A DNA stretch of 64,000 nucleotides, taken from Methyloversatilis discipulorum. Its GTDB lineage: Bacteria; Pseudomonadota; Gammaproteobacteria; Burkholderiales; Rhodocyclaceae. Shown piece by piece: positions 1 through 64,000 of this stretch. The notes under the pieces are model-generated. The model searched no databases, was not told where the DNA came from, and saw nothing but the letters and a program-made list of their open reading frames with translations. Position 1 is the first letter of the stretch. Each line of letters opens with the position of its first letter. The stretch covers positions 282,766 through 346,765 of the forward strand of contig NZ_JADMJL010000016.1 of assembly GCF_018780585.1 (NCBI RefSeq), given 5' to 3'. Both the position numbers and the translations under genes were made by a program.

Positions 1-17
1 CTCAGAGCGGGCCATCG

Positions 18-1010
18 TCAAAGCATTTCCTCGCCACCCTTGCCGCCCATGACGATCTGGCCTTCCTCGGCCAGACGGCGGGCGATCTTCAGGATTTCCT
101 TCTGTTCGGCCTCGACTTCCGACAGCTTCACCGGACCGCGACCTTCGAGGTCTTCGCGCAGCGCCTCGGCGGCGCGCGAGGACATGTTCTTGAATATCTT
201 CTCGCGCAACTCCGGCGAGGCACCCTTGAGCGACAGCACCAGCTGATCGCCGCTGACTTCGCGCAGCAGCGTCTGGATGCCGCGGTCGTCGATGTCCAGC
301 AGGTTCTCGAACACGAACATTTCGTCGACGATCTTCTGCGCCAGATCGGCGTCGTATTCCTTCACCGCATCGAGGATGGCCGACTCGTTGGCGCTGCCGA
401 CGAAGCCGAGGATTTCCGCGGTGGCCTTGATGCCGCCCAGCGTCGTCTTCTTCATCTTGGCCGAACCCGACAGCACGCGCGACATCGCTTCGTTCAACTC
501 GCGCAGCGCGACCGGCTGCACGCCGTCCAGCGTGGCGATGCGCAGCACGACGTCGTTGCGCAGCCGCTCCACGAAGAGCTTGAGCACTTCGGCCGCCTGG
601 TCGAATTCCAGGTGGGTCAGGATGGTGGCGATGATCTGCGGGTGCTCGTTCTTGATCAGGTTGGCGATGGTGGCGGCATCGAGCCACTTCAGGCCCTCGA
701 TGCCGGCGGTGTCGGAGTCGTTCAGGATGCGCGACAGCAGGTGACCGGCGCGTTCCTCGCCCAGCGCCTTGGTGAGCATGTTGCGGATCAGCGTCTCGTC
801 GGCCGACACGCGGCTGCCGGCGGCGGTCGCCTCGTCGAACAGGTCGAGCACGGCCTGCACCTTCTCACGCGGCACGTTCTTCAGTCCGGCCATCGCAGTG
901 CCGATCTTCTGCACCTCTCGCGGGCCGAGGTGGCGCAGCACCTCGGCGGCGGCGTCCTCGCCCAGCGTCACCAGCAGCAGGGCACTGCGTTCGATTCCAT
1001 CGTCATTCAT
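18..1010 (-). CDS. fliG: flagellar motor switch protein FliG
   Basis: FliG is the rotor protein that joins the MS ring (FliF) to the C-ring and receives torque from the stator in the cytoplasm. The 330-aa product is full length for the family. It shows the N-terminal FliF-binding region, the middle domain with the EHPQ motif near residue 123 (NEHPQIIATIL), and a C-terminal domain with the charged torque helix near DDRGIQTLLREV. The start overlaps the end of fliF by 8 bases, so the two are translationally coupled. An ATG just after its stop (minus strand, positions 15-13, reading MARSE) is probably the start of fliH, cut by the window edge. Recognition is by sequence family and order. Confidence 0.97.
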   Translation of the reverse strand: MNDDGIERSALLLVTLGEDAAAEVLRHLGPREVQKIGTAMAGLKNVPREKVQAVLDLFDEATAAGSRVSADETLIRNMLTKALGEERAGHLLSRILNDSDTAGIEGLKWLDAATIANLIKNEHPQIIATILTHLEFDQAAEVLKLFVERLRNDVVLRIATLDGVQPVALRELNEAMSRVLSGSAKMKKTTLGGIKATAEILGFVGSANESAILDAVKEYDADLAQKIVDEMFVFENLLDIDDRGIQTLLREVSGDQLVLSLKGASPELREKIFKNMSSRAAEALREDLEGRGPVKLSEVEAEQKEILKIARRLAEEGQIVMGGKGGEEML

Positions 1011-2727
1011 CGCCGCTCACCCAGTGCTTGATCACTTCGGCCACCGCCTTCGGATCGTTCTTCGCGAATTCGCGCGCCGATTCGAGCTTCGTTTCGAAGT
1101 CGAGCTGGGCCCGCGCTTCCGGAGACATTTCGATCTGCGCCGCCGAGCCGCCGGCCAGAGCGCCCGGGATGGGCTGGCCGTTCTCGTCGAGTGTCACGTC
1201 GCGAACTTCCGGCTCGTTCTCGTCCGCTTCTGCCGGCGTGGTCAGATTGCGCACCAGCGGGCGCAGCACGCCGAGCAGCAGGTAGGCGGCGACGCCAGCG
1301 ACCAGCAGATACTTCAGCAGTTCGCGCGCGAAGCCCATGGTTTCCGGGTCTTTCCACAGCGGCGTTTCGGGCGCTGCATCGACCACTTCGGTGAAAGGCG
1401 CGGAGGCGACATTGATCGTGTCGCCACGACCTTCGTTGAAGCCCATCGCCTCACGCGTCAGCGCGGTGATGCGCTGGATCTCCTCCTCGTTCAACGGCAC
1501 CTGTACCACCTTGCCGTCCTTGTCGGTCTCGGTCTTGTGGTTCACCAGCACCGCCACCGACAGCCGCTTGATCTGGCCGACCGACTGGCGGACGTGCTGC
1601 ACCGTCTTGTCGAGCTCGTAATTGGTGGTCGAATCCTTGCGCGTATTGATCGGCAGCATTGCCGGCTGGCCGTTGGCGCCTTCGACCGCCGGCGTGCCCG
1701 GCGCGGGCGGCGTGGTGACCGGCGCGGTGGCCGGTGTCGGCGGCTGGTTGGTCAGCGCGCCCGGCACGCCGGCGGCATTCGGCTGATTGGTTTCCGACTC
1801 GCTGAGCTGCTGGCTGCGAATGGCCGCGTTCGGCGTCGGGTTGGGTTTGTAGGTTTCCGCCGTCTGTTCGGCCTGGTTGAAGTCGATGTCGGCCGCCGTC
1901 TGCACGCGGTAATTGCCGCGGCCGACCAGCGGTTCGAGGATGCCTTCGATACGCCGTACGGTGGCTGCCTCGATCTCGCTCACATACTTCAGCTGAGTCG
2001 GGTTCAGCGACGCGTTGTCCTTGGCATCGCGGTTGTTCGACAGCAGATTGCCGTTCTGGTCCAGTACCGACACGCTGGTCGGCTGCAGCTGTGGCACGCT
2101 GGAAGCGACCAGATGCACGATGCCGCCAACCTGTTCCGGCGTCAGCGTGCGGCCGCCCAGAAGACTGACCACGACCGATGCCGACGGCTTCTGATCGTCG
2201 CGCAGGAAGGCGCTCTGTTTCGGGATGGCGAGATGCACGCGTGCGCCATCGACCGCAGCCAGCGTACCGATGGTGCGCGCCAGCTCGCCTTCGAGTGCGC
2301 GCTGGTAGGTCACCTGTTCGGAAAACTGCGACTGGCCCAGCTTCTGGCTTTCCATCAGCTCGAAACCGACCGAACCGCCGCGCGGCAGACCCTGCGCGGC
2401 CAGCTTCAGGCGGGTGTCGTGGACGAACTGCGACGGCACCAGGATGGCGTGGCCACCCTCGGAGAACTTGTAGGGCACGTTGCCCTGCTGCAGCGCGGCG
2501 ACGATGGCGCCGCCGTCCTTGTCGTTGATATTGGAGAACAGCACCTCGTAGTCGGGCGTGCGGCTCCACAGCATCAGCCCGACCAGCAGCGCGATGGCCA
2601 TCGCCAGCCCGCCGGCCAGCGCCATCTTCTTCTGCATCGGCATTTCGGCCAGCCGTTGCTGGGCCAGTGCCAGCGGCGTAGCCGGCGAGGCGGGGGCGGC
2701 GTTCGGATCGAGTACGGCGTCGGCCAT
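1003..2727 (-). CDS. fliF: flagellar MS-ring protein FliF
   Basis: FliF forms the inner-membrane MS ring on which the flagellar motor and export gate are built. The 574-aa product has a first membrane segment at about residues 36-54, a large periplasmic region with a YscJ/FliF fold, a Pro/Thr/Ala-rich linker, a second membrane segment at about 469-488 and a charged cytoplasmic tail of some 85 residues that binds FliG. The open frame extends upstream to 2865, but the ATG at 2727 (MADAVL) is chosen because the upstream residues are low-complexity Arg-rich sequence without family similarity. It is followed directly by fliG. It is divergent from flrB across a 197-bp gap. Confidence 0.96.
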   Translation of the reverse strand: MADAVLDPNAAPASPATPLALAQQRLAEMPMQKKMALAGGLAMAIALLVGLMLWSRTPDYEVLFSNINDKDGGAIVAALQQGNVPYKFSEGGHAILVPSQFVHDTRLKLAAQGLPRGGSVGFELMESQKLGQSQFSEQVTYQRALEGELARTIGTLAAVDGARVHLAIPKQSAFLRDDQKPSASVVVSLLGGRTLTPEQVGGIVHLVASSVPQLQPTSVSVLDQNGNLLSNNRDAKDNASLNPTQLKYVSEIEAATVRRIEGILEPLVGRGNYRVQTAADIDFNQAEQTAETYKPNPTPNAAIRSQQLSESETNQPNAAGVPGALTNQPPTPATAPVTTPPAPGTPAVEGANGQPAMLPINTRKDSTTNYELDKTVQHVRQSVGQIKRLSVAVLVNHKTETDKDGKVVQVPLNEEEIQRITALTREAMGFNEGRGDTINVASAPFTEVVDAAPETPLWKDPETMGFARELLKYLLVAGVAAYLLLGVLRPLVRNLTTPAEADENEPEVRDVTLDENGQPIPGALAGGSAAQIEMSPEARAQLDFETKLESAREFAKNDPKAVAEVIKHWVSGDE

Positions 2728-2869
2728 GGTTCGTCTCTTGCAAGTTGCTCGAATGCCGGGTGTCGACGTACCGACACACCATCGAGGATGGGACGGATTC
2801 TCTGCCCCCCTCGCGCGTGGCGTTCCATGAATAAGGCGGGTTTTTGGCCGGCTGATTCCCGCCAATCCG

Positions 2870-2885
2870 TGGCTTGACGCTTGCT
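2870..2885 (+). promoter_or_regulatory. sigma-54 promoter of flrBC
   Basis: TGGCTTGACGCTTGCT matches the sigma-54 consensus TGGCACGNNNNTTGCW at all but two fixed positions, with the invariant GG and GC at the right spacing. It lies 40 bp before the flrB ATG. In Vibrio and Pseudomonas the homologous flrBC/fleSR operon is sigma-54 dependent, which fits. Confidence 0.75.
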
Positions 2886-2924
2886 ACGCTGGCACCGTCG
2901 ATCAATTCACTGTCTACGACACGC

Positions 2925-4129
2925 ATGTCAGAGCCGTCCGCCAGCGCCGCCGAACCGGCCCGCATCGCCCCCGAGGAGGCGGCGCGGCTGGCGGAAGCTT
3001 TCCGTCTGTTCAATGCCGCTTCGGCCGAACTGACCGAGGCCTATGGCGCGCTGGAAAAGCAGGTCGCCAGCCTGACCGAGGAGCTGGCGCAGGCCAACGG
3101 CGAACTGCGCCGTCAGTACGAGGAAAAGGCGCGCCTGACCGATCGGTTGAGCACGCTGCTGAACCAGCTGCCGGCCGGCGTGGTCGTGGTGGATGGTGCG
3201 GGTGCGATCGAACAGGCCAATCCGGCCGCACTGGACATGGTGGGCGCGCGCGCAGGTGCGGGTTGGGACAGCAGTGCCGCCCGGCTGCAGCCGTCGGACG
3301 CACCGGCCGAATGGGACTGCGTCGGCACCGACGGACAGGCTCGTCGGCTGTCGATGAGCGAGGCGCGGCTGGCCGGCGAGGATGCACGCATCGTGCTGCT
3401 GCACGACATGACGCGCCAGCACGCGCTGAAGATCGCCGCCGCGCGCAATGAGCGGCTGGCGGCGATGGGCGAGATGGCCGCCTCGCTGGCGCACCAGTTG
3501 CGCACGCCGCTGGCGGCGGCGACCTTGTACGTGGGTACGCTGATTTCGCGCGACATGGCGCCGGACGACGTCAAGTCGATCGCCTCGCGCGCGCAGGGCC
3601 GGCTGCGGCATCTCGAACGGCTGATCCGCGACACGCTGATGTTCGCGCGCGGCGAGGTGCTGGGCCGCGAAGCGATCGATGTGGCAGCGCTGGTCGACGA
3701 ACTGCAGCACACGGTCGAGCCGGTGGCGCGCCAGGCCGGTGTGCGGCTGACGGTGGAGACGGCGTCAGGCAGCGTGTCCGGCGACCGCAAGGCGGTGGCC
3801 AGTGCGCTGGTGAGCCTGCTCGAAAACGCGGTGCAGGCTTGCGCCGACGGCGGCGAGGTGGCGCTGGCGGTCGAGGCGACCGAGGGCAGCGTCAGTTTCG
3901 TCGTGCGTGACAACGGTCGCGGCATCCCGCGCGAGATACAGGAAAGATTGTTCGAACCCTTCTTCACCACGCGGGAAGAGGGGACCGGGCTGGGGCTGGC
4001 GATCGCACGCGGCGTGGCGCGCGTGCACGGCGGCGACATCGAATGCGAGTCCGCGCCGGGCGCGGGCAGCCGTTTCACCTTGCGCCTGCCTGCGCAGACG
4101 CCTGAAGACGTAGTGCTGGAGAACGGGCA

Positions 4130-4133
<4 letters not shown>
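2925..4133 (+). CDS. flrB: flagellar sensor histidine kinase FlrB/FleS
   Basis: This soluble histidine kinase should phosphorylate the FlrC-type activator encoded next to it, to switch on middle flagellar genes. The 402-aa product has an N-terminal coiled coil (about 35-75), a PAS-like domain (about 75-165), a HisKA domain with the phospho-accepting His190 in AHQLRTPL, and an ATPase domain with the N box (LLENAVQAC), G1 (DNGRGIP) and G2 (GTGLGLAI). No membrane segment is seen. The start at 2925 (MSEPSAS) is preferred over the frame start at 2874, because the latter lies inside the sigma-54 promoter. Its stop overlaps the flrC start in ATGA. Confidence 0.92.
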
Positions 4134-5536
<1,403 letters not shown>

Positions 5537-5555
5537 GTCGAGCGCTTCGCCTGCT

Positions 5556-5571
5556 TGGCCCGGTTATTGCA
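5556..5571 (+). promoter_or_regulatory. sigma-54 promoter of fliE
   Basis: TGGCCCGGTTATTGCA matches the sigma-54 consensus TGGCACGNNNNTTGCW at every fixed position but one. It sits 92 bp before the fliE ATG and just after flrC, leaving room for a leader. Confidence 0.85.
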
Positions 5572-5663
5572 AGGAAATGGCTGAACAGGTCATGAACGCC
5601 GAAATTGCCCCGGCGGGCAGTCCGTAACCGGCATTTTTTGCCGGCGGGCACAGGAGAAACTGC

Positions 5664-5987
5664 ATGAACACCAGCCTCAACCAGATGATTACCGAGCTGC
5701 GCTCGACCGCGCAGACCGCGGCGAACAAGCCGGTCGGCAAGGTCGATGCGGCGTCCGGCGGCGCCGACTTCGGCGAGGCGCTGAAGAACGCGATCGAACA
5801 GGTCAATGCGGCGCAGCAGGAAGCGCAGAAAATGTCGGAAGGCTTCATCACCGGCAGCAATACCGAAGCCAACCTGCAGGACGTGATGATCGCGTCGCAG
5901 AAGGCCAGCCTGTCCTTCCAGCAGATGGTGCAGGTGCGCAACAAGCTGGTGAATGCCTACCAGGACATCATGAACATGAGCGTCTGA
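5664..5987 (+). CDS. fliE: flagellar hook-basal body protein FliE
   Basis: FliE links the MS ring to the proximal rod and is among the first exported flagellar proteins. The 107-aa product has the usual size and the typical C-terminal helix (SFQQMVQVRNKLVNAYQDIM). A ribosome-binding site (CAGGAG) precedes the ATG by 7 nt. It stands alone between a sigma-54 promoter and a strong terminator, while fliF and fliG, often in the same operon elsewhere, lie on the other strand. Confidence 0.96.
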   Translation: MNTSLNQMITELRSTAQTAANKPVGKVDAASGGADFGEALKNAIEQVNAAQQEAQKMSEGFITGSNTEANLQDVMIASQKASLSFQQMVQVRNKLVNAYQDIMNMSV

Positions 5988-6014
5988 GCGCCGAGGCGCA
6001 CGACGTCGACAGGG

Positions 6015-6039
6015 ACCGGCCGCAAGGCCGGTTTTTTTT
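6015..6039 (+). terminator. rho-independent terminator of fliE
   Basis: The 7-bp perfect stem ACCGGCC/GGCCGGT with loop GCAA is followed by eight T. It is placed 27 bp after the fliE stop. Confidence 0.9.
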
Positions 6040-6321
6040 CGCCCGGCTTGCGCCGGCACTCTCCTGCAATTGACAACAGTTCTCGTTTGAACGAAGCTCA
6101 TCGAACCTGAGTGTCGGTTCTTCGCGCCGGCCGGGGTATTCCGGAACGACGCAACCGCATTGCCGTTCCGACCGCAGTTCCGCCAGCCCGTCGGCGTCCG
6201 CCGCCCCGCAAGCCTCCGCGTCCATCCGTCGCCAGCCGCGCTCGCCCTGGAGCCGCGTTGCCAGCCTCTTCGTCCTTCGTCGGTGGTGCACGCACCACCG
6301 ATCCGATTGCAGAGGTATCCG
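6040..6321. other. intergenic region, no gene seen
   Basis: This stretch between the fliE terminator and the PEP-CTERM gene carries an open plus frame from 6160 that continues into the next gene. Its residues are Pro/Arg-rich and unlike a signal peptide, so it is treated as leader. AGAGG at 6311-6315 is the ribosome-binding site for the ATG at 6322. Confidence 0.5.
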
Positions 6322-7119
6322 ATGTCAGTACCGATCAACGTGACGCTGCCGGCCGTTCGCGTGCTGCGGCGCACTGCCGCATGCAGCCTGATTGCGCTGT
6401 GCATGGCGGCACCGGCGTCCGCCGGCCACTTCCCGATGTACGCCGCCTGGGCACAGCCGGACGGGCCGGGCAGCGCCATCACGCTGACCTACAGTTTCAG
6501 CAATCTGCTCGACGGCAGTCTGCTCGACGGCGCGACCGGCGCGCCGCTGCCCGTGTCGCTGTTGCGCAGCGCGTTCGAACTGGCGCTGTGGGACTACGCC
6601 GCGGTACTGCCCATCCATTTCGTAGAGGTGAACGACGGCGGACCGCTGCCGGAAACCGGTGAGTACGACCCGACCGGGCTGGCCGACATCCGCGTCGGAC
6701 AGGTGGCGCACATCGCCGACGCGAATGCCTATGCCTATTTCCCGTTCTCGCCGGACAGCGGTCTGGCCGGCGATATCGTGTTCAATGCCGGACGCTTCGG
6801 CAATGACTGGACGCCGCTCTGGTTCTACGCGGTCGCCCAGCACGAGCTGGGTCATTCGCTCGGCATGGGGCACTACGTCAACGACGATCCGGTCACGGTC
6901 GGACCCGCTGCATTGCTGTCTTACGAAGGTCCGGTTTTCCCGCTCGACGCGGCCACTCGCGCTGCGCTGCAGGGTGTGTATGGCGCAGGCGTCGGTTCGG
7001 TGACGCCGCTGTCGCCGGTGCCGGAGCCGGGCGCTGCGGCGCTCATGCTCGCCGGCCTGATCGTGTTGCGCGCGAGGACGCAGCGTCGCACATCGCGGGG
7101 GAGCGGACGTCATGGCTGA
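6322..7119 (+). CDS. PEP-CTERM sorted matrixin-like metalloprotease
   Basis: A secreted zinc-metalloprotease-like protein of 265 aa. A signal peptide ends near ASA-G (residue 34). The metzincin zinc motif HELGHSLGMGH lies at 174-184, with all three His present. The C-terminus carries the PEP-CTERM signal: VPEP at 233-236, a hydrophobic segment and an Arg-rich tail. In this class the tail is cut by an exosortase; no exosortase gene is in the window. The start at 6322 is chosen because AGAGG lies 6 nt upstream and a signal peptide follows. The next gene overlaps it by 8 bases and encodes a second protein of the same general type. Substrate is unknown. Confidence 0.85.
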   Translation: MSVPINVTLPAVRVLRRTAACSLIALCMAAPASAGHFPMYAAWAQPDGPGSAITLTYSFSNLLDGSLLDGATGAPLPVSLLRSAFELALWDYAAVLPIHFVEVNDGGPLPETGEYDPTGLADIRVGQVAHIADANAYAYFPFSPDSGLAGDIVFNAGRFGNDWTPLWFYAVAQHELGHSLGMGHYVNDDPVTVGPAALLSYEGPVFPLDAATRAALQGVYGAGVGSVTPLSPVPEPGAAALMLAGLIVLRARTQRRTSRGSGRHG

Positions 7120-8068
7120 ACGTGCATGCAGAGTTCACCGGCGGAGCGCTCGCATGGCGCTCGCCCTGGCGCTGTCCGCCGGCGTTCCGAATGCCGTGTC
7201 GGCACTGCAGATCGAGTTCGACTACCGCTACGACACGCGCGGCTTCTTCACCGATCTGGCGACCGGCGAGCCGCTGGCCGAGCGTCGCGCACTGCTCGAC
7301 CTTGCCGCGTCGTTCTACGGTGGTTTCACCGACACGCTGACTGCCATCGCACCCGGAGCGGGTGACAACTGGTCGGTGTCCTTCGTGCATCCCAGCCTCG
7401 GCGGCCCGGGCGTGACGCTGGTGAACGAAACGATCGCCGCCGACACGCTGCGCATCTACGTCGGCGGCTCGCCGAGTGCGCCCGGCGTGCTCGGTTTCGC
7501 CGGCACCGGATCAAACCTGCAGGCCAGCGGTGACGCGGCTTTCGTCGATGCAGTGATGACACGTGGGCAGGCCGGCGTGGCGCAGGGGACCGACTACGCC
7601 ACCTGGGGCGGCTATATCTGGTTCAACGCCAGCAACGACTGGTACTTTGGCGCGGACGCCGGCGGTCTGACTGCCGGTCGGCCCGATTTCCTGACCACTG
7701 CGACGCACGAGATCGGACACATCCTCGGCTTTGGCGAGGCTGACTCCTGGTACGCCAATGTCGATCCGGACAGCGGACTGTTCGTCGGTGCGAACGCGGT
7801 CGTGGCCTACGGCGGTGGCGTGCCGCTGGACCGCTACGGCAGCCACTGGGCCGAAGGTACGTACAGCCTGCGCGACGGCGTGCTGCAGGAAACGATGATG
7901 GATCCGAGCACGCCTGCCGGTGAGCGCCAGCTGCCGACTGCGCTCGACTATGCCGGTTTCGCCGACATCGGCTGGCAGGTGTCGGCGGTGCCGGAGCCGG
8001 CCGGCTGGGCGCTGCTGCTGAGCGGTGTCGGCATCGTCGCGGTCGTGCGGCGACGTCGGCCTGCCTGA
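7112..8068 (+). CDS. PEP-CTERM metalloprotease-like protein with HExxHxxGF motif
   Basis: A 318-aa secreted protein with an Arg-rich N-terminus followed by a short hydrophobic signal segment (about 15-31). A zinc-binding motif HEIGHILGFGEAD lies at 199-211, a possible distal third ligand His245 in GSHW, a Met-turn-like TMMDP at 261-265 and a C-terminal PEP-CTERM signal with VPEP at 293-296. The position of the third His in matrixins holds Glu209 here, so the protein is not a plain matrixin. A distal third His would resemble leishmanolysin-type metzincins (inference). It overlaps the upstream protease gene by 8 bases, so the two are coupled. Met15 is an alternative start. Confidence 0.8.
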   Translation: MAERACRVHRRSARMALALALSAGVPNAVSALQIEFDYRYDTRGFFTDLATGEPLAERRALLDLAASFYGGFTDTLTAIAPGAGDNWSVSFVHPSLGGPGVTLVNETIAADTLRIYVGGSPSAPGVLGFAGTGSNLQASGDAAFVDAVMTRGQAGVAQGTDYATWGGYIWFNASNDWYFGADAGGLTAGRPDFLTTATHEIGHILGFGEADSWYANVDPDSGLFVGANAVVAYGGGVPLDRYGSHWAEGTYSLRDGVLQETMMDPSTPAGERQLPTALDYAGFADIGWQVSAVPEPAGWALLLSGVGIVAVVRRRRPA

Positions 8069-8156
8069 AGCCGGGCGCAGGTGAGCGGACGCGGGCGTTG
8101 CTCTCATCCGGCACGCAGGTGCGGCGTTACACTGACCGCCGGAGGAAACGTCCATC

Positions 8157-9512
8157 ATGAAAATCCGCTTTCTCGGCGCGGCCGGTACGGTCACCGGTTC
8201 GCGCTACCTGCTGACGCATGGCGGTCATCGCCTGCTCGTCGACTGCGGCCTGTTCCAGGGCGTGAAGAACATCCGCAGTCGCAACTGGAAGCCCTTTCCG
8301 ATCGCGCCGCGCGATATCGAGGCGGTGGTGCTGACGCATGCCCACCTCGATCATTCCGGCTTCCTGCCACGACTGATGCGAGAGGGCTTTCGCGGCCCGG
8401 TATGGTCGACTTCGGCCACCCGCGAACTGGTCGACATCCTGCTCGAAGACAGCGCCCATCTGCAGGAGGAGGACGCCCGTCACGCCAACCGCTACGGCTA
8501 CAGCAAGCACCACCCGGCGGAGCCGCTTTACACCTCGGACGACGCGCGGCAGGTGATGAAACAGTTCCGCAGCGCGGGTTTCGACGAGCCGGTGGAGATC
8601 GGGCCCTTCCGTATCACCTTCACGCGCGCCGGCCACATTCTCGGTGCGGCCAGCGTGCGCGTCGACTGCGCCGGTCGCAGCATCACGTTCAGCGGCGATC
8701 TCGGGCGTCCGGACGATCCGGTCATGCACGCGCCGGACCGTCTCGCCGCCACCGACTGGCTGGTGCTCGAATCGACCTATGGCGACCGCCTGCACCCGGA
8801 CGAAGATCCGTACGAAACGCTGGCCGGCATCGTGAACCGCACCGCTGCGCGCGGCGGTACCGTGCTGCTGCCTTCGTTCGCGGTCGGTCGTTCGCAGGCG
8901 CTGATGTACCTGCTGTCGCGCCTGATGGACGAACACCGCATCCCCGAACTTCCGGTCTTTCTCGACAGCCCGATGGCGATCGACGTGACCGGCGTGTTCC
9001 GTCACTTCCGCAGCGAGCATCGGCTGACCCAGGATGCCTGCGACCGGCTGCATGCCATGGTCACCTACACGCGCTCGCCGGAGGAGTCGGAAGCGCTGGC
9101 GTCCAACCGCTACCCGAAGATCATCATCGCCGGCGCCGGCATGCTCAACGGCGGCCGCATCCTGCACCACCTGATCGCCTTCGGAGCCGACCCGCGAAAT
9201 GCGGTGGTGATCGCCGGTTACCAGGCCGAAGGCACGCGTGGCGACGCGCTGCTCAAGGGCAAGCGCAGCCTGCGCATCTTCGGTCGCGATGTACCGATAG
9301 CCTGCGAGGTGGCGCAGGTCGAAGGCCTGTCGGCGCATGCCGACTGGAAGGAAATACTCGAGTGGCTGCGTCCGGTCGATCGCGCCCCGCAGTGCGTGTT
9401 CGTCACGCACGGCGAGCCGGTCGCCGCCGACAGCCTGCGGCAGAAGCTCGAGCACGAACTCGCCTGGTCGGCGCAGGTCCCGGAGCAGGACGAAGAGTTC
9501 GACCTTGACTGA
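8157..9512 (+). CDS. metallo-beta-lactamase fold beta-CASP RNA hydrolase
   Basis: A 451-aa protein of the CPSF/YSH1-like family of metal-dependent RNA nucleases. The MBL metal motif HAHLDHSG lies at 61-68, preceded by LLVDCGLFQG. Later family blocks are visible: FSGDLGRPDDPVM, the beta-CASP region (PVFLDSPMA) and the C-terminal LSAHADW. It is cytosolic, with no signal peptide. A strong ribosome-binding site (GGAGG) sits a few bases before the ATG. The bacterial members are thought to process or degrade RNA; the exact substrate cannot be told from sequence. It runs convergent with the response-regulator gene that follows. Confidence 0.9.
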   Translation: MKIRFLGAAGTVTGSRYLLTHGGHRLLVDCGLFQGVKNIRSRNWKPFPIAPRDIEAVVLTHAHLDHSGFLPRLMREGFRGPVWSTSATRELVDILLEDSAHLQEEDARHANRYGYSKHHPAEPLYTSDDARQVMKQFRSAGFDEPVEIGPFRITFTRAGHILGAASVRVDCAGRSITFSGDLGRPDDPVMHAPDRLAATDWLVLESTYGDRLHPDEDPYETLAGIVNRTAARGGTVLLPSFAVGRSQALMYLLSRLMDEHRIPELPVFLDSPMAIDVTGVFRHFRSEHRLTQDACDRLHAMVTYTRSPEESEALASNRYPKIIIAGAGMLNGGRILHHLIAFGADPRNAVVIAGYQAEGTRGDALLKGKRSLRIFGRDVPIACEVAQVEGLSAHADWKEILEWLRPVDRAPQCVFVTHGEPVAADSLRQKLEHELAWSAQVPEQDEEFDLD

Positions 9513-9553
9513 ACAGATGCCCGTCGGCCGAGATTGGAGCCTTGCCGCGGTGC

Positions 9554-9997
9554 TCAGAGCACCGGCGGCGGTTCGTTGATCAGCGCCCAGAACACGCCCA
9601 TCTGCGTCACCGTGCGCGAGAACTGATCGAAATCGACCGGCTTCACGACATAGGCGTTGATGCCCAGGCTGTAGCAGCGACGCAGGTCGGGGTCTTCCTT
9701 CGATGAACTCATGATGATGACGGGCAGCGCACGCATGTCTTCGTCGGCGCGCAGTTCGGTCAGCATTTCGATGCCGTCCATGCGCGGCATGTGCAGGTCC
9801 AGCAGCACGAAAAGCGGCACCTCGCCGCTGCGGTCGGCGTAGCTGCCGCGCTTGTAGAGGTAGTCCAGCCCTTCCGCACCGTCGCGTACGACGACGATCT
9901 CGTTCGCCAGATTCAGCACGCGCAGGCCGAGCAGCATCAGTTCGACGTCATTGTCGTTGTCATCGACGACAAGGATTTCACGCAAGTGCAGCGACAT
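9554..9997 (-). CDS. stand-alone Rcp1-like response regulator
   Basis: A single receiver domain of 147 aa with no output domain. The acidic pocket is in VDDNDND (residues 11-17), the phospho-acceptor is Asp67 in LLDLHMPRMDG, the Thr/Ser position is MSSS and the conserved Lys is in VVKPVD. This subfamily usually pairs with phytochrome-like or ethylene-receptor-like kinases. The ATG at 9997 is chosen because upstream frame residues are Pro/Arg-rich and lie inside the kinase gene. It overlaps the 3' end of that kinase gene by 20 bases, so the two are almost certainly one operon. It presumably acts through protein-protein contact. Confidence 0.9.
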   Translation of the reverse strand: MSLHLREILVVDDNDNDVELMLLGLRVLNLANEIVVVRDGAEGLDYLYKRGSYADRSGEVPLFVLLDLHMPRMDGIEMLTELRADEDMRALPVIIMSSSKEDPDLRRCYSLGINAYVVKPVDFDQFSRTVTQMGVFWALINEPPPVL

Positions 9998-11174
9998 CGT
10001 TGGCTCCCGTAGGGTGGGTGGCGTCGGCCGGGGGTGGGTCGGATGGGGTGGGAAGGGTGAAGTGGAAGCTGGCGCCCTGACCTGGCACGGCCTCCGCCCA
10101 GATGCGGCCGCCGTGCCGATCGACGATGCGCTTGACGTTCGCAAGTCCGATGCCGGTGCCTTCGAATTCGGCGGCGTGATGCAGCCGCTGGAATACCCCG
10201 AACAGCTTGCCGGCGTATTTCATGTCGAAGCCGGCGCCGTTGTCGCGCACGTGGAAGGTGTATTGGCCATCGTTGTCGCGCTCGCATTCGATGTGGATGC
10301 GAGCCGGGTTGCGGCCTCGCGTGTACTTCACGGCATTGGCGATCAGGTTGTAGAACACCTGGAACATCAAGGTCCGGTCGGCGCGAATGCGCGGCAGCTC
10401 ACCGATGCTGATATCGAGCTCGCGTCCGTCGAGTTCGGGCGCCAACTCTTCCAGCACGTCGTCGACCAGGGCGCGCGTATCGCAACGTTCGAGATGCATC
10501 TCGGCGCGGCTCGCGCGGGAGAATGCAAGCAGTCCTTCGACGATGTCGCTCAGATGCCGCACCGAGGCGCGGATGCGCTGCAGATAGCTCAGCGAGGCCG
10601 GTTCGGTGTCGATGACGCCGAGGCGATCGCCGAGTACGCGCGCAAAACCGTCGATGTGGCGCAGCGGGCCACGCACGTCGTGCGCGATGGCATAGGACAC
10701 TGCTTCCAGTTCCTCGATCTGCAGGCGCATCCTTTCGTTCATCGCCTGCAACTGCGCTTCGGACTGTTGCCGGCGCTCGATTTCGGCCCGCAGTTCCTCG
10801 TTTGCGCGACGCAGGCTGTCGGGCGAGGGCAGGGCGAGCGCCAGTGGAATCAGTCGCCACAGCAGCACTGCGGTGGCCAGCGACACCACCGCGGTGAAGG
10901 CGCGTATCCAGCCGTCCAGCCAGAAATCGGGGTTCCACAGCGTCCACACGTCCATCACGTGGGTCACGCCGCAGGCCATGATGAACACGCCGAACATGAC
11001 GAAGGCCGACCGGAAGCCGAGATCGGCACGCCTCCGCACGAACACCCACAGCGTGACCGGTATCGTGAAGTAGGCCAGCGCGATCAGCGTGTCTGACAGC
11101 ACGTGCAGCAGCAGCAGATCGCGTTGCCACGAAAAGCAGTAGCCGTGTGGAAGAAGGGTGTTCAGTTCCGTCAT
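9978..11174 (-). CDS. histidine kinase with ETR1-type (ethylene-receptor-like) membrane sensor
   Basis: A 398-aa membrane histidine kinase. Residues 20-112 hold three membrane segments that follow the N-terminal domain of plant ETR1. All five residues known to matter for copper/ethylene binding are present with identical spacing: Asp28, Tyr35, Ile65, Cys68 and His72 (ETR1 Asp25, Tyr32, Ile62, Cys65, His69). A coiled coil (about 118-160) leads to a HisKA domain with His165 in AHDVRGPL. The ATPase domain carries NLIANAVKY, DNGAGFD and GTGIGLANV. There is no GAF domain between sensor and kinase, unlike ETR1. The partner receiver gene overlaps its 3' end. Known bacterial relatives include the Synechocystis sensor SynEtr1. 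Ethylene binding here is inferred, not shown. Confidence 0.9.
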   Translation of the reverse strand: MTELNTLLPHGYCFSWQRDLLLLHVLSDTLIALAYFTIPVTLWVFVRRRADLGFRSAFVMFGVFIMACGVTHVMDVWTLWNPDFWLDGWIRAFTAVVSLATAVLLWRLIPLALALPSPDSLRRANEELRAEIERRQQSEAQLQAMNERMRLQIEELEAVSYAIAHDVRGPLRHIDGFARVLGDRLGVIDTEPASLSYLQRIRASVRHLSDIVEGLLAFSRASRAEMHLERCDTRALVDDVLEELAPELDGRELDISIGELPRIRADRTLMFQVFYNLIANAVKYTRGRNPARIHIECERDNDGQYTFHVRDNGAGFDMKYAGKLFGVFQRLHHAAEFEGTGIGLANVKRIVDRHGGRIWAEAVPGQGASFHFTLPTPSDPPPADATHPTGANDVAALA

Positions 11175-11440
11175 GGTGCTGCCGCTCCGAAGACGTCGCG
11201 CATCGCCCGAACGCTCGCGTTGACGAGCGCACTATAGCCCGCGCACTACCGGAGGCGTGCGCGTTCACCCATCAGTGTGGTCGGTCGCTGTGACAGCGTG
11301 ATGCGGCACGGGGTTTCCGTGCGGCCAGGGTCGGGGCGGCGAGTCTGGATCTCGCGGTGTACGAGCGGTGCTGACCGGGCACGGGCGCAGTGCGCTCGCA
11401 GCGTTTGCTGCGACTGCGGTGGAGCGCGACAAGGAGCGCG
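11175..11440. other. intergenic region upstream of the ETR1-like kinase
   Basis: This region should hold the promoter of the kinase-regulator operon. GGAG lies about 11 nt before the kinase ATG. No convincing -35/-10 pair or conserved gene was found. The small open frames here are Arg/Ala-rich and not credible. Confidence 0.4.
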
Positions 11441-11482
11441 CCCAGCCTCACGCCGGGCGGGAGGGCCCGGCGTGAGGCTGGG
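11441..11482 (-). terminator. perfect 18-bp stem-loop after PEP-CTERM gene
   Basis: CCCAGCCTCACGCCGGGC at 11441-11458 pairs perfectly with 11465-11482 around a 6-nt loop. It sits 28 bp after the stop of the leftward PEP-CTERM gene. There is no T-tract, so it may act as a transcript-end stabiliser rather than a classical terminator. Confidence 0.65.
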
Positions 11483-11509
11483 TCATGGTGATCGCCGGTC
11501 GGTGGCGAT

Positions 11510-12394
11510 TCAGACGCGTGGCATGCGTCGGCGTGCGATCGCACCGATCAGCCCGAGGCCGGCCAGCAGCATCGCGTAGGTTTCAGGTTCGGGTACCGGC
11601 GCCATGAACGGCGCCGAGGTCAGGCCACGCAGGTTGGCGTTGAGTGCGCCATTGAAGGTGGCCAGCCCGGTCATCAGGTTGATCGAATAGAGACCGCTGT
11701 CACCGTTGTCCAGCGTCAGAGCGGCCCAGCCCATGCCCATCGCGTCGATCTCGAAGCCGTTGGCACCGATCACGTTGCCGGCAACGCCCAGCGATCCGAC
11801 CTGGCTGATCGTCGGCGCATTGAAGGCGCCGGGTGCGAAATGCAGCGTGTCGGTCGCCGTGTCGATGTAATACAGCGCCGTGCTCGCCGGGCCACTGGAT
11901 TGCGAAGCATCGGAGTTGGTGTAGGCGACGGCCGTGATGCCGCCCGGGATGACGCTGGCGGCGTTGCCGACCACGCCGGTGTTCGCGTTGATGGCCAGGT
12001 TGCTGCCGGTCTGGCTCACCAGGCGCAGCGAGGCTGCGCCGGCGAAGTCGGCCACCGGGTTGAAGTCGATGCCGTAGGACAGCGACGGATTGACCAGCGG
12101 GATGTCGAGCGCCGACACGAAGCTGGCGGCACCTGTCGTGACGTCCAGCGTATAGACGCGATTCAGGCTGCTGACGCCGTAGATCATGTTGTTGCTCGGG
12201 CGCAGGTCGATGCCGAGGATGCGTTCGCCACTGCCCAGCCCGGTGATGGACATGAAGCTGGCGCTGCTGGCGTTGCCGCTGCTGAACATGCCGATCTGGT
12301 TGCCGGTGGTGAGACCGACGAAATCGGCTGCGTGGGCCGCGGTGCCGGACAGAGTGAGGGCGGCGGCGAGGACGGTGAGGGTGCGTGCTGACAT
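11510..12394 (-). CDS. DUF4394-like PEP-CTERM protein
   Basis: A 294-aa secreted protein of unknown function. A signal peptide ends near AAHA-A. The body resembles DUF4394 beta-propeller-like repeats, with the phrases GIDLRPSNNMIYGV, YTLDVTTGAA and YGIDFNPVADFAG. The C-terminus is a PEP-CTERM signal (VPEPETYAMLLAGLGLIG followed by ARRR). The ATG at 12394 is chosen because AGGAAAGG lies 6 nt upstream and the signal peptide begins there. It is probably monocistronic, followed by a strong hairpin. It is the third PEP-CTERM protein within 6 kb. Confidence 0.85.
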   Translation of the reverse strand: MSARTLTVLAAALTLSGTAAHAADFVGLTTGNQIGMFSSGNASSASFMSITGLGSGERILGIDLRPSNNMIYGVSSLNRVYTLDVTTGAASFVSALDIPLVNPSLSYGIDFNPVADFAGAASLRLVSQTGSNLAINANTGVVGNAASVIPGGITAVAYTNSDASQSSGPASTALYYIDTATDTLHFAPGAFNAPTISQVGSLGVAGNVIGANGFEIDAMGMGWAALTLDNGDSGLYSINLMTGLATFNGALNANLRGLTSAPFMAPVPEPETYAMLLAGLGLIGAIARRRMPRV

Positions 12395-12514
12395 GTCTGA
12401 CCTTTCCTGAAAAAGTAGGGGAGGACGCGTCACCAGAGTGAGTCGTCACCCGCTCTACACAGGAGGGGGCCGCATGGATGCAGCTGTCACCGAAAATTCA
12501 TCCGGCCGCGCCGG

Positions 12515-13267
12515 TCAGATTTCGCGCGCGTTGCGCTCTCTTTCCATGCGCAGGATGTAGCGCTGGATCAGCGCGTCGGCGGCACCGGGCAGGCCGATGA
12601 ACTGGCAGCCCGCACGCAACTCGCTGCCGCCGCGCTCGGTGACGCGGAACATGTTGCGCACCTGCAGCGTCGCGGTGATGGTGCCGATCTCGGGCAGCGT
12701 GATCTGGCAGTTGTCGATCACGCTGTCGACCTTCAGTTCGACGCCGCTCGGCGGCGCGACGACGGCCAGACCGCCGCCGGAAATGTCCACCACGGTGGCT
12801 TCAACCATGCGCCCCTCGCCGTCGCCGGCCGGCAACAGACAGCGCAGCGGCGGGTTAGGCGGCAGGATGAGGCGGTAGTAGTCGCGCCGCTGCAATCGCA
12901 GCATGCGCGTCGGGAAGGGGATTTCCAGCGCCGGATGACCTTCGTGCTCGATTGCGGCGCACTGGCCGACCATGAACTGCACCTTCACCTTCTCGAGCGA
13001 GGTCAGGAACACCAGTGGCGACGCCTTCACCGCCTGTTCGAGTTGCGCCGGGTCTCGCGGTGCGTCCAGTACGACCACGCCGCGTGCGTCGTCGACGGCC
13101 AGTACGGCGGTCAGAAAGGGGTCGGGCGCGCGGCCGGCATAGACGGACAGATTGACGCGGCGATCCCGCATGGCGCGCAGGTAAAAGGCGATATCGGTCT
13201 GGCCGTCGAGCACGTAGCGTGCGAAATCGTCTGCTTCCAGCAGATCGAACCGGATGTTCTCGGTCAT
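12515..13267 (-). CDS. ycgR: flagellar brake protein YcgR (PilZ domain)
   Basis: YcgR binds c-di-GMP and then slows flagellar rotation through the motor. The 250-aa product has an N-terminal YcgR-type domain (about 1-115) and a PilZ domain whose c-di-GMP motifs are complete: the Arg pair in RRDYYR (127-132) and DISGGG (161-166). ATG 13267 is preferred to 13276 because AGGG lies 8 nt before it, although both are possible. It lies at the distal end of the leftward flagellar cluster and fits functionally with the diguanylate cyclase at 19149-20900. Confidence 0.93.
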   Translation of the reverse strand: MTENIRFDLLEADDFARYVLDGQTDIAFYLRAMRDRRVNLSVYAGRAPDPFLTAVLAVDDARGVVVLDAPRDPAQLEQAVKASPLVFLTSLEKVKVQFMVGQCAAIEHEGHPALEIPFPTRMLRLQRRDYYRLILPPNPPLRCLLPAGDGEGRMVEATVVDISGGGLAVVAPPSGVELKVDSVIDNCQITLPEIGTITATLQVRNMFRVTERGGSELRAGCQFIGLPGAADALIQRYILRMERERNAREI

Positions 13268-13324
13268 TGGGTACATCCCTGTCTATGGGCAATCACCCGG
13301 TGCGGCGGCGCACCGGGCACGAAT

Positions 13325-13627
13325 TCAATCAGATGGCAGTTTAACGGCTGGCGCAGGAACGTCGGTCATTCCCTTCTCGATGCGGTAGATCCAGGCCAGC
13401 AGTTCGGCGACCGCGACATAGAGTTCGGGCGGAATGCGCTGGTCCAGATCCAGTCCCATCAGCAGCGACACCATCTCCCGCGATTCATGCACGAAAACGC
13501 CCGCTTCGCGCGCGCGGCGGATGATTTCGTCGGCCACCATGCCGCGCCCCTTGGCGACGACACGCGGCGCGGCGTCGCCGGCACCGTAGGCGAGCGCAAC
13601 GGCCTGGGCGCGCGGAGAGGTGTTCAT
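13325..13627 (-). CDS. FlhB C-terminal-domain-like protein (FhlB/FlhX type)
   Basis: A 100-aa cytosolic protein similar to the cytoplasmic tail of the export-gate switch FlhB. It has ALAYGAGDAAPRVVAKGRG, corresponding to the FlhB region after the autocleavage site, and the downstream EAGVFVHES segment. It lacks the membrane part and the NPTH cleavage motif. Such stand-alone FlhB-C homologues are known beside fliK and can partly replace the FlhB tail. The ATG is fixed by its one-base overlap with the fliK stop (TGATG). Confidence 0.85.
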   Translation of the reverse strand: MNTSPRAQAVALAYGAGDAAPRVVAKGRGMVADEIIRRAREAGVFVHESREMVSLLMGLDLDQRIPPELYVAVAELLAWIYRIEKGMTDVPAPAVKLPSD

Positions 13628-14868
13628 CAGACGCTGCTCTCGCCGTCGTCGGGCAGGGCGGCAAGCGCCTCGTCCAGCTGGCTGAAGTTCACGCTGCCCA
13701 GGCGCAGTCCGGCATCGGTCATGCGCTGCTGCAGGTCGAGCAGAGCGGTGCCCATGCGCAGGCGTGCATCGTCGTCGGCCGATATGCCCAGCGTCAGTCC
13801 ATGGTCCTTCCACAGCGTGAGCGAGGTTTCGACCTCGCCCAGGCCCGGCAGGACCAGCCGTACCCGGGATGTCCACGGGACTTCCGGCGTGCTGTCACCT
13901 TCGGTGCCCGGTTCGCCATGACGCTGAGGCTCAGGGTCGTCGATCTCGATCTTCATCGTCTGCCCCGGCCAGGCCAGACCTTCCCAGGCCAGCGTGTGCT
14001 GGGACAGGCCGAGCAGCTGGTTCTGCACCAGCGGCCGCAGTTCGGCGGGCGGGCCGGTATCGGCCTTGGCCGCTTCGGCGCGTTCGCGCACGCCGGTGTC
14101 GCTGCGCAGGGTGCCGGTGTCCGGCATCGATTCGTCGTCGGCGCGAGCGCTGATCGTGCTGTCTGCGACCTGTCCGGGTTCCGGCGTGTCGTCGGTCGCT
14201 GCCGATTGCGCGACTGGCAGGCCGGCGCGTGGCGCCGGTTTCTCGGGGTCGAAGGCGCGCTGCGGCTCGGCTGCGGTCGATTCGAGCGGCCGTTCGCCAC
14301 TGACCCACTGCGCCTGATGCGATTCGTAGAACAGCCCGCTGGTGCCGATCGCCTGCGCCAGACGGCTGGCGATCTGCGGTGTGGCGTCGTTTTCGAGCGT
14401 GCCGGTGGCCGCGCTCAGCATGGCGGCCGGATCTATCATCGGCTTTCCACTGGCGAGTCGGGTCGGCTGCGGCTCCGGACCGTCGAGCAGTCCGGCGATG
14501 GTGCGGGCCGGCACGCTCAGGCGTACCGGGCTGCCGGCATTGTCAGCCGGCGCATCGCCGTCGGTCGGCGCCGCGTTGTCACCGTCGAGCGTGGCCACCA
14601 GCGTCTGTGCGCTGCGGGCCACGTGCGTCAGCGCAACGGTACGGCCTTCGGGAATGGTCTGCGGCAGGCGCAGGGTGACCGTCTGTCCACCCACGTCGGC
14701 GCGGGCCAGACCATCGCGTAGATTCTGCAGGATGCGTGCGGTGTAGCGTTCGCCCGGCTCGAACTCGGGCAGCTGGTCGGAAAGCGCAGCGATCGGGCCG
14801 GTGGTCTGGACCGATTCGCGCGTCAGCGCCGCCAGACGCTGTGCGAGCCCTGGCAGCAGGTTGTTCAT
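13627..14868 (-). CDS. fliK: flagellar hook-length control protein FliK
   Basis: FliK measures hook length and switches export specificity through FlhB. The 413-aa product has a variable, disordered Pro/Ala/Asp-rich centre and the conserved C-terminal domain (TSLTLWKDHGLTLGIS, then LRLGSVNFSQL). The start at 14868 (MNNLLPG) is 7 nt after the fliT stop. Its neighbour is the FlhB-tail homologue, the expected partner. The N-terminal half is poorly conserved across FliK proteins, so identification rests on the C-terminus and context. Confidence 0.85.
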   Translation of the reverse strand: MNNLLPGLAQRLAALTRESVQTTGPIAALSDQLPEFEPGERYTARILQNLRDGLARADVGGQTVTLRLPQTIPEGRTVALTHVARSAQTLVATLDGDNAAPTDGDAPADNAGSPVRLSVPARTIAGLLDGPEPQPTRLASGKPMIDPAAMLSAATGTLENDATPQIASRLAQAIGTSGLFYESHQAQWVSGERPLESTAAEPQRAFDPEKPAPRAGLPVAQSAATDDTPEPGQVADSTISARADDESMPDTGTLRSDTGVRERAEAAKADTGPPAELRPLVQNQLLGLSQHTLAWEGLAWPGQTMKIEIDDPEPQRHGEPGTEGDSTPEVPWTSRVRLVLPGLGEVETSLTLWKDHGLTLGISADDDARLRMGTALLDLQQRMTDAGLRLGSVNFSQLDEALAALPDDGESSV

Positions 14869-14875
14869 GGTGTGC

Positions 14876-15175
14876 TCAGCCGTTGTCTGCCGTGCCCGCC
14901 GGCAGCTTTCCCAGATAGCTGGTGACCTGCTGCATCCACGGTTCGACGTGACGGCGCACTTCTGCATCGTCGGCGAGAATCTGCTTCATCAGGTCGAACT
15001 TGCGCGCACGCTCGGCCGGCGAGGACACCGGCTCGTCGTTGTCGGCGAGTCGGCTGCGCATCGAGGCGACGGCCTGTTCGAGATTGACCAGACGGTCCCA
15101 GTCGTTCGCGCGCGCGGCCTCCACCATGTCGCTGGAGATCTGACGCATGTTTTCGAGCAGTGACAGAGAGTTCAT
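14876..15175 (-). CDS. fliT: flagellar chaperone FliT
   Basis: A 99-aa helical protein, the expected size and position for FliT, the export chaperone for the filament cap FliD. It has the conserved NDWDRLVNLE segment near residue 25. It lies between fliS and fliK in the leftward cluster. Confidence 0.85.
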   Translation of the reverse strand: MNSLSLLENMRQISSDMVEAARANDWDRLVNLEQAVASMRSRLADNDEPVSSPAERARKFDLMKQILADDAEVRRHVEPWMQQVTSYLGKLPAGTADNG

Positions 15176-15320
15176 GTGATCAGGCCGTTTTGCGTAAGTG
15201 TCGCCGCGGCAGTTCCGTCGTTCGGCCGGCGGTGAATGGTGTGTAAAGACTACAGCGGACCCCGTGCTCCGAGGCGTGCATGTAGACGCCTTTTACCTTT
15301 CTATTTTCCCGGTTTGCCGG

Positions 15321-15734
15321 TCAGACCGGCGCCCCTTGGACCAGTTTTTGCCGGATGTCCTCCCAGGCGCCCTTCAACTCGCCCAGCAGGTGGGCCACTT
15401 CATCGAGCGCGGCCTTGTCGTTCTGCGAGTTGGCATGCAGCAGGCGCACGCACATGTAGTCGTAGAGCGCGTACAGGCGTTGCGCGAGTTCGCCGCCTGC
15501 TTCCAGATCCAGGCTGACCTTGAGGCCGTTGCCGATGATGTCGATCGCACGCGAGATCGACTGACCCTTGCCCGCAGTGTCGCCCATGTCGATCTGGTGG
15601 CTGGCGGTCGATACCGACATCATCGCGCCGTCGAACAGCATCAGGATGAGCTGGTGCGGATCGGCGCTGGCCACGCGTGCCTCGACGCCGACCTGGTTGT
15701 AGGCCATGCGCGGGTTGGAAAGTGATGCAAACAT
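15321..15734 (-). CDS. fliS: flagellin export chaperone FliS
   Basis: FliS binds the C-terminus of flagellin and prevents premature polymerisation. The 137-aa product has the family segments YNQVGVEARV, PHQLILMLFDGAM and the C-terminal helix LLGELKGAWEDI. It follows fliD and precedes fliT, the usual order. A CCGGTCTGACCGG palindrome overlaps its 3' end. Confidence 0.95.
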   Translation of the reverse strand: MFASLSNPRMAYNQVGVEARVASADPHQLILMLFDGAMMSVSTASHQIDMGDTAGKGQSISRAIDIIGNGLKVSLDLEAGGELAQRLYALYDYMCVRLLHANSQNDKAALDEVAHLLGELKGAWEDIRQKLVQGAPV

Positions 15735-15780
15735 GATGTTCTGGTCCCGTTAGAGGATGGCTGTATCGTCCGCCGCTCTG

Positions 15781-17196
15781 TCAGCTCGAATAGGTCGGCA
15801 GGCTGGCGAGTTGTTGTGTAAGGAAGGTACTGGTCGTGTTCATGCTGCTGATCAGCGAATCGAGCGCGGTGAACTGTCGGCGGTAGCGGGCCTCGATCTG
15901 TTCCATGCGAACGTTCAGCGCGTCGCGCTGGCGGTTCATCGCCTTCTTCGTCTCTTCCATGCCTTCGAGACGGTTGCCGATGAGGCCATCGTCGTCGATC
16001 ACGGACGAGATCATCGAGTCGATCTTGGACGCCAGACCGGTCACACCGGTACTGCCCATGAACAGCGACTTGGCGGCGCCGCTCTCCAGCGCCGTGGTGA
16101 GCTTGTCGGAGTCGATCTTCAGCGAGCCGTCCTTCTGCACCGACACACCGATGCTGCCCAGCGAAACACCCGGGGCAATCTCTTCGGTGACGGCCGAGGC
16201 GAGACGCGAGCGCAGGCTGAGCACGGTGCTCTCGCCGTTCAGTGCCGCACCGGTCTGCGTGGTCGTGTTGTAAGACGTCTGATTCTTGATGGTCAGGATG
16301 GCGTCGTTGTAGCTCTTGACCAGCTTTTCGATGGCGCTCTTCGCGCCGGTGTAATCGGCGCCGACCGTCAGTGTCGTCGGGTTGCCGACGTTGGTGCTTT
16401 TCAGCGTCAGCGTGACGCCTTCGATGGTGTCGGTCAGCGTGTTGCTGCTCGAGGTGACATCGATGCCATTGATCTTGAGCACGGCATCCGAAGCGGTCAC
16501 CTTCTCCGAAAGATTGGAGGTGCCGCCAGTCGAGGCGTCATAGATCAGCCGCGACAGGCCTGCGTTGTCGGTGTTGTTGCCGTCATCGTCGGCGGCGGTG
16601 ATGCGTACGGTATTCGCGGTGCCGCCATCCTGCGAGGTCAGCACGAGGCGGGTGCCGGTGCCGTCGTTGAGCAGGGATGCCGTCACGCCTGCGTCGGCCG
16701 CGTTGATCGCGTCACGCACGTCAGCGAGCGTGGCAGCGCCGCTGGAAATGTCGATGTTGACCGCTGTCTTGTCCGGGTTCGCGGTGAATGCGCCGCCGCT
16801 GTAGCTGCCCAGTTCGATGGTCAGCGTGCCGCTGCCGACGTTCGCGGTGCTGCCGCCGGCGAAGGCCGTCGACGCGGTGACCTGCGCGCGGGCCAGGCTG
16901 CTCACCTCGATTGAATAGTTGCCGGGCGTCGCCGTCGTCGAGGCGGCAACCGTTGCCACCGCGCTGTCGGCAATCGTTGCCTTGCGGGAGGCAAAGATTT
17001 CCGCCTTGCCGAGTGCTTCCGCTGCCGTCTGCAGCGTGGACATCGCGCCCTTGATCATGCCGTAGCTGGAAATCTTCGTTTCGAGCTTGGCCTGCTTTTC
17101 CGCGAGCAGCGTGAGCGGACGCTGCTCGACCGTCATCAGCTGCGTGACGATGGAGCTGATGTCCAGGTTGGTACCGAATGCGAGCGACGATGCCAT
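15781..17196 (-). CDS. fliD: flagellar filament cap protein FliD
   Basis: FliD caps the filament tip and assists flagellin insertion; it is exported through the flagellar channel. The 471-aa product begins with the conserved SSLAFGTNLDISSIVTQL and ends with a coiled-coil region. The middle is Ser/Thr/Ala-rich as in other FliD proteins. It lies 10 bp after flaG on the minus strand, so flaG-fliD-fliS probably form one transcript. Confidence 0.96.
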   Translation of the reverse strand: MASSLAFGTNLDISSIVTQLMTVEQRPLTLLAEKQAKLETKISSYGMIKGAMSTLQTAAEALGKAEIFASRKATIADSAVATVAASTTATPGNYSIEVSSLARAQVTASTAFAGGSTANVGSGTLTIELGSYSGGAFTANPDKTAVNIDISSGAATLADVRDAINAADAGVTASLLNDGTGTRLVLTSQDGGTANTVRITAADDDGNNTDNAGLSRLIYDASTGGTSNLSEKVTASDAVLKINGIDVTSSSNTLTDTIEGVTLTLKSTNVGNPTTLTVGADYTGAKSAIEKLVKSYNDAILTIKNQTSYNTTTQTGAALNGESTVLSLRSRLASAVTEEIAPGVSLGSIGVSVQKDGSLKIDSDKLTTALESGAAKSLFMGSTGVTGLASKIDSMISSVIDDDGLIGNRLEGMEETKKAMNRQRDALNVRMEQIEARYRRQFTALDSLISSMNTTSTFLTQQLASLPTYSS

Positions 17197-17206
17197 GGCA
17201 GTCTCC

Positions 17207-17557
17207 TCAGGCCTTGCGTTCGATCAGTCCACTCTGGCTCTTGCCGAGCGACCGCGCAATCGCAATCAGTTCTTCGGAAGGAATCTGCCGCAGTACTTCC
17301 TTGGTGGTCGAGTCGATCAGCCGCACGATGGTTTTCCCTGTGTCTTTGTCGATCGTGAAGAGCAGGTTCTGTGCCACCGGTTCGATCTTGCGACGAATCT
17401 CGTCCACCGTCTGTTCGATCTGTTCGTTGCTGAGCGCCGCCTCGCTGGGTGGTGCTTCCGCCTTCTTGCTCTCCGGCATAACGGGCTTTGCCCCGGTGGT
17501 CGCCTGGACGCCCGGGGCAGAGATCGTTGCGCTGTTCGGGATAGGCTGTATGGCCAT
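17207..17557 (-). CDS. flaG: FlaG family flagellar protein
   Basis: A 116-aa protein with the FlaG signature: LLFTIDKDTGKTIVRLIDSTTKEVLRQIPSEE near the C-terminus, preceded by a flexible N-terminus. FlaG influences filament length in other bacteria. It lies between fliC and fliD, its usual place. GGGAG lies just before the ATG. Confidence 0.93.
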   Translation of the reverse strand: MAIQPIPNSATISAPGVQATTGAKPVMPESKKAEAPPSEAALSNEQIEQTVDEIRRKIEPVAQNLLFTIDKDTGKTIVRLIDSTTKEVLRQIPSEELIAIARSLGKSQSGLIERKA

Positions 17558-17579
17558 GATGTTCTCCCTATGCTGGGTG

Positions 17580-17603
17580 GGGGGCGCGGTCGCCCGCGCC
17601 CCC
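17580..17603 (-). terminator. GC-rich hairpin after fliC
   Basis: A perfect 10-bp stem (GGGGGCGCGG/CCGCGCCCCC) with loop TCGC lies between fliC and flaG. No T-tract is seen on the minus strand, so it may stabilise the flagellin mRNA end or only partly terminate. Confidence 0.6.
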
Positions 17604-17622
17604 TCATTACTGCCTTACGCGA

Positions 17623-18816
17623 TCAGCCGCGGAGCAGGCTCAGCACGTTCTGCGGCAGCGAGTTGGCTTGCGCCAGCATCGCGGTACCGGCCTGCTGCAG
17701 GATCTGCGCGCGGGTCAGGTTGGCGGTTTCGGCAGCGAAGTCCGCGTCGGTGATGCGGCTCTTCGAGGCGGAGATGTTTTCCGCTTGCGTCTGCAGGTTG
17801 GCCACGGTGTAGTCGAGGCGGTTCTGCTGGGCACCGAGGGCGGCACGCTGTTCCGACACGTAGGTCAGGGCGTCTTCGACCGAGGTCAGCAGCGCCTGCG
17901 AGTTGGCGGCCGTGGTGGCGCCGGTGAAGGCGGTGATGTCGGTGTCCAGGGCAACCATGCGGGCGTCGGCTGACGTGGCGTTGATACGCGTGTCGCCGAA
18001 GGTGAGCGTCAGGCGGTTGTCGGCAGCGTCGTCAGCACCGACCTGGATTTCAGCGCCAGTGGCAGCGGTCGTGATGATGGTGCCAGCGTCGAGGTCGGCA
18101 GCGATGTTGGCGCCGGTCTCAGCACCCGAAGCCTTGATCGTCACCTTCACGCCGAGCTCGTTGTAGTTCAGCTCGTACGATTGGCCTGCGGTCAGCGCCA
18201 GGGCGGTGATGTCGATCATCTGCGAGTTCGTGCCGTCCGACAGCGTCAGTTCGCCGGTGTTGGCGTCGGCGAAGGTGAAGGTCGTGCCTGCGGCGGCGCC
18301 GGTGATGTCGACCTTGGTCACTGCGGCGGTGCCGGAAGTGGCCAGGTTGAAACCGCCCTGCACGGTCGAGGTGGTGTCGAGTGCCTTGCCGAAGGAACCA
18401 TTCAGCAGCTGCTGGCCGTTGAACTTGGTACGGGTCGAGATGTTGTTGATCTCGTCGCGCAGCTGGGTCATTTCGTCGGCGATGAAGGAGCGCTCTGCGT
18501 CGGCCAGCGTCGAGTTCGAACCCTGGGTCGCCAGTTCCTTCATGCGGATGAGCATGTCCTGGATCTGCGACATGCCGCCTTCAGCGGTCTGGATCATCGA
18601 GATACCGTCGCTGGCGTTACGGGCAGCCTGGTTCAGCGACTTGACCTGGGCGTTCATGCGCTGCGAAATCGCCAGACCAGCGGCATCGTCACGGGCGCTG
18701 TTGATGCGCAGACCGGACGACAGACGCTGCAGCGAAGTGGCGAGCGAATTCTGCGAGGAATTGAGGTTGCGCTGAGCGGTGAGCGAGGCAACGTTGGTGT
18801 TGATGATTTGCGGCAT
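17623..18816 (-). CDS. fliC: flagellin
   Basis: The filament subunit, 397 aa. The conserved D0/D1 ends are clear: the N-terminus INTNVASLTAQRNL with the TLR5-type helix QRLSSGLRINSA, and the C-terminus with QAGTAMLAQANSLPQNVLSLL. The central variable region (about 170-290) is Thr/Ala/Asp-rich. It heads the leftward cluster behind a sigma-28-like promoter. Only one flagellin gene is present in the window. Confidence 0.98.
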   Translation of the reverse strand: MPQIINTNVASLTAQRNLNSSQNSLATSLQRLSSGLRINSARDDAAGLAISQRMNAQVKSLNQAARNASDGISMIQTAEGGMSQIQDMLIRMKELATQGSNSTLADAERSFIADEMTQLRDEINNISTRTKFNGQQLLNGSFGKALDTTSTVQGGFNLATSGTAAVTKVDITGAAAGTTFTFADANTGELTLSDGTNSQMIDITALALTAGQSYELNYNELGVKVTIKASGAETGANIAADLDAGTIITTAATGAEIQVGADDAADNRLTLTFGDTRINATSADARMVALDTDITAFTGATTAANSQALLTSVEDALTYVSEQRAALGAQQNRLDYTVANLQTQAENISASKSRITDADFAAETANLTRAQILQQAGTAMLAQANSLPQNVLSLLRG

Positions 18817-18896
18817 TTTCTTTCTCCTGTCACGAAGTGGTGTAGTTACGGCGCCCTGGGTTGCATGACCCGATGTTGATGTCGCCGATGATTCAA

Positions 18897-18923
18897 GTAA
18901 CGGAGAGGGGAGAGAAAACTTTA
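18897..18923 (-). promoter_or_regulatory. sigma-28 (FliA) promoter of fliC
   Basis: On the minus strand, TAAAGTTT (18923-18916) is an exact -35 box for the flagellar sigma factor. After 11 nt it is followed by TCCGTTAC (18904-18897), 5 of 8 to GCCGATAA. The box lies about 80 bp before the flagellin ATG. Confidence 0.7.
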
Positions 18924-18997
18924 GGCCGCTATCTCAATGAAAGCCTTTGTGCTCGTGGCTTTCAGGCGCAGGCATTGCGAAATGGCTTGCCGCTGCG

Positions 18998-19024
18998 GTG
19001 TAGGTTCGAGGGGCAAAAACTTTA
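18998..19024 (-). promoter_or_regulatory. second sigma-28-like box upstream of fliC
   Basis: Another exact TAAAGTTT (19024-19017) with ACCTACAC at the same 11-nt spacing (4 of 8 to the -10 consensus). It is weaker, and it may be a decayed or alternative start point. The rest of 18924-19148 shows no gene. Confidence 0.35.
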
Positions 19025-19148
19025 GGGTTGCCCCGAAGAGTGCCTTGTGCTTTGGGGATGGCGTGAAATTCGCCCGGAAAGCCGCGTCAGCGCTTGATTT
19101 CAACTGTTACCAATTGTGATTGCCGCTGCGCAGGTGACGCAGCGGCGC

Positions 19149-20900
19149 TCAGGCAGCGATTGCGTTACCCGGTGCGACGACGACGCGGTTCTTGCCGGTC
19201 GCCTTGGCCTGGTACATCGCGACGTCGGCGCGCTCGATCGCCGAACTCTGGGCTTCGTCCTGCTGCACCACGGTGACACCTGCGCTGAAGGTGATCAGCA
19301 GCTTGTCATTGTTGGCGAGGAAGTAGCGCTTGGTCAGTTCACGCTGCAGTCGCTGCAGCACGACGACGGAGTCATCGACCGAAGTCTCCGGCAGCAGTAT
19401 GACGAACTCCTCGCCGCCATAACGCGACAGCGTGTCGTGCGGACGCAGGCAGTCGCGCACCGTGGCCACCAGATGCAGCAACGCGTCGTCGCCGGTGTTG
19501 TGGCCATAGGTGTCGTTCAGGCGCTTGAAGTTGTCGATGTCGAGCACGGCCAGACAGAGCTGGGTGCCGCGGCGCGATGCGCGCGACACCTCTTTCGCAT
19601 AGGACTCTTCCAGACCCTTGCGGTTGAGCGCGCCGGTCAGCGGGTCGTGGCGCATCTTCTCGCTGGTCTGTTCGAGTTCGATCTGCAGACGTTCGATTTC
19701 GGCTTCGGCCGCACGCACGCGATCGCGCATGGTGTCGACCTCGTTGCGCGAACGTTCCGTCGTGGCGCGCATTTCGTGCGTTGCCGTGATCACGTCGGCG
19801 ATCACGCCCTGCAGCGCGCCGATGTCATCGGCTTCCGCAATGCTGCGCGCATAGCCTTCCATCTTGTCGCCGAAGCCGGACGTGGCATCGGTGAAGCTGC
19901 CCAACTGCTCGACGAAGCCGGCCAGCATCAGTTTGATCTGGTGCTTGGCGTCGTCGATATTGCCGCGCAGCGAGCCCTGGCGTTCGATCACCTCGCGCAG
20001 GCGGCGCTCGACTTCGTCGAGCTCGCGCGCACTGATCGGGTGATCGCACAGGTTGCGCAACGCATCGATCTGGCCGCGCATCCAGCGGTCGTCGATGACC
20101 AGATCGCTGATATTGCGCAGCAGCAGGTCGAGCAGCGAAAGCAGGCCGGTGCGGATTTCCGCCTGATCATCCACCACCCAGTTCAGGCGGTAGATCAGGT
20201 TGCGCAGCTTCGACGCAAGATCGTCCACGCCACGCATGTCGCGCACTTCGCGCAGTACTTGGCCCAGTTCGATCGCTTCGTCGCGCAGTTCCGGCGCGGT
20301 AATGAGCAGGCTGGACACGACGCCTTCGAGCGTACGCGCGAACAGGTCGCGCAGTGCTGCGTCGCTGTTGTCGGTCGGTGCGGTGCTGTCGGCGACGAGC
20401 TGCACGGTCGAGCTGGCCTTGCCGTCCTCGGCCGATTCCCACTTGTCGGCCAGCGCGCTCATGCGCGAGTACAGCGCATCGAGCTCGCCGTTCGACGCGT
20501 CAAGCACCTGCTGCATGACCTGATGCTTCTGCGCGAAGGTCAGCGTCGCGTGGTTGCGTTCGAGCTGCTTGAACACATCCTTGAGCAGCGCCGTCCATTT
20601 GCGCTGCGGTGCCGCCTGGGCACGCAGCAGGCCGACCAGCGACCCGCTGATCGCCGACCAGCTACGGCTGGTGACCGCGCTTTCGAGACGCTGTACGAAC
20701 TCGATCTGCGCCTGGTTGAGCCGCGGCAGCGTGCTGCAGACCAGCTTCAGCGCACGCTCGGGGAAGAGGTCCTCCGGCTTGGTGCCGGCGATCTCGTGGT
20801 ACAGCGCGCGATAGTTCTCCGGCGTCGGCTGCAATTGACGCATGGCAAGCCGCCGCAGGGCTTCACGAGCGATTTCGAGCGGCTGCATGGCGTCTGACAT
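19149..20900 (-). CDS. diguanylate cyclase (GGDEF)
   Basis: Makes c-di-GMP from two GTP. The 583-aa cytosolic protein has a long helical N-terminal region without a recognised sensor, a coiled coil (about 370-415), and a C-terminal GGDEF domain with the active site GGEEF at 495-499. An allosteric I-site RPHD lies exactly five residues earlier, so product inhibition is likely. No membrane segment or EAL domain is present. It stands between flagellin and a two-component pair; with ycgR nearby it may tune motility (inference). The start at 20900 has no strong ribosome-binding site; Met5 is an alternative. Confidence 0.92.
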   Translation of the reverse strand: MSDAMQPLEIAREALRRLAMRQLQPTPENYRALYHEIAGTKPEDLFPERALKLVCSTLPRLNQAQIEFVQRLESAVTSRSWSAISGSLVGLLRAQAAPQRKWTALLKDVFKQLERNHATLTFAQKHQVMQQVLDASNGELDALYSRMSALADKWESAEDGKASSTVQLVADSTAPTDNSDAALRDLFARTLEGVVSSLLITAPELRDEAIELGQVLREVRDMRGVDDLASKLRNLIYRLNWVVDDQAEIRTGLLSLLDLLLRNISDLVIDDRWMRGQIDALRNLCDHPISARELDEVERRLREVIERQGSLRGNIDDAKHQIKLMLAGFVEQLGSFTDATSGFGDKMEGYARSIAEADDIGALQGVIADVITATHEMRATTERSRNEVDTMRDRVRAAEAEIERLQIELEQTSEKMRHDPLTGALNRKGLEESYAKEVSRASRRGTQLCLAVLDIDNFKRLNDTYGHNTGDDALLHLVATVRDCLRPHDTLSRYGGEEFVILLPETSVDDSVVVLQRLQRELTKRYFLANNDKLLITFSAGVTVVQQDEAQSSAIERADVAMYQAKATGKNRVVVAPGNAIAA

Positions 20901-21018
20901 GTGCGGAATGAGTTAACGGTTTGTAACGAAGGCAAACAACGGCAATCGACCTGCCGTCTTTAGGGGCATGTCGTGCAAAAGTTGTCACACGGCGCCGCGA
21001 CAGCGATGCGACCCATAT

Positions 21019-21657
21019 TCAGTCCACCAGACCGTGCTTCAACCCGTAATGGGTCAGTTCGGCGTTGTTCTTCATGCGCATCTTCTCCAGCAGCCGGGCG
21101 CGATAGACGCTGACCGTCTTGACGCTCAGATTCAGTTCTTCGCCGATCTGGGTCAGTGTCTTGCCCGAGGCGATCATTACCAGCGTCTGGTATTCGCGGT
21201 CGGACAGCTTTTCGTGCGGCGGGCGCTCGCTGTCGTCGGTGATGGCGTTGGCCAGTTCCATCGCCAGCGTCGGCGACACGTACTTCTTGCCGCTGGCGAC
21301 CTGACGAATCGCCGTCACCAGCTGTTCCGGCGCACTCTGCTTGGTCAGGTAGCCGGAGGCGCCGGCTTTCAGCGCGCGGATGGCGTACTGGTCTTCCGGG
21401 TGCATCGACAGCACCAGCACCGGCAGTTTGGGAAATTCCTTGCGTACCAGCTTCAGCGTGTCGATGCCGTTGCGGTCGGGCATGGACACGTCCATCAGTA
21501 CCATGTCGAAACTGCCGTTGCGCAGCTTGTGCATCGCCTCGACGCCGTTCTCCGCCTCGCCGGTGACCACCAGGTCGGGGCTGTCGGAGAGGATCTGGCG
21601 CAGACCGGAACGCACGATGGCGTGGTCGTCGGCGATCAGGATGCGGATGCTGCTCAT
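21019..21657 (-). CDS. NarL/FixJ-family response regulator
   Basis: A 212-aa transcription regulator with a receiver domain (Asp56 in MDVSMPD, acidic pair DD at 10-11) and a C-terminal LuxR-type helix-turn-helix (about 148-205, LTQIGEELNLSVKTVSVYRARL). Its ATG overlaps the kinase stop in ATGA, so it is coupled to the upstream kinase. Targets are unknown. Confidence 0.93.
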   Translation of the reverse strand: MSSIRILIADDHAIVRSGLRQILSDSPDLVVTGEAENGVEAMHKLRNGSFDMVLMDVSMPDRNGIDTLKLVRKEFPKLPVLVLSMHPEDQYAIRALKAGASGYLTKQSAPEQLVTAIRQVASGKKYVSPTLAMELANAITDDSERPPHEKLSDREYQTLVMIASGKTLTQIGEELNLSVKTVSVYRARLLEKMRMKNNAELTHYGLKHGLVD

Positions 21658-23174
21658 CGTGCAAACTCCAGTACGGTACGGCGGCAGGCCGGTACGCGCA
21701 GCAGCAGCCGGGTGCCGCCGCCGTTGCGGCCGCTCGCCTCGAAGCGGCCGTTCAGGTGGGCGACCCGTTCGCGTATGCCGCGCAGGCCGAATGATTTGGG
21801 CTTGTTCAGATCGGCGGGCGCAAGGCCGCGACCATCGTCGGCGATTTCCAGCACGATGTCGTCGTCTTCCTGCGTCAGCCTGACTTCGACCTTGTGCGCC
21901 TGCGCGTGCTTGGACACATTGGTCAGTGCCTCCTGGAACACGCGGAACAGCGCGATCGCCGTCTCCTCGTCCGGCTCGATGTCGTGGTCGATGCACAGCA
22001 GTTCGCACTGCAGGCCAGTGCGCGCGGAAAAATCCTCCGCATGGCTCTCGATCGCCGGCGCCAGGCCGAATTCCTTCAGGATGCCCGGACGCAGTTCGCG
22101 CGCGATGCGGCCGACCGTGGTGATCGCGTCATCCACCAGCTTGCCCATGCTCTGCGAACGTGCGCGGATGGCGTCGGGGTCGGCGGCGGTCTTGTTCGCC
22201 AGCAGCGACACCTCGAACTTCAGCGCCACCAGCAGGCCGCCCAGTTCGTCGTGGATGTCGCGCGCGATCCGTTCCCGCTCCTCCTCCTTCGCCATCTGCA
22301 GATGCGACGACAGCTCGGCCAGCTGGCCGCGCGACTGGCGCAGTTCGCGCTCGGTCAGCTTGCTCTGCGTGATGTTGGAAACGATGCCTTCCCAGATCGG
22401 TACGCCGGAAGCGAGCAGCCGCGGCGACGAGCGCAGGTTCACCCATTTCACGTCGCCGTCCGGCAGCCGGATGCGGCCTTCCCAGTTCACCGTGGACTGC
22501 GACTGCGCCGACTGCTTCATTGCGCGGTTCAGTTCCGGCATGTCCTCCGGCAGCACCATTTCGAGGAAGCGGCCGGGTTGCGCGATTAGTTCCGACGGCT
22601 TCAGCGCGAGCAGGGCGAGGCAGCCGTCACTGACGAACAGGAAGCGCCAGCCACCGTCGTCGTGGCGCAGCAGCTGGAACACCATGCCGGGGATGTTGGC
22701 CGCCAGCGCACGGAAGCGTGCTTCGCTGTCGCGCACGGCGTCGAGTGCGCTGTGCCGCTCGGCGCGGTTGCGCGCTTCGCGCATTTCGCGCTCGACCGCC
22801 GGCACCAGACGGTCGAGGTTGGTCTTGCTCAGGTAATCGTGGGCCCCGGCGCGCATCGCCGACACCGCGATGTCTTCCTCGATCACGCCGGACACGATGA
22901 TGAAGGGCAGATCCAGCCCCAGTTCCTGCAGGATGCCCAGCGCCGCCATGGCCGAGAACTGCGGCATGTTGTGATCGGACAGTACGACGTCCCAGGAAGC
23001 CGAGCGCAACGCGGCGCGCAGCCCCTTCTCGTCCTCCACGCGGATCGAGCGCACGGTATAGCCGGCCTGACGGAAGCGATGCAGCAGCAGCACCGCGTCG
23101 TCTTCGGAGTCCTCGATCAGCAGGACATCGAGCGTGCGCTGGGCGGTCAGTACAGGCGTGACGGGATCAGGCAT
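21654..23174 (-). CDS. receiver-PAS-HisKA_3 histidine kinase
   Basis: A 506-aa soluble kinase. An N-terminal receiver domain (Asp67 in SDHNMP), a PAS domain (about 145-275), a NarX-type dimerisation domain with His308 in ARDIHDELGG and a C-terminal ATPase domain (NVSKHAQA, DDGRGLAP). The receiver at the front suggests input from another kinase rather than from an outside ligand. It forms a coupled pair with the NarL-type regulator. No membrane segment was found. Confidence 0.9.
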   Translation of the reverse strand: MPDPVTPVLTAQRTLDVLLIEDSEDDAVLLLHRFRQAGYTVRSIRVEDEKGLRAALRSASWDVVLSDHNMPQFSAMAALGILQELGLDLPFIIVSGVIEEDIAVSAMRAGAHDYLSKTNLDRLVPAVEREMREARNRAERHSALDAVRDSEARFRALAANIPGMVFQLLRHDDGGWRFLFVSDGCLALLALKPSELIAQPGRFLEMVLPEDMPELNRAMKQSAQSQSTVNWEGRIRLPDGDVKWVNLRSSPRLLASGVPIWEGIVSNITQSKLTERELRQSRGQLAELSSHLQMAKEEERERIARDIHDELGGLLVALKFEVSLLANKTAADPDAIRARSQSMGKLVDDAITTVGRIARELRPGILKEFGLAPAIESHAEDFSARTGLQCELLCIDHDIEPDEETAIALFRVFQEALTNVSKHAQAHKVEVRLTQEDDDIVLEIADDGRGLAPADLNKPKSFGLRGIRERVAHLNGRFEASGRNGGGTRLLLRVPACRRTVLEFAR

Positions 23175-23316
23175 CGGATCGGGGCCTTCGTCCGCGGCGA
23201 ACGGCTCGCCACGCTGACGCGCGAAGGCATTGTTGTAGTGCCCTGCAGTTTAATCCATGCACATTGCGCAGCGACAGCGCCGCGACAGGCGACGGCAGCG
23301 ATATAATCCGCGACTC

Positions 23317-23392
23317 GCCGCTTTAGCTCAGTTGGTAGAGCAACCGCCTTGTAAGCGGTAGGTCGTCAGTTCGATTCCGACAAGCGGCACCA
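23317..23392 (+). tRNA. tRNA-Thr (anticodon TGT)
   Basis: The 76-nt cloverleaf includes an encoded CCA: acceptor stem GCCGCTT/AAGCGGC, D arm GCTCAGTTGGTAGAGC, anticodon stem CCGCC/GGCGG-like around loop CTTGTAA, and T arm with GTTCGATTC. Anticodon TGT reads ACA threonine codons. TATAAT at 23302-23307 is a fitting -10 box. The 3' 45 bases form the attachment site of the integrated element. Confidence 0.97.
23348..23392. repeat. attL, left 45-bp direct repeat
   Basis: It starts at CTTGTAAGCGG in the anticodon loop and runs to the CCA end of tRNA-Thr. It is identical over 45 bp to 36885-36929. It keeps the tRNA gene whole after integration. Confidence 0.95.
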
Positions 23393-23409
23393 GATATTTC
23401 AAGCAGATA

Positions 23410-23435
23410 GGCCAGTTCGTGAGGACTGGCCTTTT
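23410..23435 (+). terminator. terminator after tRNA-Thr, carried by the element
   Basis: Stem GGCCAGT/ACTGGCC with an 8-nt loop, followed by TTTT, 17 bp after the tRNA. It lies inside the element and replaces the original tRNA terminator now found beyond attR. Confidence 0.75.
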
Positions 23436-23450
23436 GCTTTCCGGCCTTCG

Positions 23451-23468
23451 TGTAGCCCCGATGTAGCC
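23451..23468. repeat. left paired TGTAGCC repeat (possible integrase arm site)
   Basis: Two TGTAGCC heptamers 11 bp apart, start to start. The 18-bp block matches 36747-36764 at 16 of 18 positions in the same orientation. It lies 58 bp inside attL. Confidence 0.55.
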
Positions 23469-23494
23469 GGTTTCGATCAACCCAGCTGGCGCCT

Positions 23495-23716
23495 TCAGAA
23501 CGTCAGGTAGCGATCACGGCTCGCCGGTTTCTTCGTGTTCCGGCGCTCGGCGAAGTCGGCGGCGATCCGCATCGCTTGGGCGGGTTCGTGAGTTCCCGCG
23601 ATGACGGCCACCGATACCGCGGTCGATAGGTCCAGCCCCTCGCGCTCGGCGGCCTGACGCAACACGGCGACCGTCTCGTCGGGTAGTTCCAGCGTGACGG
23701 CGATCCTGTTGGTCAT
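23495..23716 (-). CDS. small ribbon-helix-helix-like protein
   Basis: A 73-aa protein whose N-terminus (NRIAVTLELPDETVAVLRQAAEREGLDLS) looks like a ribbon-helix-helix DNA-binding fold: a beta strand followed by two helices. The C-terminal third is basic. Its ATG overlaps the stop of the preceding 95-aa gene in ATGA. It is the last gene of the leftward operon, next to attL. Function is not known. Confidence 0.6.
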   Translation of the reverse strand: MTNRIAVTLELPDETVAVLRQAAEREGLDLSTAVSVAVIAGTHEPAQAMRIAADFAERRNTKKPASRDRYLTF

Positions 23717-24000
23717 CGGTCTGCGTCCTGGTCGGCCGCGCCACTGAGGTGCGAAGCTCGCGCGCTGCGATCCGGAGCTATGCGGTAGGCGATGGGGTCG
23801 CTGAATTTGGGCGACACGCCGCCCGCCGGTTCCGGTTGAGGCTGGTAGCCCTCGACACGGTCCCGGAACTGCTCCGAACGCTGGATATAGGCGTCGACGG
23901 AACCGGCCACGCGAACGGCCATCCGCTCGGCCTGCTCGCGCGTCGCTACTGTGCCGCTCTCGGCCAGCATCGCCACCAGCTTGTCCAGGTTGTCTGCCAT
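23713..24000 (-). CDS. hypothetical element protein (95 aa)
   Basis: Not recognised. The N-terminal half is predicted helical (DKLVAMLAESGTVATREQAERMAVRVAGSVDAYIQ). The C-terminal half is Pro/Asp-rich. The start at 24000 (MADNLDK) is preceded by GGAGGG. Coupled to the next small gene by a 4-base overlap and lying 29 bp after the portal gene, it may be a late gene. Confidence 0.55.
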   Translation of the reverse strand: MADNLDKLVAMLAESGTVATREQAERMAVRVAGSVDAYIQRSEQFRDRVEGYQPQPEPAGGVSPKFSDPIAYRIAPDRSARASHLSGAADQDADR

Positions 24001-24029
24001 TGCGCCCTCCAGAAAGATGCGCGCCTAGC

Positions 24030-25226
24030 TTACCGCCTCCGCCAGCCTTCGCCATAGGTCGCCTTGATGTACGCCTCGTCGGGGTCGAACCCCATCTCGT
24101 GCAGCCTCATGTCTCGGTCGGCCCGCGTGTTCATGTCGGCGGGTGACTCCGTCTTCCGATAGACCCGCGGGGCGGCCACTCCGTCGAAGTTCCATTCCGC
24201 CCACCAGCGCACGACGGACCGGTTGAAGCTCTCGCAAACCAGATCGGCGTCGGCCTTCACCACGTCATCGCGCACGCTCTTCTGCGTGTCGTCCGCGCCC
24301 AGCTTCCCGGGCGTGCCCTCGGTACTGGCCGTCTGTGACAGCACGACCTTGGCGATCGCCTTGTCCATGTAGCCGCACATGGTCGCGTAGTCGGCGGTAC
24401 CGGTGCGCGTTGCCTCGATCAGGTCTACGACGAGGTTGTCGGGGATGATCACACCGCTGTCGGTGGCGATGGAGTCGAGCACCTTGCGTGCTTCCTCGAT
24501 GGTTTTCGGATCGTCCATCATGCCGGCCGGAACCGTCGCCTTTGTGGTCGGCTGGCCGAAGCGCTCCAGGAACACCAGCCAGAACTTCACGCCGTTGCGC
24601 TTGAAGAAGACCGGCCAGTAGATCGAGTGCGCCAGGCCCAGCCCGTAGGGGTCGTCGTGGCTGTCGCCGCCGGCGGTGATGGTCCAGAACTTCCGGTCCG
24701 GCATTTCCTCCAGCGTGCCGCCGTTGCGCAGCAGGTAGAGCGCACCGCTGTGGCCGAAGCGGAAGCGCGAGCGGTCGCGCACCTTCACGTCGGCGATGCG
24801 CACGCGGTCCGGGCCAGGCGCCCACATCACTTCACCGATACCCCAGCCATAGAAGACGCTGAACAGCGCCTTGTCGGTGATGTCGTCCCAGCGGATCGCC
24901 TTCAGATCCTCGCGCAGGGCTTCTGCGGCCTCCTCGGCGCGCGCGTCCTCGGCGCCGGGCTCGACAACCCACTCGCGCGACACGACCGCAGTGCGCCGCT
25001 GCTGCAGTGTGCTGCGCACCTGATCGTCGCGCAGCAGTTCCTTGTAGATCGCCAGCTGGCCGATGCCGCCGCCCTTCGTCTGGATGATCGTGTCGGTCGG
25101 CGCCAGCACATCCATGTAGCCGTTCATGCGCGCGCCGACGTTCGCGAGGGCGCCGATATGGTCGGGCCTTGCAATCTCCAGCGTTTCGAGTTTGGCCGGC
25201 GCGTCTGCCGTGTCGGTGCTGCTCAT
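24030..25226 (-). CDS. Mu gp29-like portal protein (DUF935)
   Basis: A 398-aa member of the DUF935 family, the portal of Mu-like phages through which DNA enters the capsid. Recognised blocks are LLRDDQVRSTLQQRRTAVV, FSVFYGWGIGEVMW and the central KFWLVFLERFGQP. The length is a little under that of Mu gp29, which is above 500 aa, so the C-terminal part may be shortened. In Mu the large terminase gene precedes the portal gene; here only 3 bp separate it from a small HTH gene, and no terminase large subunit is present. Confidence 0.85.
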   Translation of the reverse strand: MSSTDTADAPAKLETLEIARPDHIGALANVGARMNGYMDVLAPTDTIIQTKGGGIGQLAIYKELLRDDQVRSTLQQRRTAVVSREWVVEPGAEDARAEEAAEALREDLKAIRWDDITDKALFSVFYGWGIGEVMWAPGPDRVRIADVKVRDRSRFRFGHSGALYLLRNGGTLEEMPDRKFWTITAGGDSHDDPYGLGLAHSIYWPVFFKRNGVKFWLVFLERFGQPTTKATVPAGMMDDPKTIEEARKVLDSIATDSGVIIPDNLVVDLIEATRTGTADYATMCGYMDKAIAKVVLSQTASTEGTPGKLGADDTQKSVRDDVVKADADLVCESFNRSVVRWWAEWNFDGVAAPRVYRKTESPADMNTRADRDMRLHEMGFDPDEAYIKATYGEGWRRR

Positions 25227-25229
25227 GTT

Positions 25230-25724
25230 TCAGTCTCCAAGGTGCGGCCGGTTGCCCGCCTGCTGCTGGTTATCCTGCTGGTGGTCGCGCGCGAGGATCG
25301 CGGCCAGTTCATCGTCCGTAAATTCGTGGGCGTTGCGGGTTTCCTGCTTGATCGGCGGGGCGTCGGCGTCGCCGCCCAGCGCAAGACGCTCGGGCCTGTC
25401 CAGCCCCAGCAGGCGCGCACGCCTTTCCATGATCTTCAGGATGCGGTCGACGGCTGTCGCATTGCCTCTTTTGGCCTTGCCCCAGAGGTATGTCTGCATG
25501 GCGTCCAGGCGGTCGAGTTCCAGAGTGCGGATTTCGTCCGCCAGCTCGCTGCACTTGGCGAGGTTGCGCGTCAGGCCGCGCTTCACCAGCTTGTGCGCGT
25601 TGCCCAGGCTCATGTTCAGCGTCTTGGCGATATCCCGGTAACTGGCACCGGTCCGTCGAAGGTCCAGCGCCAGTTGTTCCGATTGGGCCGTGGTGACGGC
25701 CTCCGCTCCGGTCGGGCATTTCAT
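25230..25724 (-). CDS. HTH protein, possible small terminase subunit
   Basis: A 164-aa protein with an N-terminal helix-turn-helix (ASYRDIAKTLNMSLGNAHKLVKRG, about 28-51), a charged helical middle and a Gln-rich tail. Position directly before the portal gene suggests the small terminase (DNA recognition) role, as in Mu-like phages. A plain regulator is also possible. Start MKCPTG at 25724. Confidence 0.6.
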   Translation of the reverse strand: MKCPTGAEAVTTAQSEQLALDLRRTGASYRDIAKTLNMSLGNAHKLVKRGLTRNLAKCSELADEIRTLELDRLDAMQTYLWGKAKRGNATAVDRILKIMERRARLLGLDRPERLALGGDADAPPIKQETRNAHEFTDDELAAILARDHQQDNQQQAGNRPHLGD

Positions 25725-25746
25725 GACTGTTCATCCTCAGTAGCGT

Positions 25747-26160
25747 TCATCGTGCCGGTGCCGCTTGATTCGAGGCGGCGCGAGTTTCGCGGTCCTGCAT
25801 CTTCGCGAGTACCGCGTCGATTCCCGGGCGTGTGAGCCCCCAGCGATGGGACAGACGCTGTTTGCTGGCGCCGTCTTTCCACTCCTGGTAGATCAGGGCG
25901 TTCCGTAGATCGATGGTCGCGTTGCGCTCGATCGGAAGGGGCAGCGTGCAGCGCGGATACTCGGCGGCCAGCTTCTGCGCTGCTTCGAGGCCGATGGCGA
26001 AGGCAATGGGGTGCATGCGGTCTATGCGCTCGGGCACGTACAGGTCGCGGCCACCCCAGCGGCTCACAAGGTCAAGGCATGCCGGCAAGCCGATTACGTC
26101 GGCGATTTCCTTCACGATCTTCTGCAAGGTCTGGGGCTCCTGGTTTGGTTGGTCGTGCAT
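25747..26160 (-). CDS. Mor-like transcription activator
   Basis: A 137-aa protein of the Mor/C family that activates middle or late promoters in Mu. Visible signs are DLVSRWGGRDLYVPE (30-44), the middle block IERNATIDLRNALIYQEWKDGAS (78-100) and a C-terminal HTH (KQRLSHRWGLTRPGIDAVLAKM). The start at 26160 is set because the upstream frame lies inside the tape-measure gene. It sits between the tape measure and HTH/portal genes, an unusual place for Mor. Confidence 0.75.
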   Translation of the reverse strand: MHDQPNQEPQTLQKIVKEIADVIGLPACLDLVSRWGGRDLYVPERIDRMHPIAFAIGLEAAQKLAAEYPRCTLPLPIERNATIDLRNALIYQEWKDGASKQRLSHRWGLTRPGIDAVLAKMQDRETRAASNQAAPAR

Positions 26161-26164
26161 GCGG

Positions 26165-28483
26165 TCACCGTCCCGCCTTGCGCGCTTCGCGGCGCAGTTC
26201 GCGCGCCAAGGTCTGAGCGGTTCGATGATCGATGTTCGCCTGCACCGGCGACAGGCCGGGGTAGTTGAAAGTCGCTCGCACGGAGGCTTGCGACGCGCTG
26301 GCTGCGGGGGATACCCGGCCGGTCCGCGGGATGCGGGTGACTGCTCCTCCGCTCGAATATCCACGCAGCGCCCTGACGCCGTTGCGGTTCAGGCTGTCGA
26401 GGAATGCACGCATGCCGGCTTGCCTGACGACCTCCTGCCGCAGCACGTACTCACCGGCGTGCACCACGCCTGCCGGATCGAATTTGCCGCCCGGTCCGGT
26501 GTAGCCACCGGTTGCCCAGCTACCCGAAGCACCGGATCCGCCGCTGGTAGGGGTGGAGGGGGCGGTACCGGATCCAGCCGGCGCCGGTGCTGCCACCTTC
26601 GGAGCGCTCAGCGCGGACAGTTGGGCCTGCAGGGACTTGATCTGCTTCTCCGCCTCGCTGATGTCGAGGCTCAGCGTTACGGGCTTGGCCAACTCTGCCT
26701 TGAACTCGTTGACCCGCTGTTCCGCCAGCTTGATCTGCTCCTGGATGGCGGTGGCTTCCTTCTCGAGCTGGGCGGCTTCGCCTTCCTTCTGCTTGGCCTG
26801 AGCCTCGCCGATCTTCTCCTGCACGCGGGCCAGCTCTTCGAGTGCCAACGCTGCCGTGTCGTCATCCTTGATCGCATCGGCTGCACGTTCGGCACGCTCG
26901 GCCAGCTTCGCGGCGTCGGCGGCAAGCTTCGCCGCCTTCTGCAGGTCGCCGTCGCGGGCTGCCACCTGTGCGGCTCCGGCTGCCAGTGTCGCGCGAGCTG
27001 TGAGGCTGCTGGCGGCGCGCGTGTTCATCTCCTCGCGTGCGCCATCCGACATGCCAGCGCCGCGCCGTTGCGATGCGCGGTCGCGCAGGTTGTCGGCTGA
27101 TGCGGCAGCGTCAATCCGGATCTTCGCCGCTTCGTCGCGGGCCTTCTGCGCATCGGTCAGCGACTTCGCGTACAGGTCGCGCAACTTGTCGGCGGTCGAC
27201 TCCTCCGCGCGTAGCCGGTCGTTCATCGCCTCGCGTGCGATCTTGTTGCGCTCCTCGGCGACCTGCTGCTCGTTCTTGAGGGTGTCCGCCGACGCCTTGC
27301 CGGCGGCCACCGCCTTCAGCTTTTCCAGCTTCTCGATCTCGTTCGCGAGCTTGCGCTGGATCTCCAGGCGCGCATCCGCTTCACGCCGTGGCTTCTGCTC
27401 GTCTGCCTTCTTGGAGGCGAGCGGATCCCTGAAGATCGCTCCTATGTCCTTCCAGCCTTGTTTGTAGGTATCGAAGGCGCCCTTTACGTCGAGGCTGATC
27501 AGGCGCTCAAGTACCGCTGCAGTCACCGCGATCGCTGTACCAAAGACTCTGAAGACCCGGGCGCCCAAGTCGAAACCATTGATCAGTACGTCGGTGAAGC
27601 CCTTCAGCGTCTCTTTCGAGTTGGAAAGGGCGTCAATCCCGCTGCCCACAGAAATGATGGCGTTCGCCATGCCTGCGGTAACGCCGGTTCCCTTGTCCAG
27701 CGCTCCGATAAGCTGGGTGACGGAGTTGTTCAGCAGCACGAAGGCCTGACCGACCGTGACCGGCAGGCCCTTGAAGTCCGAGGCGACGCGGCCGGAGACG
27801 TTCCGCACCGCCTGAACCAAGCGCTCCGTTGTTACCTCGCCCTCCATAACAAGTTTCCTGAGTTGCCCTCGCGTAACCCCCAAGCCCTCCGCGATTGCGT
27901 CCGCGAGTGCCGGCGTCTGTTCCAATACGCCATTCAGTTCTTCCGCACGAAGGATTCCTACCGAGAGCGCTTGAGAGAACTGGAAGAGGCCTCGCCCTGC
28001 TTGTTCTCCGGTCGCTCCCGAGAGCGCGATCGCCTGATTGACCGTCGTGATGAAGCCGATGATCTCTTCGGAACTCAGGATGCCCTGCAGGCTGGGGGCG
28101 ATCTGCGAGTACAGGTTGACCGTGTCCTGCAGCGGGGCGCGTGTCTCGTCCGCAGCCTTCCTCAGGGCCTGCTGCACTTGCTCGAAGTCGCCCGTCGCCC
28201 GGGTGGCCAGCTTCAGCCGCGCCGTCATGCTGCTATAGGCGTCTGCGATCTGCACGAACTCGCGCGTGGCGACGCCCAGGGCGGCCACTGGCAGGGCGCG
28301 CGCTGCCAGCGCCTGCAGGCCCGCCAACTCGGTGCTGATCCCGCCGACGCTACCCTTCGCGCGCTCCAGGCTCTTCGCGTCGGCCTCGAAGCCCCTGAGG
28401 GTCTGCCGGACGCGTGCCGCGCCTTGTACGAAGTCGCTGTCGTCGAGGGTCAGCCGGAACTTGATGTCGCCGTTATTTGCCAT
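26165..28483 (-). CDS. phage tail tape measure protein
   Basis: A 772-aa protein that sets tail length and assists tail assembly in long-tailed phages. The N-terminal region carries the tape-measure domain (FVQIADAYSSMTARLKLAT, ALRKAADETRAPLQDTVNLYSQIAP, GLFQFSQALSVGILRAEELNGVLEQTPALADAIAEG). A long, Ala/Lys/Glu-rich coiled coil fills residues about 330-600, then a Ser/Gly/Pro-rich stretch and a basic C-terminus. The tail tube and sheath genes that should accompany it are not seen. Confidence 0.9.
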   Translation of the reverse strand: MANNGDIKFRLTLDDSDFVQGAARVRQTLRGFEADAKSLERAKGSVGGISTELAGLQALAARALPVAALGVATREFVQIADAYSSMTARLKLATRATGDFEQVQQALRKAADETRAPLQDTVNLYSQIAPSLQGILSSEEIIGFITTVNQAIALSGATGEQAGRGLFQFSQALSVGILRAEELNGVLEQTPALADAIAEGLGVTRGQLRKLVMEGEVTTERLVQAVRNVSGRVASDFKGLPVTVGQAFVLLNNSVTQLIGALDKGTGVTAGMANAIISVGSGIDALSNSKETLKGFTDVLINGFDLGARVFRVFGTAIAVTAAVLERLISLDVKGAFDTYKQGWKDIGAIFRDPLASKKADEQKPRREADARLEIQRKLANEIEKLEKLKAVAAGKASADTLKNEQQVAEERNKIAREAMNDRLRAEESTADKLRDLYAKSLTDAQKARDEAAKIRIDAAASADNLRDRASQRRGAGMSDGAREEMNTRAASSLTARATLAAGAAQVAARDGDLQKAAKLAADAAKLAERAERAADAIKDDDTAALALEELARVQEKIGEAQAKQKEGEAAQLEKEATAIQEQIKLAEQRVNEFKAELAKPVTLSLDISEAEKQIKSLQAQLSALSAPKVAAPAPAGSGTAPSTPTSGGSGASGSWATGGYTGPGGKFDPAGVVHAGEYVLRQEVVRQAGMRAFLDSLNRNGVRALRGYSSGGAVTRIPRTGRVSPAASASQASVRATFNYPGLSPVQANIDHRTAQTLARELRREARKAGR

Positions 28484-28504
28484 CGCTGTGCATCTCCAAT
28501 GCGC

Positions 28505-28909
28505 TTAAGTAGCAGCGCCAGGGGTATTGCCAGACGCCGGCGTGGCCGTGAGTGACGAGGGCGAGGGCGTTTCGCTCAATGCCACGGGCGACAGAAGCTG
28601 GCGCGCGATGGACGCTTGCGCCGCTGCTACTGCCGCCCGAACCCGAAAAAAACCGGGGTTCAGTGCGCGGGCGGCTTCGCGGATCGGCTCGATCTGGCTG
28701 GGCGCCATGTCGTCGAACGCCTCGCGCGGCATGTCCGACATGCGAACGAGGTCATCGACGCTGCAGTCCTCGAAGACGAACTCGCCGGCTACGTCGATGG
28801 TCTTGCTGCCGCTCTCGATCTCGGTCACCCAGTCGCGGACCTCGCCGACGGTCAGCTCTCGAACCGTGACGGCGCGTCCGTCGACGTCGACCTGTTTGGT
28901 TGCGCTCAT
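28505..28909 (-). CDS. putative phage tail assembly chaperone
   Basis: A 134-aa protein just before the tape measure, the place of the tail assembly chaperone (gpG/gpGT-like) in long-tailed phages. It starts MSATKQVDVDGRAVTVRELTVGEVRDW and has a Pro/Ser/Thr-rich tail. Similarity is general; position is the main evidence. Some such genes use a programmed frameshift; I did not find a clear slippery site. Confidence 0.55.
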   Translation of the reverse strand: MSATKQVDVDGRAVTVRELTVGEVRDWVTEIESGSKTIDVAGEFVFEDCSVDDLVRMSDMPREAFDDMAPSQIEPIREAARALNPGFFRVRAAVAAAQASIARQLLSPVALSETPSPSSLTATPASGNTPGAAT

Positions 28910-29023
28910 GTGTGTGTCTCCAGTTGGGTTGCGGGTGCCGGCCACGCTCCCCTTCCTATGGCGAAGCTGCCGGCTGTCGGGGTTGCTTTCATGAACTGGG
29001 TGACTCGCCGACTGAGACCCAGT

Positions 29024-29043
29024 CCCGAGGCTCGCGCCTCGGG
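29024..29043. terminator. 8-bp hairpin between tail chaperone and coiled-coil gene
   Basis: CCCGAGGC/GCCTCGGG around TCGC lies in the 173-bp gap 28910-29082. There is no T-tract. The gap otherwise shows no gene. Confidence 0.4.
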
Positions 29044-29082
29044 CACCTGACCCGCTGCTTGCGCAGCAGGCGATCGGTTCGG

Positions 29083-29775
29083 TTATCGACCGGCCTTCAC
29101 CGGCCACAGCGCGCCCAGGTTCTTGAACTCGGTCAGCAGATGGCCGTGGGCCGCCATCCATTGCTTCGTCGTGTAGGTGGCGACGACACCGCGAATACCG
29201 CCGCCGACGACTGCGGCGCTTTCGGCCAGGCTGACGGGACCAATCACGGGAAGCTGCATGTCGACGCTGCAGCTTGTTGCAGGCGGGCATGCCTTGCGGT
29301 GTTCCAGCATGGCGCCGATGGCTTTGACGTGCGCATAGGCGTCTGCAGCGCTCTGCGCGGCCGCCGTGTATGCCTCGTCTGCCGCTGCCAACTCGGCTTT
29401 CAGCCACTCGCCGGTCGCCTCGATCAAGTCCTGTTCTGCATCCTCGATCGCGCCTTGGGCCTCGGACAGCCGGCGCTCGAGGCCGGCGCGACCTTCGGCG
29501 AGCTGGCGCGCGTTGAACTCAGCTGCGGCGGCATCGATCTCCAGGTCGGAAGCTTCCCGGCGCGCCGCCTCCAGCGCCTCGGGGGAGGCCTCGCCCAGCA
29601 TCACGGCTGCGCCCAGGTCTTCCACCTTCTCGCGGGCTTTGGCGAGCAGCTGCGCATCGAACGCCGCCGGCTGCGCGTTCATCGCATCGCTGATGCGGCG
29701 CGCGTTCCGCCGCGCCTGCTCCAGCCGCTCGGCAGCTTCCTGGACGGCTTTCTTCGTTTCCTTCGTGGTCGTCAT
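29083..29775 (-). CDS. coiled-coil hypothetical protein of the element
   Basis: Not recognised. The 230-aa product is mostly a long Ala/Glu/Arg-rich coiled coil (about 5-165) with a short hydrophobic Gly/Val-rich segment near 185-200 (SLAESAAVVGGGIRGVVA). It lies between the helicase and tail chaperone genes; scaffolding-like or structural roles are possible but not shown. Confidence 0.6.
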   Translation of the reverse strand: MTTTKETKKAVQEAAERLEQARRNARRISDAMNAQPAAFDAQLLAKAREKVEDLGAAVMLGEASPEALEAARREASDLEIDAAAAEFNARQLAEGRAGLERRLSEAQGAIEDAEQDLIEATGEWLKAELAAADEAYTAAAQSAADAYAHVKAIGAMLEHRKACPPATSCSVDMQLPVIGPVSLAESAAVVGGGIRGVVATYTTKQWMAAHGHLLTEFKNLGALWPVKAGR

Positions 29776-29814
29776 TGCGGTTCCTTCAGGTGTGGGTTGT
29801 GGGGTGGTGATCGG

Positions 29815-31200
29815 CTATCCGTCGAAGCCTCGGTCGCGATAGCCGCGGTACATCGCGTCGCGCGGTATTGCCTGGTCGCGTGCCGGTCCGTATCCATCGC
29901 CGGGCACGAAAAGCGTTCTGTTGGCGATGTAGCGAAGCCGGACCTCACCGGTAGGGCCGTTGCGGTGCTTGCGCAGCAGCAGATCGCCGACGCCGTGCCA
30001 TTCGGGGGCGCTGTTCGTCATCTCCGGCCGGTCCAACATCAACACGATGTCGGCGTCCTGCTCGATCTCGCCGGAGTCGCGCAGGTCGTGCAGCTGGGGG
30101 CGCCTGTCGCTGCGACTCTCGACAGCGCGGTTCAGCTGGGCGCAGGCGATGATCGGCACGGCGAGTTCCTTGGCCAGCGCCTTGAGGCCTCGGCTGATGC
30201 TGCCCAGCTCCTGCGCCCGGTTCTGGCCTTCGCCGCGCATCAGACCGATGTAGTCGACGACGATCAGATGCAGGCCGTGCTTCCTCGCCAGGCGCTTTGC
30301 GCGAGCGCGAACGTAGGCCAGCCCGATGCCTCCCCTGTCGTCGATGAACAGACGCTGCCGGGCTGCCTCGCCGGATACCCGCGTGAGTGCCGACCAGTGA
30401 TCGTCGTTGCGCGTGCCGGTGCGCATCGCATGAACGCTCACGCCCGACCGCTGCGCCATCACGCGCATGCTCAGTTCGCGCGCGGGCATCTCCAGCGACA
30501 TGAACAGCACGGTGCGGTCGGCCCGGGCCGCTTGGTCGGCAATACCCAGGGCGAGCGCGGTTTTCCCAACGCCAGGGCGAGCGGCCAGGATGATCAGCTG
30601 GCCGGGCTCGAAGCCACCGGTCAGCGCGTCCAGGTCCGGAATACCGGACTGCAGGCCCGTCACGCCGCCACCGTTCGCGCGGTCGTTGATCAGCGCCATC
30701 GCCTCGTGCATGGAGTCGGCGAGCGACAAGGGATCGTCGCGCTCGCTGTCGATGGCTTGCGCCGCGATCCGTTCCAGACCGGCAGCGAACTCGTCGTGCG
30801 ATACCGCTCCGGCTGCGTAGGAGACCGCCAGCGCCTCCGTATCACCTTGGCCCATGCGGCGGTATGCGCGGTCGCGAATCGTGGTCGCGTAGGCCCGAAT
30901 ATTCGCGGCGCTCGGCGTGTTGTTCGCGATCTCGCCGAGGTAGGCCAGGCCGCCGCAGCGCTCCGCCTCTCCGGACTGCTCCATCTCCGCATGCACCGTC
31001 ACCACGTCGGCCGGCTTGCCGGCGCGGATCAGCGCGGCGATGTGGGTGAAGATCCGGCGATGGTCGTCGCGGAAGAAGTCGGCGTCCGTCACCGTCCCTT
31101 CGATGCGGTCCCATGCGTTGTTGTCCAGCAGCAGGGCGCCGATCAGCGACTGTTCTGCTTCGATCGAGTGCGGCGGCAGCCGCAGGGCGGGCGCGTTCAT
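29815..31200 (-). CDS. replicative DNA helicase DnaB (phage type)
   Basis: A 461-aa hexameric helicase of the DnaB family, with the N-terminal domain (PHSIEAEQSLIGALLLD, about 10-26), Walker A ARPGVGKT (207-214), Walker B region (LIVVDYIGLM), the Q/R blocks (CAQLNRAVESRSDRRPQLHDLRDSG) and the arginine-finger region near the C-terminus. The start MNAPAL at 31200 overlaps the stop of the upstream replication gene in ATGA. It gives the element its own replication module. Confidence 0.93.
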   Translation of the reverse strand: MNAPALRLPPHSIEAEQSLIGALLLDNNAWDRIEGTVTDADFFRDDHRRIFTHIAALIRAGKPADVVTVHAEMEQSGEAERCGGLAYLGEIANNTPSAANIRAYATTIRDRAYRRMGQGDTEALAVSYAAGAVSHDEFAAGLERIAAQAIDSERDDPLSLADSMHEAMALINDRANGGGVTGLQSGIPDLDALTGGFEPGQLIILAARPGVGKTALALGIADQAARADRTVLFMSLEMPARELSMRVMAQRSGVSVHAMRTGTRNDDHWSALTRVSGEAARQRLFIDDRGGIGLAYVRARAKRLARKHGLHLIVVDYIGLMRGEGQNRAQELGSISRGLKALAKELAVPIIACAQLNRAVESRSDRRPQLHDLRDSGEIEQDADIVLMLDRPEMTNSAPEWHGVGDLLLRKHRNGPTGEVRLRYIANRTLFVPGDGYGPARDQAIPRDAMYRGYRDRGFDG

Positions 31201-31985
31201 GCTGCGCTCCTGTGGTACTTGCCTTCGATGCATTTCGCAAAGTTCTGCGGCGACACCAGCCAATCCAAGCTCACGACAAACGGGTCACGACCATTCGCGG
31301 GTTGCGTCTGGCCGGTCAGGAACTCGGACTGCGCGCAGTAGGCGAAGAAGCGCCGCCACCACTCGATGTCTTGGCGCTTCGCGTCCTCACGCCAGCGGGC
31401 TTGCAGATGCTTGACCCTCGTGCCGTTCCACACGCGAACACGTGTGCCGGTGGGTAGTGCCTGGTGGTACAGGTCGATGATCTGCTGATGCGGACAGTCA
31501 GGGATGTGCGCAGGCTTGGCCTGAGCACCACCGATGTCGATCGACATCGGCTCACTGACGGTTCTTGATGGTTCACTGATGGTTTGGGTCGCATGGGTGC
31601 GGCCCGTCTCGCCGCATGGATGCGACCCGTCTTGTGCATGGGTGCGACCCGTCGCATCCGCGCTACCCGTCGCATGGGTGCGGCCCGTAGGGGTAGCATC
31701 AGTGCGACCCGTCAGCGCACGCAGATTGATTTGGTACTGGCGAGTTGCGCCGGGTTTCCCACCTTCCTCGTTGCCGATCACTTCAAGGAATCCGGCTCCG
31801 ATCAGGCCGTGCACCACTCGCTGAGCCTGCGACCGGGAAAGGCGGGTCTTCGTCGCGATGGACGACATCGACGGCCAGCATCTGCCCTCGTCGTCGCTCC
31901 AATCGGCGAGCGCGAGGAGGGCGAGCAGATCGCTTCCGCCACTTGGGTAGGCATCCCAGACCATGGACATGATGCGAATCGACAT
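31197..31985 (-). CDS. HTH replication-initiator-like protein
   Basis: A 262-aa protein with an N-terminal winged helix-turn-helix (CWPSMSSIATKTRLSRSQAQRVVHGLIGAGFLEV, about 37-70), a repetitive Gly/Arg/Thr/His/Ala tract (92-134) and a C-terminal domain. Genes of this kind before dnaB supply phage replication initiators (lambda O-like role, origin often inside the gene). Start MSIRIM at 31985 overlaps the previous stop by one base. Confidence 0.75.
   Translation of the reverse strand: MSIRIMSMVWDAYPSGGSDLLALLALADWSDDEGRCWPSMSSIATKTRLSRSQAQRVVHGLIGAGFLEVIGNEEGGKPGATRQYQINLRALTGRTDATPTGRTHATGSADATGRTHAQDGSHPCGETGRTHATQTISEPSRTVSEPMSIDIGGAQAKPAHIPDCPHQQIIDLYHQALPTGTRVRVWNGTRVKHLQARWREDAKRQDIEWWRRFFAYCAQSEFLTGQTQPANGRDPFVVSLDWLVSPQNFAKCIEGKYHRSAA
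31584..31712. repeat. imperfect repeats in the initiator gene
   Basis: Several copies of an approximately 18-24 nt unit around GGGTGCGACCCGTCGCAT occur, coding for GRTHAT/GRTDAT. Repeats inside an initiator gene could be iterons of an origin (inference). Confidence 0.55.
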
Positions 31986-32152
31986 CAGACGCCCACCTTT
32001 CGCGCGATGCCGCGCATGGCCCGCGCGTATTGCGCTGGCGTGGCATCCGGATGGCGCGCGATCCACTCGGCCTTGCGCCGCTCGTAGCCCTGCACTGTCC
32101 GCCTCGGTCTGGAGGCGGTCTTCGCGGTCTGAGTCTGTCGGCGGGCCTTCAC
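31985..32152 (-). CDS. small hypothetical protein with GTG start
   Basis: A 55-aa basic protein (KARRQTQTAKTASRPRR, then YERRKAEWIARHPDATPAQYARAMRG). The GTG at 32152 overlaps the stop of the gpG-like gene (GTGA), and its stop overlaps the next ATG by one base, so it is locked between two real genes. The density of coupling supports it as a real gene. Function unknown. Confidence 0.55.
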   Translation of the reverse strand: MKARRQTQTAKTASRPRRTVQGYERRKAEWIARHPDATPAQYARAMRGIARKVGV

Positions 32153-32742
32153 TTCATGCTCCGCAGCAAGTACGCGCGAACGCGGGCGACGACCGATGAT
32201 GCCCAGGACTGCGGCAGCACCACGACGCCCGACTCGTTCAAGGGGAGGAACGCGCGGCGGGGGATGACCGACTTCTTCGCGAAGACCATCGTGCCGTTGG
32301 GGCCGGGGAAGGTCAGAAACTTCCCCTTCTTCGGCAGGATGACTGCGCCGAACTGATGCACGGCCGGAATGCTGGCGCCGCTCTTCGCCCGCAGGTTCGT
32401 GCCGACTGTGACGCCGTCGGGCTCGGGCTTGTAGGTGATGCTCCGCTGCAGCCGGCCGGTGTCGCGCAGCGGCTGGCCAGGGCGCCCGGCCTTGTTCGCC
32501 GCCTTCTGCTCGCGACCGGTGCGGCTCAGCTTCCCGCCGTTGTCGGTGCGACGCAGCCCGCGGAATTTCAGCGGCGCCCACTGCTGGCCCCAAGGATCGC
32601 GCCCGGACTTGAAGCCCAGGTCGACCAGCGTCTTCAGGCCCGCGCCGACGCTGCTGTACAGCTCCGATGACTTGGTCGCGCCCAGCAGCTGCTGCAGCTT
32701 CCGCTCCGCGCCCTCGCCGGATGTCTCGATGGACACGCTCAT
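32149..32742 (-). CDS. phage virion morphogenesis protein (Mu gpG family)
   Basis: A 197-aa member of the phage_tail_S/virion morphogenesis family, related to P2 gpS and Mu gpG tail completion proteins. Blocks include DPWGQQWAPLKFRGLRR, LRDTGRLQRSITY, AVHQFGAVILPKK and IPRRAFLPLNE. It is separated from the other structural genes by the replication genes, which is unusual for a phage. Confidence 0.85.
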   Translation of the reverse strand: MSVSIETSGEGAERKLQQLLGATKSSELYSSVGAGLKTLVDLGFKSGRDPWGQQWAPLKFRGLRRTDNGGKLSRTGREQKAANKAGRPGQPLRDTGRLQRSITYKPEPDGVTVGTNLRAKSGASIPAVHQFGAVILPKKGKFLTFPGPNGTMVFAKKSVIPRRAFLPLNESGVVVLPQSWASSVVARVRAYLLRSMK

Positions 32743-32751
32743 GACGTGGCC

Positions 32752-32967
32752 TCAGGCGTGCTGTGCGGCGGTTTCGGTGTGTCGGGTAGCCTCGCCGGAG
32801 ACGAGGCGGTCGACTTCGTCAGCAGGCCAAAGCAGGCGGCCGCTTGGCTGCTTTATCGGCTTGATGCCGTGATGGTGCCCGTTCAGGGAATAGTTCTTGC
32901 GCCAGGTCTTGGCGCTGGACCGCGTAATGCTTGCGGATTCGACGGTGGTGTAGACGCGCGCTGCCAT
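32752..32967 (-). CDS. small HTH protein, excisionase-like
   Basis: A 71-aa protein with a MerR/excisionase-like helix-turn-helix (YTTVESASITRSSAKTWRKNYSLN). The part KPSGRLLWPADEVDRLVSGE-like at 42-60 is typical of small DNA-binding proteins that read as prophage regulators. It is the first gene of the leftward block; the 142-bp upstream gap (32968-33109), visibly richer in A and T, should hold its promoter. Confidence 0.55.
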   Translation of the reverse strand: MAARVYTTVESASITRSSAKTWRKNYSLNGHHHGIKPIKQPSGRLLWPADEVDRLVSGEATRHTETAAQHA

Positions 32968-33109
32968 TCTTTGAACCCCTCTACGTTTCTGGATATAACG
33001 GGGGAGGAGTTCAGCCGAAGGTGGTGCGCGGTAATAGGCAAATGGTCAGTGCTTTAAATGTCTGGTAGTTCCAAAACCATTACTGGATAAGGGAAAGATG
33101 GGAAGGCTA

Positions 33110-33871
33110 TTAATCAGCTCGACGACCCTTTACCGCCCATTCCGGACGAATGATCGAGGCGGCCGACGTGGCCTTGGATTCCGCCATACCTTCGCTTTTC
33201 AACCACTCTTCCACCTCGCTGTTTCGGGGGTGTGTGGTTCCATCATCCCGGTCGGCGTTCGCCCACCACTTCCGGGATGCCTGATTCAGGAGAACAAGGT
33301 CTTTCGACATGAACCAACGGTCTCCGGTAGAAGTGGTCGCGTCGCGGTCGTTCTCTGCCTCCTGTTGCTTCAACGCTTCGATGTCGATTCGCCGGAACCA
33401 CAGATCGTTGAGGGTGATGCGACGGGGCGAGTCCTGTGCTCCTTCTTCTGTCTCAAGCCACAGGACGAATTCAGGCGTCGGGAAGCGTTCCGGGTTTTGC
33501 TCGTGCAGCTTCGCTCCGTCCTCGGGAACGAGGAATCCAACCTCGACGGCCCCATCGGGCGACGTGGCGATCAAGTACGCATCGTGGTGCTCAAGAAACC
33601 AGAACTGAGCGGTTCGGCCGCCTCTGACGCAGAACTGCCGCCCGGTCAGTTCGTTCGTGTAGTGGAATTTGGACTCGCGCGAACCATTTGGGTGGTACTC
33701 GGAGACATGCCCCTTCCATCTGCCGCCACGTTCCGGCATGGCCTGCCCATACCACTTCGAGAACACACCACACCGGAGCCGATTCTCCGCGACCAGTGCA
33801 AGTACTTCCCTCTCATCGGTTTCCAGCGCCTGTGCGGCTTTCTCCAATGTCATGAGTCTGCTGATAGACAT
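33110..33871 (-). CDS. unknown element protein (253 aa)
   Basis: Not recognised. N-terminal residues 1-40 (LMTLEKAAQALETDEREVLALVAENRLRCG) could form a small helix-turn-helix. The middle is rich in aromatic residues (WKGHVSEYHP, FHYTNELTGRQFC, AQFWFLEHHDAYL) and the C-terminus again looks helical and basic (EEWLKSEGMAESKATSAASIIRP). Base composition is visibly less GC-rich than neighbouring genes, a sign of separate origin. It lies in the early region between integrase and replication genes, where accessory genes of satellites often sit. Confidence 0.65.
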   Translation of the reverse strand: MSISRLMTLEKAAQALETDEREVLALVAENRLRCGVFSKWYGQAMPERGGRWKGHVSEYHPNGSRESKFHYTNELTGRQFCVRGGRTAQFWFLEHHDAYLIATSPDGAVEVGFLVPEDGAKLHEQNPERFPTPEFVLWLETEEGAQDSPRRITLNDLWFRRIDIEALKQQEAENDRDATTSTGDRWFMSKDLVLLNQASRKWWANADRDDGTTHPRNSEVEEWLKSEGMAESKATSAASIIRPEWAVKGRRAD

Positions 33872-33964
33872 CCGCGCTCCCTCTCGCGCCCCTTGTGAAG
33901 GTGCCGCGCCGGCCGGGCAAGGGATCCCGGTTTTCCTCCCGTCGGAGTAGGCGCGGCGTGCTGC

Positions 33965-34357
33965 TCAGTTGCCCAGCACCAGAGCGCGCACGCGCTCGCG
34001 CTCGGCGTGCCAGGTGGTGCCAGCTGCGGCGATCCGATCGAACAGGAACGCGATCTGTTCGCCGATCTGGTCTTCGTCTTCCTCGGCGATGTAGTCGGCC
34101 AGCGTGACCGACCATGTCCCGCCGTCGGCCAGGATGTTGAAGGCCGTGCCGAACTGATGCACTTGAGCCGCTTGAGCGCGGTGCATCGCTGGCGTCGCAG
34201 TGCCGTATGGGTCGAGATAGTGCGGCTCGATCCACACCAGCCCGTCACCGTCGCCGAACACGAAAGCGGCAGCCCTGTAGAAGGTGTCCCGCTCGGTATT
34301 CACGACGACCAGCGCGCCGGCGCTCCAGCTGCTGGCCACCTCTTCGACGGTCGGCAC
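33965..34357 (-). CDS. unknown element protein (130 aa)
   Basis: Not recognised. Mixed alpha/beta pattern with an acidic stretch (IAEEDEDQIGEQIAFLFDR) near 90-108. It follows the 149-aa gene by 13 bp on the same strand, so the two are probably cotranscribed. Confidence 0.55.
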   Translation of the reverse strand: MPTVEEVASSWSAGALVVVNTERDTFYRAAAFVFGDGDGLVWIEPHYLDPYGTATPAMHRAQAAQVHQFGTAFNILADGGTWSVTLADYIAEEDEDQIGEQIAFLFDRIAAAGTTWHAERERVRALVLGN

Positions 34358-34370
34358 GTTCTCGGCGCCG

Positions 34371-34820
34371 TCAGTCGGCGTAGACGACCGCCGCGCCGTG
34401 TTTCGCCTTCAGCACCGCGCGTGCTTCTTGTGCGCGTTCGCGCGAGCTGAACCACGGGCTCCGGTGCTCCTGTCCGTCCTTCATGTACAGCACGGCGAAG
34501 CGCTCGATTCCTCGCGCCTTCAATGCCTCGCGAGCCTGCCGGCGAAGCGCCGCGCGTGATCCTTGGGCGCGTAATCGGAACTCGATCAGGCTTTCCACCG
34601 GAACGCCGAAGCGGCTGTGCAAGCGATCGAGGTCAGCGCTGGATGCGCGGCGACCAATGACCAGGCAGATGGGGCCGTCCTCGGCCTGCTCGTGCCCGCA
34701 CTGGTCATCCGTCCACCATCCGATCAGCATCGGATCGCCGGGGCGGCAGAGAAACAGACGGCGGTCGCCGAAGGCACCGGACACCGGCGGGAAGGGGGCT
34801 ACTCCGATTTGAATCGCCAT
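34371..34820 (-). CDS. unknown element protein (149 aa)
   Basis: Not recognised. ATG at 34820 (MAIQIGV) is chosen because a longer frame reaches into the S24 gene upstream. It carries Cys-containing CGHEQAEDGPIC near 57-68 and a basic helical region (RLRAQGSRAALRRQAREALKARG). It is 16 bp after the S24-type gene. Confidence 0.5.
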   Translation of the reverse strand: MAIQIGVAPFPPVSGAFGDRRLFLCRPGDPMLIGWWTDDQCGHEQAEDGPICLVIGRRASSADLDRLHSRFGVPVESLIEFRLRAQGSRAALRRQAREALKARGIERFAVLYMKDGQEHRSPWFSSRERAQEARAVLKAKHGAAVVYAD

Positions 34821-34836
34821 GGCTTGAATCCTCCGG

Positions 34837-35217
34837 TCAGATGACGCTGCGGTACTGCAGAACACCGACGACGCGGCCGATCAGCTTGATTCGGTGCGCC
34901 TCGCTGGCGGGGAGCGTGTCCGACCCGCGAACCGGGTCGGCGTAGTAGGCGATGACCTCGCCACCGATGCCCCGCGTGAGCGATCGGACGTACTGGCGGC
35001 CGTCGATCTCGAAGGCATACATCGCGCCCCCGGTGCCGATCTCGTCGCAGGGCTCAATCTGCAGCAGGTCGCCCTCCTGAATCTTGGGCGCCATGCTGTT
35101 GTCCGGCATGCGGCCGGTGATCTGCGTCGCGCGGTCGCTGAAGTGCTCGAACAGAGCGGGGTCCGGCAGGATCGGCGCCGGCCTGCCGGTGGTGCTGGTA
35201 ATGTTCGATGCAGCCAT
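34837..35217 (-). CDS. S24/LexA-type repressor C-terminal domain protein
   Basis: A 126-aa protein that is only the peptidase S24 domain of phage repressors: DNSMAPKIQEGDLLQIE with the nucleophile Ser41, then MYAFEIDGRQYVRSL. In the family the second stretch carries the catalytic Lys (VKRL); here Arg78 stands in its place. No helix-turn-helix is present, so it either needs a partner or acts as a dimerisation decoy/antirepressor. An inverted repeat covers its ribosome-binding site. Confidence 0.75.
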   Translation of the reverse strand: MAASNITSTTGRPAPILPDPALFEHFSDRATQITGRMPDNSMAPKIQEGDLLQIEPCDEIGTGGAMYAFEIDGRQYVRSLTRGIGGEVIAYYADPVRGSDTLPASEAHRIKLIGRVVGVLQYRSVI

Positions 35218-35220
35218 GGG

Positions 35221-35234
35221 GTTACCTCCGTAAC
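35221..35234 (-). promoter_or_regulatory. inverted repeat over the ribosome-binding site of the S24 gene
   Basis: GTTAC-N4-GTAAC brackets the GGAGG ribosome-binding site of the S24 gene (minus strand). It ends 3 bp before the ATG. It could be an operator or an RNA hairpin that limits translation. Confidence 0.45.
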
Positions 35235-35321
35235 AGGTGCTTCATGGTCAGGGGCTGCGCGATGTTGACGCATCGTGCGGCCCCGCTCTTGCCGGCTACC
35301 GGCCGGCGCGGTGATGCTCGT

Positions 35322-36758
35322 TTAGGTGCTCGAAACGACGCGCAGTGACGGCGCCACTTCTTCGGTCTTCGGCTGCTCGATGCCAGCCTGCTCCAGGATC
35401 CAGCCTTCAATCTTCGTGTGCCACATGCGCAGCAGGTCCAGCGGCCTCTGCCGGTAGTGCTTTTCCGCGATGGCGGACGGCTTGTGCCCCATGATCTGCG
35501 CAACGATGCCGGTCGGCACCTCCACCCATTCCGACAGCGTGCCGAAAGACCGACGCAGGCCGTGCAGGCTGAGCGGTGGCAGGCCGGCTGCGGCCAGTGC
35601 CTTGTTGTGCGCGATGCGCGGCTCCTGCAGCCGGCCGGATGCAGCGGTCGGGCTGCTGAACACCCAGGGGAGCGCACGCGCCGCACGCTCCTTTGCCTTC
35701 TCCTCGTCCGCTCCGCGCATGGTGCGTACCCGCCTTGCCTCTGAATCGTGTCGCTGCTTCAGGTCGCGCAACAGGCTCGCCACGTACGGGGTAAGGGGGA
35801 TGGTGCGCTCGCCCTCCACCTTGTCGCGGATCGTGAGGCTGTTCCACTGGAAGTCGACGTCGGTCCAGCGCAGGCCGGCCAACTCCTCGCGCCGTGCGCC
35901 GGTGAGAAGAAGCGCCTGCAGATAGGCGGCGTGCACCGGATTCGTGAGGGCTCGCACCTTCTCGAACCACAGCGCCAGCTGCTCGCGCTGCATGCAGTCC
36001 GTCTTCGGCTTCGCCCGTGGCAGGACATCGCGCGCCATGCCGCGGGAGCAGGCGTCCGCATGGGTGAGGGCGGCGAACTTCTCTGACGTGGCAGCCCAGC
36101 CGATGAAGGCGCGCAGAGCCCTGTAGGTCTGGGCTGCGGTCGTCGGCGTGCGCTCCGTCAGCGGTTCAAGCCACTGGCGCACGGCCTTGGCGTCCAGCTC
36201 GCTCAGCTTCAGGGAAAGCAGGGGGTGAAGCGGGCCAGGCTGAACCACGCCCGATTCACCCTTCCGCCGGCCGCGCCGGCGAGGCTCGCCGCCGGCCTTC
36301 GCCATCTCCAAATGGTTGCGCAGGTGGCGGCTACCCCATTTCGGCGTCCGCGCCTCGATGTAGGCCTGCCAAGACTCGCCGACGGAAACTTCGGCCGTTT
36401 TCGCCTTCTCGCGCTTGGCGGTGATGTCGGCCAGGCGTGCGGCGCGCTCTTCGCGCGGGTCGATGCCCTGGTCGACCAAGGTCTGCAGCCGGCGCGCTTC
36501 CGCTCGTGCGTCGTGGATGTTCCAGGCGCGCGAGTCGCCGATCGTGAGGCGGATCGTCTGCCGGTGCAGCTTCGTCTCGAAGACGAAGGACTTGGCGCCG
36601 GCCGTGGTCACCCGGACGGCGAGGCGCGGAGCCTCGGTGTCCCACAGAAAAGCCTGCTTCACGTCGTCAGGGCACGTGAAGCGGCGGATGCGGTCCGGGG
36701 TGAGGCGTTCGCGTTGCAAGGCGTCTCCGATGGCTGAAGGGCTCTGTGTAGCCCGCAT
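35322..36758 (-). CDS. tyrosine-type integrase of the element
   Basis: A 478-aa site-specific recombinase that integrates the element at tRNA-Thr. An N-terminal DUF4102-type DNA-binding part (about 15-110: VKQAFLWDTEAPRLAVRVTTAG, IRLTIGDSRAWNIHDARAEARRL) is followed by a core-binding domain and the catalytic domain. The catalytic set is complete: Arg in TGARREELAGLRWTD, His and Arg in LHGLRRSFG, His in MGHK and Tyr in HYRQRP. It lies 126 bp from attR and reads away from it, so its promoter region holds the right-hand paired repeat. Confidence 0.96.
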   Translation of the reverse strand: MRATQSPSAIGDALQRERLTPDRIRRFTCPDDVKQAFLWDTEAPRLAVRVTTAGAKSFVFETKLHRQTIRLTIGDSRAWNIHDARAEARRLQTLVDQGIDPREERAARLADITAKREKAKTAEVSVGESWQAYIEARTPKWGSRHLRNHLEMAKAGGEPRRRGRRKGESGVVQPGPLHPLLSLKLSELDAKAVRQWLEPLTERTPTTAAQTYRALRAFIGWAATSEKFAALTHADACSRGMARDVLPRAKPKTDCMQREQLALWFEKVRALTNPVHAAYLQALLLTGARREELAGLRWTDVDFQWNSLTIRDKVEGERTIPLTPYVASLLRDLKQRHDSEARRVRTMRGADEEKAKERAARALPWVFSSPTAASGRLQEPRIAHNKALAAAGLPPLSLHGLRRSFGTLSEWVEVPTGIVAQIMGHKPSAIAEKHYRQRPLDLLRMWHTKIEGWILEQAGIEQPKTEEVAPSLRVVSST

Positions 36759-36764
36759 GTAGCC
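36747..36764. repeat. right paired TGTAGCC repeat (possible integrase arm site)
   Basis: Two TGTAGCC heptamers 11 bp apart, overlapping the integrase start codon. The block matches the left-end copy at 23451-23468 in 16 of 18 positions, same orientation. Binding here could also repress integrase. Confidence 0.55.
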
Positions 36765-36884
36765 ATCTTAGGGGAACGCTGGGGGATGTCAAGAAACGCG
36801 ACGGGTGCTAAAACAACTGAAATATATGGATTTTCTGGTGGATCTGAACGCCCGCGAACGACCATGAACGCCGTTTTTTGCCGT

Positions 36885-36929
36885 CTTGTAAGCGGTAGGT
36901 CGTCAGTTCGATTCCGACAAGCGGCACCA
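36885..36929. repeat. attR, right 45-bp direct repeat
   Basis: Identical to 23348-23392; it contains the tRNA-Thr 3' part only, so it is not a second tRNA gene. Confidence 0.95.
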
Positions 36930-36937
36930 ATAAAGAA

Positions 36938-36965
36938 AGGCCGATTCCTTCGAATCGGCCTTTTT
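36938..36965 (+). terminator. original tRNA-Thr terminator, displaced by the element
   Basis: A perfect 10-bp stem (AGGCCGATTC/GAATCGGCCT) with loop CTTC and a run of five T. It begins 8 bp after attR and would have directly followed tRNA-Thr before integration. Confidence 0.85.
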
Positions 36966-36997
36966 CACATGCGTCGCCGCTGCGTTCAGCAGGACGC

Positions 36998-37423
36998 TCA
37001 GCGCTTCTGTTCCGGTCCGCGCGCAATCAGCATGTCGGCGACGGTACGGATGGACGGCCAGTCCTTCATTGCCTCGACGGCCGGCCCGAAGCCGGCGGCA
37101 GCGGACTGCTGCAGCGCCTGTTCGGCCATTGCCAGCATATTGGCCGAGTAGCTCTTCATCGCCTCGCTCTGCAGCGTGACGAAGTTCTGGTACAGCGCGT
37201 CCGGGCTGTTCGGGTCGGCCGCTGCAGGGGTGTCGGCGTCGGCTGCGGGCGTGACGCCCTGCAGCACGGCGAACACGAAGCGGCCCAGCGCGCGCTGGGC
37301 TTCGGCCGAATCAGGACTGCCGAAGAAGTCCGGGTCCAGCGTGATCGCCGGGGCGGCATCGCCCTTGCGGCATTCGATGCGGCCGTCGGCGGCCAGGCGG
37401 ATGCGCAGTTCGGAAGTGCTCAT
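36998..37423 (-). CDS. hypothetical protein (141 aa)
   Basis: Not recognised. An acidic/Ala-rich product with a helical C-terminal half (SEAMKSYSANMLAMAEQALQQSAAAG). ATG 37423 (MSTSEL) is 11 bp after the lpxH stop. It is the first chromosomal gene right of the element. Likely cotranscribed with lpxH. Confidence 0.6.
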   Translation of the reverse strand: MSTSELRIRLAADGRIECRKGDAAPAITLDPDFFGSPDSAEAQRALGRFVFAVLQGVTPAADADTPAAADPNSPDALYQNFVTLQSEAMKSYSANMLAMAEQALQQSAAAGFGPAVEAMKDWPSIRTVADMLIARGPEQKR

Positions 37424-37434
37424 CTGAGGTCTCC

Positions 37435-38202
37435 TCAAGCGGTGTAGCGGGCGTCCGGCAACGGTGCGCCCGCGTCGTCGGTGGTGAAGGCGCGCAGGCC
37501 GCTGTCGTCGGCCTCGAACCAGCAGGCGCGGTCGCGCCAGTCGGCCAGCACGTGGCGCACGCAGGGACTGCCATCGACTTCGTGCTGGTGACTGGCCGGA
37601 CGGTGCGTGTGGCCGTGAATCATTCGCGCGACGTCGTGGTGGCGGAACATCGATGCGATGGCGTCGGCGTTGGCGTCCATCAGGTATTCACCCTTGCCGG
37701 CCGTGGCTTCCTTGCTGCGCCGGCGCATGTCCTCGGCGATCGCGTGGCGTTCGGCCAGCGGCCTGGCGAGGAAGGCGGTCTGCCATTGCGGGTTGCGCAC
37801 CATGGCGCGGAACTGCATGTAGGGGAGGTCGTCGGTGCACAGCGTGTCGCCGTGCAGCAGCAGCGTGGGTTCGCCGCCGATGTCGGCAATCAGCCAGTCG
37901 CCATGGATGCGCGCACCGGTGGCCGCGGTGAAACCCGCGCCGAGCAGGAAATCGCGATTACCCGGCAGCACGTGCAGTTCGATGCCACGCTCGTGCAGCG
38001 CCCGCAGCGCCCGCAGCGCACGGATCACCGGACGTACCGTAGGGTCGTCAACGTCCTCGTCCCCCGCCCACGCCTCGAACAGATCGCCGAGCAGGAACAC
38101 GCGCTGCGCCTCGCGCGCGCGGCCTTCGAGCAACGCCACGAAGGCCGCGTTCAGTGCAGGCGTGGCGGCGGACAGATGAAGATCGGAACAGAGCAGGTCC
38201 AT
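37435..38202 (-). CDS. lpxH: UDP-2,3-diacylglucosamine diphosphatase LpxH
   Basis: Cleaves UDP-2,3-diacylglucosamine to lipid X in lipid A synthesis, at the inner face of the cytoplasmic membrane. The 255-aa product has the calcineurin-type metal motifs: SDLHL (7-11), GDLFEAW, PGNRDF, LLHGDTL and HGHTHRPA. The ATG at 38202 is chosen; a GTG three codons upstream is also open. It lies 15 bp after ppiB on the same strand, a common neighbour pair. Confidence 0.95.
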   Translation of the reverse strand: MDLLCSDLHLSAATPALNAAFVALLEGRAREAQRVFLLGDLFEAWAGDEDVDDPTVRPVIRALRALRALHERGIELHVLPGNRDFLLGAGFTAATGARIHGDWLIADIGGEPTLLLHGDTLCTDDLPYMQFRAMVRNPQWQTAFLARPLAERHAIAEDMRRRSKEATAGKGEYLMDANADAIASMFRHHDVARMIHGHTHRPASHQHEVDGSPCVRHVLADWRDRACWFEADDSGLRAFTTDDAGAPLPDARYTA

Positions 38203-38217
38203 GCCACGCACGCGGTG

Positions 38218-38706
38218 TTACGCCACTTCGGCGCGTTCGATCACCACGTCTTCCTTCGGCACGTCCTGGTGGAAGCCGGAGCGGCCGGTGGCCACGCCCT
38301 TGATCTTGTTCACCACGTCCATGCCTTCGGTGACGCGGCCGAACACGCAGTAGCCCCAGCCGTCCTGCGACTGTTCCTTGTCGAGAAACAGGTTGTCGCC
38401 GACGTTGATGAAGAACTGGGCCGTCGCCGAGTGCGGGTCCGAGGTGCGCGCCATGGCGATGGTGCCGACCGTGTTCGAAAGGCCGTTGCCGGCTTCGTTC
38501 TTGATCGGGGCCTGGGTGTCCTTCTGCTTCATGCCGGGCTCGAAGCCGCCGCCCTGGATCATGAAGTTGCCGATCACGCGGTGGAAGATCGTGTTGTTGT
38601 AGTGACCGGCCTCGACGTAGGCGAGGAAGTTGGCCACCGTCTGCGGGGCCTTTTCGGCGTCCAGTTCGAGCGTGATGACGCCGTGATTGGTGTGCAGTTT
38701 GACCAT
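38218..38706 (-). CDS. ppiB: cytoplasmic peptidyl-prolyl cis-trans isomerase (cyclophilin)
   Basis: A 162-aa cyclophilin that speeds proline isomerisation during folding. Typical blocks are [16 protein letters not shown] and [20 protein letters not shown]. No signal peptide, so cytoplasmic. It follows the exported paralogue by 36 bp. Confidence 0.95.
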
Positions 38707-38742
38707 GTTGTGTTCTCCGGTTGGGGGCCGCTTGCGCGGCGG

Positions 38743-39318
38743 TCAGGGTTTGGCTTCGAGGACGCGGACGGACTGGATGACCACCGGCGTCAGCGGCACG
38801 TCCTGGTGCATGCCGGCGTTGCCGGTGCGCACCGTGGCGATGTTGTTCACGACTTCCATGCCCTTGATCACCTTGGCGAATGCGGTGTAGCCGTAGCCGT
38901 CGCGCGACGGGTAGTCGAGCATGCGGTTATCGACCAGATTGATGAAGAACTGCGCCGTCGCCGAGTGCGGGTCGTTGGTGCGTGCCATGGCCAGCGTGCC
39001 CGGCGCGTTGCGCACGCCCTTGTCGAGCGCCCGTTGCGCCTCGTTCTTCACCGGCGCCCGGGTGGTCTTCTGGTTCATCTGCGGGTCGAAACCGCCGCCC
39101 TGAATCATGAAGCCGTTGATCACGCGATGGAAGATCAGACCGTCGTAGAAACCAGCTTTGACATATTCGACGAAATTGTCGACCGTGGCCGGGGCGGCTT
39201 CCGGGAACAGCTCGATCACGATGGTGCCCTGGCTGGTCTTCATTTCGACCTGCGGGTTGGCGGCGAGGGCGAACAGCGGCAGCAGGCCGGCCAGCAGGCC
39301 GAACAGGAACTTCTTCAT
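38743..39318 (-). CDS. ppiA: periplasmic peptidyl-prolyl cis-trans isomerase (cyclophilin)
   Basis: A 191-aa cyclophilin with an N-terminal signal peptide (MKKFLFGLLAGLLPLFALAA), so it acts in the periplasm. The domain has [18 protein letters not shown] and [20 protein letters not shown]. It is a clear tandem paralogue of ppiB, with about half the residues the same by eye. Confidence 0.94.
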   Translation of the reverse strand: MKKFLFGLLAGLLPLFALAANPQVEMKTSQGTIVIELFPEAAPATVDNFVEYVKAGFYDGLIFHRVINGFMIQGGGFDPQMNQKTTRAPVKNEAQRALDKGVRNAPGTLAMARTNDPHSATAQFFINLVDNRMLDYPSRDGYGYTAFAKVIKGMEVVNNIATVRTGNAGMHQDVPLTPVVIQSVRVLEAKP

Positions 39319-39373
39319 GCGGGTGACTCCGTGTGGGTGGGAAGCGTGAAAGACAGGTGGAGCGGCGGCCGGT

Positions 39374-40603
39374 TCAGGCCGAGCCCTCGAAGACGATGCG
39401 CCAGCGGCCGTTTTCCTTCTGCCAGTACTGCTGCTTGCGCATCACGTTGCTCAGATTGTCGCTGCGGTAGTCCTGTTCGAAGGTGACGACCACCAGGTGG
39501 TCCCGGCCGGGATTGCGGAAGGTGCTCAGATTGCGCACGCCGACCTTGATCCATTTCTTCGCCGCATTGACCTCGCGCTTGTTCTTCGCGAAGGCGTCGA
39601 AATTCTTGCCGTCGGCGCTGAACTGCGGCGAGTAGTGCGTCAGCAGGCGGTCGGTGTCGCGGCTTTCCCAGTCGACGCGCCACTGTTCGAGCGCGCGGTT
39701 GAATTCGGCGCGCTCGGCCTGCCAGTCGTCCAGCGTCAGCCATTCGACCTGGTCGCTGATCACCACCGGCACCGGTGCGCCCTGTACATAGCCGTTCAGC
39801 GCCTGGAAATCCGGATTGGCCAGCACGACGCAGCCGTCGGAGGCGCGCGGCGGGCGCGAGAAGGTGTCCGACGGCACGCCGTGCAGCCAGATGCCGTGGC
39901 CGTTGCGGCCCTGCTTGCGGTCCCAGGCGTTCGGATAGTTGATCGGCAATGCGCCGGCGCCATAGAAATCGGTCAGCTTCTCCGGCGGCAGGAAGCCGGT
40001 CACCTGATAGACGCCCAGCGGCGTCTTCTTGTCGCCTTCACGCATTTTCTCGATGCCGAGGCGACCGTGCGACACATACCAGTCGGCGACGAAGCGCGGC
40101 TTGCCGTCGACGTTCTCGTACAGGTAGAGGCGCGAACGTCGCGCATCGACCACCAGCGCGTGGCGCTGGTCCGCCGGCAGTTGCATCAGGTAGCGCGGTA
40201 CGCGATCGACCGGCGGCTTGTCGCGGTAGGCGCGGATGCGCGCGATCGCCTCGTCGCGCAGGTCGGCCAGACGCTCGGCCGGCGCATTCGGTGCATTGCC
40301 TATCGTCGTCAGCGCGCTGGCACGCGCCATCAGCAGATCGCCGCGTATCAGGTGGGCAAGACGGAAGTTCGGCCAGATGTGGAGCAGGGCATCGACCTGT
40401 TCAAGCGCGAGGTCGAGACGCTTGCGCTCGATCTGACGGAACACCTGTTCGAGCATCGGCTCGGGGCCACTGTCGGAATAGCGGACAGCGTTGCCCGACT
40501 GGCCGGAGCCGATGGCCAGCGGCACGCACAGCGAGGACAGGAAAAGGGCGTTGCGCAGCACGCGTGTGAGCGCGCGGCTGCGGGCGACCGGGGCCGTGCT
40601 CAT
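39374..40603 (-). CDS. L,D-transpeptidase family protein (YkuD-type, YafK-like)
   Basis: A 409-aa exported protein likely to modify peptidoglycan. A hydrophobic N-terminal segment (about 15-33) is followed by a helical region and a YkuD catalytic domain with HGVPSD and SDGCVVL, holding the His and Cys nucleophile. A C-terminal NTF2-like domain (about 290-400, QWRVDWESRDTDRLLTHYSPQF) is shared in type with the upstream gene's tail. Its ATG overlaps that gene's stop by 4 bases. Confidence 0.88.
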   Translation of the reverse strand: MSTAPVARSRALTRVLRNALFLSSLCVPLAIGSGQSGNAVRYSDSGPEPMLEQVFRQIERKRLDLALEQVDALLHIWPNFRLAHLIRGDLLMARASALTTIGNAPNAPAERLADLRDEAIARIRAYRDKPPVDRVPRYLMQLPADQRHALVVDARRSRLYLYENVDGKPRFVADWYVSHGRLGIEKMREGDKKTPLGVYQVTGFLPPEKLTDFYGAGALPINYPNAWDRKQGRNGHGIWLHGVPSDTFSRPPRASDGCVVLANPDFQALNGYVQGAPVPVVISDQVEWLTLDDWQAERAEFNRALEQWRVDWESRDTDRLLTHYSPQFSADGKNFDAFAKNKREVNAAKKWIKVGVRNLSTFRNPGRDHLVVVTFEQDYRSDNLSNVMRKQQYWQKENGRWRIVFEGSA

Positions 40604-41757
40604 CCGCCGACCCGCTCCTGCTGGATCAGCCAGCGGCCGTCGCGGCGCACCAGCGTCAGCGTCTTGGTCGTGCTCGTCTTCAGGCCGACCGCCTTGTAGT
40701 GCTGGCGGAAGGTGGCGTCGGCACGGTCGGCGGCGACGGACTTCACCTTCACATTCTCGACGCGGACCTCGATTGCGCCCGGCTTGGCGATGCGCGAGCG
40801 GCGCTCGGCTTCCCAGGCGCTGCGGGGTTTGCCGTCCGGTACCTTGAAGTCGGCGGCGTAGTAGCCGAGGTAGCTCTTCACGTCCTTGCGCGACCAGGCG
40901 GCGGCCCAGTCCTGCACGGTGCGGGTGAGTTCGGCGACCGGAGGCGCGGCGGCGGCCGGGGTCGCAGCCTTGGCCGGCGCTGCCGGCACTGCGGCGGCGG
41001 GCGCCGGTGTGGGGGCTGCCGCTGGCGCTGGTGCGGGCGCTGCCGCGGTCGGTGCCGGCGGTTTCGGTGTTTCGGCGGGTTTGGCCGCCTCGGCCTGCTT
41101 CGCCGGCACAGCCGGAGCAGCCGGCGTGCTCGGTGCGGGCGGCGCCGCGGGTGCCGGCGTGGCGGTCGCTGTCGACGGCGCGGCGGCGATCGGCGCAATG
41201 GCGCGCGGTTTCTGGTTGCCACGATTGCCGTTGCCGACCATTTCGCGGATCAGGTTCAGCTTGCTCTGTGCAGCCTTGTTCGACGAATCGAGCTGCAGCG
41301 CGCGGTCGTAGGCCTGCGTCGCCATGCGGGCGTAGATGTCGCCGAGGTTCTCGTGCGCCACCGCGTAGCTCGGATGGGTGCGGATCGCCATCTCGAGCGC
41401 GGTCTTGGCCTTGTCGTACTGCTTCTGCTGCGCGTACAGCACCGCCAGGTTGTTGTAGGGCTCGGGCAGTTCCGGGTAGTCCTCGGTCAGCTTCTGGAAC
41501 ACCGAGGTGGCCTCCGGGATCTTGCCCAGTTCGGTCAGGATGAGGCCCTTGAAGAAACGGCCCTGCGGATCGCGCGGTCGCTGCGCAAGGTAGAGGTCGA
41601 TCTTTTCAAGTGCCTGTTGCGGCTGCTTCAGGCGCAATAGCTGCTCCGCTTCCTGGATGCTGTCGGCGAAGACCGGTGAGACCGATGCGCACAGCATCAT
41701 CAGGCCGGCGATCAGGCTGGAAACGAGGCGGGAGGCGGAGCGGTGCGTAAAGGCCAT
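40600..41757 (-). CDS. exported TPR protein with C-terminal NTF2-like domain
   Basis: A 385-aa protein with a signal peptide (ends about VFADS), TPR repeats (about 33-165: AEQLLRLKQPQQALEKIDLYL, PEPYNNLAVLYAQQKQYDKAKTALEMAI, AVAHENLGDIYARMA), a long Ala/Pro-rich linker (about 185-275) and an NTF2-like domain (about 278-385: TVQDWAAAWSRKDVKSYLGYYAADF). The same terminal domain in the coupled L,D-transpeptidase suggests a shared envelope role (inference). Confidence 0.8.
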   Translation of the reverse strand: MAFTHRSASRLVSSLIAGLMMLCASVSPVFADSIQEAEQLLRLKQPQQALEKIDLYLAQRPRDPQGRFFKGLILTELGKIPEATSVFQKLTEDYPELPEPYNNLAVLYAQQKQYDKAKTALEMAIRTHPSYAVAHENLGDIYARMATQAYDRALQLDSSNKAAQSKLNLIREMVGNGNRGNQKPRAIAPIAAAPSTATATPAPAAPPAPSTPAAPAVPAKQAEAAKPAETPKPPAPTAAAPAPAPAAAPTPAPAAAVPAAPAKAATPAAAAPPVAELTRTVQDWAAAWSRKDVKSYLGYYAADFKVPDGKPRSAWEAERRSRIAKPGAIEVRVENVKVKSVAADRADATFRQHYKAVGLKTSTTKTLTLVRRDGRWLIQQERVGG

Positions 41758-41905
41758 GTGTTAGACTTTTTGGCGTGAATGCGTCGTTTGACAACCCCGG
41801 ATCTTATCAAGAAGGCGTGCCGGCGTCCTGTCGTTGCGTCTGATTCGAGTACTTGCCCGCAGAGCGGGTCTTCCCCTTCGCAGTCCTCCCGATTTACGGC
41901 CAGCC

Positions 41906-43285
41906 ATGCTCAAGATTTACAACACCCTCACCCGCGAGAAGCAGGATTTCGTTCCGATCGAACCCGGCCGGGTGCGCATGTACGTGTGCGGCATGACGGT
42001 GTACGACTACTGCCACCTCGGCCACGCCCGCGTGATGGTGGTGTTCGACATGGTGACGCGCTGGCTGCGCGCAGCGGATTATCAGGTCACCTACGTCCGC
42101 AACATCACCGACATCGACGACAAGATCATCAAGCGGGCGGCCGACAACGGCGAAACGATGCGCGCGCTGACCGACCGCTTCATCGCCGCGATGCACGAGG
42201 ATGCGGATGCGCTGGGCGTGCTGCGACCGGACCACGAACCGCGCGCCACCGAATTCGTGCCGCAGATGCAGTCGCTGATCCAGCGACTGGAGGCGAAGGG
42301 TCTGGCCTATCGCGCGGCCAGCGGCGACGTGAACTACAGCGTCCGCAAGTTCGACGGTTACGGCAAGCTGTCCGGCAAGTCGCTGGACGATCTGCGCGCC
42401 GGCGAGCGCGTCGATGTGATCGACGACAAGCAGGACCCGCTCGATTTCGTGCTGTGGAAGCACGCCAAGCCGGCTGAGCCGGCCGAGGCGAAGTGGGCGT
42501 CACCGTGGGGCGACGGCCGCCCGGGCTGGCATATCGAGTGCTCGGCGATGAGTTCGCAACTGCTGGGCGACCAGTTCGACATCCACGGCGGCGGCGCCGA
42601 CCTGCAGTTCCCGCACCATGAGAACGAGATCGCCCAGAGCGAGGGCGCGCACGGCCACACTTTCGTCAATTACTGGATGCACAACGGCTTCGTCCGCGTC
42701 GACGACGAGAAGATGTCGAAGTCGCTGGGCAACTTCTTCACCATCCGCGAGGTGCTGCAGAAGTACGACGCCGAGGTGGTGCGCTTCTTCATCCTGCGTG
42801 CCCATTACCGCAGCCCGCTCAATTATTCCGACGCCCATCTCGACGACGCGCGCGGCGCATTGACCCGACTTTATACGACACTGAAGAACGTGCCGCCCGC
42901 CAGCCGCGCGCCGGACTGGTCGACGCCGGCTGGCAGCCGCTTCCGCGCAGCAATGGACGATGACTTCAACACGCCGGAAGCGATGGCGGTGCTGTTCGAC
43001 CTGTCGGCCGAAGCCAACCGCAGCGGTGACGCCGCCGTCGCGGGCGAACTGCGCGCGCTGGCCGGCGTGCTCGGTCTGCTGGAACGTTCCCCGGAAGACT
43101 TCCTCAAAGGCCGTGCACAGGCTGGCGGTCTCGATGACGCGCAGATCGAGGCATTGATCGCGCAACGGGTGGCCGCCAAGAAGGCGCGCGACTTCGCGAC
43201 CGCCGACCGCGTGCGTGACGAACTGAAGCAGCAGGGCGTCATCCTCGAAGATTCGGCCGCTGGAACGACCTGGCGGCGTGCGTAA
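41906..43285 (+). CDS. cysS: cysteinyl-tRNA synthetase
   Basis: Charges tRNA-Cys. The 459-aa product has the HIGH-type motif HLGHAR, the zinc-binding Cys in [21 protein letters not shown], and the KMSKS motif ([11 protein letters not shown]). ATG 41906 (MLKIYNTL) is chosen because the known N-terminus of the family begins there; the frame is open upstream to 41834. Length is normal. Confidence 0.98.
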
Positions 43286-43306
43286 CATGGAGTTTTGCAG
43301 TCGGGC

Positions 43307-44035
43307 ATGCGTGCGATCACGATCAAATCGGCGTGGAACGGCCACAGTGACTGCGAAGGCTGCAGCATCCGCCAGTCGGTGCTGTTCGCCGACCTGGTAG
43401 AGGCCGACTTCGCACTGCTGCATGAGCAGATAGATGACCTGGATTACCCCTCCAGCGCCGTCATCTATCACGCCGGCGCCCACGGCGACTGGCTGTTCAC
43501 CTTGCGCGCCGGCGCGATCAAGCTGGTGCGCTACGGCAACGACGGCAATCAGCGCATCCTGCGCGTGTTGCGGCCAGGCGACGTGTGCGGCCTCGAAGCG
43601 CTGGTACGACCCGGCTACGATCACACGGCGATCACGCTGGCGCCGACCAAGATCTGCCGCATCCCGCGCACGCTGATCGAAAGGTTGAACCGGGAGACGC
43701 CGCGGCTGCAGAAACCCTTGTTCGAGCACTGGTACGCCGCACTGGCCGAAGCCGACGCCTGGCTGGCCGAGCTGGCCGCCGGCCACGCCGACGTGAAGAC
43801 GCGGGTGGCGCGCCTGCTGCTGCGACTGCGCACCGACGAGGCGCCTGGCAGGGCGATCCGCCTGAGCCTGGAAGACATCGGCGCCATCCTTGGCGTCGCC
43901 CCGGAATCGGCCAGTCGTGCGCTCGGGTTGTTGCGACGCAGCAACCTGCTCACTGACGCGGATAGCCGTTACCACTGGCGTATCGACGCTTCAGGTCTCG
44001 CCGCACTTCTTGCGGCGCACGATCAAGAAAACTGA
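43307..44035 (+). CDS. CRP/FNR family transcription regulator
   Basis: A 242-aa regulator with an N-terminal CEGC pair, a cyclic-nucleotide-type beta-roll (about 25-130, GDWLFTLRAGAIKLVRYG) and a C-terminal helix-turn-helix (DIGAILGVAPESASRALGLLRR). It lacks the four-Cys arrangement of FNR, so an oxygen-sensing Fe-S cluster is not certain. ATG 43307 is preferred; a TTG at 43295 is possible. It follows cysS by 21 bp. Confidence 0.88.
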   Translation: MRAITIKSAWNGHSDCEGCSIRQSVLFADLVEADFALLHEQIDDLDYPSSAVIYHAGAHGDWLFTLRAGAIKLVRYGNDGNQRILRVLRPGDVCGLEALVRPGYDHTAITLAPTKICRIPRTLIERLNRETPRLQKPLFEHWYAALAEADAWLAELAAGHADVKTRVARLLLRLRTDEAPGRAIRLSLEDIGAILGVAPESASRALGLLRRSNLLTDADSRYHWRIDASGLAALLAAHDQEN

Positions 44036-44302
44036 TCCAACGTTGCCGAATGCAATGCCTTTTCAGGGCAGGACCCGCCGCGTCCGAACAAATCGCATCA
44101 TTCGTGACTCTTATAGCAGACATAAGACCCCGTTATGGTTAAAGTGCGTCCTCCGTGAGGATGACCGCAGGCGCAGTCGGCGGTCAGCAGGGTCCGACGC
44201 ATACACCTACCCGGTGGATGCCGAGTCTGTTTCAACCGTCGAACCGGGACGGCAATGGTTACCACCCTTGTCCGATTCCGGTGGATTTTGGAGAGCGTCG
44301 CA

Positions 44303-46168
44303 ATGAAAGTCGTCCTGTCGCCGGAGCAGCTGAACTCCGGAGAGATCCCCGTTCCGGCCTGGGTCAAAAACCGCAAGCTGGTGAAATGGGTTGCCGAGAT
44401 CGCTGCGCTGACCAAGCCCGCCGCGATCCACTGGTGTGATGGTTCGCAGGAGGAGTACGACCGCCTGTGCGCCGACATGGTCGCCGCCGGCACCATGCGC
44501 CGCCTGAACCCCGAGAAGCGCCCGAATTCCTATCTCGCCTGGTCCGACCCGTCCGACGTGGCGCGTGTCGAAGACCGCACCTTCATCTGTTCCGAACGCC
44601 AGGAAGACGCCGGCCCGACCAACAACTGGATGGCCCCGGCCGAAATGAGGCAGACGCTGAACGGCCTGTTCGACGGCTGCATGCGTGGCCGCACGATGTA
44701 TGTCGTGCCGTTCTCGATGGGTCCGCTGGGTTCGCACATTTCGCAGATCGGCATCGAGCTGTCCGATTCGCCCTATGTCGCCGTCAACATGCGCATCATG
44801 ACCCGCATGGGCAAGGCCGTTTACGACGTGCTGGGCGAGGACGGCGAGTACGTGCCCTGCGTGCACACCGTCGGCAAGCCGCTGGCCGCCGGCGAGCAGG
44901 ACGTCGCGTGGCCGTGCAACGCCACCAAGTACATCGTCCATTACCCGGAAACCCGCGAGATCTGGAGTTTCGGTTCCGGCTACGGCGGCAACGCGCTGCT
45001 CGGCAAGAAGTGTTTCGCGCTGCGCATCGCCTCGACTATGGGTCGCGACGAAGGCTGGCTGGCCGAGCACATGCTCATCCTCGGCGTGCAGAACCCGCAG
45101 GGCGAAAAGCACTACGTCGCGGCGGCCTTCCCGTCGGCCTGCGGCAAGACCAATTTCGCGATGCTGATTCCGCCCAAGGGTTTCGAGGGCTGGAAGGTGA
45201 CCACCATCGGCGACGACATCGCCTGGATCAAGCCGGGCAAGGACGGTCGCCTGTACGCGATCAACCCCGAAGCCGGCTATTTCGGCGTCGCCCCCGGCAC
45301 CAACGACAGCACCAACGCAAACTGCATGGCTTCGCTGCGTTCCGACACCATCTTCACCAATGTCGCGCTGACCGACGACGGCGACGTCTGGTGGGAAGGC
45401 ATGACGAAGACGCCGCCGGCGCATCTGACCGACTGGCAGGGCAAGGACTGGACGCCGGAAATCGCCAAGCAGACCGGCGCCAAGGCCGCGCACCCGAACG
45501 CCCGCTTCACCGTGGCCGCCACCCAGAACCCGGTCATCGACCCGTCCTGGGACGATCCGGCCGGTGTGCCGATTTCGGCCTTCATCTTCGGCGGTCGTCG
45601 TTCGACCACGGTGCCACTGGTGACCGAGGCGCGCAACTGGATCGAGGGCGTCTACATGGCGGCGACCATGGGTTCGGAAACCACCGCTGCGGCCGCCGGC
45701 CAGCAGGGTGTGGTGCGGCGCGATCCGTTCGCCATGCTGCCGTTCTGCGGCTACAACATGAGCGACTACTTTGCGCACTGGCTGAAGCTCGGTCAGAACC
45801 TGTCGGCCCAGGGTCAGGTGCTGCCGCGCATCTTCTGCGTGAACTGGTTCCGTACCGACGACAACGGCAAGTTCGTGTGGCCGGGCTTCGGCGAAAACAT
45901 GCGTGTGCTGAAGTGGATGCTGGACCGCGTGGCTGGCGGCGCCGAAGGGGCTGAGCACCTGTTCGGTACCAGCCCGCGCTACGACGACCTGAGCTGGGCC
46001 GGCACCGAGTTCAGCCGCGAACTGTTCGAGCGCATCACGTCGATCGACGTGGCCGCCTGGCAGCAGGAAATCGCGCTGCACGACGAACTGTTCGATCGTC
46101 TGCAGCACCGCCTGCCCGAGGCACTGGCCGCGGTCAAGGCGCAGATCGCGAAACAGCTCGCGGCCTGA
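44303..46168 (+). CDS. pckG: phosphoenolpyruvate carboxykinase (GTP)
   Basis: Converts oxaloacetate and GTP to PEP, GDP and CO2 in gluconeogenesis. The 621-aa length fits the GTP family. Visible blocks are SEYD-like SQEEYDRLC, the kinase-1a P-loop [20 protein letters not shown] and the [15 protein letters not shown] block. GGAGAG lies 7 nt before the ATG at 44303. The 267-bp upstream gap contains no gene but may carry control sites. A bidirectional terminator follows. Confidence 0.97.
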
Positions 46169-46224
46169 TCAGGGCTCGCCGGCCGCGGGGGTGCCGCGGT
46201 CGGCCGCTCCGGCCTTCGCCAAAA

Positions 46225-46255
46225 AGAAAGCCCGCTTTGAGCGGGCTTTCTTTTT
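46225..46255. terminator. bidirectional terminator between pckG and dnaJ
   Basis: An 11-bp stem (AGAAAGCCCGC/GCGGGCTTTCT) around TTTGA, with A-run before and T-run after, serves both convergent genes. Confidence 0.9.
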
Positions 46256-46271
46256 GCGCGTGGCGACCGGA

Positions 46272-47405
46272 TCAGCCGGCGAAGAAATCCTTCATCTTGT
46301 CCATCCACGACTTGGCACGCGGGCTGTGGCTCGCTTCGTCGCTGCGGTTGATGTCGTCGAATTCCTTCAGCAGTTCGCGCTGACGCGCCGTCAGGTTAAC
46401 CGGCGTCTCGACCACGACGTGGCACATCAGGTCGCCCGGGTAGCTGCTGCGCACGCCCTTGATGCCCTTGCCGCGCAGGCGGAACACCTTGCCCGACTGG
46501 GTTTCGGCCGGGATCTTGATCTTGGCTGCGCCATCCAGCGTCGGAATCTCGATCTCGCCGCCCAGCGCCGCGGTGGCGAAGCCGATCGGCATTTCGCAGT
46601 GCAGGTCGTCGCCTTCGCGCTGGAACACGGTGTGCGGCTTGATGTGGATCTGCACGTACAGGTCGCCGGCCGGGCCACCGCCCTGACCGCGTTCGCCTTC
46701 ACCGGCCAGGCGGATGCGGTCGCCCTCGTCGATGCCGGCCGGAATCTTCACCTGCAGTGTCTTGCTGCCCTTGACGCGCCCGGCGCCGTGGCAGTCGTTG
46801 CAGGGATCCTTCACCATCTTGCCGGTGCCGTGGCACTTCGGGCAGGTCTGCTGGATCGAGAAGAAGCCCTGCTGCATGCGCACCTGGCCGACACCGTTGC
46901 AGGTGGTGCAGGTGACCGGTTTGGTGCCCGGCTTGGCGCCGGTGCCGCCGCAGGTGCCGCAGTCGTCCATGGTCGGAATGCGGATGCGCGTGTCGGTGCC
47001 GCGCGCCGCTTCTTCCAGCGACACTTCGAGGTTGTAGCGCAGGTCGGCACCGCGGTAGACGCCGCTGCGACCGCCGCCACGTCCGCCCTGATTGCCGAAG
47101 ATTTCGCCGAAGATGTCGCCGAAGGCGTCGCCGAAACCGCCGAAGCCCTGGCCGCCGCCCGCACCGCCGCCCATATTGGGGTCGACACCGGCGTGGCCGT
47201 ACTGGTCGTAGGCCGCACGTTTCTGTCCGTCGGACAGGATTTCGTAGGCTTCCTTCGCTTCCTTGAACTTGTCCTCGGCTTCCTTGCTGTCCGGATTGCG
47301 GTCCGGGTGGTACTTCATCGCCAGCTTGCGGTAAGCCTTCTTGATTTCGTCATCGGAGGCGTCGCGGTTGACGCCCAGGATGTCGTAAAAATCTTTCTTC
47401 GCCAT
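46272..47405 (-). CDS. dnaJ: chaperone DnaJ (Hsp40)
   Basis: Co-chaperone that delivers substrates to DnaK and stimulates its ATPase. The 377-aa product has the J domain with HPDRNPD near residue 33, a Gly-rich linker, four CxxCxGxG zinc motifs ([32 protein letters not shown]) and the C-terminal substrate-binding domain. It lies 104 bp after dnaK. Confidence 0.98.
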
Positions 47406-47429
47406 TCGTTTTCACCACAGATGCGCCAA

Positions 47430-47469
47430 AGGCACAGCGCGTCAGGAGTGCTCCTGCCGCGCTGTGCCT
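47430..47469. repeat. nested palindrome between dnaK and dnaJ
   Basis: The 12-bp arms AGGCACAGCGCG/CGCGCTGTGCCT enclose a second palindrome CAGGAG-TG-CTCCTG. It may be an mRNA processing or attenuation structure, or a dispersed intergenic repeat. Confidence 0.6.
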
Positions 47470-47509
47470 CGGTCGTTGAACTGCTCGCTGTCAGCGTCGG
47501 GAGCGCAGC

Positions 47510-49435
<1,926 letters not shown>

Positions 49436-49488
49436 GTTCGGGGTCCTCTATATATATGCGGGTGGAGGAGAGAGCTTGTCTGAGGTCG

Positions 49489-49517
49489 AAGTGGGGCGTT
49501 TGCCCCTGCATTTCAAG
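49489..49517 (-). promoter_or_regulatory. sigma-32 promoter of dnaK
   Basis: On the minus strand CTTGAA (49517-49512), 15 nt, then CCCCACTT (49496-49489). Close to the consensus CTTGAA-N13-17-CCCCATNT. It lies about 53 bp before the dnaK ATG. Confidence 0.75.
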
Positions 49518-49524
49518 GGGCTTT

Positions 49525-50061
49525 TCAGCCCGCTGCCTTCGAAACGATGACCAGGGCGGGGCGCAGCACGCGGTCGTGCAGCAGATAACCCTTCTGCAGC
49601 ACCTGCACCACGTGGTTCGGCTCGCCCGGCGCCTCAATCTGGCTGATCGCCTGGTGCTTGTGCGGGTCGAATTTTTCGCCCAGCGGGTTCACTTCCTCGA
49701 CGCTGGCGCCGACAAAGGCCTGCACCAGCTGCTTCAGCGTCAGTTCGACGCCTTCGCGGATCTTGGCGACGTCGTTCGAGGTGTCGGCCAGCGCCGCTTC
49801 CAGGCTGTCCTTGACCGGCACCATGGCGGAAGCGAACTTCTCGGCGGCGAACTTGCCCGCCTTGATCACGTCCTCGGCGGCGCGACGGCGCATGTTTTCC
49901 GTTTCGGCCTTGGCGCGCAGCAGCGCGTCCTGCAGCTCGGCCACCTTTTGCTCGGCGGCGGCCAGCGCCTCGGGCGTTGCAGGAGCGGCCGGCGTGGCGG
50001 CTTCGGTGTTGGGGGCGGCCTGCTGTTCTTCGGGCACCGGTTGCGGGGTCTGCTCGGTCAT
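49525..50061 (-). CDS. grpE: nucleotide exchange factor GrpE
   Basis: Releases ADP from DnaK. The 178-aa product has an acidic/Gln-rich head, a long coiled coil (about 35-90) and the C-terminal beta domain ([38 protein letters not shown]). ATG 50061 (MTEQTP) is chosen because the open frame upstream runs through the sigma-32 promoter. Confidence 0.95.
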
Positions 50062-50093
50062 GCGTAAAGTCCTCTGAATCTGAGACCCGCCGG

Positions 50094-50121
50094 AAATGGG
50101 GGCGTCCGGACGCATTTCAAG
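50094..50121 (-). promoter_or_regulatory. sigma-32 promoter of grpE
   Basis: On the minus strand CTTGAA (50121-50116), 14 nt, then CCCCATTT (50101-50094), a near-perfect heat-shock promoter 32 bp before the grpE ATG. Confidence 0.85.
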
Positions 50122-50225
50122 CCCGGAAAGTCGACTTTCCATCAGCCTTTTGACCCATTCTTTGTCCGGCGCTTGGCGATGGCCTATCATTCGCGGTTCA
50201 TGACGCGTCCATCGCTCCACACGAC

Positions 50226-51608
50226 ATGCTCGAACGCATTGGCAAATACAGGGTAATCCGCGAAATCGGCAAAGGCGCCACCGCGACTGTCTACCTGTGC
50301 AAGTGCGACGACATCGAGGAAATGGTCGCCGTCAAGCTGGTCGATTTCGGCGACAAGAACCGCGATCAGGGCAAGTGGTCGCGGCGCATGCGCAAGCTCT
50401 TCCTGACCGAGGCGGCGATCGCCGCCAAGCTCGACCATCCGAACATCATCCGCATCTACGACGCGCAGGTCGAAGAGAACCGGGCCTATCTGGTCATGGA
50501 ATTCATCGACGGCCAGCCGCTCGACCACTACTGCGAATTCAACACGATGCTGCCGCTGCCGCGCGCGGTGAGCATCGTGTTCAAGTGCGCGATGGCGCTC
50601 GATTACGCCTTCCGCCACGGCGTCGTGCACCGCGACATCAAGCCGGCCAACATCCTGATCGGTGCCAACGATCTGGTGAAGGTGACCGACTTCGGCTTGG
50701 CGCTGAACGTGGCCAAGGAGAACGACAAGGATTCGACCTTCATCATGGGCGTGGGCTCACCGGCCTACATGAGCCCGGAACAGGTGAAGGGCTATCCGCT
50801 GAACCAGAAGACCGACCTCTACTCGCTGGGGGTCGTGCTGTTCCACTTACTGACCGGTAGGCTGCCCTTCCGCGCCAAGCATCCGGCCCAGCTCATCTAC
50901 AAGATCATCAACGCCGACCCGCCGTCGGCGTCGCAGCTGAACCCGGAAGTGCCGGAAGCGATGGACCGGGTGATCCGCAAGGCGCTGGAGAAGGACCTCT
51001 ACTCGCGCTACAAGAACGGCGCCGAGTTCGCGAAGGACCTGTCGACGGTGCGTTTCAAGATCCTCGACGACAAGTACGTGCCGCCGGACACCACGCGCTT
51101 CTCCATCCTGCGCAAGATGACCTTCTTCACCGAATTCGACGACGTCGAGGTGTGGGAGGTGCTGCGTTTCTCGAACTGGCGGCAATACACCGAAGGCACG
51201 GTGCTGATGCGCGAGGGCGACAGCGACAACCGCTTCGGGCTGATCGTGTCCGGCCATGTCCGGGTGGTGGTCGGCGGCAGGCTGCTGGCCGAACTGGGGC
51301 CGGGCGAGGTGGTCGGCGAAATGGGCTATCTCGACCCCAACCACCTGCGCCGCTCGGCGACCGTGATCGCGTCCTCGCCGGTGGCTTTTCTCGAAGTCAG
51401 CCCGTCGGCGCTGGCGCTCGCGTCGGAAGAGTGTCTGGAGCACTTCCGCGCCCAGCTCATCAGCACCGTGGTGCAACGGCTGGCCCGCGCCAATTCCGCG
51501 CTTGCCGCCCAGGGCGAGCAGGTGGTGCTGGCGACCGAATCGGGTTTTTCCGTCATCGGCGGCGGCATCGACCTCGAACTGCTGCCCGATACGCCGGCGC
51601 GACGCTGA
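50226..51608 (+). CDS. Ser/Thr protein kinase fused to a cyclic-nucleotide-binding domain
   Basis: A 460-aa soluble protein. The Hanks-type kinase domain (about 8-275) is complete: GKGATATVY, Lys37 in [15 protein letters not shown] with Asp137, DFG at 155-157 and [10 protein letters not shown] cyclic-nucleotide-binding domain (about 296-410) follows, with the phosphate-binding cassette [17 protein letters not shown] including the conserved Glu and Arg. Kinase control by cAMP or cGMP is therefore likely (inference). It is divergent from grpE; the 164-bp gap holds the grpE promoter. Confidence 0.9.
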
Positions 51609-51740
51609 GCGTTCTGCACGTGTCGGCGAGCCCTGCGGCGTGAAGAACGCCCGCCGGCCCGGCTAAAGTTTCGACACGGCAGGCCGAAACTCTCCTCACA
51701 AGCACATGGCGACGCCTGTGCTATCGGAAGGAGACCGACC

Positions 51741-52274
51741 TTGAGCCGCAATTCAGTTTATGGCATCAGCCGCGTGGACAACGAAGCCAGCCGTACGCAT
51801 GGCTGGCTCGTGACCATACAGCGACGCGGAGTGATACACCGGAAGCACTTCAGCGATGGTGTCTTCGGCGGCAAGCAGAAGGCCTTTGCCGCCGCCAAGC
51901 AGTTTCGCGACGACATCATTTCGAAATTTCCGCCCTTCTCGTTGCGCGAGTATTCGAGCATCGTCAAGAAGAACAACCGTTCCGGCGTGGTCGGCGTGTG
52001 CCGCTATTGCGCTTCCGAAACCCGTGACATGCCGGAGGACAAGCAGCGCTGGTTCTGGGTGGCTTCGTGGCCGCTGCCGACCGGTCGTCGCAAGCGGGTC
52101 AAGTTCTCGGTGAACAAGTACGGCGAGGAAGGTGCGTTCAAGATGGCGCTGAAGGCGCGCAAGGATGCGCTGAAAAAGCTCGATGGCCAGTTCGATCCGG
52201 GTGCTTCGCGGCGCGGCCGTCCGCGCAAGGCGAAGAACGACGAGAACATCGTGCCGACGCGCGCTGCGGCCTGA
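51741..52274 (+). CDS. AP2-like DNA-binding protein with AT-hook, TTG start
   Basis: A 177-aa basic protein. Two AP2/ERF-like segments (about 7-60 and 82-146) share the pattern of a strand-rich part followed by an amphipathic helix; the second reads RWFWVASWPLPTGRRKRVKFSVNKYGEEGAFKMALKARKDALKKL. Then RRGRPRKAK (157-165) is an AT-hook core. The start is TTG, chosen because AAGGAG lies 7 nt upstream and no other start exists before residue 98. It lies 132 bp after the kinase-cNMP gene on the same strand. AP2-like domains in bacteria are often in homing endonucleases or regulators; here no nuclease motif is seen. Confidence 0.75.
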   Translation: MSRNSVYGISRVDNEASRTHGWLVTIQRRGVIHRKHFSDGVFGGKQKAFAAAKQFRDDIISKFPPFSLREYSSIVKKNNRSGVVGVCRYCASETRDMPEDKQRWFWVASWPLPTGRRKRVKFSVNKYGEEGAFKMALKARKDALKKLDGQFDPGASRRGRPRKAKNDENIVPTRAAA

Positions 52275-52293
52275 ACGCAGCAGCACGCAAAAG

Positions 52294-52320
52294 AAAGGCG
52301 ACCGCGAGGTCGCCTTTTTT
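52294..52320. terminator. terminator of the AP2-like gene
   Basis: A 10-bp stem AAAGGCGACC/GGTCGCCTTT around GCGA with a T-run. It ends on the hemH stop codon, so it likely serves both convergent genes. Confidence 0.85.
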
Positions 52321-53417
52321 CATTGCTTCGCGCCCATCGCCGTCGCGTTGCGCGCCTGCAGCGCAAGGTCGGCGGGCGGCCGGCCGGCTTCGTCCCACCA
52401 GTGGCCCAGTTCGCGGCGCACGATGCCGCCCAGCGCGGCGATCCAGTCCGGTCGCTCGTTCAGGCAGGGGATGTAGCTGAACTGCTTGCCGCCGCGACCG
52501 ATGAAGGCGTCGCGGTTCTCGACCGCGATTTCCTCCAGCGTTTCCAGACAGTCGGCGACGAAGCCGGGGCACATCACCTCGACGCTGCGCAGGCCGCCCT
52601 CGGCCAGCTTTTCCAGTGTCGGCTGCGTGTACGGTTCGAGCCAGCGGGCGCGACCGAAGCGCGACTGGAAGGTGACCAGATAGTCCTCCTTCGCCAGACC
52701 GAGCGCCTCGGCGATCAGGCGGCCGGTCTTGTGACACTCGCAGTGGTAGGGATCGCCCTTTTCCAGGTGGAAGTGCGGCACACCGTGAAAGGACATGACC
52801 AGCTTGTCGGCACGGCCGTTTCTCTGCCAGTGCTCGCGCACACTGGCGGCCAGCGCGTCGATATAGGCGCGGTCACCGGCGAAAGCGCGGACATAGCGCA
52901 TTTCCGGCAGATTGCGCCAGCGCAGCAGCGCGCGCGCCATTTCGTCCACCACCGAACCGGTCGTGCTGGAGGCGCCCTGCGGGTACATCGGCACCATCAG
53001 GATGCGCGTGAAGCCGTCGGCCTTCATCTGCTGCAGTACGTCGGCAATGGCCGGGCTGCCGTAGCGCATCGCGTGCCGCACCTCGATGTCGCGCTGCCCC
53101 TCGGCCACCATCCAGCCGCGCAGCAGCTTGGTCTGCCTTTCGGTATGCACACGCAGCGGCGAGCCCTCGTCGGTCCACACGGTCGCGTACTTCTCCGCCG
53201 ACTGCTTCGGGCGCACATTGAGGATGATGCCGTTGAGTATCAGCCACCACAGCGGCTTCGGCACCTCGACCACGCGGTCATCGGACAGGAATTCCTTCAG
53301 GTAGCGGCGCAGTGAGGGCGCATCGGCCTGGTCCGGCGTACCCAGATTGACCAGCAGCACGCCGGTGCGCGGCATCTGGCCGTGTGAATAAGGCGGTTCT
53401 TCGACGAAGCGGGACAT
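52320..53417 (-). CDS. hemH: ferrochelatase
   Basis: Inserts ferrous iron into protoporphyrin IX, the last step of heme synthesis, at the inner membrane. The 365-aa product has GVLLVNLGTPD, the catalytic-site region FSFHGVPHFH-like (MSFHGVPHFHLEKGDPYHCEC) and the later TFQSRFGRARWLEPYT block. It lies 43 bp after hrcA. Confidence 0.97.
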   Translation of the reverse strand: MSRFVEEPPYSHGQMPRTGVLLVNLGTPDQADAPSLRRYLKEFLSDDRVVEVPKPLWWLILNGIILNVRPKQSAEKYATVWTDEGSPLRVHTERQTKLLRGWMVAEGQRDIEVRHAMRYGSPAIADVLQQMKADGFTRILMVPMYPQGASSTTGSVVDEMARALLRWRNLPEMRYVRAFAGDRAYIDALAASVREHWQRNGRADKLVMSFHGVPHFHLEKGDPYHCECHKTGRLIAEALGLAKEDYLVTFQSRFGRARWLEPYTQPTLEKLAEGGLRSVEVMCPGFVADCLETLEEIAVENRDAFIGRGGKQFSYIPCLNERPDWIAALGGIVRRELGHWWDEAGRPPADLALQARNATAMGAKQ

Positions 53418-53460
53418 ATCCGGTTTTCTTGTTGTGATCCGTCCCGGTGGAGACGGGTTG

Positions 53461-54480
53461 TCAGGTCTGGCTCAGGGCGCTCGACAGCAGTTTGGCGGTG
53501 ACGTCGACGATCGGAATCACGCGCTCGTAGGCCATGCGCGTCGGTCCGATCACACCCACGGTGCCCACTACCTGACCCTGCACCTCGTACGGCGCGGTCA
53601 CCACGCTGCATTCGTCGAGCGGGGCCAGACCGGATTCGCCGCCGATGAAGATCTGCACGCCATCGGCCCGCTGCGACAGGTCGAGCAGACTGGCCAGTTG
53701 CGTGCGCTGATCGAACAACGAGAACAGCTCGCGCAGTCGCGACATGTTGGACGCGAGATCGTCGACTTCGAGCAGATTGCGCTCGCCGGTGATGACGTAC
53801 TGCCCCTTGTCGTCGGAGAAGGCCTCGTTGCCGGCCTGCAACGCAGCCGACATCAGCGTGGTCAGATCGCCGTGCAACTGCTTCAGTTCCGCCTGCAGCC
53901 GGCCGCGGATCTCGTCGAAATCGAAGCCGACGTAGTGCTGATTCAGGTAGTTGGCCGCACTGACCAGCTCCGACGGCGAAAAGTTGCGTTCGGTCAGCAG
54001 GATGCGGTTCTGCACCTCGCCGGTGTCGGTCACGATGATGAGCAGGATGCGTTTGTCCGACAGGCTCAGGAACTCGATCTGCCGGATGCGCGGCAACTGG
54101 CGGCGTGGCGCGACCACGATGCCGGCGAAGCGGGTGAGCTGCGACAGCAGCTGCGACGCCTGATTGACCAGCAGCCGCGGATCGGCCGGGCGCAGCTCGC
54201 CTTTCAGTTCGCTGATCTGGCCGGGCTCAAGCGGCTGCACTGACAGCAGCGTGTCGACGAAGAAGCGGTAGCCGCGCGGCGTCGGGATGCGGCCAGCCGA
54301 CGTGTGCGGGCTGGCGATGTAGCCCATGTCCTCGAGGTCGGACATGACGTTGCGTATGGTCGCCGGCGACAGATCGAGGCCGGAGTACTTCGACAGCGTG
54401 CGCGAACCCACCGGCTGGCCGTCGGCGATGTAGCGCTCGACCAGGGTCTTGAGCAGCAGTCTCGAACGATCTTCAAGCAT
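53461..54480 (-). CDS. hrcA: heat-inducible transcription repressor HrcA
   Basis: HrcA represses heat-shock genes by binding CIRCE elements. The 339-aa product has the winged HTH ([38 protein letters not shown]) and the C-terminal domain with [19 protein letters not shown] see no CIRCE (TTAGCACTC-N9-GAGTGCTAA) before grpE or dnaK in this window, so its targets probably lie elsewhere, for example groESL. Confidence 0.97.
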
Positions 54481-54638
54481 GGTGCGGGTGGCGGGATACG
54501 GATCCTGATGCGGTTGCGGAGACTGATTCTAGAGCAGCGCCAGCATGTTGGCGCCGTCAGCGCACCGATATTGACACAGCCGTCGTCACACCGCCGTGCC
54601 GTCGATGACGGGTCGGGGCTTTGTGGTTTAATTCGCCG

Positions 54639-55529
54639 ATGAAAAACGAATCCCCGGCCTTTGGCTGCGTCGCGCTGATCGGCAAGTACCAGAGCGCCGA
54701 AGTGGCCGAGTCACTGCGCGCGCTGGCGCACTGGCTGAGCGAGTCCGGGCGCGAGGTGCTGATCGAGCAGGCATCGGCCGAAGTGCTGCCGGACGACCGC
54801 TTCGAGGTGGCCGATTTCGATACCCTGGGCCGCCGAGCGAAGCTGGCGGTGGTGGTCGGCGGCGACGGTTCGCTGATCAGCGCCGCGCGCAAGCTGGCGC
54901 CGCACGACGTGCCGCTGGTCGGCATCAACCAGGGCCGTCTCGGCTTCCTGACTGACGTCGCCCGCTCCAACATGCTGGCGGCGATGGAATCGCTGATGCA
55001 GGGCCAGTTCCGTCCGGAGCGTCGCGCGCTGATGCAGGCTTCGGTGCTGCGCGAAGGGGCCGAGGTGTTCTCCGCGTTCGCCTTCAACGACGTGGTCATT
55101 TCGAAGGGCGACCTCGGCCGCATGATCGAGTTCGAAATGCGGGTCGACGACGAATTCGTCTACAGCCAGCGTTCCGACGGGCTCATCGTATCGACGCCGA
55201 CCGGCTCGACCGCCTACTCGCTGTCGGCCAACGGACCCATCCTGCATCCATCGCTCGGCGGCATGCTCATCGTGCCGCTGTGCCCGCACGCGTTGTCGTC
55301 GCGCCCCATCGTGCTTGGCGATTCGGCCGTGCTGAAGGTACGCCTGTTCTCGCGGCACGACGCGCGGGCGCACTTCGACGGCCAGGAGCACTGCAATCTG
55401 CAGGGCGACGACGTGCTGCGCATCGAGCGTTCACCGTATCGCGTTACCTTGCTGCACCCGCCCGGCTACAGCTACTTCTCGATGCTGCGCGAAAAGCTGC
55501 GCTGGAGCGAGGCGCCCAAGGAAGTCTGA
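54639..55529 (+). CDS. nadK: NAD kinase
   Basis: Phosphorylates NAD to NADP. The 296-aa product has the GGDGS motif (VVVGGDGSLISAAR), GRLGFLTD and the later STPTGSTAYSLSANGPI block. ATG 54639 is set by the family N-terminus. It is divergent from hrcA and followed by recN after 27 bp. Confidence 0.97.
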   Translation: MKNESPAFGCVALIGKYQSAEVAESLRALAHWLSESGREVLIEQASAEVLPDDRFEVADFDTLGRRAKLAVVVGGDGSLISAARKLAPHDVPLVGINQGRLGFLTDVARSNMLAAMESLMQGQFRPERRALMQASVLREGAEVFSAFAFNDVVISKGDLGRMIEFEMRVDDEFVYSQRSDGLIVSTPTGSTAYSLSANGPILHPSLGGMLIVPLCPHALSSRPIVLGDSAVLKVRLFSRHDARAHFDGQEHCNLQGDDVLRIERSPYRVTLLHPPGYSYFSMLREKLRWSEAPKEV

Positions 55530-55556
55530 ACCTCACGTCTGAGTCCCTTTCGTTTC

Positions 55557-57212
55557 ATGCTCGAACGTCTTTTCATCCGCGACTTCATCCTGGTCGACCG
55601 GCTCGAACTCGACTTCGCGTCCGGTTTCGGCGCGCTGACCGGCGAGACCGGCGCCGGCAAGTCCATCCTGGTCGATGCGCTGGGGCTGCTGCTCGGTGGC
55701 CGGGCCGATGCCTCGGTCGTGCGCGCCGGCTGTGACCGGGCGGAACTGTCGGCCGAGTTTTCCTGTGCCGCCGACAGTGCCGTCGCTGGCTGGCTGAAGG
55801 AACAGGATTTCCAGCTGGAAGAGGGCATGGTGATCGCCCGTCGCGTCATCGACGCCGGCGGACGTTCGCGTGCCTACATCAACGGCGCGCCTGCCAGCGT
55901 GAGCCAGTTGCGCGATCTGGGCGGGCAACTGGTCGACATCCATGGTCAGCACGCCCATCAGGCGCTGATGCGCGAAACGGCGCAGCGTGCCCTGTTCGAC
56001 CAGCATGCCGGTCTGACCGCGCAGGTGGCGACCGTCGGCCGGCTGCATCGTGAATGGCAGCAGCGCGAACAGGCGCTGGCGCGCGCTCTGCAGGACCGCG
56101 ATGCCGCCGAGCGCGAGCGCGAGCGGCTGCAGTGGCAGGTCGAGGAGCTGACGGCGCTGGCCTTCGAACCGCAGGCATGGGCCGAATTGCAACAGGATCA
56201 CGGCCGACTGGCGCACGCCACACAATTGCTCGAAGGCTCGGCCGAGGCGCTGGCGCTGATCGAGGAGGGCGAGGCGGCGCTCGACGGGCAACTGGCGCAC
56301 ATCGCGTCGCTGCTCGGCCGACTGGAAGCCTTCGACGCCTCGCTCGGCGAATGTCGTGGCCTGATCGAGTCGGCCGCCACACAGGTCGACGAGGCGGCGC
56401 GCGCGCTGCGCGCCTACGCGCATCGCATCGATGCCGACCCGGCCGCCCTGGCGCGTGCCGACGAACGCATAGCGACGGTGCTGGCCTGCGCGCGCAAATA
56501 CCGCGTCGATCCGGACGAACTGCCGCAGCTGCTGGCCGACAGCCAGGAAGGGCTGCAGCGGCTGGAGGCGGAATCCGACCCGGCCGCGCTCGAAGCGGCG
56601 CGCGATGCTGCACGGGCGGCCTGTGTCGAGGCGGCCAAGGAACTGTCCGATGCGCGCCGGCCGGCGGCAAAGCAGTTGTCAGAGGCGGTGACCGCGGCAA
56701 TGTCCGAGCTGGCGATGCAGGGCGGGCGCTTCGAAGTGGTGCTGAAACCGCTCGATCAGCCGTCGGCCACCGGCCTCGAAGAGGTCGAATTCCATGTCGC
56801 TGCCAACCCGGGGCAGCCGCTTGCACCGCTGGCCAAGGTGGCCTCGGGCGGCGAGCTGTCACGCATCGGACTGGCCATCCAGGTCATCGCCAGCGCGCGC
56901 AGCGGCACGCCGACGCTGGTGTTCGACGAGGTCGATGTCGGCATCGGCGGTCGCGTCGCCGAGGTGGTCGGGCGTCAGCTCGCCCGTCTGGGCGAGGCAC
57001 GTCAGGTGCTGTGCGTGACCCATCTGCCGCAGGTGGCGGCGCGGGCGGATTGGCAGTGGTCGATCGCCAAGCGCAGCGAGGGCGGGCAGACGCGCAGTTC
57101 GGTCACGCCGCTGGATGCGCCGGCGCGCGTTGACGAGATTGCCCGCATGCTGGGCGGCGAAGTGATCACCGACACCACCCGCGCGCACGCGCGCGAAATG
57201 CTCGGCGCCTGA
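55557..57212 (+). CDS. recN: DNA repair protein RecN
   Basis: An SMC-like ATPase for double-strand break repair. The 551-aa product has Walker A GETGAGKSILVDAL, long coiled-coil arms (about 150-360), the signature SGGELSRIGLAI and Walker B LVFDEVDVGIGG. Its stop abuts the convergent GDT1-family gene. Confidence 0.97.
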   Translation: MLERLFIRDFILVDRLELDFASGFGALTGETGAGKSILVDALGLLLGGRADASVVRAGCDRAELSAEFSCAADSAVAGWLKEQDFQLEEGMVIARRVIDAGGRSRAYINGAPASVSQLRDLGGQLVDIHGQHAHQALMRETAQRALFDQHAGLTAQVATVGRLHREWQQREQALARALQDRDAAERERERLQWQVEELTALAFEPQAWAELQQDHGRLAHATQLLEGSAEALALIEEGEAALDGQLAHIASLLGRLEAFDASLGECRGLIESAATQVDEAARALRAYAHRIDADPAALARADERIATVLACARKYRVDPDELPQLLADSQEGLQRLEAESDPAALEAARDAARAACVEAAKELSDARRPAAKQLSEAVTAAMSELAMQGGRFEVVLKPLDQPSATGLEEVEFHVAANPGQPLAPLAKVASGGELSRIGLAIQVIASARSGTPTLVFDEVDVGIGGRVAEVVGRQLARLGEARQVLCVTHLPQVAARADWQWSIAKRSEGGQTRSSVTPLDAPARVDEIARMLGGEVITDTTRAHAREMLGA

Positions 57213-57776
57213 TCAGTTCAGCCCGACCGCCAGCGTGATCACGCCGGTGGCGACGAACAGGCCGGCGGCGATGCGCCGTATCCAGTTCACCGGCAGCCGC
57301 TGCGCCAGTTTCTGGCCGATATACACCGCCGGTACGTTCGCGATCATCATGCCCAGCGTCGTGCCGGCGACCACCCAGACATAGGCGTCCTCGAAGCGGG
57401 CGCCCAGCGCCACTGTCGCCAGCTGTGTCTTGTCGCCCATTTCGGCCATGAAGAACAGCAGGGTCGAGGTCAGGAACACGCCGTGCGCGCTGCCGACTTC
57501 GGTTTCCTCCAGCTTGTCCGGCACCAGCGCCCACAGCCCGCAGCCGATGAAGGCGAGGCCGACGATCCAGCGCAGCACCTCCGGCGACAGGACGGAAGCG
57601 ACCAGCGCGCCGAGCCAGGCGGCCAGCGCGTGGTTCAGCACGGTGGCTACCAGTATGCCGAGGCAGATGGCACGTGGCCGGCGCATGCGCGCCGCCAGCA
57701 CGAAGGACAGCAGCTGTGTCTTGTCGCCGATTTCGGCGAGCGCGACCAGCGCGGTGGAGGCGATCAGGGCATCCAT
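57213..57776 (-). CDS. TMEM165/GDT1 family cation (manganese) transporter
   Basis: A 187-aa membrane protein with two copies of the family motif E-x-G-D-K-T (AEIGDKTQL and AEMGDKTQL), each in a membrane helix, and about six membrane segments in total. Bacterial relatives export manganese. ATG 57776 (MDALIAS) is chosen; an upstream TTG adds two residues. It is followed leftwards by recN, convergent, and preceded by fur. Confidence 0.92.
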   Translation of the reverse strand: MDALIASTALVALAEIGDKTQLLSFVLAARMRRPRAICLGILVATVLNHALAAWLGALVASVLSPEVLRWIVGLAFIGCGLWALVPDKLEETEVGSAHGVFLTSTLLFFMAEMGDKTQLATVALGARFEDAYVWVVAGTTLGMMIANVPAVYIGQKLAQRLPVNWIRRIAAGLFVATGVITLAVGLN

Positions 57777-57818
57777 GGGCAAGCCGCCGGGCGGCGGCGA
57801 GGGTGGGCGCGGCTGGAC

Positions 57819-58265
57819 TCAGCCGCGGGGCGTGGTCTTGCGCTTGTTCGGGCAGGCTTCGGTCGAGCAGTCGGCGAAGATGGTCAGCGCGTGGTCGTGT
57901 ACGGTGAAGCCGCGTTCCTTGGCCACCTTGATCTGACGGCGTTCGATCTCGGCGTCGTAGAACTCCTCGACCTTGCCACACTGGATGCACACCAGATGAT
58001 CATGGTGGTGGCCTTCGTTCAGTTCGAATACCGCCTTGCCCGACTCGAAGAAATGGCGTTCGAGCAGACCGGCCTGCTCGAACTGGGTCAGCACGCGGTA
58101 GACCGTGGCGAGGCCGATGTCCATGTCCTCCTGCAGCAGGGCCTTGTAGACGTCCTCGGCGCTCATGTGGCGCACGTCTGCACGCTGGAAAAGCTCGAGG
58201 ATCTTCAGTCGCGGCAGCGTGGCCTTGAGGCCGATGTTCTTCAGGTTCTGGGAATTTGCGCTCAT
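57819..58265 (-). CDS. fur: ferric uptake regulator Fur
   Basis: Iron-responsive repressor. The 148-aa product has the winged HTH ([18 protein letters not shown]), the metal site [10 protein letters not shown] and two Cys pairs (CIQC; CSTEAC). It lies directly before the transporter gene and is divergent from bamE, the usual arrangement in betaproteobacteria. Confidence 0.97.
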
Positions 58266-58296
58266 CCGGGTCGTCTGGAGGCTATGGCAAGGTCGC

Positions 58297-58302
58297 TATA
58301 AT
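58297..58302. promoter_or_regulatory. shared promoter region fur/bamE (TATAAT)
   Basis: An AT-rich TATAATATAG lies in the 105-bp divergent gap. It can serve as -10 box for bamE (plus) and, read backwards as TATATTATA, for fur. No clear -35 or Fur box was found. Confidence 0.5.
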
Positions 58303-58370
58303 ATAGACTTTCGCGTCCGGCCCGGCGTTCCGCCTGCGGTCGCCCGATCATCACCCGAGTCCTGCCCGCG

Positions 58371-58826
58371 ATGTCCCTCGCTCCCTTTGCCACCCTGAGC
58401 CGCGTCTGTCTAGCGCTTGTTCCGTTGATTGCCGGCTGCAGCAGCTTCGAGGTGCCCGATGCGCTCGACGTCACCAGCAAGCTCAATCCCTACCGTATCG
58501 ACATCCGTCAGGGCAATCTGGTCACCCAGGACATGGTGGGTCAGCTCAAGGCGGGCATGAGCCGCGAGCAGGTCCGCTTCGTGCTCGGTTCGCCGATGCT
58601 GGCCGACGTGTTCCACCCGGACCGCTGGGATTACGTCTATTACTTCAAGCCGGGCAACAAACCGGAAGACACGCAGCAGCGCCGGCTCATCGTCTATTTC
58701 GAGGACGACAAGCTGGTCAGCGTGGGCGGCGACGTGGTCGCTGCGGAAGATGGCGAGATCCAGCCACCGGAGCCGCGTACGCGCACGCTCGATCTGGGCG
58801 AGATTGCGGCACCCGAGAAGAAGTGA
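58371..58826 (+). CDS. bamE: outer membrane assembly lipoprotein BamE
   Basis: A subunit of the BAM complex that inserts outer-membrane proteins. The 151-aa precursor has a lipobox LIAGC with lipidated Cys23. The SmpA/OmlA fold shows TQDMVGQLKAGMSREQVRFVLGSP, DRWDYVYYF and RRLIVYFEDDKL. It is divergent from fur and followed by dapB. Confidence 0.96.
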   Translation: MSLAPFATLSRVCLALVPLIAGCSSFEVPDALDVTSKLNPYRIDIRQGNLVTQDMVGQLKAGMSREQVRFVLGSPMLADVFHPDRWDYVYYFKPGNKPEDTQQRRLIVYFEDDKLVSVGGDVVAAEDGEIQPPEPRTRTLDLGEIAAPEKK

Positions 58827-58863
58827 AACCGGGCGCTGCGAGCGTCCGCACACAGCGAACTGA

Positions 58864-59679
<816 letters not shown>

Positions 59680-59755
59680 ATCGCAACGGCTGCAGTGGCG
59701 CTTCAGTGCTGCGGGTGTGTGTCGTTAATTCTGCAGGATCCGGTTCAGGTCATTC

Positions 59756-62335
<2,580 letters not shown>

Positions 62336-62366
62336 GCCGGCTGCAGCGCGCCTCAGCGCACCAAAA

Positions 62367-62395
62367 TTGCGCGCCGCACCACCCCGAGGTATAAT
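62367..62395 (+). promoter_or_regulatory. sigma-70 promoter of carAB
   Basis: TTGCGC, a 17-nt spacer, then a perfect TATAAT. It gives a leader of about 95 nt before the carA GTG. Confidence 0.75.
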
Positions 62396-62405
62396 TCGCA
62401 CACTC

Positions 62406-62437
62406 AGCGGGAGACGCCTCGAACGGCGCCTCCCGCT
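62406..62437 (+). promoter_or_regulatory. 5' leader hairpin of carAB
   Basis: Arms AGCGGGAG/CTCCCGCT with an A-C mismatch and an inner CGCC/GGCG stem lie at the expected transcript start. No T-tract follows, so it looks like a stabiliser or control structure rather than a terminator. Confidence 0.5.
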
Positions 62438-62497
62438 TCGCATATGTGGCGCACGCGCGCGCCGCCGTCCCCCGATCAGAAATTCAGGAGTTACTAC

Positions 62498-63640
62498 GTG
62501 TCCGCCCATGCGCCCGCGCTGCTCGCACTCGCCGATGGATCGGTCTTTCACGGCAAAAGCATAGGGGCGGAAACGGTCACGACCGGTGAAGTGGTTTTCA
62601 ACACCGCGCTCACCGGCTATCAGGAAATCCTGACCGATCCGAGCTATACCCGCCAGATCGTCACGCTGACCTATCCGCACATCGGCAATACCGGCGTCAA
62701 TGTCGAGGACGTCGAAGCCGGCCGCGTGTTCGCTGCCGGCCTCGTCATCCGTGACCTGCCGCTGCGCTCGTCCAACTTCCGCAGTCACCAGACGCTGGAT
62801 GCCTACCTGCGCGAGCAGGGCATTCCTGGCATCGCCAATATAGATACCCGCAAGCTCACCCGCCTGCTGCGTGAAAAGGGTGCGCAGAGCGCCTGTCTGA
62901 TGGCCGGCAAGGTCGACGCCGCCGAAGCGGTGGCCAAGGCGCGCGAATTCGCCGGCCTCGCAGGCATGGACCTGGCCAAGGTGGTCAGCGCGACCGCGCC
63001 CTACGAATGGACCGAGGGCGAGTGGCAACTCGGCCAGGGCTTCGTCAAGCCGGACGCCACGCCTTTCCACGTCGTCGCCTACGATTTCGGCGTCAAGCGC
63101 AACATCCTGCGCATGCTGGCCAGCCGCGGCTGCCGTCTGACCGTGGTGCCGGCGCAGACGCCGGCCGAGAAGGTGCTGGCGATGAATCCTGACGGCGTGT
63201 TCCTGTCCAACGGCCCGGGCGACCCGGAGCCCTGCGACTACGCGATCGCCGCGATCCGCACCTTCCTCGACCGCAGGATTCCGACCTTCGGCATCTGTCT
63301 CGGCCACCAGCTGATGGGCCTCGCTGCGGGCGCGAAGACGCTGAAGATGAAGTTCGGCCACCACGGCGCCAACCACCCGGTCAAGGACAACGATTCCGGC
63401 CGTGTGCTGATCACCAGCCAGAACCACGGCTTCGCGGTCGATCCGGCCACGCTGCCGGCCAATGTGCGGGTCACCCACGTGTCGCTGTTCGACGGCAGCC
63501 TGCAGGGCATGGCCTGGACCGACCGCCCGGCCTTCTGCTTCCAGGGCCACCCGGAAGCCAGCCCGGGCCCGCACGACGTGGCCTACCTGTTCGATCGATT
63601 CGTGAAGATGATGGAGGAGGGGCTAGGGAAGAGGGGCTAG
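62498..63640 (+). CDS. carA: carbamoyl-phosphate synthase small subunit
   Basis: The glutaminase subunit of the enzyme that makes carbamoyl phosphate for arginine and pyrimidines. The 380-aa product has the amidotransferase Cys in [13 protein letters not shown] and the His/Glu of [12 protein letters not shown]. The GTG at 62498 is the start, chosen because CAGGAG lies 7 nt upstream and the family N-terminus follows. The last residues (GLGKRG) are encoded by an intergenic-type repeat that runs into the gene end. Confidence 0.95.
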
Positions 63641-63713
63641 AGGCTAGAGAGCATGCGGCGGCGAAGCCGCCGTGATGTGTCCCCTAGTCCCTGATCCCTA
63701 GTCCCTGACCCCT
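63620..63713. repeat. repeat cluster between carA and carB
   Basis: GGGGCTAG occurs twice at the left. The 7-bp palindrome CGGCGGC/GCCGCCG (63656-63672) sits in the centre. The unit CCCTAGTCCCTGA occurs twice at the right (63682-63694, 63696-63708), roughly the inverse of the left units. It is typical of dispersed intergenic repeats. Confidence 0.7.
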
Positions 63714-63722
63714 CAAAGACAA

Positions 63723-64000
63723 ATGCCCAAACGTACAGACATCCAATCCATCCTGATCATCGGCGCCGGTCCCATCGTGATCGGCCAGGCCTGCGAGTTC
63801 GATTACTCCGGCGCCCAGGCCTGCAAGGCGCTGCGTGAAGAGGGTTACCGCGTCGTGCTGGTGAATTCCAACCCGGCCACGATCATGACCGACCCCGGCA
63901 TGGCCGACGTGACCTACATCGAGCCGATCACCTGGCAGATGGTCGAGAAGATCATCGAGAAGGAACGCCCGGACGCGCTGCTGCCCACCATGGGCGGCCA
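63723..64000 (+). CDS. carB: carbamoyl-phosphate synthase large subunit (5' part)
   Basis: Starts at ATG 63723 ([22 protein letters not shown]) and is cut by the window end after 92 codons. The visible part holds the first ATP-grasp N-terminal block ([32 protein letters not shown]). It is separated from carA by an 82-bp repeat-containing gap. Confidence 0.97.

Follow-up and report, generated by a model that had tools for sequence, protein, structure and literature searches.

The kinase gene and its partner

The window, a stretch of 64,000 nucleotides from Methyloversatilis discipulorum, carries on its minus strand a gene for an ethylene-receptor-like histidine kinase of 398 amino acids (9978..11174), present as a single copy in its genome. 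A sequence-only reading of this DNA had singled out 10839-11174 on the same strand, which corresponds to residues 1-112 of the kinase. The protein consists of an ETR1_N sensor domain (residues 20-115; 10830..11117, minus strand), a coiled linker, a HisKA domain with His165, and a HATPase_c domain. The profile search against the ETR1 N-terminal family that the reading had proposed returned PF25487 with 131.7 bits against a cut-off of 27 (E = 1.2e-38), which is not a chance match. An unrelated membrane sensor was rejected as an explanation, as Pfam pointed to ETR1_N and to no rival sensor family. HisKA and HATPase_c scored 33.6 bits (cut-off 26.9) and 91.3 bits (cut-off 26.4), respectively. Pfam found no PAS or GAF domain in the 398 residues, and no photosensor (cyanobacteriochrome) was found either. 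Kinase residues H165, N280, D311, G313, G315, G343, and G356 are kept in at least 90% of 29 aligned proteins.

An alignment of 29 proteins, comprising that of the window and 28 from related loci, was the input for an AlphaFold model with a mean pLDDT of 84.9. Three helices were predicted for the sensor, at residues 18-48, 55-80, and 84-114, with mean pLDDT values per ten residues of 87-95 over 21-110 and 89 for 111-120. Together with the profile match, they agree with the three ETR1-like membrane helices of the earlier reading. A long coiled helix (118-185) then enters HisKA and is followed by the ATPase fold. In a Foldseek comparison with the PDB, the top sequence identity among the 50 matches listed was to the kinase domain of RpBphP2 (8f71, 38-39%). 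None of the 55 matches listed from a PDB sequence search covered the sensor domain, the earliest beginning at residue 112.

The kinase gene overlaps by 20 nt with a gene for a receiver-only response regulator of 147 amino acids (9554..9997, minus strand), whose ATG stands 17 nt ahead of the stop codon of the kinase gene. The first usable regulator start precedes the kinase stop by 17 nt (nine) or 20 nt (two) in all 11 other carriers of the genus. Receiver residues D12, D13, D67, S97, and K119 were read from the sequence. The regulator had 14 PDB matches at 1e-10; the best bear general names only, and the named ones include RcpB, RcpA, and Rcp1, to which it is related. The two proteins hold the phospho-acceptor His, the ATPase motifs, and the receiver phospho-acceptor Asp of a two-component system.

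Beyond the regulator gene, 8157-9512 (plus strand) encodes a beta-CASP protein of the metallo-beta-lactamase fold. In NCBIfam the type VII CRISPR Cas14 model fits it best, but the score of 405.5 bits falls short of the cut-off of 800, and the protein is therefore probably an ordinary relative that acts in RNA processing. A prophage-like stretch (24030-36758) includes a Mu-type portal, a tape-measure protein, a DnaB helicase, and a phage integrase.

The predicted binding site and its variation at positions 28 and 91

All seven residues that are described as needed for ethylene binding in AtETR1 are kept in the sensor, as D28, Y35, I38, P39, I65, C68, and H72. The sequence-only reading had listed D28, Y35, I65, C68, and H72; all five are present, each at its ETR1 number plus 3, and I38 and P39 (I35 and P36 of ETR1) complete the set of seven. 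Tyr32 of ETR1 was reportedly placed among the required residues by Wang et al. in 2006. Published work names I35, P36, I62, C65, and H69 among them, and D25 likewise. The exact ETR1 spacing that had been claimed holds for helices 1 and 2, but the residue on helix 3 that pairs with the Asp departs from it. Where AtETR1 has Lys91, the window kinase has Arg91, which stands 63 residues past Asp28 rather than 66 as in ETR1, and by residue numbering the connection between helices 2 and 3 is three residues shorter than in AtETR1. A Lys at this place is a common and not a defining feature, being found in 149 of 176 rows of bacterial sensors. The helix-3 Lys of ETR1 (K91) is reported to take part in receptor output. 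According to a FEBS Lett. 2025 paper (PMC12643061), the copper site is formed by Asp25, Cys65, and His69, and the ETR1 membrane domain is reported to bind one copper ion per monomer (PMC6586836).

All 12 Methyloversatilis carriers have Arg91, and six of them (L007 and L009-L013) have Asn at position 28; these six form one clade in both the marker tree and the kinase tree. A second genus of the order shows Asn28 with Arg91 as well (L027, L029, L032, and L035). We then compared the two positions across bacterial sensors, in a set of 176 rows from which one row had been dropped for coverage; the counts cover matches with a locus and omit the duplicate loci L001, L036-L049, and L127-L130. The full seven residues were found in 135 rows, 127 with Lys91 and 8 with Arg91. 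Asn28 with the other six intact was found in 12 rows, in which position 91 was Arg in nine, Asp, Leu, and Tyr in one each, and Lys in none, although the rows are related and such raw counts therefore overstate the case. Glu28 with the other six intact occurred in two rows, one of them with Lys91. The only row that combines Asn28 with Lys91 (L198) has a ruined site (NCIAFRN).

Seven more rows of the 176 were dropped for the tree of that set. Another tree was limited to the 164 rows whose copper ligands are intact; the 12 rows omitted had degenerate sequences or damage to the copper site, and included L032, which is Asn28/Arg91. Parsimony placed five gains of Asn on this tree, each of which ends on a non-Lys branch. 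Such branches account for 19.6% of total tree length, and the chance of all five gains falling there is about 3e-4. This is a rough estimate, resting on parsimony, midpoint rooting, and a single tree built from a short domain; the root state was also ambiguous, and L197 has a non-Lys background for that reason. A stricter test, of independent pairs for Asn28 against non-Lys91, run on 146 rows with three degenerate rows omitted, yielded just three usable pairs, on starred branches, of which one agreed and two were without difference. Arg91 preceded Asn28 on the tree in Methyloversatilis. A second Arg lineage, which returned to Asp in two rows (L023 and L024), has the two changes together on a single branch, as do two isolated rows.

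The primary study of the ETR1 Asp is said to be that of Azhar et al. in 2023. A 2026 review (PMC13012798) describes a salt bridge between this Asp and the conserved Lys, and states that the Asp-to-Asn form of ETR1 is functional with an affinity about 100-fold lower and that natural variants exist. The AzoEtr1 paper (PMC11819568) states that mutation of D25 in AtETR1 abolishes binding; the two sources thus disagree on the severity of changes at this residue. By prediction, the Asn28 clade of the genus would have a sensor of low affinity.

Flagellar neighborhood and distribution

Upstream of the kinase gene, and on the same strand, lie a gene for a DUF4394 PEP-CTERM protein (11510..12433), a ycgR-like gene for a flagellar brake with PilZN and PilZ domains (12515..13276), and a block that the Pfam names identify as fliC-flaG-fliD-fliS-fliK-like (13627..18816), before whose fliC lies the gene for a GGDEF protein. 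The kinase and regulator pair ends the block fliC-flaG-fliD-fliS-fliK-like-ycgR in 11 of 12 carrier genomes, these being the window and 10 of 11 relatives, with the ycgR-like gene upstream of the pair in each. In the window and in relatives L036 and L037, the DUF4394 gene stands between ycgR and the kinase gene; in seven of the other eight relatives with the flagellar placement it lies behind the regulator gene, and it was not found in L042. Adjoining genes at 6325-8068 (plus strand) encode two putatively secreted proteins, a PEP-CTERM protein and one resembling matrixins (M10, below the cut-off); only some genus members have matches to their full length in the flagellar region.

Two genomes of the genus depart from this arrangement. 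In G011, the flagellar block lacks the pair, which lies about 130 kb away (L046 and L130); its kinase falls in the clade of the window, and transfer or relocation of the pair is possible. G011 stands beside the window group in the kinase tree and apart from it in the marker tree, a conflict that could reflect recombination or long-branch effects. In G012, the block and the DUF4394 gene are present and the genome has no ETR1_N match. This genome is nested in a supported group of carriers in the tree of five flagellar-region proteins, so loss is the simplest reading.

ETR1_N matches (E <= 0.001) were found in 12 of 13 Methyloversatilis genomes, several of which are single contigs, and in none of the eight genomes of other genera of the family among those listed. 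At the same threshold, the draws from the order, class, phylum, and another class of the phylum gave 22 of 300, 16 of 369, 29 of 398, and 28 of 385 genomes, respectively, of which 2, 4, 1, and 0 fell short of the curated cut-off; every draw counts its own center genome, and the draws overlap slightly. The domain is thus sporadic overall and nearly universal in Methyloversatilis. Record titles of the related loci (Methyloversatilis sp., Betaproteobacteria bacterium) bear out the betaproteobacterial host proposed earlier. None of 86 related loci outside Methyloversatilis had flagellar neighbors by tblastn at 1e-8, a weak control in that the threshold catches close flagellar homologues only, some contigs are short, and just 23 loci are non-cyanobacterial; the other 63 we take to be cyanobacterial from the genus names in their titles. 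Flagellar linkage as a general trait of such receptors is therefore unsupported. The placement is old within the genus, at a spot with gene turnover, and is known nowhere else in the loci compared.

Control of the kinase gene by FliA (sigma-28) was rejected, as the promoter scan found no site before it. With a FliA-type consensus, 24 sites were found in the scan against 12.5 expected, and fliC and the GGDEF gene are each preceded by a site with one mismatch (18898-18923 and 20937-20962, respectively). The sole exact match in the window to a stricter version of the pattern (51664-51689) lies shortly before a gene for a small protein whose DNA-binding domain is of the AP2 type, familiar chiefly from plants (51774-52274, plus strand), and just upstream of that gene is one for a Ser/Thr kinase with a cyclic-nucleotide-binding domain (50226-51608).

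Relation to known receptors and proposed signaling

Domains of this kind are predicted in many proteobacteria and cyanobacteria (PMC7700396), and the window kinase is an ordinary member of the known class of bacterial ethylene receptors. Among its closest parallels is the AzoEtr1/AzoRR-etr1 pair of Azospirillum brasilense, in which a seven-residue ETR1_N domain is likewise joined to a histidine kinase and the gene of a small regulator without an output domain overlaps the kinase gene (PMC11819568). Ethylene binding was measured for AzoEtr1, whose residues 1-130 bind when expressed in Pichia and which that paper terms the first functional proteobacterial receptor; it localizes to the cell pole, and its D35A and C75A forms do not rescue biofilm. 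AzoEtr1 differs in its length of 525 amino acids, its PAS domain, and Lys98 at the place of Arg91, although the 63-residue spacing from the Asp (D35/K98) is common to both, and its named upstream neighbors are non-flagellar, unlike those of the window kinase. Plant receptors such as AtETR1 (PF25487) share the sensor domain, the copper ligands, and the other binding residues; compared to AtETR1, the window kinase has neither GAF domain nor fused receiver. SynEtr1/UirS and other cyanobacterial receptors also combine ETR1_N with a histidine kinase, but SynEtr1 has in addition a cyanobacteriochrome domain (PMC6682694). Bacteriophytochrome kinases with regulators of the Rcp1 type (RpBphP2, 8f71; Rcp1, RcpA, RcpB) have a related kinase domain and regulator, the photosensor being replaced here by the ethylene-receptor membrane domain. 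The useful difference from the known class is the combination of a short receptor, a phytochrome-like kinase, a flagellar neighborhood kept in the genus, and an Asp/Asn series on an Arg91 background.

We consider that the kinase is probably a small ethylene receptor that depends on copper and belongs to a two-component system, and ethylene binding by its sensor is likely. In favor of this reading are the profile score, the seven residues, the near-universal presence in the genus, the regulator overlap, the flagellar placement, and a sensor better conserved than the kinase domain; Arg in place of Lys91 and the conflict of trees over G011 count against it. The sensor dimer would hold Cu(I) through Cys68 and His72, and ethylene would bind the copper within the membrane. 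Helix 3 and the coiled coil would receive the signal through the polar pair of Asp28 and Arg91, and kinase activity and phosphorylation of the regulator at D67 would be altered. The regulator would work through contact with other proteins, with motility or attachment as the probable target, given the flagellar and YcgR neighborhood.

A motility output of the pair is possible, and its main competitor accepts the ethylene receptor but gives it a biofilm, cell-surface, or stress output with no flagellar role, the flagellar site being an accident of the genus. AzoEtr1 affects biofilm, and its loss left swimming unaffected as judged by aerotaxis bands, so a motility output is not implied by kinship. 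Loss of SynEtr1 in Synechocystis, in contrast, is reported to give faster twitching motility, and ethylene to change phototaxis in two cyanobacteria. The absence of flagellar neighbors from the 86 loci outside the genus and of the domain from G012, despite its flagellar block, also fits such an accident. Against it, the placement is kept in 11 of the 12 carriers although sensor identities fall as low as 76%, and the neighbors are a c-di-GMP flagellar brake and a GGDEF protein. On the premise of an ethylene receptor, we give this competitor somewhat less than an even chance.

Alternatively, the sensor could bind copper through Cys68 and His72 and report copper or redox state, with ethylene binding incidental or absent. 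Across 149 sensor rows (one of 150 dropped for coverage), these two residues were the most constant of the seven (147 and 145 rows), compared to 132 rows for Asp28 (12 Asn, 3 Glu). A literature search on Methyloversatilis and ethylene listed no title on ethylene sensing, and we know of no link between the genus and ethylene. However, Y35, I38, P39, and I65, which are not proposed copper ligands, were nearly as fixed (139-144 rows each), and no copper-handling gene was recognized among the neighboring genes scanned. Five above-cut-off matches to the copper-ATPase family elsewhere in the genome say nothing either way, because the family is present in 14 of 14 control genomes. The sequence-only reading had offered ethylene or copper as the cue; the analysis found no pointer to copper as a signal, copper being a cofactor in ETR1, and a possible response to ethylene is the best reading of that proposal. 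A copper or redox sensor is, in our judgment, distinctly unlikely.

A degenerate sensor that binds no ligand, with a constitutive kinase or one driven by another cue, would accommodate Arg91 in every carrier and Asn28 in half of them, but is very improbable, since the corresponding Asn25 form of ETR1 is reported to be still functional and the sensor is the most conserved of four segments compared (residues 9-116, 76-87% identical to nine more distant genus members, with dN of 0.08-0.16; kinase residues 156-378, 62-66% and 0.24-0.29; dS 0.68-1.17 over both).

For the ethylene receptor that we favor, the changes at positions 28 and 91 suggest one further scenario. Affinity could have been retuned repeatedly, a change of the helix-3 Lys (to Arg in two lineages) permitting the change of Asp to Asn; the pair at the syntenic Methyloversatilis locus would then gate flagellar motility, and sister species would have high- or low-affinity control of swimming. 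Taken as a whole, this scenario is rather doubtful. Ethylene sensing beyond plants stands on few tested proteins. A small receptor in which position 28 varies naturally between Asp and Asn while Arg91 stays constant offers a test of the Asp-Lys polar bridge as the feature that sets ethylene affinity, and its location beside motility genes makes an action of ethylene on bacterial flagellar motility directly testable.
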